Shown here: piece by piece, positions 1 through 64,000 of the stretch | How the letters are laid out: every line of letters starts with the position of its first letter | Position numbering within the stretch: position 1 is the stretch's first letter | Assembly: GCA_019096065.1 (NCBI GenBank) | Contig: JAGUCH010000001.1 | Coordinates: 7,378,001 to 7,442,000, forward strand | Direction of reading: 5' to 3' | DNA length: 64,000 bases | Source of the DNA: Paracyclopina nana | Lineage: Eukaryota; Arthropoda; Copepoda; Cyclopoida; Cyclopettidae | Notes under the pieces: model-generated | Told to the model about the DNA's origin: nothing | Database searches by the model: none | Seen by the model: the letters and a program-made list of their open reading frames with translations, nothing else | Program-made: the position numbers and the translations under genes

Positions 1-3000
1 TGACAATGCAGCTGCCGTGCAATGAGAGCTGTGTTTACTGCACTCCAAAAAATACATTGCGGCCTAACTTTTTAGATTACCTTTCAGAAAATGAGCCCAT
101 ATGCTAAACCTTTCTCGTCTGACAGATTACGTGAAACTCTTTGCAAGTTCTCTATGCGACTGATGCTGATGCATTTTAAAAGCGTATCATGGCAAAGAAT
201 GTATTTAGAAGGAGAAAAAACTTTTCTGGCTCCAAAAGCTCAACTTTAAAAGCCTTTAGGGCGAACCTTAAGAGCAGTAGCAGGCTTTTCTCGTAATGCA
301 TCACGACAAGAAATTACCCAAGTTTCGCGGCGGTCGGTGGCCACATTTTCTGTCATAGACCATAAGGAACTTGACACCTAACTATGCTTTCAGCTACTAC
401 AATATTTTCACTCGTTTTCACACAAACCATGGAATAGCTGTACTCTACTTCAGGTGACTGCTGGTGGAGTAATGGTCTAACTTTGACTCTTCTCCAAAGC
501 ATGATCAACAAATCAAATTACTCTTGGGAGTGCAGTAAAATCAGTCGCAAAAGGCTGAATTACAACAGTGCAGTGGTCCGAAAGCTACAATTTAGACATT
601 TCCTGGCAGCAATAGCGACCCATTTTGCTGAAGCTCATAAATAATATGCGCAGAACAAAGTGGATGTGATAGCGCTATCATTCGCACGTGTTACAGAAGT
701 TATCTCATTACCTGGCACAGACTTAAAATATGAGCTTACCATTTGACGCCAAAAAGGTGATTAGCAGGAGCAGGCAACTGAAGATGGGCGAGGCAATATC
801 CATTTTAGTCATGGTGTATTTTCAAGGGGTCTTCATGGCTCTGTGTTTCCCTCAGTTTCTCCTGGCTGCTCCTTGTTTTTAGCCAGCTCTAGTACAACTG
901 CTGCGAGCAAACATTGCGTGTTTTGTGGTGGCCAATGCTAGCAGAAATTATGGCCCGAGTCATCTGCAAAAAGAAAATTACTCGAGCTGCAGAAGCTTTT
1001 ATGGGCTCTTGCATTTTATTTTTGGCGTGCGAGCCCGCAATTTCATCAAATATTCAGATAAGACCATGTCAAGGCTATCGTCATCAGTGGAAGAAAATGA
1101 TTGCAACAAAAGTAACGTAACAGCCCAGCGTTTGACGTCACTGTCCAACAGCAGATGGCATGGGTCACGAATCTTCTGTTAAAGTGTTATGTTGTAGCAG
1201 CTAGCATACTCTCAAATGAATCTAATTTACTGCCATCCGTATGAAAATGTAGCTAATGCAAAGTGTTCATCGTTACCAAAATCCGATATCTTGACTGAGT
1301 CCTTACAGAAAACGAAGGAAGAGCTATTTGCTTCCAGGTTGCTGCTTACCTTTGCACAAAGTTGAAAAAGTTTATGATAGAAGCTCCGCTCTCGAGCACA
1401 AAGTGTAAATCACTGGGTGGGTGACGTCGAAATGCACCAAAAGACGTCGAAGAAGAAGATTCTTGCGCGTTCTTGCGAGGAGACTCGAGCGAGATAAATG
1501 CATGGGTGAGAGCTGGCTTTCACGTTGTGTGCATTCCAATCCTTCACGCGTTCCTTTCATTCTGATATATCTACGGTAAATCAATGCTTACGTAACATAT
1601 CATATTGGCAAAATGTCTAATTGCTTCCACAAATGAACGCAAAAAACAAATACACCCCACTGTGCTCAGGTAACATGTTGAAAGAAAAGCTATAGAGCGT
1701 ACAAAAGATGAAGTTGCCTCAATTACTGTGTGTCAATAATCAGTAGCATTCTCTTGTCCACTCCATCTTATTACAAGTCATCGCGGGAACCTGTTTACTG
1801 CGCCAAAACAAGCAGCCTAATTTACGTGTCAAAACGAAGATAGCGCAATGTTCAACACGTAAGAAGAACACTACTACTTTCTAAAATTGCACTAGCTGAA
1901 TGTCATTAGTAAACGAGCTGCATTCTCAGCGTAATGAGAGAGCAGCTTTTCGTAAATTAAGACCCAAGGCTTTTAATCATTCTTTTAAAAAAGGTGAGCA
2001 CCCTTGCCTTGCCATCCTAGGCAGCCTTCATTAATCCTGCCTTCTTTCTCCGTGAAAGTTGCGTACAAAAGGCCCTGAAAGATATTTTTCGATGTACTTT
2101 TCGCGAAAACAATGTCATAATGGCTTTCGAAGGACGACAAAGGTACGGGAACAATTGGTGGGAACAAAAAGTAGGTCGCTTCTATCTCTGTTGGTAGTTG
2201 TCCTGTAACGAAACTCTATATTCTAATAATGTTTATACGCTTTGTCTTGCATTTGCCTAGATCTCTCTTTTGAAGCCAAGGCCAGAAAGTGTAGTTATAT
2301 ATGTAAATTGTGAAGAGAGCTTTTTCCTCGTATATGCTATGTGCGGCTAGGAAAGAGGTAAAAAGCAACAAATTCGCAACTAAATGTTTCAGTTACCATC
2401 TGTACATTTACTTTCTGTATTTACCAATCCTTAAAATCACTGGTATAATGTCAAACTTGTTTTTGATGACAGCTTTCCAATTTACTCCTAAAGGATATTG
2501 GCAGTTCCCTATACCGCTATAAAGTGTAATATCGCCGCGCAAACAAATGCCTCTTGCCTGAGCTTTTTTTCCAGCTCGAAGAAATGCGACACACAAGTGC
2601 CGTACAGCAAAAGCAGCTTTTCCTTATCGATACTACGAGATCTTTAGCCTTTTAGCTGTAGGGCATATACCCATTAAAGTAGATGAGTATCGGGCTAGTT
2701 CTAATTGTTCCAATTATGGGAAGGAGCGCGTTGCTCATTACTGCCCCTTACTTGTCATGCATTAGTTCAAGAGCGAAAACAAGAATTTTGTTGAGATACA
2801 TATTCATGTTTGTTTTGCTTCTGCTATAGAGAATGCAGGGTATCATCGATTCAGTGTCGCCCACTTAACGTTGGTGTAAGAAAACTAGTGGGAAGACTCA
2901 CTTGCTCATATCTTTATCCGAGCCTCCTGATTTTGTATGGAGATCGAAAATCATTCTTTTGAGTGCTGCTGCACTGTATTCACTTGTTTCTTCAAATGAA

Positions 3001-3951
3001 GTATAGGGGGCGCTGGGGCTGCATCACTTAAAGTAGCGTTGTCATTAGTGCCCCCTATTGCTTCTTGATGAAAATAATGCAATTTCAAATGCTTAGCTCT
3101 TGGCTTAGCTATGAAAATTGTAATCACAATCAGAGGCCATCTTTAATTTAACTTTGGTTGTGAAATCGCCATTTCACTATATGCGAATGGCATGAATTTT
3201 AAAGTAGGGGAGAGGCCTTTATGTGGGGCTTTTGTAGCTCATAGCGACTCATGAAGTCTAAGCTACTGTTTTTTACTTATTCATGGCAAATCCATAGCAA
3301 CAATTTCTAAGACTTTGGCCTGTGTTACCAAATAGTAACCAAATACCCAACTCAGCTCAGAAACTAATAAGGCTGGTTTTTAAGGACCTTTTTTGAGCTT
3401 TACAATAACTGTTCAACAAATTGCATATTTGACCTCCTACTCATTTAGGTAAGCCAAGTTACAAAAGCAGTTAGACATATGCAATGCAAAAATGTACTAA
3501 TATTTCTTTTTCACAGGGATAATGGAACACTGCATCGTAGTATGACCAGTCCCTAAGCGAAAGAGAACATTGAATATATGTTGTGCTTGTAGCTAATGTG
3601 TTCTTAGGCATAGCTAACATTGGTGCGTCTCAAGGGTAAATAACCTGCTCAAACCATTGCTGGATGGTTACTCCTCGCATTGTGTCGGGATAGAGGCTTG
3701 TTGTTGCTTAAAGAACTTTTTTTGTTTAGTGCTTCCTTTTATTTCAACGAAAGATAAATTTCGGAGAAAAGTTCACTCCGAAGACACTAGCCTTTTGCGG
3801 GCCAACTTGAAAAAAACACCAAATCTCTATGGTAATTTTATCATTTTAAAAACCTCCAGGTTCAGAGCCTCAATTTTGTCAAAAGTAAGCCTAGGATAAA
3901 CTGAACAATAAACCTGCTGAAGTTGAACCAAGAGTGATGCGAATTTGCACA
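1..3951. other. Intergenic DNA, no gene recognised
   Basis: This AT-rich stretch precedes the Ly6-type gene. The open frames in it are shorter than 90 codons, show no domain and have no convincing splice context. I see no tRNA-like, satellite or mobile-element termini here. It may hold the promoter and 5' untranslated region of the gene that starts at 3952, but no TATA box is evident close to that start. Confidence 0.5.
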
Positions 3952-6900
3952 ATGCAGGAGGAGAGCTTGAAAAGAATATTCTTCCTTGCAGGTACTGCTA
4001 GATCAATTTCATTAGCTAGCAGCTAATATGCTGAAAGCTTTCTTCGCTTATAATGTAAGAACGTTTTCCACTTTTTTTCTGCAGGAATATTTCAGGCTAT
4101 AGTGTTTCACCAAGGAGCTCTATGCTTGGATTGTTATGCTTGTGGGCTTGCAATGGTTGATCCCTCTGTGGAAAAGTTTCAATACAGTTTGGATCCAGAT
4201 GATAAAGAGGCCAAAATGTACAACGAAACTTGCAGCCTTTTCGATACATTTCTAGTGGAGTTTCCAACTAGTATGAGCAAGTGGGTGAGGCCTTGCCCGC
4301 AAAACGTCATCAGTTGCTTTTGGGCCAAAGGCACTTACAATGGAGAAAGTGAGTAAAACTTGGAAGCCTAATAGATGGCAATTTTACTCTCTCAGTTCGT
4401 TAAGCTGAATAATCAGCAAATTCTCTGCAGGCAAAATTGAAGCGCCAAATGAGACATTTAGTTGATTCAGCTGATATAGATGTACGATTTCGAACCACTT
4501 TAAAAATTGTTCAGGAGCTTACGAATTCTCACTAGCTATTATGTAACATGATGCCGTTTTACGAAATCACCTGTCGAGCAATAATTAATGAGGTCGTAAT
4601 TAGGACCTTACTTGCACTACTAGAAATTGGAAAGGCATGTGGGCCCACAATGCTTTCATTCAAAATTGAGCCAAATGGACCAACTTTCTATAGTAGTGAA
4701 AAAAAGGTGACTCACCAATACTAAGTTGATGGAAAGCTTCCTTAATACGCGAGTATAGCCCAAGTCCTGGATATGAACTTGGAAACGTAGCGTTGAAATA
4801 AACGTCTAAACGATGTGAAAAACCTTGATGAACTGAACTATATTTTGCGGCAAAATTACAACAGCTGACACTGAGAACATTCGACAGTTGAAGCGACTAG
4901 GCGGCGAGGTTGCGTGAAGGTGGGGAAAACTTAGCGATCTTTTCTTCATTCCCCGCATTCGAGACATGCTCGAATCCTTCAGTCGAGAAGATGGAAGTTT
5001 GGTTTATCACCATCCTTGACGTCCTCGCTCATATGTTCGTCGGGGTCTTGGGACAAAAGGTCGGCCTCTTCAGCTGCGGCTTGATTGATTGCAGCGAAAG
5101 TGTCATTGGCCGGGTCTTCGGGAGCGTCCTCGGCGTCCGGCTCGGGCTTGGGCGCGAACAGCAGGCTCACATCGGGTAGCGGCAGCAGTTGCGCCTTCAA
5201 CAGGTTGATGCCAGCTTGCTTGGCGGGGTTGAGAACCACTGGAGGGGGCGGCGGCGGAGTTGGAGGACGAGAGATCAACGGGGGTCTGGACGGCACAATG
5301 GACCCAGACTCATTGGAGGTCACAGAGGTCGCTGGCGTAGTAGTACCAGAAGTCATGGAGGCTTCATCGGTGAAGTCAGCCAGTGATGACGATGACGAAG
5401 TCGACTCAGTAAGGTCGACCATTACCGGGGTGTGTGACGTGGGGCCGAAGCCTGGCTTGTTGCGCAGGTAACCGACGTAATCAGCCTCGCCCTTTCTCAA
5501 CTCGTACAATTGGTGGTTCTCCATTCGATGCGGCTCAAGACTAAAAAAGTCACCGGGTTGAATGTCCGGGTGCTGTTGCATGATGCGCCCAAGCGCTGAC
5601 ACGGGTAGCAAAATGACCTTGTCCTCAGTGTGCGTTGATGACATGCCGACGGGGTCAGTCCTCGGGTCTCGAAAAGTGAACGATAGGGCGTGGTTGCGAG
5701 GCAAGTGCTCTGCTCCTTTCGCTCGTGCTGGGGCCAGTGCCGTAGATGAAGACCTAGACCTGGGGACTCCGGATTTTTCATCAATCATACGTTCTATAGC
5801 TTGGCGCTCGCGTCTCATGCTTTCTAGACATGCCAGAGCCGTCTCTCGATCAGCTTCTGACTGCCTAGACTGCTTAACATTAAAAGGGTCGCCTGTGATT
5901 CCGAGTGCCTTTGCCTCGTCCAGGTACGACTTCAGGATGTCTGGGTGTACTGCAAGTGCTTCCCTAAACTTCCCTTTGGCTAAAAACAATAACCTAGCTT
6001 CGTCAGACTTAACCCAAGGCCTGCGCTGCTTCAAGAGCTCGAGTGACAGGTGCGAGAAGTGCCCCGCCATTTCCGGATTCGCAAGGAGTCGATTTTTGGG
6101 GTTGAAGAGGGCTGTGCCTGCTTCCATTCCTCCGTTCTTCAAGTCTCGATAGTATAGGGGCGTCTTGTTGAACGGGTAGCGGACGTGCCTTTGGTCTTTG
6201 TGACCTGGCTTGGGGTGATGAAAGCGGTGGGCCATGGCGGACTCTGTAGTCTTTACTACTTGACGGGTGTGAGATGTTTGATGTTAGCAGTCATTCGGAC
6301 GCGTCTTTTATACCGTAAAAGGTTGAGAAGCGTCCTTTTTAGAGGTGAGAAACGAGCATTCTGGATATAACGGCGTCCCTCGCCATCTTGCCGCCACTTT
6401 TGGGTCCGAAGAATCTGACATATTGGACTGACGTGTGGTTTTTGTTTACTGTTGTTTGCTGCGCGATTCGCCGTTCGGGTTTTTTCCCCGCCTCGCGAAG
6501 AATTCACGAGTGACGTCATCAGTAATCGGCGGAATCTGGACTCGCTAACAACTTTCGAGTTTGTTTACATTTTCGCGAGACTCGGTTTAAAGTGTTGATT
6601 CGAGCCACGAGGCCGCGTTTTTGTAAGCTTTTTATTGTAGAATATTTAATGGGATGATTTGACGTATTGAATACGTCTCCTTTCGTGCCGGTTTTATTTT
6701 GTGGTCAGGCATGTTTGACTGGTTTTTTGGAATGAGCATCACGCATTTTCTCACGTGGCCATCGGCGTCTCTAAGGACTTCATGAATCCGTCCCCAGTGC
6801 CAGTCCGCTCTGGGAGTTTTGTCATTGGACTCCATTAAAATGCAGACTTCCCCGCATTTTGGGTCCTCTCGGAATGACTGCCATTTTGGGTAAGCCCTCA

Positions 6901-9900
6901 ATTCACTTATGATACTCGATGTCCAATTTTTCCAGAAGTCGTCGATCACCTCTCGTATGTTGAGGTACAAGTTTGCGAATTTGGACTCGTTCAATGGTTT
7001 GAGCTGACTTGAGTCAAAGTTTATTCCTGCCTTCAGCAAGTCATTGACGCAGAGGATTCCTTCGATTTGGTCACTTTGAATATATTCAATTGGCCGTGAG
7101 TTTATGAGGTCAGTTATCATTACCAATGATGTCATGATCCCGTCCAGGCTGAATTCTGTGGCTTTTAAGTCTGGTAACCTTTTCTTTGCTAGGTGGACCA
7201 TTTTTTCTGCCAGACCGTTGTTTTGTGGGCTGTAAACTGGCGAGTACTCCCACCGTTCTATGCACATCGCTTGCTGGATCTCATCCTTGCTTGGGACTAG
7301 CAGCTTTTCCGCTGCGCAGAACTGTGACGCATTGTCTGATCGAACTAGTCTCGGTGTTCTATATTTGCTGCTAAACCTCTGTAGCGCCGTGATCACATGT
7401 TCCGTGGCCATGCTTTCTGTCAATTCCAGATGGATTGCATGTGTTTGTTGGCAAACTATGATCAGCATGTAATATTTGTGAATTGGGCGTCCAATCCGCA
7501 CTCTGATGGGTCCCGCGAAGTCAATGGACACCGTCTCGAATACACTCATGGATTCCAACCCCCTGTCTGGCAGAGGCGCCATGTGTTGGCTCAGGTAAGG
7601 TCTGCCTTTTGTTAGGTTACATTGTAAGCAGCTTTTGACAATCTTTTTTGTTATTTCCCGTAGCCCCTTGATTTGGAAGAACCTGAGGCACTCATTCATG
7701 GTGTCCCTTACCGAAGCGTGATTGACTTCGTGGGTGTCCTTGACGATGAGGTATGCCAGATGGTGCTTTCGTGGTATTATAATGGGGCGTTTCTGGTATG
7801 TGGAGATGGCTTGCATCCCTTCCAGCCTCGATTCCCCGCGTATGATGCCGTTGGCATCCACTTGAGCGTTAAACTTTTTAAATTCTTCCTTCAGGTGAGA
7901 ATCGCTAGTGGAAAAGAATTCTGCTTGCGCATCTTTTATTAAGTAAATAAGAGCATGCTGCCTGTCTTTGATTGTCGATCGGGACTTTTGCTTTAGCTGA
8001 AAGTCCGGCAGAATTGCTGCTCCCTTTACACCGTGTTTTTCAATGACCTTGTTGCCTAGCTTGTTCCTAGCTTCCATCAATCTATTTGTGATGCGTAGTA
8101 GGCGCCTAAGATCACTGTACCGTTTTCTTAGATAATCGTCAGTGAACAGAGGTTTCGCATTTATTGTTTTTATGAATTCCAGCGCATCCGGGCGATCCGG
8201 ATGCCAATCTGCATTCAATTTGAACAGAATTCTCAGCTTGTCAAATGACATCGAAGGAGTAAAGTTTTTTAATTTCAGGTGGCTGAACAAGCAGATCTTT
8301 GCAATGGACGTTCTTATTTCCTCGGCGTCCTCATCCGGCATCTCCTCAAATTCATCGCCCGCGTCTATTGCGTAGCTCGGGTTTTCTAGATCTGGGCCCT
8401 TGAACCATAGGTGAGACTCGGCCACAAATTCATCGAAAGAGAGTCCTCTGGTGCCTTTGTCGGCTGGATTCTTGTCTGTGGCCACATAGTGCCACTCATT
8501 GGCCCCAGTGGCCTCACGGACTACTGATACTCTGGTGGCTACGAACGGTACCAACCGGCGTTGCGTCCTTTTTATCCACCATAAGGCGCACTTGGAATCG
8601 AGGTAATAATGTATGTCACTAGGTTCAATGTTATGATCCACCTCTTTCAGGTTCTCGTTTGTGAGAGGCACTATTTGGGCCGCGCAGACCGCTCCCATTA
8701 GTTCAGCTTGGGGAATTGTTCTTCCTGACGCCGATATCAACCTCTTTTTTGCTACCATTAGGTGAGCGCGAATTTTTGTTTCACCCATGTCCTCGTAGAT
8801 CGACCTTATGTAGACCGCTACGCAGTATGCTTTTTTAGATGCGTCGCAGAAGGCATGAATTTCCCTCTTTTTGAAGTTAAGAGACAAGATATATCGTGGG
8901 AGTAGTATTTCATTTATTCTACAGCCCTCGTTAACAAACTGCTTGAATGCTAGAAGTATCGGCCTGATTCTATCATCCGTCCCTTCGTAGTCTGCAAGTT
9001 TGTCGTCCCAGCCAAGCTTGAGTGTGTCATTTAGCCCCCATACTTCTTGAGCTATTAAGCGGCCCTTTAGTGTAAATGGGGCTAGTAGATCGTGTGGGTC
9101 ATAAATTTGAGCCACCACCGATACTATTTGCCTTCTCGTGACTGTGCGTAAGCCCTCATCTGTCATTCCCTGCTTTAAAGGGTTGAACGTGATCATGTCT
9201 GTGCTAGAGTGCCATTTAATGCCCAATGCTTTGACATCCGGACTGTTAGAATTCAGCTCGAACGACGGGTGCCAGTCCTCATTGCCAATTTTTGACATGA
9301 AAGTTTTGTCTGAGCTCACCCACTTCTTGAATACCATTTTCGACTTTGCGTGCACATTTTTGACGTCATGATACACTGCAAGAGCTTCATCGGTGGTGTT
9401 GCCGCTGAAAATGATGTCATCCATGTAGAGGCAGGAGTTGAAAACATACTCCGTTATTGGATGGAGTTTGCCTTCTCTAGCTATTTCTCTCATCGTATAT
9501 AGGGCTGCGTAAGGTGATGCCACGTTCCCGAACACCCAGGAGTCAAACTGATAAGCCTGACCTCTGTGGATTAGTCTGTGGTACTTTCTGTCCTCAGGAG
9601 CTAAGTGTACATTTAGGAACATTTTCACTGCGTCAGCTATGTAGGCCATTGGTCTCATTCTGAACCTAAGCCAGATTGCCCAAATATCTCCCTGCAGTTT
9701 TTGCCCTGTTAGGACTTGCGAGTTGAGGGACACCTTTCTGCTGCCAAATGGCCTTGCTGCATCCATGCAGACTCTGACTTTTGTGGAAGCCCGTTCTAGT
9801 TTTACCACCATAACTCTCGGTATGTAAAACCCCACTAGCTTGTCCTCGTCGTCTCTGAGCAGTCTTAGTGCTCCATGAGCTACCATCTCTTCAATTGCTT

Positions 9901-12900
9901 CGTCCACTTGTTGCATAAGTTCAGGACCTAGTTTGTGTTCCTGTTTCATTTCAAATGTCATGACTTGCCAGTAATTGTTGGGCAGGTCCGGCGGGTTCGG
10001 GTAGTTCTTCCATGGCACATTCATTTCCTTGTGCCCCTTTTCGTTTGTATGTATTGTAGAACTGATGATGTCTCTGGCTCTCAACTCATCTGCAGTAAGC
10101 AGTTCTATTGGGTTTGCCAATGTGAGGCCTTGTGTATCATCATCAAAAATCTTTTTCATGATATATTTTAGTTCCGGGCATTCGGATTCCATTACTTGAT
10201 GTGTCAGTAGCGTCACAGGTTTCTTGCATTCTGCGCTTGTGTACGTCAGCGTATTACCGAAAATCGTCCTCCTTACTAGAGGGGATCCTACTTTGCCGTC
10301 TGATGTATCTCCAAAACTTTTGTGCAAGCCGGGGTAATTGATCCCCAGAAGTATTTCAACCGGTCCCTTCACTAGTTGTGGGAATTGTATTGGTTTTAAG
10401 AAATCAAATTTTTGCTTGAGCTTTTCGTAATTAGGAATCCGGATCAGCTTGTTAATTGCGTCTGAAGTGTAGGCGCTGACCATGAATTTTTCACTGTCCT
10501 CTCCCTCTGTGCTTCTAATCGTGATATTACACTTATGGCTCAGGAATTCTTGTTCCTGATTATTTATCGATGAGACCGAATATGAAACTTTCTGGCCTTG
10601 TAGGTTCAATGCCTTATGCAGTGAGGAGCTGATGAAGGTATTGCTTGACGCTTCGTCCAGCACCATATTGGTCTTTACTTGTTTGTCTCCATTGGAGATA
10701 TAAACTGGTACTACTCGGAAGCATCTTGAGTCCGACTTTTTCGGCTCTTCTACTTTTCTTTTTATATCTATCATTTGTAAGGCTACTTCGTCGGGCATCC
10801 TTGTTACGTCTGTGTTTGGGATGCCCTCGCCACCTCTAAAAAAGACTGCTGTTGCTCCAGCATTGTCGCGAGTGTGGTTTCCATAGACTTTAACTTGTCA
10901 GCTACAGCTTTGTCAGTCTTCTCCTTGTCTCTCTTTTCGAAGTATGCGTGAAGTAGTGAGTGGTGGGGATGTTGGCATCTTTTGCATTTCGCTGCTTTGC
11001 AGCTCAGGCGTCTGTGCTTGGAGTCAATGCATCGCATGCACAGTTTCTTTTGAATGCACAGATCAAACTTTTCTCTTGCTGCCATTCTAATGAATTGCTT
11101 GCACTCAGGGGTTTTGTGGGCTGCGTTGCCGCATGCTTGGCACTCAGTCACGTCCTGATTTCGAACTGCCGTTGACAGGCATGGGCCCATTGATTCTTCC
11201 TCATAATCCGAGGAAAAGTCTGACGCGGATGATTCTCCGGAAGCAGCCTCCGTTAGCAGCGTGACAGCTTTGGTTTTGGAGCTCGCCTCCTTTTTAGGTA
11301 GGTCTTTTACTCTGGATTCGAATGAAGACAGCCTGATCACTGACAGCTTCCAATCAATGAACTCTATCAGGCTTGCCACCGAGTTATCTAGTCTAGCGAG
11401 CTGAATATACTCCTCGTATTTGTGTTTTGTGCCGTCTTTCCATTGTAGGATCCACAGAATCGACGCGATGCCCAAATCTGGCTTGCATTTCTTCCGTTTG
11501 CCTTCCTCTTGGAAGTACCTCTGTATCTCTAAAATGATGGCCTTGTAGTCCAATAGAGAATCCCTTTTGTTATGATCGAGCGGGGCCATTTTTCCTAGCT
11601 TAGCAAGCAGAAAACCCTCTTTGCCCTTCTGGTCCGCGTACAAGCTGTCTAGTTTCTCTAGCGCATTTGCCAAGTTCAAGAGATTCCATGGCTTAAAGTT
11701 TTTAATTTCTATTTCAGGTTCTCCTTCGAGGCTGTCCCTGAGGAACATGAGCTTATTCGCCGGTGACATGCCCGTATTTTTGATGACTCTTATGAAGAAC
11801 CTTTCCCTGAAGTCCGGGTACTCGCCGATGTCGCCCGTGAACTTCATGCGTGGGATGTCGCTGTCCTTTGGCAACTTGTCCTTCTTTGGCTCATATATTT
11901 GGCTGAGTTGAAATGAATGCAAGTAGAGGTCTGACCAATCGTCGATCTCTTCCTTCTTAGGCTTAGTAGCTTTTTTATTCAACTCTGTATTTAATGTAAT
12001 AAATTCTTCTTCTTCCGGTTCCAGACAGTCTGGTGAACGAGGCCTTGGCCTTTGGTGTCCGTTCCTGCCTCTGCCCCTGCCCCTTCCTCGGGTTTGATGG
12101 GAGCGGATTGAAACGTTTTGTTCCCATTCTATGGGGCTGTAATCCTCTTCATCAGCACTGTAAGCCCCATTTTGTGTATTTGGGGCTGCTGTTCTTCTTC
12201 CGGAATTGGCCTCTTCGGTTCTGGGATCTGAGGAGGTCTTTCCTTTTTCGCATTTTGTGTGAGGCTGTCAATGTCTTTCAATATTTTCTCTGCCTCCCTA
12301 TAGTCTTGCTCAGCTTCTTTTAGCGATTGGTCCACCTCTTTGGCGATGAACTCAATTCTGTCTCTGTCTTCCTTGGCTAGCTTTGTTTTAGCTGTTTTTG
12401 GCCTGGCGCCGGTGTGTTTTGCCAGCTCTTTGTCGAGATCTTTGTCCCTTTTGGACAGTCCCAGCGCGGCATCTCTTTCTCTGTTTCTTTCGTCCAGCAG
12501 CTTTTGCAGGTGTGCGTGCTCGGCCTCTTCGTATTCTTTGAAGCTGGCTGGGGGTAATAGCGCTATGAACTCTTTTGTCATTGCTTCCACCTGTGCCGTG
12601 AGTTTTGTGATTTCCGTGAGCCCTTTTCTTTTCTTGGGCTGATCGGCCTCGTGCAATAGACCTCTGCATTCCTCTGCTCTTGCGAGGATGGTTTTCTTTT
12701 CGAATCCTAGCAGGGCTTTGACTTTTGCGCAGTCCAGTTTGTCTATGCCTTGCATTCCATATTCATGGATCGAAAGTTTCAAGCTCTGGTATTGGAACCT
12801 GAGTACGTCCAGCTTGATGTCTATGTCCTTGTCTATGTTAGCGGACCATTCCAGTGTTGGTGGTTTGACGGGTGATTTTCCGCCATCTGAAAGTTCTTTT

Positions 12901-15832
12901 TCCTGAGCCCCTTCCTGAGGTTTGGGGGAGTTTTCCTCCGTGTTGGTGGCTTCAGACTCCTTTTCGTTGTCTCTTAGCACCTCTTTTTTCAGGATCAGAT
13001 TTTCAATTGCGGAAAGGTTCATGTTGGTGACATCTATGGTGCCTTGCAATGTGTCAACCATGTAGCTGGAATCCGTGAATGACACCTGTTCTAATTCCGG
13101 ATTTTGTTCCAGCTTGATCCTATAGATCCTCTTGAACTCCCTGAACCAGAACCGCTTTCTGAGTTTGAGACGTGATAGCCTGTTGCTCAGGTCTATCGCT
13201 ATCATGCGTTTTTCGTCATCTTCGTCAATTTCTTGCTCTGAATCGTTTGAATCGTGATCTGATTCCGGCAAGTCGAAGACCAAGTCTACCTTTTCATCGA
13301 GTTTTCTGACATCTTCCCTTGCTTGTTTAGCCAGAGGCATAAGCGTTAGGATGTTCTTTTCCCAGTATGACTGTCCTTTTTGTCGCCAGCTTGCAAAGAG
13401 TTTTTCTAACCCCTCACAATCCTTCTTTATTTCGCTAGCTACCTCTCTCCATGAACGCGATGATTCTAGTTTCGGGGTGCTCGTACGGTTGGTTGCCATT
13501 TTTATTGACTTATAAATTGATTCACAATCGAGTAAATGTAATGCCAATGAAGTTTTTATAGACTCAGATCTATTTTATTCCGATTGTCTTCACTGAGTTG
13601 ATCTCCAGGTCTTTGGAATTCGCTGTATTCCTCACTTTTGATCTGTGGGACCTTGGGCTTTTGGAATTCACTGTATTCCTTCCGTTGGTCCTTTTTGGGA
13701 TTAGAGTTGAGGTTGTTGTTGGCCTCTGTGTTTTGGCGCGGCCAATCCGGCCTTTAACTGTAAAACAGAAATATTTTAGCTATCTCAATTGATGATCCTA
13801 TTGCCCTTCTAACGGCTTGTACAGCGCGTTTTGGGTTTTTCGGAATAACTCAACGAGTTTCGCTTGATACGGCCCTCTCTTGACGTCTGTACGACTGCCA
13901 AGGGGCAAAAAACGCGTCGGGCGGGAGTACTTCCAGCCAAAAGCGTGGGGATCTAGCGTCTACTCCTTGTACAGGGGTTTATCGCTAGCAAACGAGCTCG
14001 ATTTTTCAAACTATACTATGCCCAGGTTGCCCATTTCGGACTCTCGTGGGTTCACCGGCCTGGTAACGTTGGGCGCCATGAAAAAAAGGTGACTCACCAA
14101 TACTAAGTTGATGGAAAGCTTCCTTAATACGCGAGTATAGCCCAAGTCCTGGATATGAACTTGGAAACGTAGCGTTGAAATAAACGTCTAAACGATGTGA
14201 AAAACCTTGATGAACTGAACTATATTTTGCGGCAAAATTACAACAGCTGACACTGAGAACATTCGACAGTTGAAGCGACTAGGCGGCGAGGTTGCGTGAA
14301 GGTGGGGAAAACTTAGCGATCTTTTCTTCAAGTAGTTACATTCAGTTAATTGTGAAAAAGTTTTTCGAGGGAAACATGCCGAAATCAATGGGAATGTCTG
14401 AAAATTAGCAGATAGTGATCTGGGTGCATAGCTACTTATAGGACCTTATTAATGATTCAGCAAATTAGCAGTAGCACCTTACAGCTAGAACGACACAGAC
14501 ATACTTCATGTGCCAAGTAGAAAGTTACAAACTATCCTGGATTAAATTAAACTCAGTTCATCTGCCCTGCTTTTTCGTAGCTTAGTTGTCTAAGCTTTAA
14601 AAAAAAATTAGGAGCAACGACGATGAGCTACCGTAGCCTGTGAAAACTGTGATAACAATTTACGTACTTAGTCTAAATCACAAGCCCGCTTCCAACAAGG
14701 AAAATCAGCATAGTCAGGAGACGTAACTTGTCTTTTTAGCATAGTCAGGTCACAGCTAGCTCGCGCGCTCAGCTCGACCTGACTTAACTGGTTTACCGTA
14801 GTGCACTATGCTGATATCCCGTGTTGGAACCGTGCTACAGTATATATACTAAACCAATGCAACACTAATGTGCTACAAATTGCAAAATTGATGGCAAAGC
14901 TGAAATGATTTAGAAAGCCTTATCTTTATAGCTTAACCCTTCACCCATTATTTTAACAAATGTATATCTGTATTACTTTGACTTCCTGCTGTAAAGAATA
15001 ATGACGAGTTTTCGACAGATTGACAGATTTTTGTGGTTTTATATGATCAGGGCATTATCTAATCTAGTTCTATCAATGTTCGAGTAACGATTTGAATGCT
15101 TAGATAAGAGTAGCCTTAAGGCTCATTATCTTCAGTGTCTTTGATCGTAACTTGGAAACAGTTGTTATCCCTACTTATATTCTGACATCGCGACCCTAGT
15201 CAGTAAATTAGAACTGATAGCAACCGTTACCAAAGACACAGATAATGAACCTAAACATCGACTTTCTTTCCAGTCGAATTTTACTTTTGGGCTTGTCATA
15301 GGAAGATTTTTCGGCTTTGAGTGAGGCATTATCTTAATGAGCTTAGGGGTACATGAACAGGATATGAAAGCCCTCCTCGTTCTCATGGTAGACGAAGCAG
15401 TAGTAGCAAGTATTTCCGTTACGCTCAGCTTTGATGAAGGTTGCTTCGCCAGCTGGTTCTCTTATTCTGTTCGTACATCAGACATTGTGACATTTTGCCG
15501 ACGGCAAGAATTTCGATTAAGAATGTCAACTCGTCAAAGGAGCGGAGGGACTCAATTATTCATAATTCTACATTTCAGCTCCTGAATTTCGTGGCTGTGC
15601 AGATGCTGCCTATTTGCACGAGAACAAGTGCAACAGGGAGCTGCAAGCAGTTACTGTGGTGGAAAATCAGAAATATGTCGATGTTGAGGTAGACCTGTGC
15701 TACTGTGACAAAGCGCTTTGCAATCAACAGAGAAGTGGTGTCTCGGGGAAGTGGAAATTTTTCACCAGCGAAGTCGCAATTGCATTTGCTTTTTCATATT
15801 CCCAGCTGCTGCTGCCGCTGCAGTTGGGTTAG
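3952..15832 (+). CDS. Ly6/uPAR superfamily GPI-anchored protein, three exons
   Basis: Coding exons are 3952-3991, 4085-4348 and 15579-15832. All junctions are GT-AG and the phases (1, then 1) agree, giving 185 residues. Exon 1 and the start of exon 2 encode a basic N-terminus followed by a hydrophobic signal peptide ending near HQGALC. The mature part begins CLDCYACG and ends CYCDKALCN, the cysteine pattern that opens and closes a Ly6 three-finger domain. A hydrophobic tail (AIAFAFSYSQLLLPLQLG) follows and looks like a GPI-anchor signal. Ly6 proteins of invertebrates (for example quiver/sleepless) act at the cell surface, often on channels or junctions; which subgroup this belongs to I cannot say. 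The second intron is 11.2 kb, of which 9.6 kb is a BEL/Pao retrotransposon on the opposite strand. Confidence 0.82.
4697..4948 (-). repeat. 3' LTR of the BEL/Pao element
   Basis: This 252-bp direct repeat matches 14079-14330 base for base as far as I can read. On the element's coding strand it begins TGAAGAAAAG and ends TTTTTTTCA. Confidence 0.96.
4949..4956 (-). promoter_or_regulatory. Polypurine tract of the BEL/Pao element
   Basis: On the minus strand GCGGGGAA directly abuts the TG of the 3' LTR. This is where the plus-strand primer of LTR elements normally lies. It is short, but position and purine content fit. Confidence 0.6.
4979..6235 (-). CDS. Extra 418-residue ORF downstream of BEL pol, function unknown
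   Basis: This frame lies between pol and the 3' LTR, where some retroelements carry env. It has no signal peptide, no membrane segment and no cysteine-rich ectodomain, so it does not look like an envelope gene. The N-terminal half (to about residue 125) is basic and may be helical (LLKQRRPWVKSDEARLLFLA). The middle holds a second possibly folded part with VILLPVSALGRIMQQHPDIQ. The C-terminal third is low-complexity: a Ser/Thr-rich stretch, a run of prolines (TPPPPPP) and an acidic end. It is GC-richer than the flanking host DNA. A structural, nucleic-acid-binding or regulatory accessory protein is possible, but I recognise no family. No splice signal was needed, since the ATG sits about 400 bp after the pol stop. 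Confidence 0.75.
   Translation of the reverse strand: MAHRFHHPKPGHKDQRHVRYPFNKTPLYYRDLKNGGMEAGTALFNPKNRLLANPEMAGHFSHLSLELLKQRRPWVKSDEARLLFLAKGKFREALAVHPDILKSYLDEAKALGITGDPFNVKQSRQSEADRETALACLESMRRERQAIERMIDEKSGVPRSRSSSTALAPARAKGAEHLPRNHALSFTFRDPRTDPVGMSSTHTEDKVILLPVSALGRIMQQHPDIQPGDFFSLEPHRMENHQLYELRKGEADYVGYLRNKPGFGPTSHTPVMVDLTESTSSSSSLADFTDEASMTSGTTTPATSVTSNESGSIVPSRPPLISRPPTPPPPPPVVLNPAKQAGINLLKAQLLPLPDVSLLFAPKPEPDAEDAPEDPANDTFAAINQAAAEEADLLSQDPDEHMSEDVKDGDKPNFHLLD
6236..6631 (-). other. Spacer between BEL pol and the extra ORF
   Basis: About 400 bp without a long frame separates the pol stop from the ATG of the extra ORF. It could hold a promoter or a splice acceptor for a subgenomic transcript. 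I see no clear motif for either. Confidence 0.5.
6632..10798 (-). CDS. pol: BEL/Pao pol polyprotein: protease, RT, RNase H, integrase
   Basis: The frame codes for 1,388 residues without interruption. In order it shows a DUF1758-type aspartic protease (active-site area MVLDEASSNTFIS near residue 48, an A where many families have G), reverse transcriptase (catalytic YMDD at about 458-461, preceded by VRVCMDAARP), a Pao/A17-type region and RNase H (FCDAS near 652, QAEL near 699, YLDSK near 734), an H2C2 zinc module (HEVNHAS... CLQC) and an integrase core with SIDFAGP, RSDNASQF and NNGLAEKM giving the D, D and E. All key residues are present. The ATG lies 5 nt past the stop of the preceding gag frame, and pol is in the -1 frame relative to it, so it is made either by -1 frameshifting or by reinitiation. 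Confidence 0.96.
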   Translation of the reverse strand: MPDEVALQMIDIKRKVEEPKKSDSRCFRVVPVYISNGDKQVKTNMVLDEASSNTFISSSLHKALNLQGQKVSYSVSSINNQEQEFLSHKCNITIRSTEGEDSEKFMVSAYTSDAINKLIRIPNYEKLKQKFDFLKPIQFPQLVKGPVEILLGINYPGLHKSFGDTSDGKVGSPLVRRTIFGNTLTYTSAECKKPVTLLTHQVMESECPELKYIMKKIFDDDTQGLTLANPIELLTADELRARDIISSTIHTNEKGHKEMNVPWKNYPNPPDLPNNYWQVMTFEMKQEHKLGPELMQQVDEAIEEMVAHGALRLLRDDEDKLVGFYIPRVMVVKLERASTKVRVCMDAARPFGSRKVSLNSQVLTGQKLQGDIWAIWLRFRMRPMAYIADAVKMFLNVHLAPEDRKYHRLIHRGQAYQFDSWVFGNVASPYAALYTMREIAREGKLHPITEYVFNSCLYMDDIIFSGNTTDEALAVYHDVKNVHAKSKMVFKKWVSSDKTFMSKIGNEDWHPSFELNSNSPDVKALGIKWHSSTDMITFNPLKQGMTDEGLRTVTRRQIVSVVAQIYDPHDLLAPFTLKGRLIAQEVWGLNDTLKLGWDDKLADYEGTDDRIRPILLAFKQFVNEGCRINEILLPRYILSLNFKKREIHAFCDASKKAYCVAVYIRSIYEDMGETKIRAHLMVAKKRLISASGRTIPQAELMGAVCAAQIVPLTNENLKEVDHNIEPSDIHYYLDSKCALWWIKRTQRRLVPFVATRVSVVREATGANEWHYVATDKNPADKGTRGLSFDEFVAESHLWFKGPDLENPSYAIDAGDEFEEMPDEDAEEIRTSIAKICLFSHLKLKNFTPSMSFDKLRILFKLNADWHPDRPDALEFIKTINAKPLFTDDYLRKRYSDLRRLLRITNRLMEARNKLGNKVIEKHGVKGAAILPDFQLKQKSRSTIKDRQHALIYLIKDAQAEFFSTSDSHLKEEFKKFNAQVDANGIIRGESRLEGMQAISTYQKRPIIIPRKHHLAYLIVKDTHEVNHASVRDTMNECLRFFQIKGLREITKKIVKSCLQCNLTKGRPYLSQHMAPLPDRGLESMSVFETVSIDFAGPIRVRIGRPIHKYYMLIIVCQQTHAIHLELTESMATEHVITALQRFSSKYRTPRLVRSDNASQFCAAEKLLVPSKDEIQQAMCIERWEYSPVYSPQNNGLAEKMVHLAKKRLPDLKATEFSLDGIMTSLVMITDLINSRPIEYIQSDQIEGILCVNDLLKAGINFDSSQLKPLNESKFANLYLNIREVIDDFWKNWTSSIISELRAYPKWQSFREDPKCGEVCILMESNDKTPRADWHWGRIHEVLRDADGHVRKCVMLIPKNQSNMPDHKIKPARKETYSIRQIIPLNILQ
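10804..11982 (-). CDS. gag: BEL/Pao gag, second frame: DUF1759 capsid region and zinc knuckles
   Basis: The N-terminal half carries the DUF1759 gag signature of BEL/Pao elements (MKFTGDIGEYPDFRERF and the following helical region). The C-terminal part has Cys/His knuckles (CQACGNAAHKTPEC, then CMRC and CKRCQHPHH) for RNA binding. The first Met is at 11982, but the same frame is open back to about 12240, where it overlaps the end of the first gag frame and encodes an Arg/Gly-rich RGRGRGRGR stretch and an acidic segment. That overlap suggests this is not an independent gene but the -1 continuation of the upstream gag frame. Confidence 0.9.
   Translation of the reverse strand: MNKKATKPKKEEIDDWSDLYLHSFQLSQIYEPKKDKLPKDSDIPRMKFTGDIGEYPDFRERFFIRVIKNTGMSPANKLMFLRDSLEGEPEIEIKNFKPWNLLNLANALEKLDSLYADQKGKEGFLLAKLGKMAPLDHNKRDSLLDYKAIILEIQRYFQEEGKRKKCKPDLGIASILWILQWKDGTKHKYEEYIQLARLDNSVASLIEFIDWKLSVIRLSSFESRVKDLPKKEASSKTKAVTLLTEAASGESSASDFSSDYEEESMGPCLSTAVRNQDVTECQACGNAAHKTPECKQFIRMAAREKFDLCIQKKLCMRCIDSKHRRLSCKAAKCKRCQHPHHSLLHAYFEKRDKEKTDKAVADKLKSMETTLATMLEQQQSFLEVARASQTQT
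12129..13547 (-). CDS. gag: BEL/Pao gag, first frame: coiled-coil N-terminal part
   Basis: This is a 472-residue, highly charged, mostly helical protein with long Lys/Glu-rich stretches predicted to form coiled coils. It lies first in the element, directly after the leader, in the position of gag. Translation may start at the first Met or at the internal MATNRTSTPK Met (about 16 codons later), which has a good A at -3. Its end overlaps the second gag frame by roughly 110 nt in the -1 register. A candidate slip site on the minus strand is the GCGAAAAAGG run near 12250. I infer a gag precursor made by -1 frameshifting, but a single-base lesion in this copy would look the same. Confidence 0.82.
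   Translation of the reverse strand: MALHLLDCESIYKSIKMATNRTSTPKLESSRSWREVASEIKKDCEGLEKLFASWRQKGQSYWEKNILTLMPLAKQAREDVRKLDEKVDLVFDLPESDHDSNDSEQEIDEDDEKRMIAIDLSNRLSRLKLRKRFWFREFKRIYRIKLEQNPELEQVSFTDSSYMVDTLQGTIDVTNMNLSAIENLILKKEVLRDNEKESEATNTEENSPKPQEGAQEKELSDGGKSPVKPPTLEWSANIDKDIDIKLDVLRFQYQSLKLSIHEYGMQGIDKLDCAKVKALLGFEKKTILARAEECRGLLHEADQPKKRKGLTEITKLTAQVEAMTKEFIALLPPASFKEYEEAEHAHLQKLLDERNRERDAALGLSKRDKDLDKELAKHTGARPKTAKTKLAKEDRDRIEFIAKEVDQSLKEAEQDYREAEKILKDIDSLTQNAKKERPPQIPEPKRPIPEEEQQPQIHKMGLTVLMKRITAP
13548..14065 (-). other. BEL/Pao 5' leader
   Basis: About 520 bp between the primer-binding site and the first gag ATG carry no long frame on the coding strand. This is the normal place for packaging signals, but none can be named from sequence. 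Confidence 0.6.
14066..14078 (-). promoter_or_regulatory. Primer-binding site, tRNA-Lys type
   Basis: On the minus strand TGGCGCCCAACGT begins immediately after the CA of the 5' LTR. It is complementary to the 3' end (ACGTTGGGCGCCA) of animal tRNA-Lys(CUU). The match stops after 13 nt, so a shorter than usual pairing is expected. Confidence 0.85.
14079..14330 (-). repeat. 5' LTR of the BEL/Pao element
   Basis: This is the second copy of the 252-bp LTR. It contains an AATATAGT stretch mid-LTR that could serve as the TATA element. The flanking host bases AGTAG repeat those at 4692-4696. Confidence 0.96.
14336..15118. other. Ly6 intron 2, host remainder
   Basis: Unremarkable AT-rich intron sequence lies between the BEL insertion and a small hairpin element. 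I see no exon or motif here. Confidence 0.5.
15119..15252. repeat. Foldback MITE, copy 1
   Basis: This 134-bp hairpin starts AGGCTCATTATCTT and ends AGATAATGAACCT. Outer arms (GTGTCTTTG and CAAAGACAC) and an inner hairpin (CTGAC...GTCAG) pair with each other. A second, better preserved copy of the same family is at 40077-40224. It has no coding capacity. Confidence 0.75.
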
Positions 15833-15939
15833 TATGTAAAGAACGGCTACCAAAGTGCATTTTCTTTGTATTTAATTCTTTTTTCCGAGGGGAAGAAATT
15901 CTTGCAATGACATGCATTTGGTCTAAGAAAATGAAGCTT

Positions 15940-15945
15940 AATAAA
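15940..15945 (+). terminator. Poly(A) signal of the Ly6-type gene
   Basis: An AATAAA hexamer lies about 108 bp after the stop codon at 15830-15832 and is followed by AT-rich sequence. It is the first canonical signal downstream of the gene. Confidence 0.6.
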
Positions 15946-16579
15946 CAATGACAATTCTGTCAAATGTGAATCAAGCTCCTTAACAGCTAGGGCTATTTGG
16001 GATTGTTTAATTGGGATGAAAACTGTCCCTGAGAGAATAGCCATATCTTTCAGGTAAGCTGATTTTCGAATGAGCCTGCGCACCATGCTGAAAGCTAGGA
16101 TTTGGTGCGACTTGAGAAAAAAAAAATGGTCAAGACTTTGATGGTTTTATCGTTATATCGACGGGTCGATGGATGTCTTCTCCCTGAGTAGTGATCTATC
16201 GAAATCCTTTTCTTTCTTGGCTTACAATGAAAGCCTGAATTGTGCCAAATTTCCCTTTGCCGTTCTTTTTCAATGTGAGAAGTGCTTTTACAACTTTTTC
16301 CGAAATTGAACCAGCTGCTAGGCCAATTCGTTCCCATCGCAATTTCCTACTTGCCACCGTTTCAACTTGGAGTTGCCCTGACCTTGTAAAAATATTTTAT
16401 TGCTATTCTTCCCGCAGCACCAAGAGAAGAAGAAGTCCCAAATAAGGATGCGAAATAGTAATCTTTTCCTCACTGGCCCTTTGTGATGCTAATGCGCAGC
16501 AACAGCTGTAAAGTGAGCGCTCCACTTATAAACTTACGTAAACCGCATGGCGCAGTATTTGATTTATGCTAGCTGAAAT
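15946..16579. other. Intergenic DNA
   Basis: AT-rich sequence downstream of the Ly6-type gene. No gene or repeat is recognised. Confidence 0.5.
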
Positions 16580-16587
16580 GCTACGAG

Positions 16588-17043
16588 AAAAGATTTTGCA
16601 TCACTTAAAGAGTGGACGTTCAATTTTGTGGGTCGAAAAAAGCCAGCCTGTGCTTAGCGATTTTCTGCGCTAATAGCTGTTTTAAGTGTAGTTGAGTGAT
16701 AATACCTTGTTTGTTCCGAAGAGATGCTGCTGCTTCAGGAAAGGTTTGACTAAATGAGCCAAGCAATTTTCTTTTGCAGAACTTAAAACAAAATGCGACT
16801 AAAATGGTGAAAATGAAAGCTTGTGTTAGGAATTGCCCAATGATGATTATTTTTAATTAAATGCTCCTATTTCATTAAAGAAATTAAGTCATTTTTTTTA
16901 TCGAAAACAAACAATTTTTTTGGCCCAAATAAGTTGGCTCGTTTCATCAAAATCAGAATTCCGACCCACGCTAATAAAATTTCAGTCTCCGCGCTGAGAT
17001 CGCAAAATAGCTTGTCCACTCTTTAAGTGATACAAAATCTTTT
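16588..17043. mobile_element. Small non-autonomous DNA element with 8-bp target duplication
   Basis: A 456-bp segment has inverted ends (AAAAGATTTTGCATCACTTA on the left, its near-complement on the right, extending to AAAGAGTGGAC) and is flanked by the direct repeat GCTACGAG at 16580-16587 and 17044-17051. An 8-bp duplication fits hAT, P or Merlin. The terminal bases are not typical enough to choose. There is no coding capacity. Confidence 0.82.
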
Positions 17044-17051
17044 GCTACGAG

Positions 17052-18969
17052 TTAAGCCAAAAAGGCGCGTCTCAGCACCTCGAGCCCTAACAAAATAGAC
17101 CTTGCGTGTCTTTTAATCGTGTGTACTGCGCTGCTGCTGCTGCACAGCATAAGGTTTTCTCCTGTTGAATGACGAACGGGCTGCTGCTGCGTGAGAAAAT
17201 GGTTCGTCTTCCATGCAAGAATGGGGTCATCATCATGCCTCACGCACAGCGGTGCAGTTTGAATGCTAAAGTAGCTTCTCGGCAATTTAGTTCAGGCCAT
17301 TGTTGTGTTTCAATTTTTTTTGGATCGTCATCCTCCAGCCTCGGTCGTTTTCTCAAACTGGAAAGGTTCAGCTAGCCCACCGTGCATTATTCTGCTCCAG
17401 GTCGAGGTTGATGGAGATGAGACACAGATTATGGCAAGACTCTCGCTAGCTATAAAACCTAGCTTGGCACTTACGGCCTATGTTCGTATATTGAGCATAC
17501 CGCAGCGAGTTTGGAGCTAGAATGGCTTCGTTTTAGGTGACCGGGATGCAGCTTTCGAATCCTCGTGCATCTCAAGTGCTTTTTAAAAATGAATATGAAG
17601 GGCATGTACAACGTACGTTGTTGTATGTAGGCAAAGCATTTGAATTCAAACGAACTCGAAAAGGCTTTTCAACTTAAGTGCTTTGCTAGCATTGCTACGA
17701 ATGGCTTAGTAAGCGAGCACAAGCCTCTAGGTATGCAGACTTGCTGCATTTTCATGAAATGCTTTTGCGTTTGACGCGTCTTCTTTATTTCATTCGGCAC
17801 GCGTATTGAAGTTTTTCGCGAAAGAAAGTCCCTTCGACAGCGCATGAGGAAAGGAGCAGGTCACAGGCAAAAAAGTTTTTGTGTTGAACCCCCACGCCAT
17901 TTTGAAATTGCAGGCTTAAAAGAGCTCAGCCAAGCGTACGGAATGAAGATGAGTCCTCATGCATCTTGTGAGGCTGAGTAAAGCACCAAAGTAAATAAAA
18001 AAACTCGGCTCGCTCTCAATGAAGTGGCCCGGCATGCTAATAAGGCTTCCGCTCCAGATTCGGGCCCATGCTAAGGCGTTGACGCGATGCCACCGATTGA
18101 ACATGTGACAACCGTGACTTGACCTTGTTGGGTCACTTTAAACGCGCATGCATGCATTAAAGTATTCTTTTTGGGAGCAGCCGCCTCATCTGGCTGGATG
18201 CCCCATTGGCCTTTGGGCCGGCTTTGGAATGCGGGTGGTGGTGAAAAGACAAGGAAGTCGCGAGATGCGAACCGGGCCGCGGAGGGGCTGCCTTTTTTGG
18301 TGCCAGCGCAGCCAAGTTGGCATCGGCACCACCATGCATGCAGCACAGCCTGTCAACCCGTCGGCATTGTTGGCTCGCACGAAATGGAAAGTTAGAGCCA
18401 AGCCAAGGCGAAAATCATCAGGTGGCTGGCGCGCAAGCCAGCTAGCTAGCTGGTTGGTTATACCTTCCTGTGGGTGCGCAGCCATACCACCTTAGTAAAT
18501 GGCTCTACCTCCGTCCGGCGGACCATACCACATATCAAGCTGCTCTGTCAAAAAACGACTAGTTTTTCCCGTGCCATACGGAGAACTTCCATTCCGAGTG
18601 AGGCCGAGCGGAGGTCAGACCCGAGGCCGCGTATCCGAGGCCTGGTTTGAGTGAGGCGGCCCGAAGTGCGCACTTTGGCTCGATGGCAGTGTTTTTTATG
18701 CGCGCGACGTTTCACGCTGTGCGCACCACTGCCTACGTGGCAAACGTCAAAAAGTGCGGATCCTCGTAGCCAGGCAACAAGGAAGTTGAAGGCTACTTCC
18801 GCGTGAAAATCCGTCTTTTTTTTTAATCGGGACCAGGTAGGCAGACATTTGTCGGTGAGCCGGTGCCTGTTTCTGTCACAGCTACAGAGCAGCCTGTGCA
18901 GCGCAGCAGGTTGGTGGATGGCACCCAAGAAGCAAATCACCTGCACCACCAGAGAGTACTGTTACATTC
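17052..18969. other. Intergenic DNA with a GC-rich stretch upstream of the C2H2 gene
   Basis: The first half is ordinary AT-rich sequence. From about 18170 to 18930 the base composition rises in GC and open frames appear on both strands at once, which argues for composition rather than a gene. It probably contains the promoter and 5' untranslated region of the zinc-finger gene. Confidence 0.5.
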
Positions 18970-20686
18970 ATGCCCGGCAGATGCATTAGCCATGGCTTTT
19001 TAAACATGACTGCCACCACCGTCGAATCGTCGTTCAGCCTCTTCGACTCGGCCAACCACGTGTTGGACCATGCGGACTTGGTAGAGTTGGTCTCGGGGGC
19101 CACACTCAGGCACTCGCCGCCCTCCAGGATGGTCACCTCGTCGCCCATCCTCACCACTTCGGGGGCACATGGCAGCCTCACGAGGCCTTGCTCACCGACG
19201 CTGGAATCCACATTCAGCATCCTTGCCGACCAGGTAAGAGATAAGATTAGCTTATGGATCCATAATTTAAGCCGCCGTGAAATTGCAGGACCACGTCGTG
19301 AGCCAGATCACGCTGATTAACGGTGAAAAAATATGGGTTCGAGAGGAGAAAGGCCCCAGTTGGGCCAACACCACCTCGACCTCGCTTGGGTCCAGTATTA
19401 GCACGACGAGTGATGATTGCAACTCCAGCACGGACAGCATCAACATTTGCGTCCCCTTGTTTGTCAGTACCTCCAACCAAGTGTCCGAGCTCGACCAGCT
19501 CAGCTCGGAAATGCTCGACTTGTCTTGCCTACTCAACTCCAGCGAGCAACTCCTTTTGCAACAGCAAACCGTGCAAGTTTTAAAGCCTCCCCAACTAGTC
19601 AACGACAGGACTTTTGGCAGTTTTGACCAACCCAAACCGGGTAATTCGCTCCTCAGAAGTGCTCTCACGGGCAAGACCTCGTACTTGATGTCGAAGCAGC
19701 AGCTCCAGCAGCAGCAGCAACAGCAAAGAGTGCCACCACCCACAATGCCCACCTTCAAGCCCGGCCTTGAAAGCAGCAAAATTGGAGAGCAAAAGGTGGA
19801 GGAAATTCTGCTCCTTGCCAAGAAGAGGAGCATGGAAAGCGGCAACAACAATGGACCCTCCGGCCTCACCATCACCGCGACCTCGCACAGCCCCTTATTT
19901 CACCATAGTGACAAGTTGGTCATCAACACCGCAAACCTGCTGAATACGGCTGCCTCCCAGCTGAATTTGGCACCGCCAAGCTTGAGCTCCTTGGTCCCTG
20001 TCAGATCGAGCGGTGACTCCAACAACAACATCAAAACCATACCCCCTCCACCCGCGAGTGTCATCTCGCTCGTGGTTGACGTGGGCAACAACAACAATAA
20101 CGTGGATGACTCGGACTCGGGCATGTCCATGATCACTCCACCGGGTGGCGGCGCCAAGAGGCGCATTTTAAAGCGGCAAAAGTCCAACAGCTCGGGCAGT
20201 GGTGGTGGCGTTCCGACGGCTAACGCGGGCACGGCCAGCTTCATTTCCTCCTTTGTAAACGACTCCGTCGTTGCCTCTCCACAAGAGCCCCGAAAAGAGG
20301 CCAGACTGATGCACTATTGCCCCATATGCAACAAAGGCTTCAAAGATAGATACTCGGTCAATGTCCACGTACGAACTCACACGGGGGAGAAGCCTTTCAG
20401 TTGTGCAATTTGCGGCAAATGTTTCCGGCAAAAAGCGCACTTGGCCAAGCATCACCAAACCCACGCTGCCAAGCAGACCACGATCATGCCCGGCAAACTT
20501 AGCCCATCCACTTTGCAACAACAGCCACCTCAGGCATCAGCTGCCAGCGCGCCAATTTCAGCAGCTGTTGTCTTGCCAGATCAACCCGCCACCAGCTTGG
20601 CGGGAAATTTAAGCCATGAGATAAGCCCTGACAACATCGTGTTCCCCTTGTCTCCCGTAAGTGTTGATATTATGGACCAGTCCTGA
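18970..20686 (+). CDS. C2H2 zinc-finger protein with two fingers and low-complexity N-terminus
   Basis: Exons 18970-19233 and 19289-20686 join in phase 0 across a 55-bp intron, giving about 553 residues (541 if the in-frame ATG at 19006 is used). The first 340 residues are Ser/Thr-, Asn- and Gln-rich, with a short polyglutamine run and PPP segments. Two adjacent classical fingers follow ([21 protein letters not shown], linker [27 protein letters not shown]), then a Pro/Ala-rich tail. The tandem fingers with a canonical linker imply sequence-specific DNA binding and a nuclear role as a transcription factor. Two fingers alone read only about 6 bp, so a partner or dimerisation is likely. I do not recognise an orthologue. 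Confidence 0.88.
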
Positions 20687-21768
20687 ATGATGCTTTAGAC
20701 GATAATTGCCCGCTAGATGAATTATCACCTTGTTGAACAACAACATATAGTATATCATCGCTACGATTTCTTGCCGGAACGTGTGTATCTTTTTTCTGCT
20801 ACGATATGACCTCTATATACGAATGTTATATGACTCGCACCCATCCGAACGATCAATCGACTGAGTGCTTCCGTTTAGCTACTTTTTGTTAGAAATATGC
20901 TGCATTATCATATTTAATGTTTCACATATTACTTAGACAGCAATAATAAATAGCCAGTAAGGACATTGAGAGCTTCTCCTCATGTAGCTACTACGTGGCC
21001 AAAAATGACGAGTCACTACGTAGAGCGGCCAATAACTGAAATTTTGTCAGTCGTCAGCAACAATGGTGGGAAACTTTTCATGCGTACCATGAGAGGCACA
21101 AAAGCTTTGGGCCCGACCGAGAAGCGAGAAAACGTGATCGGAATGGGTTTCAAACCCAACGCATTTACCCTAAGTCCTAACCGCATCCTGCACGCGTTCG
21201 TTACTTGCTGCATTTGAGCTGGCTTTGCGACCCTGGACACATTTTTTCATCATGGCAATCAGTGTTGCAATCTTCTGAGCGGAGAACGAAGCGGAGAATG
21301 AAGAAATATAGCAATAGGAAGTCTGTAGACATTCCAGTTCACTGAGATGAAAACGGTACAATTGGAAGCAATTTATGTAGAATTACCTTTCTGTCAACTG
21401 ATGTGGAATCTATTCTTAGCCTTGTCTTAGAGCACTGAGGAGACTTAGTGTAGAAGCACGCGAAGTTCTTTTGATCCTTATTAAATCAAGGCCCCGGGTG
21501 CTTTCGGGGAGAATGTGACCATGAGAGAGGAAGTCCATTTCCAAAGATTAAAGCTGCCCCTTCCTCAAAAAGGCTGCAAATGGCACTGGAGCAGGCCAAA
21601 GTTTTGATATCGATACGGTAAAAGCCTCCTAAATAATTGAAAGGGTCTGAATGGAAAAAGAAATGGCATCAATATGTTTGACTTACTAATCGAGTGCAGA
21701 TCAAGAAGGCTTTCATCAAGAAGCCACGCGAAAAAGTTCAACCGCAAGAGAAACGAATTTCGAGGATA
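20687..21768. other. Intergenic DNA left of the large transposon
   Basis: This holds the 3' untranslated region of the C2H2 gene, with AATAATAAATA near 20941-20951 as a possible poly(A) signal, then sequence in which I recognise nothing. Confidence 0.5.
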
Positions 21769-21770
21769 TA

Positions 21771-23330
21771 ACAGCCAGTATTGTTAAAAATCAGCTAGTG
21801 GTGATACAGCCCCCCGAAAAGTGAAATCCTGTCAAGTGGTCTAGTACCTTCAGATCGATATGATTGGTGGTCTAGTTAAGGTAATTTGACCACCCGACCA
21901 CTTTTGAGTGGTCAAATCAAGCCCTTAATGAGTGGTCGCTTTTTCCAATGGGGAAAGGCCACTGGGTCCAGAGCAGCCCCATGAAAGGAATCAAAATCAA
22001 TTATCCCCCACATTTTGACACCTTGGGAGGGTAGATGTTTGCTGGGAAAGAAAAAAAAAATTTGGGAATTAATTGTCTGTCAAATGGCCAAAAAATCCCT
22101 TTTTGGTAGGGCTGGAAAATGGCAAATATCTCCCAAGACCCTGGATGGATTTTTGATTTTTTTTGTTTGTTGGAGAGATAAAGATTGGGTCTAGCACTGA
22201 GAGTTGAAAGCACGAATATATATTTCAAAATAAGCATTTAATTTGCAGCCAAAGTTTGGTAAAAATTACTATTTTAGAAAACAAGGCATACAGCCACTAT
22301 AGAGAGATCACAAAGACAATTTGATCCTGATCATGCATGGATCAAACATTTTATGACTCCCCTGGATCACTTGGTATACCCTGAGGTATACCTTCCCATG
22401 ACTTATGTGATTGGTATATTTCACACCAGTTATAAATCGCTCATGTATTATAAGACCATAGCATCCAGAAATAAGAGTTCAATGGCTTTCAGGAGCCCAA
22501 AACCCTGGATAGATTTGGTATATTTTCATTCCCCTGGCACCATTGGGACCATGAGGGGCATTCAAATTCAAAATATTTGTGGTATATTTTATACCCGTCC
22601 ACATTAGCTGAACCATATTCACTTATATACCACTGTAAGCAGCAACTGGACAGAGATCAATGGGGCCCAGAGGCCAAGACCCCGGATGGATCCTGCTTTT
22701 TTTCACTCCCCTGGCACCCTTGGGACCCGGAGGGGTTGGCCAAGCAAACACATTTTTGGTATACTGTATACCAGGCCCAAATTCAGCCAGGCTTAATATA
22801 GCCAATGTACCACTGTAAGCAGCAACTGGACAGAGATCAATGGGGCCCAGAGGCCAAGACCCCGGATGGATCCTGCTTTTTTTCACTCCCCTGGCACCCT
22901 TGGGACCCGGAGGGGTTGGCCAAGCAAAAACATTTTTGGTATACTGTATACCAGGCCCAAATTCAGCCAGGCTTAATATAGCCAATGTACCACTGTAAGC
23001 AGCAACTGGACAGAGATCAATGGGGCCCAGAGGCCAAGACCCCGGATGGATCCTGCTTTTTTTCACTCCCCTGGCACCCTTGGGACCCTGAGGGGTTGGC
23101 CAAGCAAAAACATTTTTGGTATACTGTATACCAGGCCCAAATTCAGCCAGGCTTAATATAGCCAATGTACCACTGTAAGCAGCAACTGGACAGAGATCAA
23201 TGGGGCCCAGAGGCCAAGACCCCGGATGGATCCTGCTTTTTTTCACTCCCCTGGCCCTTGGGACCCTGAGGGGTTGGCCAAGCAAAAACATATTTGGTAT
23301 ACTGTATACCAGGCCCAAATTCAGCCAGGC
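21771..23330 (+). repeat. Left terminal inverted repeat of the large transposon
   Basis: The outer roughly 860 bp is single-copy and matches the reverse complement of the right arm. It contains many TGGTC/GACCA motifs in its first 180 bp (for example around 21835-21945). The inner part is a tandem array of four 180-bp units. Palindromic GGTATAC-type motifs recur throughout, including a GGTATACC pair near 22373-22392. Confidence 0.93.
22631..23330 (+). repeat. 180-bp tandem array in the left arm, four units
   Basis: Units start at about 22631, 22811, 22991 and 23171. Each carries the near-perfect palindrome GGTATACTGTATACC (22758-22772, 22938-22952, 23118-23132, 23296-23310). The innermost unit lacks 2 bp and has CATATTTGG in place of CATTTTTGG, marks that recur in the right array. 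The 180-bp period is a multiple of three, so long repetitive frames appear here that are not genes. Confidence 0.93.
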
Positions 23331-23393
23331 TTAATCTATCTAAAGTACCACTGGTCCGATAGGAGCTGTACAATTTACATCTTTTTGGATACT

Positions 23394-23399
23394 TTTATT
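23394..23399 (-). terminator. Poly(A) signal of the transposase-like gene
   Basis: AATAAA on the minus strand, 19 nt past the stop codon, just inside the left inverted repeat. Confidence 0.65.
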
Positions 23400-23418
23400 C
23401 AAGCTATAATACATTTTT

Positions 23419-26400
23419 TCAGATCAGTGAAAGGCATGAGCTGGGGCAGTTGTCTTTGACAAATCTATAGATGGCTGTGGCCATATCAAAGCTGGTACAT
23501 TTTTTGGGGCATGGAATGGATAGGTTTTCAAGTATCTTTCTCAATGTGGCTTTCCCAACCCCAAATATTTGGGCTCGCTTGCTTTCTTGCTTGGCTTTGA
23601 AGTCTAGGGCTAATGTGCAGAGGTCAAGTCCACATGCCTACAAAAAGTAGTTGAGATTATTTATGATATTGTCTGGAATATGCTTTACTTGAAGTGGGTG
23701 CAAGATGTCCAATGTGTCAGAGCTCAAGGCTTGGATGAATTTTTGCCTTGCCACTGAATTTTCCATTGCATGCATATCATCTTGGGCTTCTTCTAATGCC
23801 TCATCAGTCACATCAAGACTTCCCTTTTTCAAGATGACCAGAAATTTGGAAAAAAGCCCTTTAATCTAAAATTAGAGTCTCAAAAATGAACTTGTGAAAT
23901 AATTTCCCAATTTACCTGAGCCTCTGTCAGCCACTCGTTAGTTGAGAATCTTGGGGATCCATTAGGTAGCTTTGCAACCCTCATTAGAGCAACAACATCC
24001 TTAGTCTTTGTTTTCTGTCCTGACATTTGGCCCTGATGAAAAATGTCATGAACAAACTGTTCTTGATCCTTGGAGAAACTGGTGTGGGCTCTCTTTTCAG
24101 GCAAAGCAAATCCTTGCTGAAAGTGTTCTTGCATGATTGAATCTTTCATTGGAAAGTCATAAGGAAACTCAAAAAGCTTCAACTCCTCCAAATGACTTCT
24201 AAAGTGCTTTTTCTGCCACTGGCTAGATCTTTCATTACCAGAGGAGAAGCCAAACTTATCAAAGTAAAGTTTCCTCAATTTAGACGATGCTGACTGCCTT
24301 GGTAATAGGATGTGACAAATCCCGCTCATCACATGCTCTTCTAAGCCCTTGTTGGTGAGAAATTGTCCATTGCATTGGCTTGTTGGGCACTGAAACAAGG
24401 CTCCATCACCATAAGTCAAAGAAGAATCTTCTTGATCATCAGCTCCTAAGTCCAATCTTTCAAGCTCTTCAACAGCACCTGAGCGCTTCAATTCCCCTCT
24501 TAGTAATTGTTTTGGAGGGTGGCAAAACTTAGCATCAATTTGAGGCCCATATTTTACGCTAGGTCCATGGGGCTGAAGAATGACACAATCATAGATTGCT
24601 GTTTGCACAACCTTGTCAATCTTGATTACTTCTCCACTCCCGATTCCACTCTGTTTGTGAACACGTAAGCCATCATGCAAAAACTCAAAGTCATTGTACA
24701 TCTTGATGCCCTTAATTTGCCTTTTCTTTGGTGAGGGTGCAGCATCTTTCACAGTTCCAGCAAATACTAATGAATTGGCAACAGGATTTGACCTAATAAA
24801 ACAGGTGTGATGGTGAAGATATTTTATTTTTACTCTCCATACCTAACAAGGGCCTCTGAGAACTCAGCTGGTGTAGTTGCCTTGTTTCCATTTTGGATGT
24901 ATTGCCAAACTTTTCTCTTCATAACAGCAGTGATCTATATAATAAAAAGAACTATAAAGTGCATTACTATAGTGGGTTTTTTAAATTATACCCCATCGGC
25001 CTTAGACTTTCCAGCTCCTGGAGTGCTAAAAATATATCGCATGATTTTCATCTGGCCAAATTGATCTCTCATTGCAAGGAGGGGCAGCAGAAAATTTTCA
25101 GAGTGATACGTTCTACAATAAAACAGTTGTAATTTATGAATTAGACTTTTAAATAGAGCATGCTACCCTGCATTGTCAGATTTGATGTAGAGCTTTTTTA
25201 TGCCAGGGTTAGCTCGAGAAAATACTTCCAGTGCTGTTTTGATCAGTGCCACATTGACACTGCTCTCCTGATTTTCAGCATTTGTCAGAACAGACACATG
25301 AGAAGTTATTTTGGTGCTCCATGTGCCATCATCATTGCAAACTTGCTGCTCGAAAACAGAAATGTGCCATGGAATACCAGATTTTCCAAACCAGTTCTTC
25401 TGAGACTCTCTGAACTCAGTAGGAATGAATTTCATTGCCCAGTCAATTGTCAACAATGCCACAGACTCATCTTGTTGACTGGCTATTAGGTCCCATGCTC
25501 TATTTTGACAGAATGACTGAATCAGATGGTGCTTGTAAAGAATGATTTTCTTGTGAGCACACTGGATTTCATATTGTTGCTCAGCAAAGCTCTCTGGGCT
25601 CATATGACCTTTCTTCAAAGCTAGCTCAAGCAACCCTTCAAACGATTGAATGACCTTGTCAAGAAGACTGCAGTAGAGGCATAGTTCTTCATGATCATAG
25701 CCACAATTTGATGCAAATGCCTCGCCTATGTCATCACTGAGAGCATGGGTGACACAGTGAGATGCAATAGGACTTGTCATTGACAAATTGAACTGAAAAT
25801 GATTCTTGATGTATGCCATCACCACGGAGATCCCTGCTGTTAGGACTTTCACTTGAGACTCTTCAATTGCATGGTGTGATAGTTGGCCAGCAATGTCAGA
25901 TAGCAAACCAAAACTGCTCATGCACTCCTCCTGAAAAAAGTACTTTTCTTAGCACAACTTGTTTGGAAAATATTAGTGCTCTTATTACATATGTTGAATT
26001 GATGCCTCTCATCATTTTGGGACTTGCTGCAGGCATTGCATTGAGGAATCGAAAAAGTGTGCTTTCACTTGGAACTTTCACACCTTGCTCAGCAAGGAAG
26101 AGGCGACACAATCTCACAACTTCAGTTTTCTGCTTGAGTCGTATAATTTTGGGTATTGTTCCCTTTGTACCAGCTTCATCTTTCACAGAAATAGTGCCAT
26201 AGGCAACATTTTGAATGATGCTGGGAGAGGTTAAAAAATCAAAGATGAGAGAAACAACCTCTGGCTCAATCCTCATTCTTTCCTTAGGAGTAGCCGCAAC
26301 CTCCATGAAGCCTCTTTGGAATCGATAATAGTGAAGCTTGGCCTTTCGATACAGATATCTTGTCAAGGGTGGGTTCCATTCTGGACCAGAGTTCAAAACA

Positions 26401-27422
26401 AACCTCATCTCGTCAAGGTCATCTTCTTGGTCACTTTGGTCATCATCAGGGTAGACATCATAGTCTCCAGATGGCAAGGTCAGAGGGTTGAATCGGGCTA
26501 GCCTAGCAAAACCATATTTTGGGACCAGAATAGAGAGAATTTGAACTCTTTCTCTTCCTGATTTAGCATAGTTAAAGGCTTCAATGATCTCCTTCAATAT
26601 AGGATCAACACTTTGTCCACCTAACCTGCTTTCAACAGCTTCTGAGTCTTTCAATGCCTCCCAGATCAGTTTGTCATTCTCTGGAAGAGTAGAAATGGCA
26701 TGTATAACTGCAGCCACACTTGCAGCCATCACACGCTTGACTTCTCTTTGGGTGGATGAGGCCAATTCATCAAAGGGCTTGCTCAACCTAAACCTGCATC
26801 GTACATGCTCATGATTTTCTTCCAGCAACTGGTTCAATGTATTGAGATGATTAGGCTCATCCCCAAACGAAGTGATGAGTGCATTTTCCTCTTCCTCATC
26901 AATCTCCATCAAATCACTTTCAGGAGCTGAGGGTAGACTCCAGCCACTACTTGTTGCCGGTAGAGAAGGAAGTGAGCTTGCACTACTCTTTGTTGGCTCA
27001 TTTTCATGTTCCATTGTTATTGGTTTGGCAATCAAAAGTTGTCTATGAAACTTGATGTAGTCTGAGTTGCAAATTAGGCCTCCAGCTGGGATGAGAATGT
27101 TAAGACACTCATAGGCTGACTGACTCATCTGCTGGCTAATAGGCTTCAATTGGTGCTTGGATGATAGGCGTCGCCCTCCATTATGATTTGGCCACATGCA
27201 GTAGAATTTAGTGTTGTATCTAACATGAAAGGCTTTTGTCAGGTTGTTCAAATGAGCCTCACAAACTTCCCAGTCCTCAGCAGCATTTTGATCTCCAAAT
27301 ATGCCACATCTTTGAAGCAAAACAAACCTGACATCTTCAGGGACTTCAGATATTGGTGAAACTTTTCCAACACATGACGACTCCATTGGAGTTCCTGAGA
27401 TTTCCCTTCCAACATGGCAGCC
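23419..27422 (-). CDS. Transposase-like protein of the large transposon, seven exons
   Basis: Exons in transcript order are 27422-25989, 25930-25167, 25112-24992, 24934-24843, 24792-23916, 23865-23689 and 23637-23419. Every GT-AG junction keeps frame, leaving about 1,216 codons from the ATG at 27386. Introns are 39-75 bp. Motifs include SHCVTHALSD, LTIDWAMKFIP, RESQKNWFGKSGIPWH, IKSDNAG followed across an intron by TYHSE, a C2HC-type finger (FQCPTSQC, then HVMSGICH) and a C-terminal MRVAKLPNGSPRF/NEWLTEAQ-IKGLFSK block. The two invariant-looking Asp (DWAMKF, SDNAG) suggest an RNase H-fold DDE/D enzyme; I could not place the third acid. From memory this architecture resembles uncharacterised proteins repeated in invertebrate genomes, but I cannot name a superfamily. 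It would cut at the inverted repeats and integrate at TA. All frames are intact. Confidence 0.85.
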
Positions 27423-27491
27423 CTAAAAACGATGGAAGAGGGTATTTTTTTTTAAATCATTCATGATCATCATTCCTCAACTTTTTCTTAC

Positions 27492-27684
27492 CGTTTGTAC
27501 CAAACCAGCTTGCTTTTGGAACATTTTGAACTTCTTTCAAGATGGCAGCCTGTTGATCATTTTTCAGCTGTAGAAAGCCTGCTCTTGCCGTAGCTGTAAT
27601 GCATTGAGCAAGCATGGATTCAAAGGATGAGTCATTCCGCTTGCTGAAAGATCTTGCATCACTGACAACACTTTTTGGACTCAT
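27492..27684 (-). CDS. Possible first exon of the transposase-like gene
   Basis: A 64-codon frame begins ATG at 27684 and ends at a good donor (CG|GTAAGA). It lies directly upstream of the main gene on the same strand. The only acceptor before the next exon (TTTTTAG at 27423-27429) gives phase 0 downstream, while this exon ends in phase 1, so a simple join runs into a stop. It could belong to a different isoform, be non-coding in part, or be separated from the main frame by a lesion. Translation may instead start at the ATG at 27386. Confidence 0.4.
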
Positions 27685-27841
27685 ATAAAGTGCAACTAAA
27701 GGATGATTTCAACTTGATCTCAATATAATTGGGAATTATCCATATTTTAGTTGTGATAGAAGGCCTAAGATTTTTTCAGCCTTTTGAGAATTGGGTTGCA
27801 ACATCTCTCAGCTCACTGATAAAATTGAAAATACCCCTCTG

Positions 27842-28876
27842 CACAGTGGGTTTATTTGCCGATTTCACGCGCACGGAAAAAAGTCGCGAAATCAACGTAG
27901 CACCTTTTTCTTATTAGCAGAGTTATCAACGGTGGTCGGAAACGACCAAAGTGGTCGTTTTTGACTTACTTTGGTCGGAAAAAAAATTGGTGGTCGGTGG
28001 TCGGAAAAGTGGTCGTTTTTGAAAATGACCAAAACAAGCTAAAAATAGGCACTTTTAGTCAAAAAAGGAGCAAAATTCCAATTCAAGCTTGCCCATTTTT
28101 CCTTTGGGAAACAATCTTTTACGTAGAAACGTAGCAAATAAGATTAATCTCAATATAAATATGAAATGAAAGCTCATTTTGATGAGAAACAGCTTCTTAC
28201 TATTTAGGCTACTTTTTGCTCAAAGAAGCGACATCAAGATAAAAGTTATCTTATAGAAATTTTCCTAAGTAACATTTTTTTACAACAGACATTGCTAAGA
28301 AGGCTTTGTAGTTGAAAAAAGGACATTTTAAGCGTAAATTGTGTGAGTTTCGGCCGTTTTTGGGTAGGTGGTCGGTAAAGTGGTCGTTTTTGAAATGGTC
28401 TGAAAAATTGTGGTCGCAAAAGTGGTCGTTTTTGGCCAAAAAGGTGGTCGGAAGCCTAAAAATCCGTTGATAACACTGCTTATTAGCGGTAAGCTAAAAA
28501 TATGCCATCCTGGCACCCGGGAGAGCAAGTAAGAGCAGCCGATTCTGGTGGATTATCAATTTATGCTATAAGCTTGACTTCCCTGACTTGGTCACTCAAT
28601 TGGAGTCGTTTGGAATCAAAAGTTATGGGAGATTCAATTTTTGCTCAAATTGTGCAAAGTTGCTGTTCTACTGAATTCGCCAAAATCAACTTTTGCCCAA
28701 AAATTATGTTTTCTTCACCAAAATTGAACCTTTATCTGTCAATAAACATTAATTTGTGCTCTTTAGGTAGCCTAGAAGTCCTACAAATTAGAAGCTGAAA
28801 ATGGGTGCTAAAATCGGAAATCTGCGATTTAACATAATTTCCCGTGCGCGTAAAATCGGCTTTTAAACCCACTGTG
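27842..28876. mobile_element. Transib-like non-autonomous element between the two transposon genes
   Basis: The ends are inverted repeats of about 50 bp (CACAGTGGGTTTA on the left; its complement, TAAACCCACTGTG-like, on the right, plus a shared CCGATTTYACGCGCACGG core), flanked by the 5-bp direct repeat CTCTG (27837-27841 and 28877-28881). CACAGTG-type termini and 5-bp duplications are characteristic of Transib, the superfamily related to RAG1. No transposase is encoded. It is interrupted by a hAT-type element at 27918-28478. Confidence 0.78.
27918..28478. mobile_element. hAT-type element nested in the Transib-like element
   Basis: Its ends are CAGAGTTATCAACGG and the complement of CAGTGTTATCAACGG, flanked by an 8-bp duplication CTTATTAG (27910-27917 and 28479-28486). 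The interior has many GTGGTCG/TGGTCGTTTTT motifs near both ends. It is 561 bp and encodes nothing. Confidence 0.88.
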
Positions 28877-29147
28877 CTCTGGAGAAATTTCCCAACTGCC
28901 CTTTGCACATTTTTTAGCTCTTTCTTCAAATCCATTCATGCTACCAAAAACCTCAAATATCTCCAACTCACTTCAACTTGATTATACAATTTCTAACTAT
29001 CTGACACGAGCACCAGGCTGAGGAGCTTCATTGATTTTTTTTGTATAAGATAAGGTGTGTTGCAAAAAGTGTCCAATTTCTGTCGCACAGAGCTTAGCAC
29101 CAAATACGTCAGTTGAATCATAACTGATTGAAAGAAAGGAGTGCATC

Positions 29148-32100
29148 ATGGAGATGCACTTCATATTTCTGTTTTCCTTCGTGGAATTAGTGATTGGCGA
29201 TCGAAGTGTATGGCATCAACCAGATCTCATGAAGATAGAAGTTGAAGCTTTCAATTGCAAAGATCCATCAACAAAGGTAAGAGGAAATATATGAATAATT
29301 TGATGATAGAGGAAAAACGCGTCGACGCACCCTTTGCTTTGTAGTAAAACTTGGCTGCAAGGTAAAAATTACTTTGAGGCATCTCACGACCCAAAAACTG
29401 GCCACTTTCCATGAGTTGGGTCCCTATGGCACCAAAAGTGGGCCTAGCTCAAATTTTTTACTCTTGGGCAAATATGGCTAGAGCCAAAAAACGCGTCGAC
29501 GCACGCATTGTGGTAAAACTTGGCTGCAAGGTAAAAATTACTTTGAGGCATCTCATGACCCAAAAACTGGCCACTTTCCATGAGTTGGGTCCCTATGGCA
29601 CCAAAAGTGGGCCTAGCTCAAATTTTTTACTCTTGGGCAAATATGGCTAGAGCCAAAAAACGCGTCGATGCACGCATTGTGGTAAAACTTGGCTGCAAGG
29701 TAAAAATTACTTTGAGGCATCTCATGACCCAAAAACTGGCTACTTTCCATGAGTTGGGTCCCTATGGCACCAAAAGTGGGCCTAGCTCAAATTTTTTACT
29801 CTTGGGCAAATATGGCTAGAGCCAAAAAACGCGTCGACGCACGCATTGTGGTAAAACTTGGCTGCAAGGTAAAAATTACTTTGAGGCATCTCATGACCCA
29901 AAAACTATTTGCAGGTTAAAAAATGGTGGATTTTAGATACACAAAATTTCTTTTTATCTGCTTTAATGGTGCAAGAAGTAAAAAAGAGAAGGTATTGGAA
30001 TTTTTTTTTGATCTGCAGAAATTCAATCCTGTAGTCGATCCTGTAAAAAAATCTCAGCACACACAAAACAAATTACTACTATAAATAAGGATGTCTTGCA
30101 AACTACACTTCAGCAATCTACTTATTTTTGGCGGATTTTGCCCAAAGGTCAATGGCGGCAGAGCTACCAGATATTGAGAAACACCTCATATTTCAAAGGG
30201 ATATGGTTCGAAGTCGATTTTGAATTAAAAAAATATAAATCAAAAGTTTGTCTGCTAGCTTAGCTACAATGATTGAGTCTGATTTTAAACAAAGGAGTTG
30301 TATTGATGAATTTTATAAAATGGTGACAAGTCAGGACTAGGAAACCAAAACAGCATGCTCATCATGCTATTGTTGCTCGTTATGTGTAAGGCATTTGGTT
30401 ATTGTGTTTGATATACTTTCAGGTTTGGAATGTTGATGTTTCCCAAGTAGAAGAGTGCAAAAGCCCTGACTATGATGAATCAGCCACCAAGCACACCGTT
30501 CAGGTCATCAGCCAAGCTGAAATCTTCCCTCATGTTTTTCAGAGCTGCAGAGTAACAAGACTTAGGTGAGTTTTTTTGTACACATTTAGCTTAGTTACAG
30601 AATCATTGAGCAGTAATTGAAAGTTAGAAGCTAAAAAGGCCACCTGTGTGGTCAAATTTGTAAAGCCAAAATTAAAGACATTTGCAACTCTACTTAAATA
30701 TATTTTTTAGAGCAAAGAAGGAGAGCCTTAATATATACTTAACTTCAAGGATTCAACATTTTTTGGGAAATAAAAGATGATAGGAAGCATCTCCTCACAA
30801 TCATGATAACAATAAACTATTTATGCTATGGAATATTATAGAAAGCATGTCTATGAGAATGGGCATTTTCCAGGATTGGCTTTCACTGTGGGATGCATCA
30901 TCACATCAGTGGATTGGAAATTCTTGAATGGGGCCCAGTTGAGCAAACAGTTGGCTACTGTAAAGAGCTTCACAGGAGGCGAATCTTCAAACCTATTCCA
31001 GGGGATTCACTTACTTATGACTTGAAAGATGCAGTCACAAGGTTTCGAGTTCCTATGCGTGGGTATGTCAACAATGGAAAATGCTTTGAGAGTGGTTGCT
31101 GGGAGCAAGATGGCAAGACTTTTGACGACTTTATTGGTATGCACTATCTTCATAAAGGTTCACTTTTAACAAAAACATGATTTTAGTTGTGGACTACTAT
31201 GAAGTTGCCCTGGAAACATTCACTGGTGTGGAGTCTAAGGGACGTTTTAAACTTCCCAACACAAGAGTGACTGCCCGAGCTCAAGGTTTTGATGAGGAGC
31301 TAGGTACCTATTATGCCGAAGTGTCTAGGGTAAGAATTTTGAAAAGCAATGCAACTTTCTTTACAAAATACCACTTAGACTTGCGAATCTGGATATCAAG
31401 AGCAGTACTTTGGAGCTTCTGTTGGACCAAAAAGGCTAACTGATGGAGCCATCATCATTACTGCAAACAATGAGTCCATGCAGTATGCAGCAGTTGAACT
31501 GAGAAAAAAGATGACTCTTTGTGGACACACAGTGTATGAGACATCTTTCCCTGGCATTTGGTACAACTTCATTGATGCCTACTCAGAGAGAATTGAGCTT
31601 GATCTGTTGAATCCACTGAATGTTCGCCTAAATACAGCAGTTGGGATGCTCTCTTCTTATGTCCATGAAGATGTCATGAGGAAAATGACCAAAGTCTATG
31701 AGGATACTTTGCACAAGCATTGTGAAAGCACAAGATCCTGGATTTTGGTAAGCTCAATTTTGTTCGCAATAGTGATTCCATATGACTGTATTCAACCATT
31801 TGCAGGGAACACTTGCTGTTGTGAATGGGGATCCTTCCAACTCATATCTTGCCTTTGGCCCTGGATACCTCATCAAGCCTCGAGGCTCCCTTCTTGAAGT
31901 GGCTCAATGTGCACCTGCAACTGGAGTCAGAATTCGACGCACAAATGGATGCTATGAGTCTCTTCCGGTGTGGTTCAATGGAGAACAGCTTTTTCGGGAT
32001 CCCAAAACTAACATTCTTCTGGACACTTCTGCTTTGTGTGACTGTGACCTAGATTACAAAGTCCACAGGATTGGTCAGCTCTATGTGGCTCAAAGGCCAC

Positions 32101-32807
32101 AAATCCAGATTGAAAATGCCACAGTTGAGCAGCTCAGCCCAGCAAACTACAATGCCAACAACAAGACAGTTCTGAATCACCAGTTCCAATCCCTTGGAAC
32201 ATTGGCAGGCACTGCTATGGACCAATTTACGAATGCTCTCCTTTTTGCTTTCACCAAGAAAAATGCTCTAGCCAGGATGTCCAATGAAATGAATGTTGGA
32301 ATGGGGATTTCAAGAGATGCAAATCTCATCAATGATGTGTACCAAGTCTACCAAATGCTCCAAGGCACATTTGAAAGTGTTGTCCAAGCACTGGTGAAGT
32401 ATTCTGGAATGGTCTGTCTTTGTATTTTGGCCTTTGTGATTGCTCTGATCTTGATCACTTGGTTATTGGCAATTGCAAAATCTATCGTGGTGAATGGAGT
32501 CCGACACAGTGTAACTGCAGTTGTTTGTTGCTCTGTTGTTTTCATGGTGTGGGACATTCTTGTTGTAATTGCAAGGGCAGTTGGACTAATTGGCCCCAAA
32601 ACTCAAGGTCCCATTGACATTGAAGCCCAAAAAGAGGAGCAAAAAGAAGTGATAACCCATCCTCCAAGCCCAAAACAAAAAGCTCGAATTGGTGGTGAAA
32701 CTCAAAAAGAAGAGCAAAAAAACGAAGTGTCCCCACCTCCTAGCCCGAAGAAGAAATCATCTGATGACAAATACTGGTTTGAGATGTTCAAACTGGCCAA
32801 AGATTGA
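29148..32807 (+). CDS. Envelope-like membrane glycoprotein of the large transposon, six exons
   Basis: Exons are 29148-29276, 30423-30565, 30874-31136, 31187-31329, 31379-31747 and 31806-32807. Phases (0, 2, 1, 0, 0) match throughout, giving 682 residues. There is a hydrophobic signal peptide, a long Cys-rich ectodomain with N-glycosylation sequons (NNES, NATV, NKTV) and an RIRR motif that may be a furin-like site. A strong membrane segment (CLCILAFVIALILITWLLAIA) is followed by a second hydrophobic stretch and a charged tail with two PPSPK repeats. This layout resembles glycoproteins of negative-strand RNA viruses or of env-bearing retroelements. The exact class is unassigned. A membrane-fusion role is inference from layout only. 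The frame has no stops or shifts. Confidence 0.82.
29313..29908 (+). repeat. 169-bp minisatellite in intron 1 of the glycoprotein gene
   Basis: About three and a half units start at each ACGCGTCGACGCAC (29317, 29491, 29660, 29829). Later units are almost identical, while the first differs slightly. Repeated identical 79-codon frames inside are a by-product of the period. Confidence 0.92.
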
Positions 32808-32865
32808 AGAAGAAAGCTGTCAAGAACAATTATAATTCTCATTAATTTTTGTTACCATGAGAAGA

Positions 32866-32871
32866 AATAAA
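32866..32871 (+). terminator. Poly(A) signal of the glycoprotein gene
   Basis: AATAAA 59 bp after the stop, just before the right inverted repeat. Confidence 0.6.
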
Positions 32872-32898
32872 AATATATATAAGAATATATGTGAGAGA

Positions 32899-34641
32899 TT
32901 GGCCTGGATGAATTTGGGCCTGGTATACAGTATACCAAATATGTTTTTGCTTGGCCAACCCCTCCGGGTCCCAAGGGTGCCAGGGGAGTGAAAAAAAGCA
33001 GGATACATCCGGAGTCTTGGCCTCTGGGCCCCATTGATCTCTGTCCAGTTGCTGCTTACAGTGGTACATTGGCTATATTAAGCCTGGCTGAATTTGGGCC
33101 TGGTATACAGTATACCAAATATGTTTTTGCTTGGCCAACCCCTCAGGGTCCCAAGGGCCAGGGGAGTGAAAAAAAGCAGGATCCATCCGGGGTCTTGGCC
33201 TCTGGGCCCCATTGATCTCTGTCCAGTTGCTGCTTACAGTGGTACATTGGCTATATTAAGCCTGGCTGAATTTGGGCCTGGTATACAGTATACCAAAAAT
33301 GTTTTTGCTTGGCCAACCCCTCAGGGTCCCAAGGGTGCCAGGGGAGTGAAAAAAAGCAGGATCCATCCGGGGTCTTGGCCTCTGGGCCCCATTGATCTCT
33401 GTCCAGTTGCTGCTTACAGTGGTACATTGGCTATATTAAGCCTGGCTGAATTTGGGCCTGGTATACAGTATACCAAAAATGTTTTTGCTTGGCCAACCCC
33501 TCCGGGTCCCAAGGGTGCCAGGGGAGTGAAAAAAAGCAGGATCCATCCGGGGTCTTGGCCTCTGGGCCCCATTGATCTCTGTCCAGTTGCTGCTTACAGT
33601 GGTACATTGGCTATATTAAGCCTGGCTGAATTTGGGCCTGGTATACAGTATACCAAAAATGTTTTTGCTTGGCCAACCCCTCCGGGTCCCAAGGGTGCCA
33701 GGGGAGTGAAAAAAAGCAGGATCCATCCGGGGTCTTGGCCTCTGGGCCCCATTGATCTCTGTCCAGTTGCTGCTTACAGTGGTATATAAGTGAATATGGT
33801 TCAGCTAATGTGGACGGGTATAAAATATACCACAAATATTTTGAATTTGAATGCCCCTCATGGTCCCAATGGTGCCAGGGGAATGAAAATATACCAAATC
33901 TATCCAGGGTTTTGGGCTCCTGAAAGCCATTGAACTCTTATTTCTGGATGCTATGGTCTTATAATACATGAGCGATTTATAACTGGTGTGAAATATACCA
34001 ATCACATAAGTCATGGGAAGGTATACCTCAGGGTATACCAAGTGATCCAGGGGAGTCATAAAATGTTTGATCCATGCATGATCAGGATCAAATTGTCTTT
34101 GTGATCTCTCTATAGTGGCTGTATGCCTTGTTTTCTAAAATAGTAATTTTTACCAAACTTTGGCTGCAAATTAAATGCTTATTTTGAAATATATATTCGT
34201 GCTTTCAACTCTCAGTGCTAGACCCAATCTTTATCTCTCCAACAAACAAAAAAAATCAAAAATCCATCCAGGGTCTTGGGAGATATTTGCCATTTTCCAG
34301 CCCTACCAAAAAGGGATTTTTTGGCCATTTGACAGACAATTAATTCCCAAATTTTTTTTTTCTTTCCCAGCAAACATCTACCCTCCCAAGGTGTCAAAAT
34401 GTGGGGGATAATTGATTTTGATTCCTTTCATGGGGCTGCTCTGGACCCAGTGGCCTTTCCCCATTGGAAAAAGCGACCACTCATTAAGGGCTTGATTTGA
34501 CCACTCAAAAGTGGTCGGGTGGTCAAATTACCTTAACTAGACCACCAATCATATCGATCTGAAGGTACTAGACCACTTGACAGGATTTCACTTTTCGGGG
34601 GGCTGTATCACCACTAGCTGATTTTTAACAATACTGGCTGT
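32899..34641 (-). repeat. Right terminal inverted repeat of the large transposon
   Basis: This is the reverse complement of the left arm, with five 180-bp units (about 32899-33781) rather than four. The unit boundaries and private variants line up in order with the left units, and the extra unit is innermost. Palindromes GGTATACAGTATACC lie at 32922-32936, 33102-33116, 33280-33294, 33460-33474 and 33640-33654. Confidence 0.93.
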
Positions 34642-34643
34642 TA

Positions 34644-35833
34644 AGTGAAAAAAATGGCCCTTTGGTGGAAGGTGCACAAACTGCAGTCTCTGCAGCTTTT
34701 TTGCCAGGCAACATCATTAATGAGGAGCTAGGCAAACAGGCGTCGAGAAAATGGAAACGTTCGCCACTCGCTGGAAATCTGTCCATTTTTTATCTAGCCT
34801 TCATACATCCTCCAACAAATGGGCAAGAGCTCAAAGCCCGCACCATTGCACTCCTGAAGCACTCCCATGAGAGGGTCGTGGAATGATGGTGGAGAGACCT
34901 AGAAAAAGCACCTTGTAATAACATTACGTCGGACGCAACGCAGCTGTAACAAAAGCAAATAGCCATCGAGTTACATGTATAGAACAGTAAAATGGCCTTT
35001 TAAGAGTATCGCAGATCAGTCTAGCCAGCAACATGCAATTTCTTGATCTCTCATGGTAGCTTTAACGTCTATTTCCTCTTTTCATTAGATCTAGATTGCA
35101 GTGCAGTGCTTTGTGGGGGGGCATTTCTCATTTCGTTTTTCCATCCTCCTCTGCGTGCCCAGCGTGTGCGTGTCCTGGTAAGTTGTCATGAGCCTACGTC
35201 AGCTCTGCACCGCTGAGGCCGCTTTCTCCACCTCGATCTCGGCCTCTCTCCCTGCTTCTCATGACGGGCCTCAGAAGCTGGCTGAGAAAGCTTCTTTTTC
35301 TGGGTGACGGGGCCACAGTCAGAAATTCCCTCGCAAACGTTGTAAATGCTTCACAAGTTTGAAAAGATGGCTACCCTAGCTGTTCACGTTTGGAATGTCC
35401 TTGTTAGTTTTGAGTCGAGTTGTTTGCTCATGGCTGAGCATACTTTTCAGATGGGGTGGCTGCTAGATCGAAGGTACTAGGCAAGAGGACATGGGGAATT
35501 CAGGATAGAGGCGAAATAGAGAAAGCCAAGAAACTTGGGTGACTAGATGCTAGCTTTTACCGAAATCAGGACGGCTTTACATTCAAGTTGATGTGCAGCC
35601 CATTTCAAATAAAGCTTCTCCTCCACTCGTGAGCAAGGATTTGCGGTCTCTTTCTGACGTTGCACGTCTGTCTGCCTTCCTCGTTCCACTTCTAATTATA
35701 TATATCAAGGATATACCGATTGAGTCATCAAAACCGGATAAGCGCTATGGCGGCTTATGGCCAATTTGGCCGGTTTTATTTTGTGCGATAGTTGCGCAAA
35801 CATTAGGAGGGCGGAGCTTAACCTTAGAATAGA
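34644..35833. other. Intergenic DNA right of the large transposon
   Basis: No gene is recognised. A moderately GC-rich patch lies near 35160-35290, and a 74-codon frame begins at 34662 without domain or splice support. Confidence 0.5.
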
Positions 35834-35841
35834 TCCAGATG

Positions 35842-36253
35842 CAGGGTGACCAGAAAATTTGAGTGGGTTGTAGCCAGATTTTCCCCTAAAATAGCCACGT
35901 TTGGCTATCTCAGAAAAATTGCTCAAAATAGCCACAAATTGGTAAAAAATAGCCACATTTTTATGAATTTTCGAGATAATATTAGTTATCATGAAAAAAT
36001 TTACCGTTTTTGGGAATTGTTGTGGATGAAATCAAGTATTTAATTATGATTTTCTTCTTATAATGGTGGCAAAAGATTTCTAAAAAAGTCAGCCATTTTT
36101 GCAAATTTCATTTTTTCCCTGCTTTTTTGATGATTTTCAAGCGTTTATTAAGTGAAAATATCCAATTTTCGGACTTTTCAAAAATAGCCACAAATGGCTA
36201 TGGCTATTCGGATTAAATTTCTGTAGCCACACACGGGTCAAAAATAGCCCTGT
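35842..36253. mobile_element. hAT-type MITE
   Basis: A 412-bp segment starts CAGGG and ends CCCTG and is flanked by the 8-bp duplication TCCAGATG (35834-35841, 36254-36261). The interior has repeated AATAGCCAC motifs on both sides of the centre. Confidence 0.8.
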
Positions 36254-36322
36254 CCAGATGTTGTATTTTGAATTAGCTGTCAAACTGGCATTTTTATGAA
36301 ATAACCAACATATCATCTAGTA

Positions 36323-37459
36323 CAGAGACTTAGATTACTAGAGAAGCGAAATTACGTGACGTCATAGGGGGTGCGTGCCTCTTTTTTGGGACGCTCGAAA
36401 AGAGAATACAATGGCTTTTTGGCGCTGGCTGCCTGAGTTTGGGCTGGGGCTGACTTTTCATTCCAAATATTTCAGAAAATATCCATTTGTGATCAATGTC
36501 AAGTATAGTTTGAATGTAAGTTGACCAAGTGCCTCTAACTTTTATTTTCGACAGTTTTAAGGTTCTTGTTGAACGTTTCAAAATATTTAAGAATCATTTT
36601 TATGGTACAGCCATTTTATCGTTCCCGGCTGAGCGTTCCTGGAAATGGCCAAACACTTTCAGAAAAAGTCGATTCTCTAACATATATGATCAAACTTGCG
36701 AATCTGGTTACTCTGATATCATTTGACGGAAAATCTCGGCTCTAGGGAAACCAAGGTAGTATGTTTAATCTCTTTCTGATATGGCGCTGATTTCGGCGTT
36801 ATTCTAAATTGGACTTTTATTGTCAAAAAAATGAAGAGTGTGGCATTTTTTGAAAGCATATGTCTATATAAAAGTAATTAAAAAGATAACTTTTTGACGC
36901 GTAGCAGAAAAGTGGAATGTTTACATTTTTACTTCGTAGTGATGGAACGAGTTTCAGCTTGGCTTGAAAGCTTGAAGCTGAAACCCAGCTTGAGCTGCAT
37001 AAGCAAAAAGCTTGGGATCGCTCGAACCAAATTTTGAAAAGCTTGAAAAAACTTGAAACCCAAAAAATGCAAAGCTTGAAAAAGCTTGACACCAAAAAAT
37101 TTCGAAACTTATCCATTTTTAATCAAAACAAAAAAAGGGTGGATTTTAAAATTAGCAAATACTTGAGGGAGTGAAGTTCTTAATCAAAGTTAAAGCTATT
37201 TCTATCATTATTTGCGCTTTTTGGGTAATTTTGTCAAATCTGGAGCCTAATCGTCATTTTTTATGTCAAAATACTAAAAAGTGAAAAGCTTGAAAAAAGC
37301 TTGAAACGTGAAATTTTGAGCTTGAAAAAGCTTGATAATAATTTTCAAAAGCTTGGGATCGCTCGAACACTTTTCTAAAAGCTTGAAGCTTGATCAAGCT
37401 GAAAATTTCCGGCTCGTTCCATCACTATTACTTCGCTTCTCTTATAATCTAAGTCTCTG
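36323..37459. mobile_element. hAT-type element, outer member of a nested pair
   Basis: Terminal inverted repeats begin CAGAGACTTAGATTA, followed by an AGAGAAGCGAA block on both sides. The 8-bp duplication is ATCTAGTA (36315-36322 and 37460-37467). No transposase frame remains. A second element is inserted at 36937-37427. Confidence 0.9.
36937..37427. mobile_element. hAT-type element nested in another hAT-type element
   Basis: It begins TAGTGATGGAACGAG and ends with its complement, flanked by the 8-bp duplication TTACTTCG (36929-36936, 37428-37435). Its interior is dense in GCTTGAAA/AAGCTTG repeats. Confidence 0.9.
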
Positions 37460-37467
37460 ATCTAGTA

Positions 37468-38411
37468 GCACTGACCAAATTGAGAACTTCCATACAAAAG
37501 TTTGGGCGATTTTTAAGAGCAAGTTCGAGCTCATAAGTTGTTCTTTAGTTCCAAAAGGTATTTTTTCAATCTTTTATGACCCAGAGGCTTGAATTTTGGG
37601 TGTTTTGTTTCATTGACTTTTCAAATAGAGCAATGACTTCGACAGAATCTACCAAAATGCCTTTAAAGTGGGCTCCAAAAATCACAGTTCAAGGTCATTT
37701 TCGATCCAACTATTCTACTTAGTGCAAGCTGCTGGGTAGAAACTGCCGCTTTAAAATAAGCGCGATGCTCAAGATCATCTCTGTTATGGGGCATGTATGC
37801 GCCAATTGACCTGAATTCTGACCAATTCTAACGAAAATGGTACCAAAATGATCACCATTAATCAAGGATCATAGATATCAGAATGAAAATCAGTGAAATC
37901 AGTGAATTGTCCAAAGAAATATCTACCTTTTTATTTATGCTTGATGACGTCACTTCTGCAAATGCTTTTTGCGCCATCTGTTGCTGTCCACTAAACTAAA
38001 ATATTGAGTTTGAAGTAGTTCCTTTTTATGAAAAAACGTTTGGTTGAAGCGTAATAAAACCTTTTTAGGAAATTTTTATTTATAGGCTGTTCTCATATTT
38101 ATTGAATCCACATTTTAAGAAATAATAATAGAGATATATAAGAAAAAAGAAATAATAAAGAAGATAGCCGAATGCTTCAAGCTTTCCAATGCCCACAGTG
38201 CAGTGTCAGGACATTCTAGCATTTGTAGCACTAAGTTATGAAACTTCTAAAAATAATTTTCAAAATCAATTTTACCATATTAAAAATATTTTTTGTGCCT
38301 TTATTGAACGGTGACTTATATTTCAGTGCCAAAATAAAATCAATATTATCAAAGTGACAATTTATCTAGGGGCTTTTCCCAAAATGTGCCTTTTACTAGC
38401 AGAGCCTGCTA
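37468..38411. other. Intergenic DNA with old repeat remnants
   Basis: No gene is seen. Around 38170-38245 a segment (TTCAAGCTTTCCAATG and following) resembles part of the arm of the element at 38414-39136, suggesting a decayed relative. Confidence 0.4.
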
Positions 38412-38413
38412 TA

Positions 38414-39136
38414 CAGTCTGTCCCGTAGATTTCTGTACACTTTGAAATCAAGAGTTTGTGTTAAAACTTCTGGAAATACTCGACACAATGGATACTGTTG
38501 GAAAGCTTGAAACTTAAGCCATCTTTTTTAGTTTTGAGATTTTTAACTAGTATTAATTCAAATTTTGATTTAGACCACAAAATTGATAGTTACTCCTAAT
38601 TCACGCCCATTTTCACTGATTTTTTTGATGAAAAGTCACTTTCACAAAAAAAATTATTTATTCAATTTTACATAAAATTGGTTAAACATTTGATCTTCAT
38701 AAACAAAAAATCCCTAAGATGTGATGTTTAAAACACTAATTTTTAAACTTTTTTAGCAGGCAGTGGCCTTATTGTCTTTTTCATTTTACTGAAAAATATC
38801 CTTTCCAATCATCCACCTTTCTGATGAGCCAGCACAGTGCTGCAAGATTTTTTTCATGAAAAAATGTCAAAAAAATAGTCAGGATTAGCTTAGCTGAAAA
38901 TTTGGTCAATAATAGCCGCTTTTGGCAAATTTGCTTTTTTTGGGAGAAAAATTAAGGGTACCTCAGGAAAATTAAGTTTTCTCATTTTTTTACTTTTAAT
39001 TTCTTTTATCCATTGAAGCAAAAAAAGATGGCAAAAGATTCAAGCTTTCCAATGATATCCATTGTGTCTAATATTTCCCGAATTTGTAACACAAACTTTT
39101 GATTTCAAAGTGTACAGAAATCTACGGGACAGACTG
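38414..39136. mobile_element. Tc1/mariner-type non-autonomous element
   Basis: A 723-bp segment has inverted repeats of about 100 bp (CAGTCTGTCCCGTAGATTTC on the left, complement on the right) and TA on each side. Long inverted repeats and TA duplications fit Tc1/mariner. The interior has no transposase frame. Confidence 0.82.
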
Positions 39137-39138
39137 TA

Positions 39139-40076
39139 TAATGAGCTTGAATGCAAAATTTGATTGTTTCAACGCTAGTCGTGATGACGAACCCTTGTAA
39201 TGTTTGAGTACAACTAAAGTACAATGTTAACTCAACGTATGTATTTTGCTGAACGTGCCGGGAGATTGGTATCGTTTATGGTATCGTTTATTATTTATTG
39301 CCATCGACCATTCATACCAAAACAATTCTCACGCAATGAAATTTTTTTCCTCCCTCTAACAATTTGTGCTTTTGGACGATAAAACTTTTGTCTTGGCAAA
39401 AAAGAAAAAAATTGGATTGAAAAATTTATGTTCTAGAGCTAGAGGCAAAGCAAACTAATACTATATAGAAAGCACTTATGTCATGCTCGCATATTCTTAT
39501 TTTTTTCGTACGATTATCCACCATTCATTAATTGATGCTCATGAAATGGTGCTCACTGTGAGCTACCTTTTGGTTGGATCATATGACAAGAGACTACGGA
39601 TCAGGAAGCTGTAATTCAATCAAGTTTCCGGAGCGTGTCATGTTTGACTCTGAAGTGGGATATCATTCTTGTGCTTTATGCTGTTAAACTTTCAGAAAAG
39701 GTAGTAAATTGCGTTGCTTTTCCAAGCCAGCCTGGAAAATCCGAGAAATGCTGTGCATACATGTGGATGATATTTGAAAAAGCGAGAGAAAAAATGCACC
39801 AATCCACAAATATTCAAGGTGGTTAGCGTTAAAATTTGTATATTTCGGAAATCGTGCTCTAGAAATTATATTTCAATGCTGATTTGAAGTCTGTTGAGTG
39901 CTCTGCAGGACATTTTGTTGCCGTGTAGGAGACTGATGTGAGAATTCCCTATAATGATGGAAATGGTTGACGCGTAGACCAGGCTGCTTTCACAAATATA
40001 ATGTGTTACATGATTTATAGATGATTACCTTTGTCATCCATATTTATATTGTTTTCGGTTGTTACTTTTATCATTC
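39139..40076. other. Intergenic DNA
   Basis: AT-rich sequence. No gene or bounded repeat is recognised. Confidence 0.5.
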
Positions 40077-40224
40077 AGGCTCATTTATTTTCTGCGTCTT
40101 TGATCGTGGCATTCTTACGGTTGTTTTCGCTTCTTATTTACTGACATCGCAACCTCGTCAGTAAATAAGAACCGATAACAACCACAACTATGCTACGATC
40201 AAAGACGCAGAAGATAATGAGCCT
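40077..40224. repeat. Foldback MITE, copy 2
   Basis: A 148-bp hairpin begins AGGCTCATTTATT and ends AAGATAATGAGCCT. Arms TCTGCGTCTTTGATCG and CGATCAAAGACGCAGA pair exactly, with a further inner hairpin (TTACTGAC...GTCAGTAA). It is the better preserved relative of the copy at 15119-15252. Confidence 0.85.
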
Positions 40225-40412
40225 CAGTCTGACTTTTAGCATACATTTTTTTTTGCTAAAATTGATCATTTGCTGGTGGTGGAACTTTTATTTGAATCAT
40301 TTTTGATTTAGCTAAATTATAACCTTTGCAGCAATTTTGTAAAACTTTCAATCATTTAAATCAGTCCAAATAATAATGAATAAAAATTATCTGTAATTAG
40401 ATACACCTGAAA

Positions 40413-40564
40413 CGTTCTCATATTGGACTTTAGCTTACCAAAACCTGATTTTGGTTAACCAAAAACTGGTTTTAGTAAAGCTCTATGTAGTGGCTACCTA
40501 CCGAAAACTGGTTTTTGGTTAACCAAAATCAGGTTTTGGTAAGCTAAAGTCCAATATGAGAACG
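40413..40564. repeat. Near-perfect 60-bp inverted repeat with short loop
   Basis: The left arm (from CGTTCTCATATTGG) and right arm (to CCAATATGAGAACG) are complementary over about 60 bp with a loop of about 30 bp. Each arm contains smaller palindromes (GGTTAACC, AAAACTGGTTTT). It is probably a foldback MITE, but I see no clear target duplication. Confidence 0.85.
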
Positions 40565-41106
40565 CCCTAATGACAAACACTCGTTACACGAGTGAAGCTT
40601 TACTAATTTTACGAGTGTTTTTACATTTTAAAATCCCATCTCAGCTATTTAACGGCCCTTATGTTCCCTATCTTAGTATATACAATTTTATATACTTTAA
40701 TTCGATTTTTGTTTCTTTTAATGAAGTCACAAAATTGAATCCCGGGCCACATCATATGTTAATATCCCCCAAAATGCTTTGAAATAACTGTGACATGAAA
40801 GGGCTGAGTCTGTAAACTGAATTATACCGATGAATTATAACATGAGGAACTCGTATTACAGAACATAAAACATTTGACGCATCTGTGTTTATTCTGCCCA
40901 CGCAGCCAGCCTTGCTGATTAATCTTTCTGAATGCCACCCCACTGTAGCAACCAAGCACGCGAAATTGAGATCTATCTTCATGATCACACCTTGTTTTCA
41001 TGGACCCTGAACCGCACCAACAGGTATATTGCCGCGAGAAGAGCAGTTGAGGCATGAGTTGAGAGAGAAAAGAAAGCTCTCTTCGTTAGCGGCCTTTCGC
41101 GGCCTG
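40565..41106. other. Upstream region of the peptide precursor gene
   Basis: No coding signal is seen. The last few dozen bases hold the TATA box of the downstream gene. Confidence 0.5.
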
Positions 41107-41112
41107 TATATA
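41107..41112 (+). promoter_or_regulatory. TATA box of the peptide precursor gene
   Basis: TATATA in the context CTGTATATACGG lies about 100 bp before the ATG. A start site near 41138 (CCAGTC, initiator-like) would sit about 30 bp downstream. Confidence 0.6.
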
Positions 41113-41208
41113 CGGGCTTTATTTCAAAGGGAAGAACGCCAGTCATTTCGCCGTTGTTCATTCACTGCGTGAAGGCCATAGAGAATAGAAGTCAAAATCG
41201 GCAAAACC

Positions 41209-43170
41209 ATGAAAGCCTTTTTGCTCTGTCTGCTCATGGCCTTGTTTGCCTTTAGCAATGTCATGTGCATGTCATTGGGAAACACTCAGGAGGAATCAGG
41301 GGAGGCTGAGGACTGGTTGAGCTACTTGAGTGAGAACCGCTTTGACAAGAGGAAGTTTGGACCCTCGGATCCCAGGAGCCTTTTTAAGGCTGTCTACAGC
41401 AACTACAAGTAAGTTGTTTGTGCATGTTTTGCCATGAGAACTTCTCTCTCTTCAGATTTTGATCAGACAATACAATTGTTAACAAGATAAGAGAAATATT
41501 ATATAGGCATCATGCATGGAATGGGGAAACAGCCGAAATAGAAAATGAAAGCTTGCTTTGTGTTCAAGAAATGCCATGAGGTGGAAGCATCAACTAAATT
41601 AGAGTCTCTTTGAAGGCTGATTTTAATGTCACCCGCATAAAAAAGAAGCAGAAAAACATTATTTTTTTCTCGAAAACTCTTCTCTCGATAAAGCTGGAGG
41701 CTCATAAAATGTGTCCTGCTCAATGAATGCACTATGTGGCGTTTCTCGATTAATGTAAATATTTGCTGAGGCACTTGCTTCCTTTCTTATTTCACCAAAG
41801 GCCTTTTCACTGTTCCACCGCGGTAGGTTGAATTCAGGGACTCGATTTATTATCTGCATGATATGTATCCTTGATTGCACGAGTCACATGGAGACGTACC
41901 TTTGAACAGTTAAAGTTGCTTATTGCTTCCTGTGAGAGGTAAGCCATCATATGTACGTTGAAGTTGAACGAAAAAAGAAGCCTTGCACAGTAATAAAAAG
42001 TTTTTCGATTATTCCTTTGCCAACGATTTATTGCGAGAGGCGGTAGAATTTCCAATTGTGCAAATTGCAATAAGTATAAAAATGTGCCATGCTTTGATTT
42101 TCAGTTTTTGAGCAAATAGATTAGTACGGCAACAGCAGTTGCTGATAGACAGGATAGACGGTTGGCAGCTGAAAATGCTGGCAAAGTTGGCACACAACTC
42201 TTGCTAGCTATTTCTCCGAGCGTCAAATAAATCTTGTGGAACTAGAATGCATGCCAGTGAAATCTGGTCAGTCATTGCTTTTCTTTCTGCCATTTTGTGA
42301 GATGAATTCCCATTCCCATTGCCTCTAAAATGAGACAGCCACTTTCATGACAGCCGAGCCCTTATATTCATTATTGAATTTTTTATTGGATCATTTATTG
42401 GCTCACTAAATGGCCGTTACGGTTACAGTTGCTAGTTGTAAGTAATTGGAAAAGCACTTCTAGTAGGGTGTAAATACTTGCAAATGACATTACTCCATGT
42501 TCAGCAAGAAACTCATTAAACTTAGCGGTGCTTGGTTTTGCCAGTTGCTCAAACTCTCCCGTATAACTTGAGTGCAATTCCGTAAATTCTACCTTCGCTC
42601 CGAGAGGAAGTTTTGGTTGCACTTGAATGCCATCTTCTTTGCATAAGCTACCTATTACACGGTTTTGTTATTTTTTCCCGGTCGAAAAATTCGCATGTGC
42701 CCTTTTAAATAGCACAACCTTTACAAAGCTTAAAGGTATAACAAAGACATAAAAAATAGCAGATAAGCTTAGCAGATCATGAAATTTGCAATATCTGCAA
42801 AAGATCACTTGGTTTTTACACGTTACTCTGTCTGTGGCGCAAGGGAAGTACCGACATGGTGCGCTGTTAACCTGAATTTACGACTAGAGCTGTAGTCTGG
42901 GCCATCGTTGCTTTCTTTTTAATGAATCGCAACTAGTACCAGGCAAGGGTGAGGAAGAAACATTAATGTCACAAGTTCCATTTCACACAACGCACTGTAA
43001 AGAAATTCGCTTTTTTACTTTTCAGTGGTGGCTACAAAAAGCGGTACAACACAGCACCAGTCCTTGATGAAATGTACTACGCCGCACCAGTTTACAGCAA
43101 CTCTAAGCGAGGACTGAGGAGCCCTCAAGACCCGAGAAACCTTTTCCGAGCTGTTTATGGCTGGAAATAG
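41209..43170 (+). CDS. Secreted peptide/neuropeptide precursor with two related peptides
   Basis: Exons 41209-41408 and 43026-43170 join in phase 2 (114 residues). A clear signal peptide (KAFLLCLLMALFAFSNVMC) leads the protein. Dibasic KR sites (FDKR, YKKR, NSKR) would release a spacer and three peptides. Two of them share the core DPR-S/N-LF-K/R-AVY: FGPSDPRSLFKAVYSN in the first and LRSPQDPRNLFRAVYG near the C-terminus. Neither ends in an amidation Gly directly before a dibasic site. No mature cysteines are present, so the peptides are linear. The gene has a TATA box and an AATAAA at 43267-43272. I do not recognise the family. A repeated, positionally conserved core between processing sites argues for real peptide hormones. 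Confidence 0.85.
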
Positions 43171-43266
43171 ATTAAAAGTTACACGCCCGGCCGTATCACG
43201 AGAGGTGAAGGAACACAGCGAGAACGAACTCTGAACTAGATTAACCTAAGTTATGTGAAAACCACA

Positions 43267-43272
43267 AATAAA
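43267..43272 (+). terminator. Poly(A) signal of the peptide precursor gene
   Basis: AATAAA 97 bp after the stop codon. Confidence 0.6.
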
Positions 43273-45385
43273 TTTTGACATATTTTTTTTCCCCCACAAA
43301 ATAAACAAATTGACAAAGGGCAACCAAAAGTAACAACGAAAAATCTGTCAAAGAATTATTCACCGAATGACACTATAGAGGGTTAAGCAAGCTTTATTTT
43401 GAAAGGAAGATAAATCTATGTACGTGTAAACTGTCCAATCCAAAATGTAACTCCTACTTTTTCCACCTACGATAGATACCCTATTCTGGCCAGGAAGTCA
43501 AACACGTTCGTGTCATATCCTTTTGCTACCATTAGCGGAATTACAACGACCACAAATCAGCGATCAAACGAAAAGAAATCGTCAAATCCTCCTAAATTTT
43601 GAGCTTTGTTGGTGTCAAACTTATCTCGCCTAACTTTAAATCATCCATGTGCATCTACCAATAACCAAATAAAAGAACTGTGGGACATTTTGTACCTGAA
43701 TGGTATTTGATACTAGTTTCTTAAGAATACGCGTGACTTTTTTGTAGTGCTGCTCCACTTTTTTCATGAACATTCGCTTGCCTGGAAACCTCATTTCCTT
43801 CTCCCCCAAAAATATTAAAAAAAAATGAAACCTCATTGCCAGCCAACGTTGCTGAAATATCGGAAATTGTTATGTAAGGTGACTGCAACCTATTAAAGAA
43901 TTTCGTTACCTCATTCCACGTGCTGGCAAGGCGCCTCAATGTTTCCTTGATGCCTCTGTCAGATGCGCTTGTAATACTGCTTATTCATTTACCGCAAGAC
44001 TTATTAATGTCACAAAATTCTGACAAACTCTTTCTGCTGGCAAAGTGAGATGGAAAGCACTGAATCATGAAGAGGAGAAAAGTTTTGCAGCCTTGAGGAG
44101 GTGCTAAAGCATAGCTAAAAAGCTAGAGCCTAACAGCCATCCATCAAAGCAAGATTGTCTTGGTAATTTCATTAACGGGCCAAGTGAACAGAATTGGAAA
44201 ACAAACTTTGGAGAAGAAAGTCGCAAAATGCATTCAAACATGCGAGCTTGATACAACCTACCAACCGAGCTCAACTGAGGCTTGGTAAACGTTGCTTGCA
44301 CAATGATAGATTAGCCGTATAATTGATTGACATTTCCATGAAGGTAACACTTTGATGGCACTAATTTTCGTCGTGGTATTTGAAAAGACCCTTTGCCCAT
44401 AAATCATCCACTCGAAAATGCCATAAATTAGGGAAAAAGACACAAATTAGATGGCCTTACGCAAGTATTAATGTACCAATAGTCGAGTATTCCGATAATT
44501 CATCTCACAAAAAATAGCTGAAATTAATGACAATTGAAGCTGAACATTGCTATATGAATCACGAAACCTTTCTTGCTTCTTTTTTATAAAGAGATATATA
44601 GAAAGTCACAAGTTGAGGAGGCTCCTGAGTTTTTGCAGCCACTTGAAATTCCAGCACCATGTCCGCAAATAAATTCGTGAACAGCGCCGTTTGGGGGAAT
44701 TGAAGGCAGTTTAGCTTGTTTTGGAAATTCGGAGCATCACCCGATGAGATGATCAAACTTTCAAAGGCTCAAGTCGACGGTCTTGCCTCCCCCTGGTGCA
44801 TGTTTCTCGGTCGCTCTGAGGAACTGGGACAACACTGAGGGAAATCGACAGAAAAAGGCACAATATTCTTTAGTGCAGCAGGGGAACAGAGAGATTACTA
44901 AATGTCCTTTTTCTTTCTGCTTGCATCCCAAAACTTTTAAAAGCCACTCGAATTTAAATGCCTCGAGGTGCCATTGAAATTGAATAGGGAGCTTTCATGC
45001 AATCATTGAGCCATTTCAAGCTCCAAAACACCTTTTCATCCTGGCAACGCAATGGTAGTAGTAGGATTATCTCTACTTTGATGGAGCAATGCAATATGTA
45101 GGAAGTAGATGTAAGGAAACAGCAAGGGAGCAACAAATTTCGCATCTTTTTCAGCAGCTGTGCTCCGAGGCCAAGGCTGAACACTCTCATCTCAAATGAT
45201 TTGTTTCGTTGTGAACGAAGAAGAATAAAAATTGGGAAAAGGACACTGATTTATTGGCTGACTCATATAAACGAAGGGGCCTCCCCTATATGTGCGATCT
45301 AGAAGAGCTCGCACTGCTTGCTGTACTTTTCATGATACATCTGCATAGCAGCTAGAGTTGCAAAAACCACTCTCAGACACGAAAA
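43273..45385. other. Intergenic DNA
   Basis: No supported gene. Short frames occur on the minus strand without splice or domain support. A TATAAA near 45266 could serve the uncertain frame that follows. Confidence 0.4.
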
Positions 45386-45754
45386 GTGCAAAGAAGGTGC
45401 CCGTTTATCACCTCGAGTGAAGTGCCAGCAGAGGATGCTTTCTTCTTCATCTTAAGAGCAGCGGTGGCTAAAATTTTTCACGCAGTAAATTTGGTAAGTA
45501 AGCTTCAAGAGAGGCCCCAGTCCACGTTTGGTGCAAATATGAAGGTGGTCGGCGGCCAAGGCTTTCTCTCCAGGCCGGCCTCCACAGCCTCGGTCGGTCT
45601 TCTCGGGAAATCAATAAGTTGGGAAGATGAGATGGAAGCGGGAGAGAAGGCTTTCTACTACTTTCTTGGGCGGCCCGAGAAACTGGTTCGACCAGAAGAC
45701 TTGTCTAACTCAACCGGGACAGACGTCAGTGTGAAAAGGCTCATTGAGAAATAG
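45386..45754 (+). CDS. Uncertain coding exon, hypothetical
   Basis: This stretch is open for about 120 codons and its downstream two thirds are GC-richer than the surroundings. The first in-frame ATG is at 45539 (MKVVGGQGFLSRPAS), giving about 71 residues to the TAG at 45752. Possible acceptors precede it (CTTAAG near 45452, CTTCAAG near 45510) and a TATA-like box lies at 45266. The sequence is hydrophilic with no domain, and an N-terminal exon may be missing. It could be the last exon of a small secreted protein or a chance frame. Confidence 0.33.
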   Translation: MQRRCPFITSSEVPAEDAFFFILRAAVAKIFHAVNLVSKLQERPQSTFGANMKVVGGQGFLSRPASTASVGLLGKSISWEDEMEAGEKAFYYFLGRPEKLVRPEDLSNSTGTDVSVKRLIEK

Positions 45755-47316
45755 TTTGATACACAGCGTATAAAGGCATGGTAAATTTTGACGAGTTGAC
45801 ACCAAAAAACACAGCCTGTATGAGGATACATGAACTTCTATAAAAGCATTGTAAACAATCACAAGTCTTGCCATAAACCTGTTTAGCAAAAAAACTGCAC
45901 AGCGCACTGATAGATAGTTCAAGAGTTTCAAGGGTATAGACTAACAAGGTGACATAAATTTCGGTAGTGCTGTAATTAAAAATCAGCCTGATTGGGTGTC
46001 CGTTTTTGTGGTATAGCTTTGCAGGATATGGCGCAAGTTGGGCTGGCTCCAGGAAAAAGCTTCTTCTAGTGAAAATTGGCTAACTGTCAGCCTACCCATC
46101 TCAAGATTATTCACATGTTCGCTTCATATTGAGTGGCCGCCAGCCTTGCTACTATAGCTCCTAGTTTATTTACATAATCCACTTTATATTTGTTACAGTC
46201 CAGAGGTTCAGGTTGGGTGTAGTGCCGTCTCACATAGCAGCTAGTACAGTAGTACAGATATATAGGGAAGCGAAAAAGAAAGTTTGGTGCGTCCATGATC
46301 AAATTAGTAGGCCTGTACTAGATTACTTCCCATCCAACCGGATGGGCAATGGCGCACTATACTACACTACAGTAAATTAATTGAGCTAGCACATGACTTT
46401 GCTACGAGAGTTACAACATAGCAATTTTTTGCACAAAGGCTAAATCCAGAATGTAAATTGTATTGAAGAAAACTTAAGAAAGCTGGCAAGGGATTGCTAT
46501 ACCTATAGCCTCAAAGAAGACCAGAGATGAGGAGCAACCCCCTTGCTTGGGTAATCTTTAGTTACATAGAAATTCAGCAACTTCAGAATGGGATGGTATC
46601 ACTTAGCATATTCTGTATTCGCATGCAACTATGAAAGACAAGCAGAGAAAACTTTTTTAATAGGAAGGTAATATAAAGCATACGACTGCGGATTTAACGA
46701 GAATTGCATCCCGATCACGTATCACGACTTGGAAAGTAACCAAGCATTTGGTGCATCCCTCATTACAATAATAACAGTTCTGATGTCAGTCAAGTTTGTG
46801 CATTTGCTCTTGATATGTGTATCGTATCAAGCTCAAGTGTTGCAACTTACATCTAAGATGCATTTTTGCTAGCATATCGTATCAACTTTCAAATTAGATT
46901 TCCTTTACCGAGAAAAATGTTATGTATCCCGATTTCGTACAAATAGAAGGGGAGCTCATATGGCAGATGGGGGCGCGAAATAAAACTTAGTGTTTCCGCC
47001 AAAAGTGCTTACATCTTGACCGCATTAGTAGCTAGAAATTGGCTGAAGAAGGGTAACATCAGAATGCTACACTCAAAGCGGAACGCAAGAAGCTGCTGCG
47101 TTGTAATGTCAGATGGCTGAAAAGGAGAACAATGCTTTGAGAATGTAATATGGCCACTTGAGATGACAAAGGGCAGGCAAAAAAGCAATTTCATGGGCCA
47201 TTAAAAATCTAGACTACTACCATGCATGTAAAGAGATCATGAAAACACAACCTTAAGTCCATTATTTTTCAATGAAGGCTTCAATTTTTGAAAGAAGTTA
47301 CTTCATAAAAACAAGC
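45755..47316. other. Intergenic DNA
   Basis: AT-rich sequence upstream of the Ig-domain gene. No gene, repeat or RNA is recognised. Confidence 0.5.
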
Positions 47317-49051
47317 ATGAAAAACCAGAAAAGTATTTTGCGAGTCTTATTGAGTCTGTTCCTCTTGCCAGGTTTTGATTAAATTAACTTTTGTGCACCA
47401 AGTCAAAAATTGCTAATATTATGAATTTGTTTTAGCGGAGGTCTTTGCTGAAATGCCCAGGTTTATTGGAAGCCTAAAAAATGTCACAGTGTCCGAGGGC
47501 CGAGATGCGACATTTACTTGTTCCGTAACAAATCTGGGCGGCCACAAAGTTGCTTGGATCAAATCAGACACAAAAGCCATTTTGGCCATTCACTATCACG
47601 TCATCACCAACAATGACAACCTTCAGGTAATCTTAGCAGCTTGATGTGATTACTGAGGACTTCTTGATTAGTGCCGCTGCTAATTTCAGGTGACACATAA
47701 TGACAAAGATACTTGGACATTGGTCATAAAGAATGTGCAACAAAAAGATGCTGGAGAGTATATGTGCCAAGTTAACTCTGTTCCTATGGTCAGCCAGGTA
47801 AATTTTTCATATTGTTGGGCCCATTGAACACTAACTTACCTTTGTGTTTTGCTTAGGTGGCGACTTTGGAAGTGGTGATTCCGCCAGAAATCTCAGATAA
47901 GCACAGCACCGAAGATGTAAGCGTAGCAGAAGGCGGATCTGCTAAATTCATTTGCTCAGCTACTGGTCACCCAGCTCCAACCATAACGTGGCAAAAAATG
48001 CCCAAAACGAGCGAGGAAAAAGCCAAAATTCGACAAATTGATAACGATGGGAGAGATGTGCTGAGGAGAACTATTCAGGGAGAAGTGTTGGAGCTAGAAC
48101 GAGTCATTAGGCAGGATATGGGAACCTACTTGTGTATTGCCAAAAATAATGTCCCGCCAGCAGTAAGCAAGAACTTCAAGCTCACAGTGAATTGTAAGAT
48201 AAACCTCTCGTCTTAGTGTACACACGGGCTTAATCTATAGAATTATTTATCCTTAGTTGAGCCCCAGATAGAGGTTACGAATCAAGTTGTAGGTGCACCG
48301 ATAGGGACTGATGTTGCCATGAGATGTAACATACAAGCTTCACCCAAGCCGATGACATTCTGGAGCAAGAAGAACGGAGGAATGATAGTGCCGAGCATAA
48401 AATACAACATATCTGACGAGATTCTGAGCGACTTCCAATTTGTCAGCACTTTGCATATCAAAAGCCTGAGCAAGGAGGATTTTGCTCAATACGTGTGCGT
48501 TGCCAAAAACACCATTGGCAAATCTGAGGAAACTATTAAAATATCAGGTGAGCTTTACATGCTTCACAGCAAAGCTGTTGGCAAATAACATGTCATATCC
48601 AAAAAGAAATAGAACGGAAAACATTTACGACTGAAAGTACCACTACTAAGGCATATCGCTACGAAGAATATCACACTCAATCACATCATCAGACTGAAAA
48701 CAAAGAGAGCTACAAGGAAAGCAGCAGTGATGCCAATAACAGGTGAGATAAAGCTTTGCAGCAACTTGAATGGATACAGTTGACTACAACCATTTCCATT
48801 TTCAAGCTATAGAAACGAAAACAGAAGACAGAACGAAGCATCTAAGCAAAGCGGATTTTTAGAAGACTCTTCTAGTTTCAAGGTACTTATCAATCAACTG
48901 ATCTAGCTAGGAGCCTTTTAAAATCTTCCAACTTTCTGTCACGCAGTATGGCTATGAAACCGGAGGGATATTCCGGAGCGAGTCCAGCCCTCTTCTTCGC
49001 TGTGCTGCACCACCAATTTTGCTTCTGCTGGCATTTGCATTGTTACATTAA
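47317..49051 (+). CDS. DIP: Three-Ig GPI-anchored adhesion protein, DIP/lachesin type
   Basis: Exons are 47317-47371, 47436-47626, 47690-47797, 47857-48193, 48257-48547, 48607-48742, about 48808-48882 and 48947-49051, in total about 430 residues. Exon 1 encodes a signal peptide (RVLLSLFLLP). Ig1 has the DIP hallmark around KVAWIKSDTKAIL and TWTLVIKNVQQKDAGEYMCQ, Ig2 follows VIPPEIS and ends GTYLCIAKN, and Ig3 ends AQYVCVAKN. After a Ser/Glu/His-rich stalk the protein ends in a hydrophobic GPI-type tail (PPILLLLAFALLH). DIPs pair with Dpr proteins in arthropod synaptic wiring; the IgLON group is the vertebrate counterpart. The exon-1 donor (GTTTTG) and the acceptor before 48607 are weak, and the boundary of the seventh exon needs checking. 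Confidence 0.87.
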
Positions 49052-49084
49052 AGTTGGGTTTGAGAATAGCATATAAAAATTGAA

Positions 49085-49090
49085 AATAAA
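49085..49090 (+). terminator. Poly(A) signal of the DIP-type gene
   Basis: AATAAA 34 bp after the stop codon. Confidence 0.6.
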
Positions 49091-50260
49091 AACAGTTATC
49101 TTGGGAGAAATCTCGCTCATCGCCCACCTTTTAGAAAAAAAAGAGCCTCGTACGAGAAAAGCATCATATTCATTCGTATATTTCGCAGAATATTTATAGT
49201 GCAAATTACGACTTATTATTAGATAGTAATACAAAGCTGTAGGTAACCTCTTGTGAGAAATATAGAACACGAAGCAGTCTCAGCATTTTGATCTGAGGAT
49301 GAGAGCGAGTTTGTAGCCTTTGCGATCTTCCGCTTAATTTTCAGCGAAAAGAGCGCGCCTCTTCATACACGTACACACAATATATTCAGAACTAGTAGTT
49401 TCGTATAAGTGTAAAATATCACAGTGTCAACAATGTTACTGTTACTTGTCAAGAGAAAGTGGTTTTTAAGTGGCGTTTGGGCGTTTTTGGCATTCTCTCT
49501 TTTTTTCATAGATTTTTTTTCCATCAGCGTGAGCACGCTTTTGCGCACCATTAATCAATTGGAGAGTAAATAGTGAGCGCGTGCGCAGCAATTTCAACGT
49601 ACGGCGTTGACACCGTGATCTTCAACATCATTTGGTGCTCTTTGTACTTTTCTTGGGGGGATAAAAGCACACAGTGTGTGTATAATATGATATTTCTCTC
49701 TCTGTAGTATAGAGAATGCTCTCATGGAACAACATATTTCGGGAAGGAAGCCAATTTCCGAGTGATTGATTAACAACTGGACAAAAATTTGTTGAGAGGA
49801 GGCAGTAGAAGGGTGGGAGTGGTAGCAGTTTTTAATAGAAGTTTCGCGACATTTACAATTAAATGGCTCCCTTCGAACAAGAGGACACACCACAGCTTCA
49901 ATTTAAGAGACCTTAGCGTAAGATACAGTTTTGATTTTCATACTCATCCGAAACGAAAGGGAGGGGAGACAAATTATAAGGGATGAGCTGTTACATATTA
50001 ACGGTTACGATGATGTTCTTTCACGTTATTATTTTGATACAGGTAATGTTTCGCTACGGAACGACCAGTCACGAAGGAGTCACCATCAGCAAACAAGTGC
50101 TTAGGCAACGGGGATGCCTTCAACCTGGCTAAGCTATGAAAGAAAAACTACTTTAATGACGCAATGCTCTGCAAAATAAAGGGAAAAAATCAACAACTTG
50201 TGAGATTGGTGACTCCTTCACGACTGGATAATCAAGAAGACTGATTTAAGTCAACTGAAG
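49091..50260. other. Interval between two convergent genes
   Basis: It contains the 3' ends of the DIP-type gene (plus) and DDX3 (minus). No other gene is seen. An ATTAAA on the minus strand near 50151 is a candidate signal for DDX3. Confidence 0.45.
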
Positions 50261-52869
<2,609 letters not shown>

Positions 52870-53867
52870 ATTACAGTATGCAAAATTCTTGTTGCGCCTT
52901 GAATCCTCGCGATGGTGTGGGATGTTTTCTCAAGGTAATGCTCAGTTTTTCAGGCACTTTCTGCGGGGGGAACAAATAAGCGTCGTTCGAAGTGGGGGTT
53001 CGGGGTTAATACAACAGCAATGAATGTCTATTGAATCCACAAATTGGTGAATGGAGATTTTACAAGAGTTTTCAAGAGCTGAAAATGCTTCTGAACAGCC
53101 GATGTCCAATGCTCGCTGCCGGAAAACAGAGTTATTTTGGCAAGCGACAGCTTTATAGTCAACTCTTTCGAATAAAAGCCAAACTCCAAATGTAATCTCG
53201 CTTTTGCCGCAGTCTATTTGGCGAAACTTTCAATTATCAGTATTTTCATCACCCTCATTTCCTATTATTTAATAATCGGCGATGGTTTCACAGCCTTCTC
53301 TTCGAAAGTCAAATATTTCTCGTGGAAAAGTCTGGAAACTTTGATTTGCACCATCGGAACAAAAACCTGATTTGGCAGAATTGGCAGACGAGGCTTGGCT
53401 GCTGATATTTGGTAGTTTCTCGTTTTTTGTCTTTAGTTCCATTTGGCGTGTTTTTTTTTTTTTTTACTTACTAAGTACTTCACTACTTCTATAAAGGCAA
53501 CATGTGCATGCTAAGAATCGCGGGTTACAAAAAGGCTGCGAAATATCAGACTATATAAAGTGCTAAACTTTATAAAAAGGTGCATACCTTGTAGATCAAT
53601 GTTTAGGGTTGCCTAAAATTACAGCACATGGAAGTTCGATTGCTACTTTGTGTTTCGCGATTGTGCAATTTTAAATAGCTGACCTACTTTTAGCGCTCCT
53701 TGGAAAACTCGTAGTTCTGGAATGATAATAGATGTTCTCTTGGTGACTTATAGCTCTGTAGTAGTGCAACAAATTCCCATCATCTGAAAAGTCCAGAAGC
53801 ATTGACAATGGTGAAATTATTATGCAATCAAAGTAAGACATGACTCATTATTCAACGACGCGGTTAA
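52870..53867. other. Upstream region of DDX3 and downstream region of the paladin-like gene
   Basis: It should contain the DDX3 promoter and possibly a 5' untranslated exon. A T-run lies near 53450-53465. No coding signal is seen. Confidence 0.45.
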
Positions 53868-53873
53868 TTTATT
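53868..53873 (-). terminator. Poly(A) signal of the paladin-like gene
   Basis: AATAAA on the minus strand, 95 nt past the stop. An ATTAAA variant lies nearer, at 53939-53944. Confidence 0.55.
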
Positions 53874-53967
53874 TCATGGAGCAAAAGTTTGAGCGGAAAT
53901 TCCCTTACAGTCTAATTTGTTGTGCTCGTGCTTGCTTTTTTAATACAATGTACATTAACAAAAATGA

Positions 53968-56355
53968 TTATAACGATTTGGATCCTTCGGGCAATCCTTT
54001 TCCCCACGTGCATTGACCCAGGATCTCGTACAGGTCCAGAGTCATGGTCTTCTTGTTGATCAAGTCCTCAACCTCGCTCTTGAGATTATCAGGCAAGATC
54101 CGCATCAGTGTTTTGGAAGCGAACCTGAACACAAAAGCGCACAAGTTACACCTAAGTTCAGAGGCAGTCGGAACAATTGTACCTGTATTTGGCCCTCTTC
54201 TTGTGATCTCCCTGGGGCATGTCTCGGAACAGGTTATGCCCCGTCAAGTAAATGTCATGAATGATCTTGCCCAAGTTGGCGTGGAAGTCGGTGTTGGCCA
54301 AGTTCTGCAGGTTGTCCAAAGCGTCCTGGGGGATGTCTCTCTCCCACTGAAGTTTGCCCTTGCCTAGCTCGCATATGTCCCTCAAGTTGGCATGCTCCTC
54401 CATGTAAGTCTGGAAATTCTTGTTCAGCTTCAGCTTCTCGGTGGGCGTGGACACTGTAAAATTGGGTGCAACTTGATGAAATCCTATATTGTATAGCGCT
54501 TCAATTTCAGAATAGTATGCATTTACGAGACGTCATGATTCGCTCGCTGCAACTTAGGAGAATCATTAACCGACTCAAGATCATGAGATTTCTGTAGTGG
54601 TGGCCAAAAATGCGAGGAATGCAATTGAAAGCTAAAAGATAAGTAGTAGTTCGGCACCAGCATACCTTTTCCTCCAGTAAGAGCAAAAGTCTTTCGCTCC
54701 TCGTCAGACGTGCCATCCTTGGCGCATTTGCTCTGCTCGCGTAGGTAAGCGGCGAACACGATCAAGTAAAAGTACTTTTGGATGTTGTCCATGATCTTGG
54801 TCTTGAGGAAAGCCTGAGCGGCATCGTCCATGATTTCGTAGCTGAGCTTGGATTCGGCAATGTTCTCCCTAAGCTGCTTGATGCCAGTGCCCAATGGAGG
54901 AGGGCCATTTTTGTCGATGACCTTATCGCATTCCCTCTTGGCAGCCTGTAAATTTTAACAGTGAGAGACGCGGATACAGGGCATTTCAACGAGCGAAGCA
55001 TGGCAATAAAGCGAAAGCCGGCGCGCTTACAGCTCCATCGGGTAGGGCGGCCAACAGCTCTTTGACCACTTCAAACTCGCCCCTGAACAGAGCATCCTTG
55101 GTTTTGTCCACTTCATACTTGTCCATGCGAAGAAGTTCCAAGTTGACACCGGGGACCGTTTCAATGAGACCTTCGTATGATGCGGACAATTGGAATTCAC
55201 GGAAAAGGCACGCGCACACGCAGCCTGTCGTGGAGCGAGACAAGCCAACCTGAAAAAGCACAGATGTAAGCGTTTAGGGTCATTGCATCTCTATCCACCA
55301 TGATCTGCAGTTTTGAGGTAGAATGAGCCCAAGTGCACGTTTAACATTACTTTTCAATTAGCGTTTTGCATTGGCGCCCGCGGCCCAAGATCAAGAGTCA
55401 AATATTCTTTTCATCGCGAGTTACTTTGAAAGCTAGCTTTGAAACGAGCAAGCTAGATGCGAGGTCATCCATTATTTGCAGTTGTTCTGCCTCTGGAAAA
55501 CAACTCATGCATAAATTGCTAGGCATTTTTGAGCCTAAACACGACTGCATTAGCTAGCGAAACGATTTAGGGGGCTGCAAACGACAACAGATGAATCAAT
55601 TTCAACATTTTTTTCTTCGAGAAGCAAAGAAGGAAATGAAGGCCTACTTGGCAGTTAACGATCACTGGGCAGTTGACATTGGTGCCCAAAAGGGTGTTGC
55701 AAAGAGTGTCGAAATCCCTTTCCAAAGGTGAGGCAGAGTTGCAGACGGGAATTCGCAAATGAACGAAACCTGGAAACTTCTCCTTCAAATTGGCCACAAC
55801 TTTGGCCAAAGTGAGAATCTCCTTCGCTTCAATCTCGCTCTCCTTTTTGGAAACATCCACAACCTTCACTTTGCCGCCGTCGGCGGCTTTTTTGGTCATC
55901 ATGCGAGCAAACTCCTCCTCGTCAGCTTCGATGGATTCCTCTATAGTAGAGTTGGGGAAAAGAGACAAATTAGAGCTTGAGCGGTGTCGACAAGCGACCT
56001 GTCATGCCTTAACACGAGAACATGCTGAAAACTTACTAGTGACATCTCCGAGCTCGGCGTACTCTCCGATTTTACCGGGAGGCCGTGCGCAAACGGGGTT
56101 TCCATTGATGTAGAGAATGGGCTCCTGTCTCATGTTCAACCAGATTATGGGGCCATCTTTGGGCCATTTATCGCCGCAAGCCTTTTCTAACGCGCGTTCA
56201 AATCCTTCTAGGGTGGGCTGTCCGCAGCAATAGACCTTGTACCCGGGAACACGGCGGAAGTTGGGCACCCCTTCAATCTTGTCCTTGAGCTTCTGGATCT
56301 TTTCAAAATGATCCAGCATCCCAACCGCCTTCCATATTTCCGGGTTTTCCGGCAT
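53968..56355 (-). CDS. PALD1: Paladin-like PTP/phytase-fold protein, six exons
   Basis: Exons are 56355-56037, 55940-55648, 55249-55031, 54945-54666, 54453-54183 and 54124-53968, in phase throughout, for 512 residues. The N-terminal part has GYKVYCCGQPTLEGFERAL and IIWLNMRQEPILYINGNPVCAR, typical of the PTPlike_phytase family that includes paladin. Across the exon 2/3 junction the protein reads NCQVGLSRSTTG, a CX5R phosphatase loop with catalytic Cys and Arg present. Vertebrate paladin is about 850 residues with two such domains; this one has only one and no obvious myristoylation start. Paladin has been described as an atypical phosphatase active on phosphoinositides. Whether this shorter form shares that activity is inference. 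Confidence 0.87.
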
Positions 56356-57339
56356 CTTGCTCCAACCGTTTCAGCGAAGAAAGCCAAATAAGAAATAGCA
56401 CAGTAATTGAAGTGGGCTATCCTTCAAGTCCTCTTTCAAATTACTGCTTAATCAGTCTACTAAATGTGAAATTATAGCAAACGAGCAAAGACAATTTGAA
56501 ATCAACTTTAAAGATAGCCACCCTTTGAATTCAATTACTGTGAGCGCTTCCTCCGCGTCCTGGTCGAAAGACAACTGCGAAAGTTTCTCGATTCTTGGGG
56601 CGGGATTTGGCTCATGTCCTATACTAAGTGCAAGCAGAAAATAAGCCCGATGACGCAACGAAGTAACCTGGGCAAGGTAATAATCATGAATTCCTCCGTG
56701 TAAGTGCCTGGCCACGACAAGCTTCAGAGAGGCTTAATAGAGAAAGCTTAAAGATACCTCATTTGAAAGTCAAAAGTTATGACATGACCCAATGGAGTAG
56801 CACTTGCTTTCAAAAAAATTGCTGCACACCCTGCCTAATTTCGTTTCTGCAAAGAATTTGACCTCATCATGATCAGCGTAATACAGTCGCTTGCAGAACT
56901 TTTTGCTTAAAAAAGATTCTGCATGCCTTGGCCATGAGCTTTTTCTCGCGGCCGCCGCACTAGCAATTCAAGTAAACTAGAAGGTGTGTCCCTTTTCGTC
57001 CCTCAAGCATCGTAGTGCACTTCAATGGGTAAATCAGTCCTGCTAAACAAAGAAAGACGCATTCAAGCATGCTGTACTGATGTACTGGACCTTTAAGAAA
57101 GGAGCTCACATCCGCAGACAAAAACACAATTCTCGAAATCCATGAAAAGGTTGCTTTACACTATTTTTAAGCGTTATTTAATGGCTCACTAAATGCGATG
57201 CATCTTTCCTAGCAAGCTTCAGCTCTTGGCCGCGACATGTAGTAAAAGCTCACCTACTAAGGAAATAGCATAATTCTCAGGTCATGTGCACAATGAAAGC
57301 GACACGCAAAGAAATATCATTTTTATTTACGTACCAACG

Positions 57340-57595
57340 ATAAACAAAGGGGCGACCGTTCTTGGATCGACTAAAACATACTGTCCCAGGAAAGACTGTG
57401 ACAGTTAGTCCATAGATCGAATATGAGAACACACAGTCCTGGGATCGACAAGAGGGGGTCATACTTGGATATGCTGCTGTGACTGAGATGGACCTGGGTC
57501 GGCAAGAGCTAACTGTACTTTCATAGACTGGCAGAAAAACGGATCGTCCTAGGATCGACTGTTAAAACGTATTGTCCCTTGATAGACAAGAAGTA
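57340..57595. repeat. Degenerate repeats around a GTCCTGGGATCGAC motif
   Basis: Variants of TGTCCYRGGATCGACAAG recur about every 30-45 bp (for example near 57358, 57384, 57436, 57491, 57547 and 57575). The copies are too diverged for an exact period. Confidence 0.55.
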
Positions 57596-58544
57596 TGGTC
57601 TAAATTTTTTTCCTAAGTGTAGCCATGGGAAATCCCGTTTTTTTGCATTTTTCTTAAAACCTATGCAGAATTTTCCAAAATGGTGAAAAATAAACCCATT
57701 AATAATTTTCTCAAAAAGCAATTTTTATGAAACAATCACCTTAAATGCCTTGAATATTCACCCTGGATCTCATTATCCATTGGTGGCAGAAAGCAAATTC
57801 TCTGAAAATCTGGTACATTTTACGAATGTCATCAAATGATATTCTGGCTTGAGGCTGCAATATCCTCAGTTATTCTAAGAAAGCAAAAGGAAATGATGCT
57901 GCATTTAGGGTTCAAAGATCGGCGGAGGAATTTTTAGAAACGCTGGAAATGAGCTCCCTCTATATTTTCTTAGGCTCAAATGCAAGGCTTACAGAGTGCG
58001 GTATTTAGTAATGTACGATATTTAGTAGTGTGCGTTGCGTTGCGTTTATATGCGGTAATTAGTGTGTACCAAATAATAACATCAAAACTATATTAAATCA
58101 ATAATAAATAAACCAATTTTTATGAATCAGCACCAACTTTAAGTTTTTAGTATAAGGATGCCCTTCCCTTAATTCACGAGCACCGCAGCAACTTGTGTAG
58201 GTAAATCCGATTTCATAGCTAAGTACTCTGCTTAAAATATTTAAGCAGATTTAAGAGGTTGACTTAGGTGCTATTAGGCACTCCGCTTTCCGTGTTATCT
58301 GAATTCTGACCTTTCAGGATCACAATGACACGTGCGATATTCATAAAAGGTGCGAAATTCGGACAATACAGTTCCGTACTGTCGGTTTTTCTTTGCCACA
58401 GGCTTCCATTTTTCTTCACTCCCTGTCAACCAAATAAGCTGATTTTTTGCGAGTGGCTCCCATTATGACAGGGCTACAGCCTTAATTTATGGATTTAATG
58501 TATCCAAATTCGGACCCCTAAGATACTTGTTAACGAACGCGTTG

Positions 58545-58670
58545 GAACCAAAAACAGTTTTTGGCTTTAAAGGATGACACAGAGCCTATTTTTAGCTCCA
58601 AAGCATGTTACAAAGCCTGTTTTTGCCTCCAAAGCATGAAACAAAGCGTATTTTGGGCTCTAAAGCCCAA
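58545..58670. repeat. Degenerate 31-bp tandem repeat, about four copies
   Basis: Successive copies have the form AAAGCCTGTTTTTGGCTCC followed by AAAGCATGNNAC, with several substitutions each. Confidence 0.6.
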
Positions 58671-59035
58671 TATTACGATTTGATATATCATACATGAAAA
58701 GAGCCCTGCGGCATATTCCCGTGATCAGTGCTCATGTTTGCTCACTAAGTGTAAGTGAGTAGGTGTAGGAGAGGTATTTGAGCAAGGTTTGCTAAGAGCG
58801 CCACTAAAAATTGCGTGCGAGTGCTGCATTCCTGATGAAACCTGTTCTGATTCAATACTGGCACTTTTCGTCTAGTCTTGGCTTATTTCAGAGTATATAC
58901 CTAAGCAGCATCAGTGTTTATCATGAGGCAAGCTGACTGTGACTACTGACTAGACAGCAGTTATCATATTTTGAAGCGGCTCTTTAAATGCCTAGGATAT
59001 TTAATCGTTTGATTCATAATTAAAAGCCCGTCAAA

Positions 59036-59649
59036 ATGTGGGAGGATGCGCTTCTAATTCTGGGAATTTCTATTTGTACCGTAAGTGTCTCGGACTTAAA
59101 ATAATGGCATCTATTCCCTAAAAACCGTATCTTTTCCAGGCATTTTTGGGCGAGGGGTTGACGTGGCTATTAGTGTACAGAACAGAAAAGTATCAGCGCC
59201 TCAAGTCGGATATTGAGCGGCAAACGAAGAAATTGGAAAAGAAAAAAGAGGCTCATGGCGATGCCACCCTCGATAGAACTCAAAAGCGAAAAATGGACCG
59301 TGAGGAGGAAAGATTGAAAAGCACCAACCGAGATCTCATGATGGTCAAGATGAAGTCCATGTTCGCGATCGGTTTTGCCTTTACCTCTTTGCTGTCGATG
59401 TTTAACTCGATCTTCGACGGAAAGGTCGTGGCGAAATTGCCATTCACGCCGATCTCATGGCTTCAAGGGCTGTCACACCGAAACTTGTTGGGAGAAGACT
59501 ACACGGACTGCTCCTTCATCTTCCTCTACATTTTGTGCACCATGTCGATCAGGCAAAACATCCAAAAGGCATTAGGATTTGCTCCCTCCAGAGCTGCTTC
59601 CAAGCAAACGTCAATGTGGACGCCTGACCCGAACAAGTACAAGTGGTAA
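59036..59649 (+). CDS. TMCO1: TMCO1, ER calcium load-activated channel / translocon-associated protein
   Basis: Exons 59036-59080 and 59140-59649 (phase 0, 59-bp intron) give 184 residues, close to the 188 of mammalian TMCO1. It begins MWEDALLILGISICT, whose hydrophobic segment continues across the intron (AFLGEGLTWLLVY). A charged coiled coil follows (KLEKKKEAHGDATLDRTQKR), then a second membrane segment (FAIGFAFTSLLSMFNSIF) and a third near SFIFLYILCTMSIRQNIQK. The ending MWTPDPNKYKW is close to family ends. TMCO1 is an ER membrane protein of the Oxa1 superfamily that works in calcium leak and multipass-protein insertion. Confidence 0.97.
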
Positions 59650-59676
59650 AGAAACAACTTGTAAAGACTTCTTAGT

Positions 59677-59682
59677 AATAAA
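59677..59682 (+). terminator. Poly(A) signal of TMCO1
   Basis: AATAAA 27 bp after the stop. Its cleavage site would lie at or inside the end of the oppositely oriented GON4L coding region (59708). Confidence 0.65.
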
Positions 59683-59707
59683 TTGAAGCTCGTTATTAAT
59701 GTATAAT

Positions 59708-62700
59708 TCAATTCCGACGCTTTCTACGCTTTTTGCCACGGCTGGCTTTACCAGATGAAGGGAAGGTAATGCTGACAGGTTTCAGGGCTTTGCCGTCTCT
59801 TGAGTAAACTTTGCCGTTGACAAATTTCAGCGAACAATGAATGCAATGGGCGGCTACTCCAGGTGAGGGATGGCATGCGCAAGGACAATTATCTCCACCC
59901 AAGTCATCATCTTCACCATTGTCCAACAGATTGATTTTCTCATCGAAAGTTCCCTTTTCTTCGTCCTCTTCATCACTAAGGTCAATTACCTCGGGGTCAG
60001 GCAGCAAGCCTTCCGGATATGGCACCCCAGACACGAAAGACATAAATTCATCTAGCAAGAGTTGGTTGGACTTGAAGTACTTCTGACCAATCGCAGATAT
60101 TTCCTCCGTTTTGACGTCCGGATTGGACAATACGGATTGCATTTCCCTCAAGATCTTGGTATGCATGGTAGGCTGATTGGAGAAAGAAATGCGAACTTTT
60201 CTGAAAAAGCTCTTCATTGCTTCACGGGAGCAGAACTGCTGGTAAATTTCGAGTCCTAGTTCCATGGCCTCAGAAGCAGTCAATAGGTCTAGGAGCAACT
60301 CTTGCAGCTCCATTTTACCAGCACACAAATTGTGAAGCTGCATAAATCTTTGCTTGTTGTTGATGCTGGTGTCAACAACAATTCTGCAAAATTGCTCCAT
60401 TTTTTCGCCACTCAGTTGCTCTTGGGCGTTCATGGAAATTTCAAGGGCTTCGTGCTGTTTCCGCAAGGCTTCCTCGTCCGGCTTTTCAGCCTCTAAAAGC
60501 TGCAGCGTAAGTTCAGCCTCTTTTTGTTGCTTGGATTTCCTGGTTGATTTTTGAGCACTGTTAGCGGATGACGTTGATGGTGCGGAAGACGATGAAAGAT
60601 TGGGGTTGGTCTCCGTCTCTTCAGAAGGAATTGTGGCATCTTCAGAAAAAGAGACTTTCTGAGGTGTTGCAATGAATGGCATATCCTGACCGATTCCGCA
60701 CTCTTCCATTGCTGCATCCAGAGCATTGCTTTGATTCGCTGGGATGGCAGTTTCACTCTCCTGTACAGAGTCAGTCCGCTCGATAACAAAAATCTTCGGC
60801 ATTGGTCCAGTGTTTGTCTTGATCAGATCTTTTTGCAGCAAAGGAACACAGCCATAATTACTTAGATCAGTTTTAGGGGCCAATCTTTTTGAGCTTTTCT
60901 TGCCAACATTGTCCTTCGATTTCACCTCTGAAGTCTCAATTTTTGAACTGTCAACTAGCATGTCCAGCTGAGGGGTAAGCTAGAAGCAATAGTTTTTAAA
61001 AATATATATATATATATACAATAACAAGATGAAATTAGTCGTACCGTGAATAGAGGAGTGACCACTTCTTGAACGGTCACAGTAATCGGCAAATTTGGCG
61101 AAATTGTGGAAGGTGCAGAAACGGTTTCTAGTGGCCTTTTCAGCTTCTCCCTCCATAGAGTGGGTAAAGTTATAGGGTCAGCAAATCTTGGAGCGACAAC
61201 AGCTCTCGGATCATAAGGTGTCAACTCTTTCATTGCCTCCCTTGGAGCGTAGTTGTTCTCGAAATAGAAAGTGATGGGATTGCCTTTTTGTTTCAGTTTA
61301 TGCTTGTCCTTTCGATTCTTTATCCTGACCCTAATGTGCTTCGTCGTCTTCCCCCTCATCAGCGTTGATGATATATAGCTGCACGCATCTCCGAGACCCT
61401 TGGATGAAAACTTATTTTTCCACTTGTCAGTTCCACCAAAAAAATGTTCAAGCCCTAAAGCAATTATGTTATCTTCCGCATGTGCGAAATAAGGCTTCTC
61501 AGCGTCTTCTTCTATAAACTTGGCTGAGGAGCCTTTTGTGACATTGGGCTTCAGTGGCATGGTAGGCAACAAATGAGGATAAATAAAGGCTTGTTTGTCA
61601 GCCATATAGTTGATGAGCTCATCTGACAACTCGTACTTAGGCTTTTTGCCTGAGCCCTTCATCACTGCTGGCTATAAAAAAAGAACTGCCATTTCACATT
61701 TTCCAATGAAAAAGCTAAATCTTACCAGGGCAGATGAGTTCTCCCATTCGTCCAACAACTGCATAGAGGGTATCAGGTTGTCTTGGTTGTATACGGAACA
61801 TGGGCCGTTGTTGCTTCGACTCCAGCACTCTGAGAGCATGTTCCGACAATCTGAGTACAGCTCCTTCCATTGGTTATCTTTGGAAGAAAGTAACGCCATT
61901 TGAGTTGTAAGTTGAATGTGTTGCCTCATTTGCTGGGCCAGAAGCAATCGTTGGTCATTGGAGAGCTGGCAGTCGGTTGGAAAGTAAAAGCTCTCAACTT
62001 GTGTGGAGCCATTTTCTGCGATGCGGGAGCTGCCTGAAGCCACAACTTGCTGGTGATGCTCACTCCTTGACCTGCAGCTCTGCGACTTTTGATCCAGGTC
62101 ATATGCCTCGAATAGCTCTTGCATAAGCAAATCGGCCTCCTTTTGAGAAATCTTTGTGCTCCTATTGAACTTGAATTCGTCGATTAAGTCGTAAAGCTCC
62201 TCCTGCTCTTGGTAAACAAAATCAGGATCTTTCTCCTCCTCTTCATCCTCGGTCCTTTTCTTGAACTTTTCATCTTCAGCCGAGCCTTTTTCGACTGGCT
62301 TCCCGTACGTCTCGGCGAGAAAGATGGCGTAGTCATCGATTTCGGTCTCGTACATATCCTCGGTGAAATCGGGAGGCACAAACTTAGTATCAAGCTCTTC
62401 TATAGAGACCTCTTTTAGATTGGCTCTTGACCTCGTCATTCTTGAGCTGTCTTTTTCTTGACGAGGGCTGTCGAAATTCAAGGATCTCACAGCACTACTG
62501 AGCTCAGGTGGCTTCTTGAACATCGAGTCCTTGTCGCCTGCTTGAGCAGCCGACGTGGTCGGCGAGGCTAGGATAGAGCCAGCAGACGAGCGAACAGAAG
62601 GAGAGGTCATTAGTGAAGAATGAGGAGTTCCAGTGTCACTGGCACTAGCGATGCTTTCTTCGTCACTGCCATCAATAGCATCTTTGGATGGATCGTATTC

Positions 62701-63500
62701 CTCATCTTCCTCGTCGGGAAGTTCAGCTGCAATGAAGGGAACCACGATTTCCTCCTTAGCCTTTTTCTTCACTGGTGTCTTCTGCTCGTGAACCTTTTCA
62801 AGAAACCAATTCAGTTTTCCTCCACCCTGAGCAACATTCCTTGAAAAGCAAAATACTCATTAACCGGTCGATTTTAGCTCATTCCTATCTTACTTGGCAA
62901 CCGTCCTAGTCATTCTCATGTCTGGAGCCACCGGAGATTCATCGGGGGCTTCGGATTCACCGGCCAGTTGCTGAACGACATTTAGAAGCTCGGGCGCTTC
63001 TACAAGTTTCCGAATAACACTTTTCACCTGGGTACGGTTCAATTTCAACTTATTGGCAACTTTCTCCATCCCTTCCTCAAAAGCTTCGGCGCTTTTGGCG
63101 ATGTCATCGGGCACTTCGATTTTCTTCAGTCCCAACCTTTTTTTCGACATTGATTTTCTTTTCTGGCGGTTTCTGAAGATCACGAAAAGAAATAATTAAA
63201 AATTGCTCCTCTACCAAAATGTCGTCAACTAACTTACAACTTGGTCTTTTTTGAGCTGCCTATAAAAGCCAACACGTTTGAGTGCCTTCGAGCAGGACTT
63301 TTGTGAGGGTTGCTTAGTTTGGGGACTTCAGTATCTTCATCATCTCGGAGATCAATCCTAAGAGAACGATCGCCATCGTCGTCCTCGTTCGCCTCGTCTG
63401 CGCTGTTGATGTCACTCCAATTTGAGTCACTCTCTTCTTGACCTTCGGCCTTCCTAGAGGAATCTCCGGTTGTTGATGATGAAGATTCAGAATTCTCCAT
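59708..63500 (-). CDS. GON4L: GON4L / muscle-wasted homologue, five exons
   Basis: Exons are 63500-63238, 63172-62894, 62839-61726, 61671-61045 and 60979-59708. All phases match, giving 1,184 residues. The N-terminus is acidic and Ser-rich. The middle contains MTRSRANLKEVSIEELDTKF and RLLLAQQMRQHIQLTTQM, then PYFAHAEDNIIALGLEHFFG, all characteristic of the GON-4-like family. Near the C-terminus a paired amphipathic helix-like region (MELGLEIYQQFCSREAMKSFFRKVRISF) and an acidic patch precede a basic tail (SRGKKRRKRR). GON4L/mute are nuclear cofactors acting with YY1, HDAC1 and histone-gene bodies. The protein is shorter than the vertebrate form (over 2,000 residues), and I see no C-terminal SANT domain. 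Confidence 0.92.
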
Positions 63501-63790
63501 TATTTCTGCTTATGTAAAAAATAATAATTCAAAGGTACGTCAGTTTCTAACGCGAGCTAACAATAAAATGCCTAGTTACCAAAATGCGTAACTTCTAAAT
63601 GATTTCCGGATTTCTAGCCAAAAGTTGGTGTAATAAGACAGATTTTTTCGAAAAAAGCCACAACAAGGCTTCACAAATACTCTGCTATCGAAAACGCTTT
63701 GAGTTCGCGCCAGATATAAACAAAGCAGCAGAGTTGCAAAGATAACTCTTCACATTAAGTAACCCCATAAAATGGCATTTTTTGCCATAA
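63501..63790. other. Putative bidirectional promoter
   Basis: Only 290 bp separate the GON4L start from the probable start of the next gene on the other strand. No TATA box is evident. Confidence 0.4.
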
Positions 63791-64000
63791 ATGGCTCATA
63801 ATCGCTCTTTCTTCAGAGAAGTCGAAAAGGTAAAGTAGTAAACAAAACATTTGATATACTTTTACACGTGAATCATTTTGAAATTGATAAGAAGATGAAA
63901 AATTTGGTCATTGGCGCAAAAGTTGCGCTTGAATGGGACCGACACAGTCAATCATTTGCCATCACGTTGTCCGATGAGGGTCCGGTGTCCTATGATAATG
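63791..64000 (+). CDS. Probable 5' part of an unidentified gene, cut by the window edge
   Basis: ATG at 63791 opens a 13-codon exon (AHNRSFFREVEK) ending at AAG|GTAAAG at 63829. A 65-nt intron could end at ATAAGAAG (63894), after which MKNLVIGAKVALEWDRHSQS and more stays open to the last base. The short intron matches the genome style. No domain can be called from under 50 residues. Confidence 0.42.

What the first reader, a model, noticed from the sequence alone, without database searches (positions are those of the whole stretch)
21771..34641. A DNA transposon that pairs a transposase with an envelope-like glycoprotein
Seen: 12.9 kb between ACAGCCAGTATTG inverted ends and a TA duplication, with arms of about 1.6-1.7 kb and two large outward-transcribed, spliced, open genes. 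One encodes a transposase-like protein, the other a signal-peptide/ectodomain/anchor glycoprotein of viral design. Known comparisons: Polintons/adintoviruses, Teratorn (piggyBac plus herpesvirus) and env-bearing LTR elements carry fusion proteins, but with polymerases, capsids or reverse transcriptase. I see none of those here. Inference: a minimal cut-and-paste element that has acquired a possible fusion protein could explain horizontal spread, or the glycoprotein may act at host membranes. The near-identical arms argue that this copy is recent and both genes are under selection or newly arrived.
Basis: partly seen in the sequence, partly recalled or inferred. Interest (0 to 1): 0.93.

Follow-up and report, generated by a model that had tools for sequence, protein, structure and literature searches.

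The report
Jumping gene carrying viral fusion protein
This is a cut-and-paste jumping gene in an animal genome, probably an arthropod's, that carries a probable moving enzyme of its own plus a membrane-fusion protein of RNA-virus type; a divergent relative in the same genome keeps both genes intact, which hints that the virus protein helps the jumping gene to spread.

Summary
The window contains a 12.87-kb DNA transposon (21772-34640) with 1.58-kb inverted arms, 100% identical. Two divergent, spliced, open genes lie between them.

The right gene (six exons) matches Pfam PF24664, the chuvirus-type fusion glycoprotein, in three exons in colinear order (best E 1.4e-15). The left gene, about 1.2-1.3 kaa, matches no Pfam family. 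It behaves as a transposase gene: it lies in a mobile element whose divergent relative has at least 16 paired-arm derivatives, the one read whole being gene-less.

One correction: the target is TTAA, not merely TA (38 of 38 derivative ends fetched; 6 of 7 ends of the large copies).

The pairing was not a single trapping event. A second complete element (copy C) has the same layout, both genes open and matching introns. Over the exons compared, transposase identity is 50% and glycoprotein identity 45%. Synonymous sites are saturated (pS about 0.79) while pN is 0.35 and 0.38, so both genes have been under purifying selection. A third lineage (D) is decayed but has the same layout.

I found no polymerase, reverse transcriptase or capsid. 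My paper searches listed no DNA transposon of this kind. What the glycoprotein does is untested; aid in cell-to-cell or horizontal spread is my preferred inference.

The parts
21768..21771 (.). left target site, reads ATAA (TTAA in relatives)
34641..34644 (.). right target site TTAA
21772..23353 (+). left inverted arm, begins CAGCCAGTATTG
33059..34640 (-). right inverted arm
22628..23353 (.). 180-bp tandem array of left arm, 4.0 copies, GGTATACTGTATACC palindrome in each unit
32902..33784 (.). 180-bp tandem array of right arm, 4.9 copies
21836..21937 (.). six subterminal GTGGTC/GACCAC motifs, candidate transposase-binding sites
34475..34576 (.). six subterminal motifs, mirror of the left end
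27932..28449 (.). ten GTGGTC motifs in the intergenic centre between the two gene starts
27494..27684 (-). probable 5' exon of the transposase gene; junction with the next exon not resolved
25989..27422 (-). transposase exon with Cys/His-rich N-terminal region (by eye)
25167..25930 (-). transposase exon with conserved DWAMK and SDNAG acidic residues
24992..25112 (-). transposase exon ending in PGAGKSKADG (candidate third acidic residue)
24843..24934 (-). transposase exon
23916..24792 (-). transposase exon with a CC-HC finger-like segment (by eye)
23689..23865 (-). transposase exon
23419..23637 (-). last transposase exon
29148..29276 (+). glycoprotein exon 1, hydrophobic N-terminus (signal-peptide-like, by eye)
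29313..29906 (.). 169-bp tandem array (3.5 copies) inside glycoprotein intron 1
30423..30565 (+). glycoprotein exon 2
30874..31136 (+). glycoprotein exon 3, PF24664 positions 79-168
31187..31329 (+). glycoprotein exon 4
31379..31747 (+). glycoprotein exon 5, PF24664 positions 248-344
31806..32807 (+). glycoprotein exon 6, PF24664 positions 345-622, two hydrophobic segments and a charged tail

Best explanation
A two-gene autonomous cut-and-paste DNA transposon of a TTAA-targeting lineage. The left gene encodes a large transposase of an unclassified, probably RNase H-fold (DDD/E) type, which binds subterminal GTGGTC repeats and cuts and pastes at TTAA. The right gene is a chuvirus-type fusion glycoprotein, captured once by the ancestor of at least three element lineages in this genome and kept by selection ever since. 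Most likely role, inferred: the glycoprotein goes to the cell surface and fuses membranes, so that transposase-DNA complexes, element RNA or vesicles made in one cell reach another (soma to germline, or host to host), offsetting loss within a lineage. Shown: layout, ends, TTAA target, viral affinity, co-inheritance, purifying selection. Inferred: catalysis, motif binding, fusion, transfer. I put the anatomy and co-retention at about 0.9 and the spread role at about 0.4.
For: Identical arms and ends. Target TTAA at 38 of 38 fetched ends of C-type arm copies and 6 of 7 large-copy ends. Sixteen +/- arm pairs 2.4-5.5 kb long, the one read whole holding no element gene. PF24664 in three exons of this copy and two of three scanned in copy C. 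Copy C: same divergent layout, exons of both genes open, introns at matching places by eye. A-C divergence over three exons of each gene: transposase 470 of 943 aa identical, glycoprotein 223 of 493; pS 0.78/0.79 against pN 0.35/0.38. Viruses of this type are not known to me to have introns (recalled), so shared introns put the capture before the A-C split. GTGGTC/GACCAC: 6 in the terminal 300 bp of A and 3 in that of C, against 10 in 51.1 kb of flank. Conserved DWAMK and SDNAG aspartates follow predicted strands in RNase H-like order.
Against: No family model recognises the transposase. The structure model is poor (mean pLDDT 45.6) and the fold look-up returned helical matches mostly outside the catalytic part. 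The glycoprotein model is poorer (43.2), so fusion loops were not checked. The arm-only derivatives amplified without a glycoprotein of their own, so it is not needed in cis for movement within the genome. No expression, particle or transfer data. Copy B, the closest relative, shows no clear selection in either gene, though its indel load makes its sequence doubtful. Central GTGGTC motifs occur in A but not in C.
Confidence: 0.6

Rival explanations
1. The glycoprotein is kept because it helps the host or the element as a blocker: it occupies receptors or interferes with entry or assembly of chuviruses or of the env-bearing retroelements, so that carriers of the transposon are favoured. The element pays rent rather than travelling.
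For: The genome holds a family of retroelement-like loci with a PF24664 env (L104: RT 6e-20, env 6e-76; long env frames of six loci 94-99% alike; 119 exon-6 matches). Dezordi et al. propose such a role for solo chuvirus glycoproteins in mosquitoes (PMC7642597, passages). Purifying selection fits as well.
Against: A protective gene should be kept as a host gene even without the transposon; here every glycoprotein of this subfamily found (A, B, C, D) sits beside a transposase gene or its remnant.
Confidence: 0.25
2. Passenger: a viral gene captured once by chance and carried along without function.
For: Transposons often carry cargo; the arm-only derivatives move without it.
Against: Synonymous sites saturated but pN 0.38 over 493 aligned codons, frames open in both A and C, shared introns.
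Confidence: 0.07
3. The element is a degraded provirus or large virus-like transposon (Polinton/adintovirus or Teratorn type) that lost capsid and polymerase.
For: Viral glycoprotein, long arms, TTAA as in piggyBac-based Teratorn.
Against: Copy C shows the same two genes over 13.4 kb (its other ORFs were not scanned). None of the 17 ORFs of 100 aa or more in this copy matches a Pfam polymerase, capsid or reverse transcriptase. The glycoprotein is of RNA-virus type.
Confidence: 0.05
4. Host gene trapped once between two arms.
For: The genes are spliced like host genes.
Against: Three lineages with the same pair; no solo relative of this subfamily found.
Confidence: 0.03

Closest known systems
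Teratorn (piggyBac transposon fused with a herpesvirus, medaka)
   Same: DNA transposon that carries a viral envelope glycoprotein with its transposase (PMC5601938 passages; PMC10175614 passages)
   Different: 180 kb with polymerase, capsid and packaging genes of a DNA virus; here 12.9 kb with one RNA-virus-type glycoprotein and no replication or capsid gene found
Anakin (BEL/Pao retrotransposon with chuvirus glycoprotein, mosquitoes)
   Same: captured chuvirus-type glycoprotein (PMC7642597 passages)
   Different: LTR element with reverse transcriptase; here a DNA transposon with inverted repeats
Jingchuvirales glycoprotein inside an unclassified complete transposon of Bemisia tabaci
   Same: a glycoprotein of this virus order within complete transposon boundaries (one sentence in PMC10084718); could be a relative
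   Different: the passage gives no structure or transposase, so it could not be compared
Retroelement with PF24664 env in this same genome (L104)
   Same: env of the same Pfam family
   Different: intronless 831-aa env frame, 23% identical to exon 6 here, beside RT, RNase H and integrase domains; no LTRs found in the 9.9 kb fetched
Kolobok superfamily
   Same: TTAA target; accessory second proteins occur in several lineages; one listed Kolobok copy also shows TTAA/ATAA flanks (PMC9587614 sections 3, 9, 10 and PMC6004289 passages)
   Different: Kolobok ends are 5'-RR and its transposases carry C/DxxH and usually THAP; here ends are CAG and no THAP match was found
Polintons/Mavericks and adintoviruses
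   Same: virus-like mobile DNA, some with fusion proteins (recalled)
   Different: those carry polymerase, integrase and capsid genes (recalled); none found here
piggyBac superfamily
   Same: TTAA target and perhaps three aspartates
   Different: no match to any Pfam model, piggyBac's included

Membership tests
Chuvirus-type fusion glycoprotein (PF24664) | profile match, in colinear order | tested here: met
   exons at profile 79-168, 248-344, 345-622; the longest above the curated cut-off (56.8 against 27 bits), the two short ones below it (21.1 and 24.5)
Chuvirus-type fusion glycoprotein (PF24664) | signal peptide and C-terminal membrane anchor | tested here: met
   anchor: hydrophobic windows 213-231 and 248-266 of the exon-6 ORF; signal peptide: hydrophobic exon 1 seen by eye only
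Chuvirus-type fusion glycoprotein (PF24664) | class III fold with fusion loops | tested here: inconclusive
   model pLDDT 43.2
Chuvirus-type fusion glycoprotein (PF24664) | membrane fusion activity | not testable with these tools
   needs expression
DDD/E transposase | RNase H fold with acidic triad | tested here: inconclusive
   predicted strand-helix order and conserved D after strands 1 and 4, but pLDDT 45.6 and no family match
Cut-and-paste DNA transposon | inverted repeats, fixed target, several genomic copies, gene-less derivatives | tested here: met
Kolobok | TTAA target site duplication | tested here: met
   empty sites not available
Kolobok | 5'-RR termini | tested here: not met
   elements begin CAG at A, B, C, T and all 38 fetched ends
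Kolobok | THAP domain | tested here: not met
   no Pfam match in 1111 of 1227 residues of the joined transposase at E up to 10; the 5' exon was not scanned
Kolobok | C/DxxH between second and third acidic residue | tested here: inconclusive
   none seen by eye near the candidate residues, but the third residue is uncertain
piggyBac | TTAA target | tested here: met
piggyBac | piggyBac-type transposase domain | tested here: not met
   no Pfam match
Teratorn / Polinton | polymerase and capsid genes | tested here: not met
   no such match in the 17 element ORFs of 100 aa or more or the joined transposase
Env-bearing LTR element (Anakin, errantivirus) | reverse transcriptase and LTRs | tested here: not met
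   inverted, not direct, arms; no RT match

The most novel reading that the evidence does not exclude
A capsid-free 'infectious' cut-and-paste transposon: a DNA element that needs only a transposase and a captured RNA-virus fusogen to pass between cells and hosts, making it the DNA counterpart of enveloped retrotransposons and a direct route for horizontal transposon transfer.
Probability: 0.33. Interest if true: 0.95.

Novelty: new variant of a known kind. Interest (0 to 1): 0.85.

Why it matters
How naked DNA transposons cross between species is an old open question. A transposon lineage that has kept a viral fusogen beside its transposase through synonymous saturation makes one answer directly testable. 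It would also extend 'envelope capture', known in retroelements and large DNA elements, to simple cut-and-paste transposons, with a transposase that no family in the Pfam copy used here covers.

Tried and rejected
Tried without result. Relatives in viral contigs by transposase and glycoprotein exons, single and aligned: no confirmed relative. The 15-base end pattern in viral contigs gave 38 hits, which I took as chance and did not examine. PDB sequences: none for the transposase exon, four chance-level rows (E 0.55-0.86) for glycoprotein exon 6. Structure models of both proteins: low confidence. The fold look-up of the transposase model matched mainly residues 1-144 and showed no DDE transposase among its 50 rows, though two rows are serine integrases. 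The protein database was switched off, so neither gene could be placed among relatives in other species. From memory, unnamed invertebrate proteins share similar motifs, but no call supports that. An ORF in the arm repeats gives two weak Pfam rows below cut-off (RelB_leu_zip 5e-5, Terpene_syn_C_2 4.5e-4), which I take as chance matches to repeated sequence. In one search the query for one transposase exon and one glycoprotein exon was in a wrong frame; one search repeats the test in the right frame and changes no conclusion.

Rejected. TA as the full target. 'Decayed' as a safe description of copy B: A and B differ by 135 substitutions and 112 indels, 73 of one base. 47 of 96 short indels lie near homopolymers against a 24% baseline. 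Substitutions fall close to neutral expectation (transposase 9 syn, 14 nonsyn, 3 stop; four glycoprotein exons tested 9, 28, 2, whose script then failed at a later step, a comparison of B's two arms that I did not repeat). That indel share suggests uncorrected sequence error, but decay cannot be excluded. A motif match inside copy D (C1:15498099) lies in its glycoprotein region, so I did not count it as an end.
Full report
Where it is. The window is G000:C1:7378001-7442000 of an unnamed 92-Mb genome in 10 contigs. Its contig C2 starts with degenerate CCTAA repeats, i.e. TTAGG telomeres as in arthropods (the arthropod link is general knowledge). The host is therefore probably an arthropod, which I did not test further.

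The element. Arms 21769-23353 and 33059-34643 are 1585 nt and 100% complementary. The inner part of each arm is a 180-bp tandem array. The two genes diverge from the centre. On the - strand, seven exons (27422 to 23419) with GT-AG introns between them give an open reading of 1227 residues. A further 5' exon near 27684-27494 is likely, but its junction is unresolved. On the + strand, six exons (29148-32807) with GT-AG introns sum to 2049 nt.

The glycoprotein. Exons 3, 5 and 6 each match PF24664 (Monjiviricetes_fusion, viral fusion glycoprotein), at profile positions 79-168 (E 8.9e-5), 248-344 (8.4e-6) and 345-622 of 653 (1.4e-15). The first two score below the curated cut-off (21.1 and 24.5 against 27 bits), but the order is colinear. 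Exon 6 holds two hydrophobic segments, and exon 1 begins with a hydrophobic stretch. Two of three exons scanned from copy C match the same family (E 2.9e-6, 1.2e-12); the third, a 98-aa piece, has no match. The structure model (3 sequences) is too poor to judge the fold (mean pLDDT 43.2).

The transposase. There is no meaningful Pfam match for three exons (one chance-level row at 0.094), none for 1111 of the 1227 joined residues at E up to 10, and none for two exons of copy C. Between A and C the catalytic-candidate exon is 51% identical, with DWAMK and SDNA unchanged. PGAGKSKAD is also shared in the next exon. A low-confidence model (2 sequences, mean pLDDT 45.6; it includes two intron-coded inserts) shows strand 157-161, strands 188-198 and 204-214, helix 221-240 and strand 246-250. 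By residue count, the two conserved aspartates (163, 252) follow the first and fourth strands, the usual RNase H-fold order (general knowledge). The fold look-up tested mainly residues 1-144 and gave no DDE transposase among the rows shown. The assignment therefore rests mostly on behaviour.

The ends and the target. The outer arm occurs at five places at 100% (both ends of A and B, one end of T), plus two pieces of one older fragment at 87% and 90%. The 18-base end pattern with up to 2 mismatches occurs 15 times, five of them exact. For copy C the outer 582 bp of the arm has 40 scored matches among 102 candidates, 96-100% identical. Apart from C's own two, 32 of these form 16 +/- pairs 2443-5525 bp long and 6 stand alone in the list (my pairing; lengths). 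I fetched these 38 ends, and all 38 read TTAA next to CAG. Among the large copies, A-right, B-left, B-right, T-left, C-left and C-right read TTAA, and A-left reads ATAA: 6 of 7. The old fragment at C1:6347600 also reads TTAA. One derivative read whole (C9:681415-683875) is arms only, with no match to the element proteins at E up to 0.01; the other 15 pairs were not read. Flanks beyond TTAA differ between copies, so these are separate insertions.

Candidate binding sites. GTGGTC/GACCAC occurs 6 times in the terminal 300 bp of A (mirrored at the right end), 3 times at each end of C and 10 times in the gene-free centre of A. Elsewhere inside A it occurs once, and 10 times in the 51.1 kb of window outside A. 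The three sites are kept at both ends of the derivative L144. Poisson chance for one end at the flank rate is 5e-11 for A and 3e-5 for C; the motif was chosen after looking, so these figures flatter it. Copy C has 5 in its interior and no central cluster.

The pairing is old. Transposase-related loci in this genome: A, B, C, T (truncated, 3' part of the gene, 99%), a D fragment and a lone 83-aa piece at C3:6773328 (a further row at E 0.57 is not counted). Glycoproteins of this subfamily lie beside the transposase in A, B, C and D. T stops before the glycoprotein gene, and no exon-6 match in the list lies near C3:6773328. That is 4 of 6, the two misses being truncated pieces. Copy C (C2:9462618-9476009) has 2238-bp arms, 98.5% identical, and 171-bp tandem units. 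It has the same divergent layout, and the glycoprotein introns of A have counterparts by eye in the part of C printed, plus one extra in C. Over the exons I compared (three transposase, three glycoprotein), transposase identity is 470 of 943 and glycoprotein identity 223 of 493. pS is 0.78 and 0.79 (saturated) and pN 0.35 and 0.38. Copy D has the glycoprotein exons 2 to 6 in part, interrupted by stops, and a transposase remnant in the same orientation.

Results against my reading. The derivatives spread without the glycoprotein. Copy B, 99% identical to A by aligned bases, shows no clear selection in either gene. Its indels are almost as frequent as its substitutions, which suggests sequence error, so I draw nothing from it. 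Nothing here shows expression, fusion or transfer. Because the protein database was off, the distribution beyond this genome is unknown.

The env neighbours. The exon-6 search lists 119 matches, most at about 30% identity. The one locus examined in depth, L104, has RT, RNase H and integrase domains of an LTR-type element and an intronless 831-aa env frame of the same family. No LTRs were found in the 9.9 kb fetched, so its Gypsy-type label is my reading. The long env frames of six loci (of 15 looked at; the others gave short frames) are 94-99% alike. The transposon glycoprotein is far from them (23% in the exon-6 alignment), so it is not a recent copy of them. Whether it came from a chuvirus or from a retroelement cannot be told here.

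Literature. None of the titles or abstract starts listed describes a cut-and-paste DNA transposon carrying a chuvirus-type or other RNA-virus glycoprotein. The lists were capped (for example 25 of 69 and 15 of 90 papers shown), and subscription papers and bioRxiv preprints are mostly not held. Read in passages: PMC7642597 and PMC10084718 (chuvirus glycoproteins in BEL/Pao or beside LTR elements; neither contains the terms 'DNA transposon' or 'transposase'), PMC12282059 (transposase domains near chuvirus-like insertions of horseshoe crabs, read there as integration aids), PMC12440569, PMC5601938, PMC10175614 and PMC6004289. PMC9587614 was read in abstract and sections 3, 9 and 10. PMC10541861 was read as outline and abstract only; it reports an errantivirus passing from somatic gonadal cells into oocytes, the model for the role I favour. 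Two hints of similar pairs deserve a second look: the horseshoe-crab report, and a glycoprotein of this virus order inside complete boundaries of an unclassified Bemisia tabaci transposon (PMC10084718).

Verdict. A real, well-delimited, two-gene TTAA transposon lineage with a captured RNA-virus-type fusion glycoprotein kept by selection. I saw no report of the combination in what I could search. The role of the glycoprotein is open; I favour help in spread over antiviral benefit.

Noticed in passing
window 6632-13574 (-): Large ORFs of 1421, 487 and 481 aa that look by eye like pol and gag of a BEL/Pao-type LTR element; not scanned.
   Followed up: no
L104 (G000:C1:4383500-4393400) and over 100 exon-6 matches genome-wide: Retroelement family, Gypsy-type by my reading, with an intronless PF24664 env of about 830 aa; long frames of six loci 94-99% alike.
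   Followed up: partly
C2:16928657-16941576 (L008-L009): Second copy with almost as many indels as substitutions against the window copy; probably unpolished repeat sequence.
   Followed up: partly
window 22758, 22938, 23118, 23296 and mirror sites: Perfect palindrome GGTATACTGTATACC once per 180-bp unit in both arms; not searched for in the arms of copy C.
   Followed up: no
window 29313-29906: 169-bp tandem array of 3.5 copies inside glycoprotein intron 1.
   Followed up: no
C2:73515-76418 (L010-L011): Third copy cut off after 2.9 kb, 99.9-100% identical to that point; carries the left arm and the 3' part of the transposase gene.
   Followed up: partly
C3:6773328-6773588: Lone 83-aa piece 43% identical to a transposase exon; surroundings not read.
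   Followed up: no
C1:6346564-6347600 (L013): Older fragment with arm pieces 87-90% identical and a TTAA-CAGCCAG end followed by other sequence.
   Followed up: partly
contig C1 start (L050): First 1000 bases are mostly a CCTGGC satellite rather than telomere repeats.
   Followed up: no
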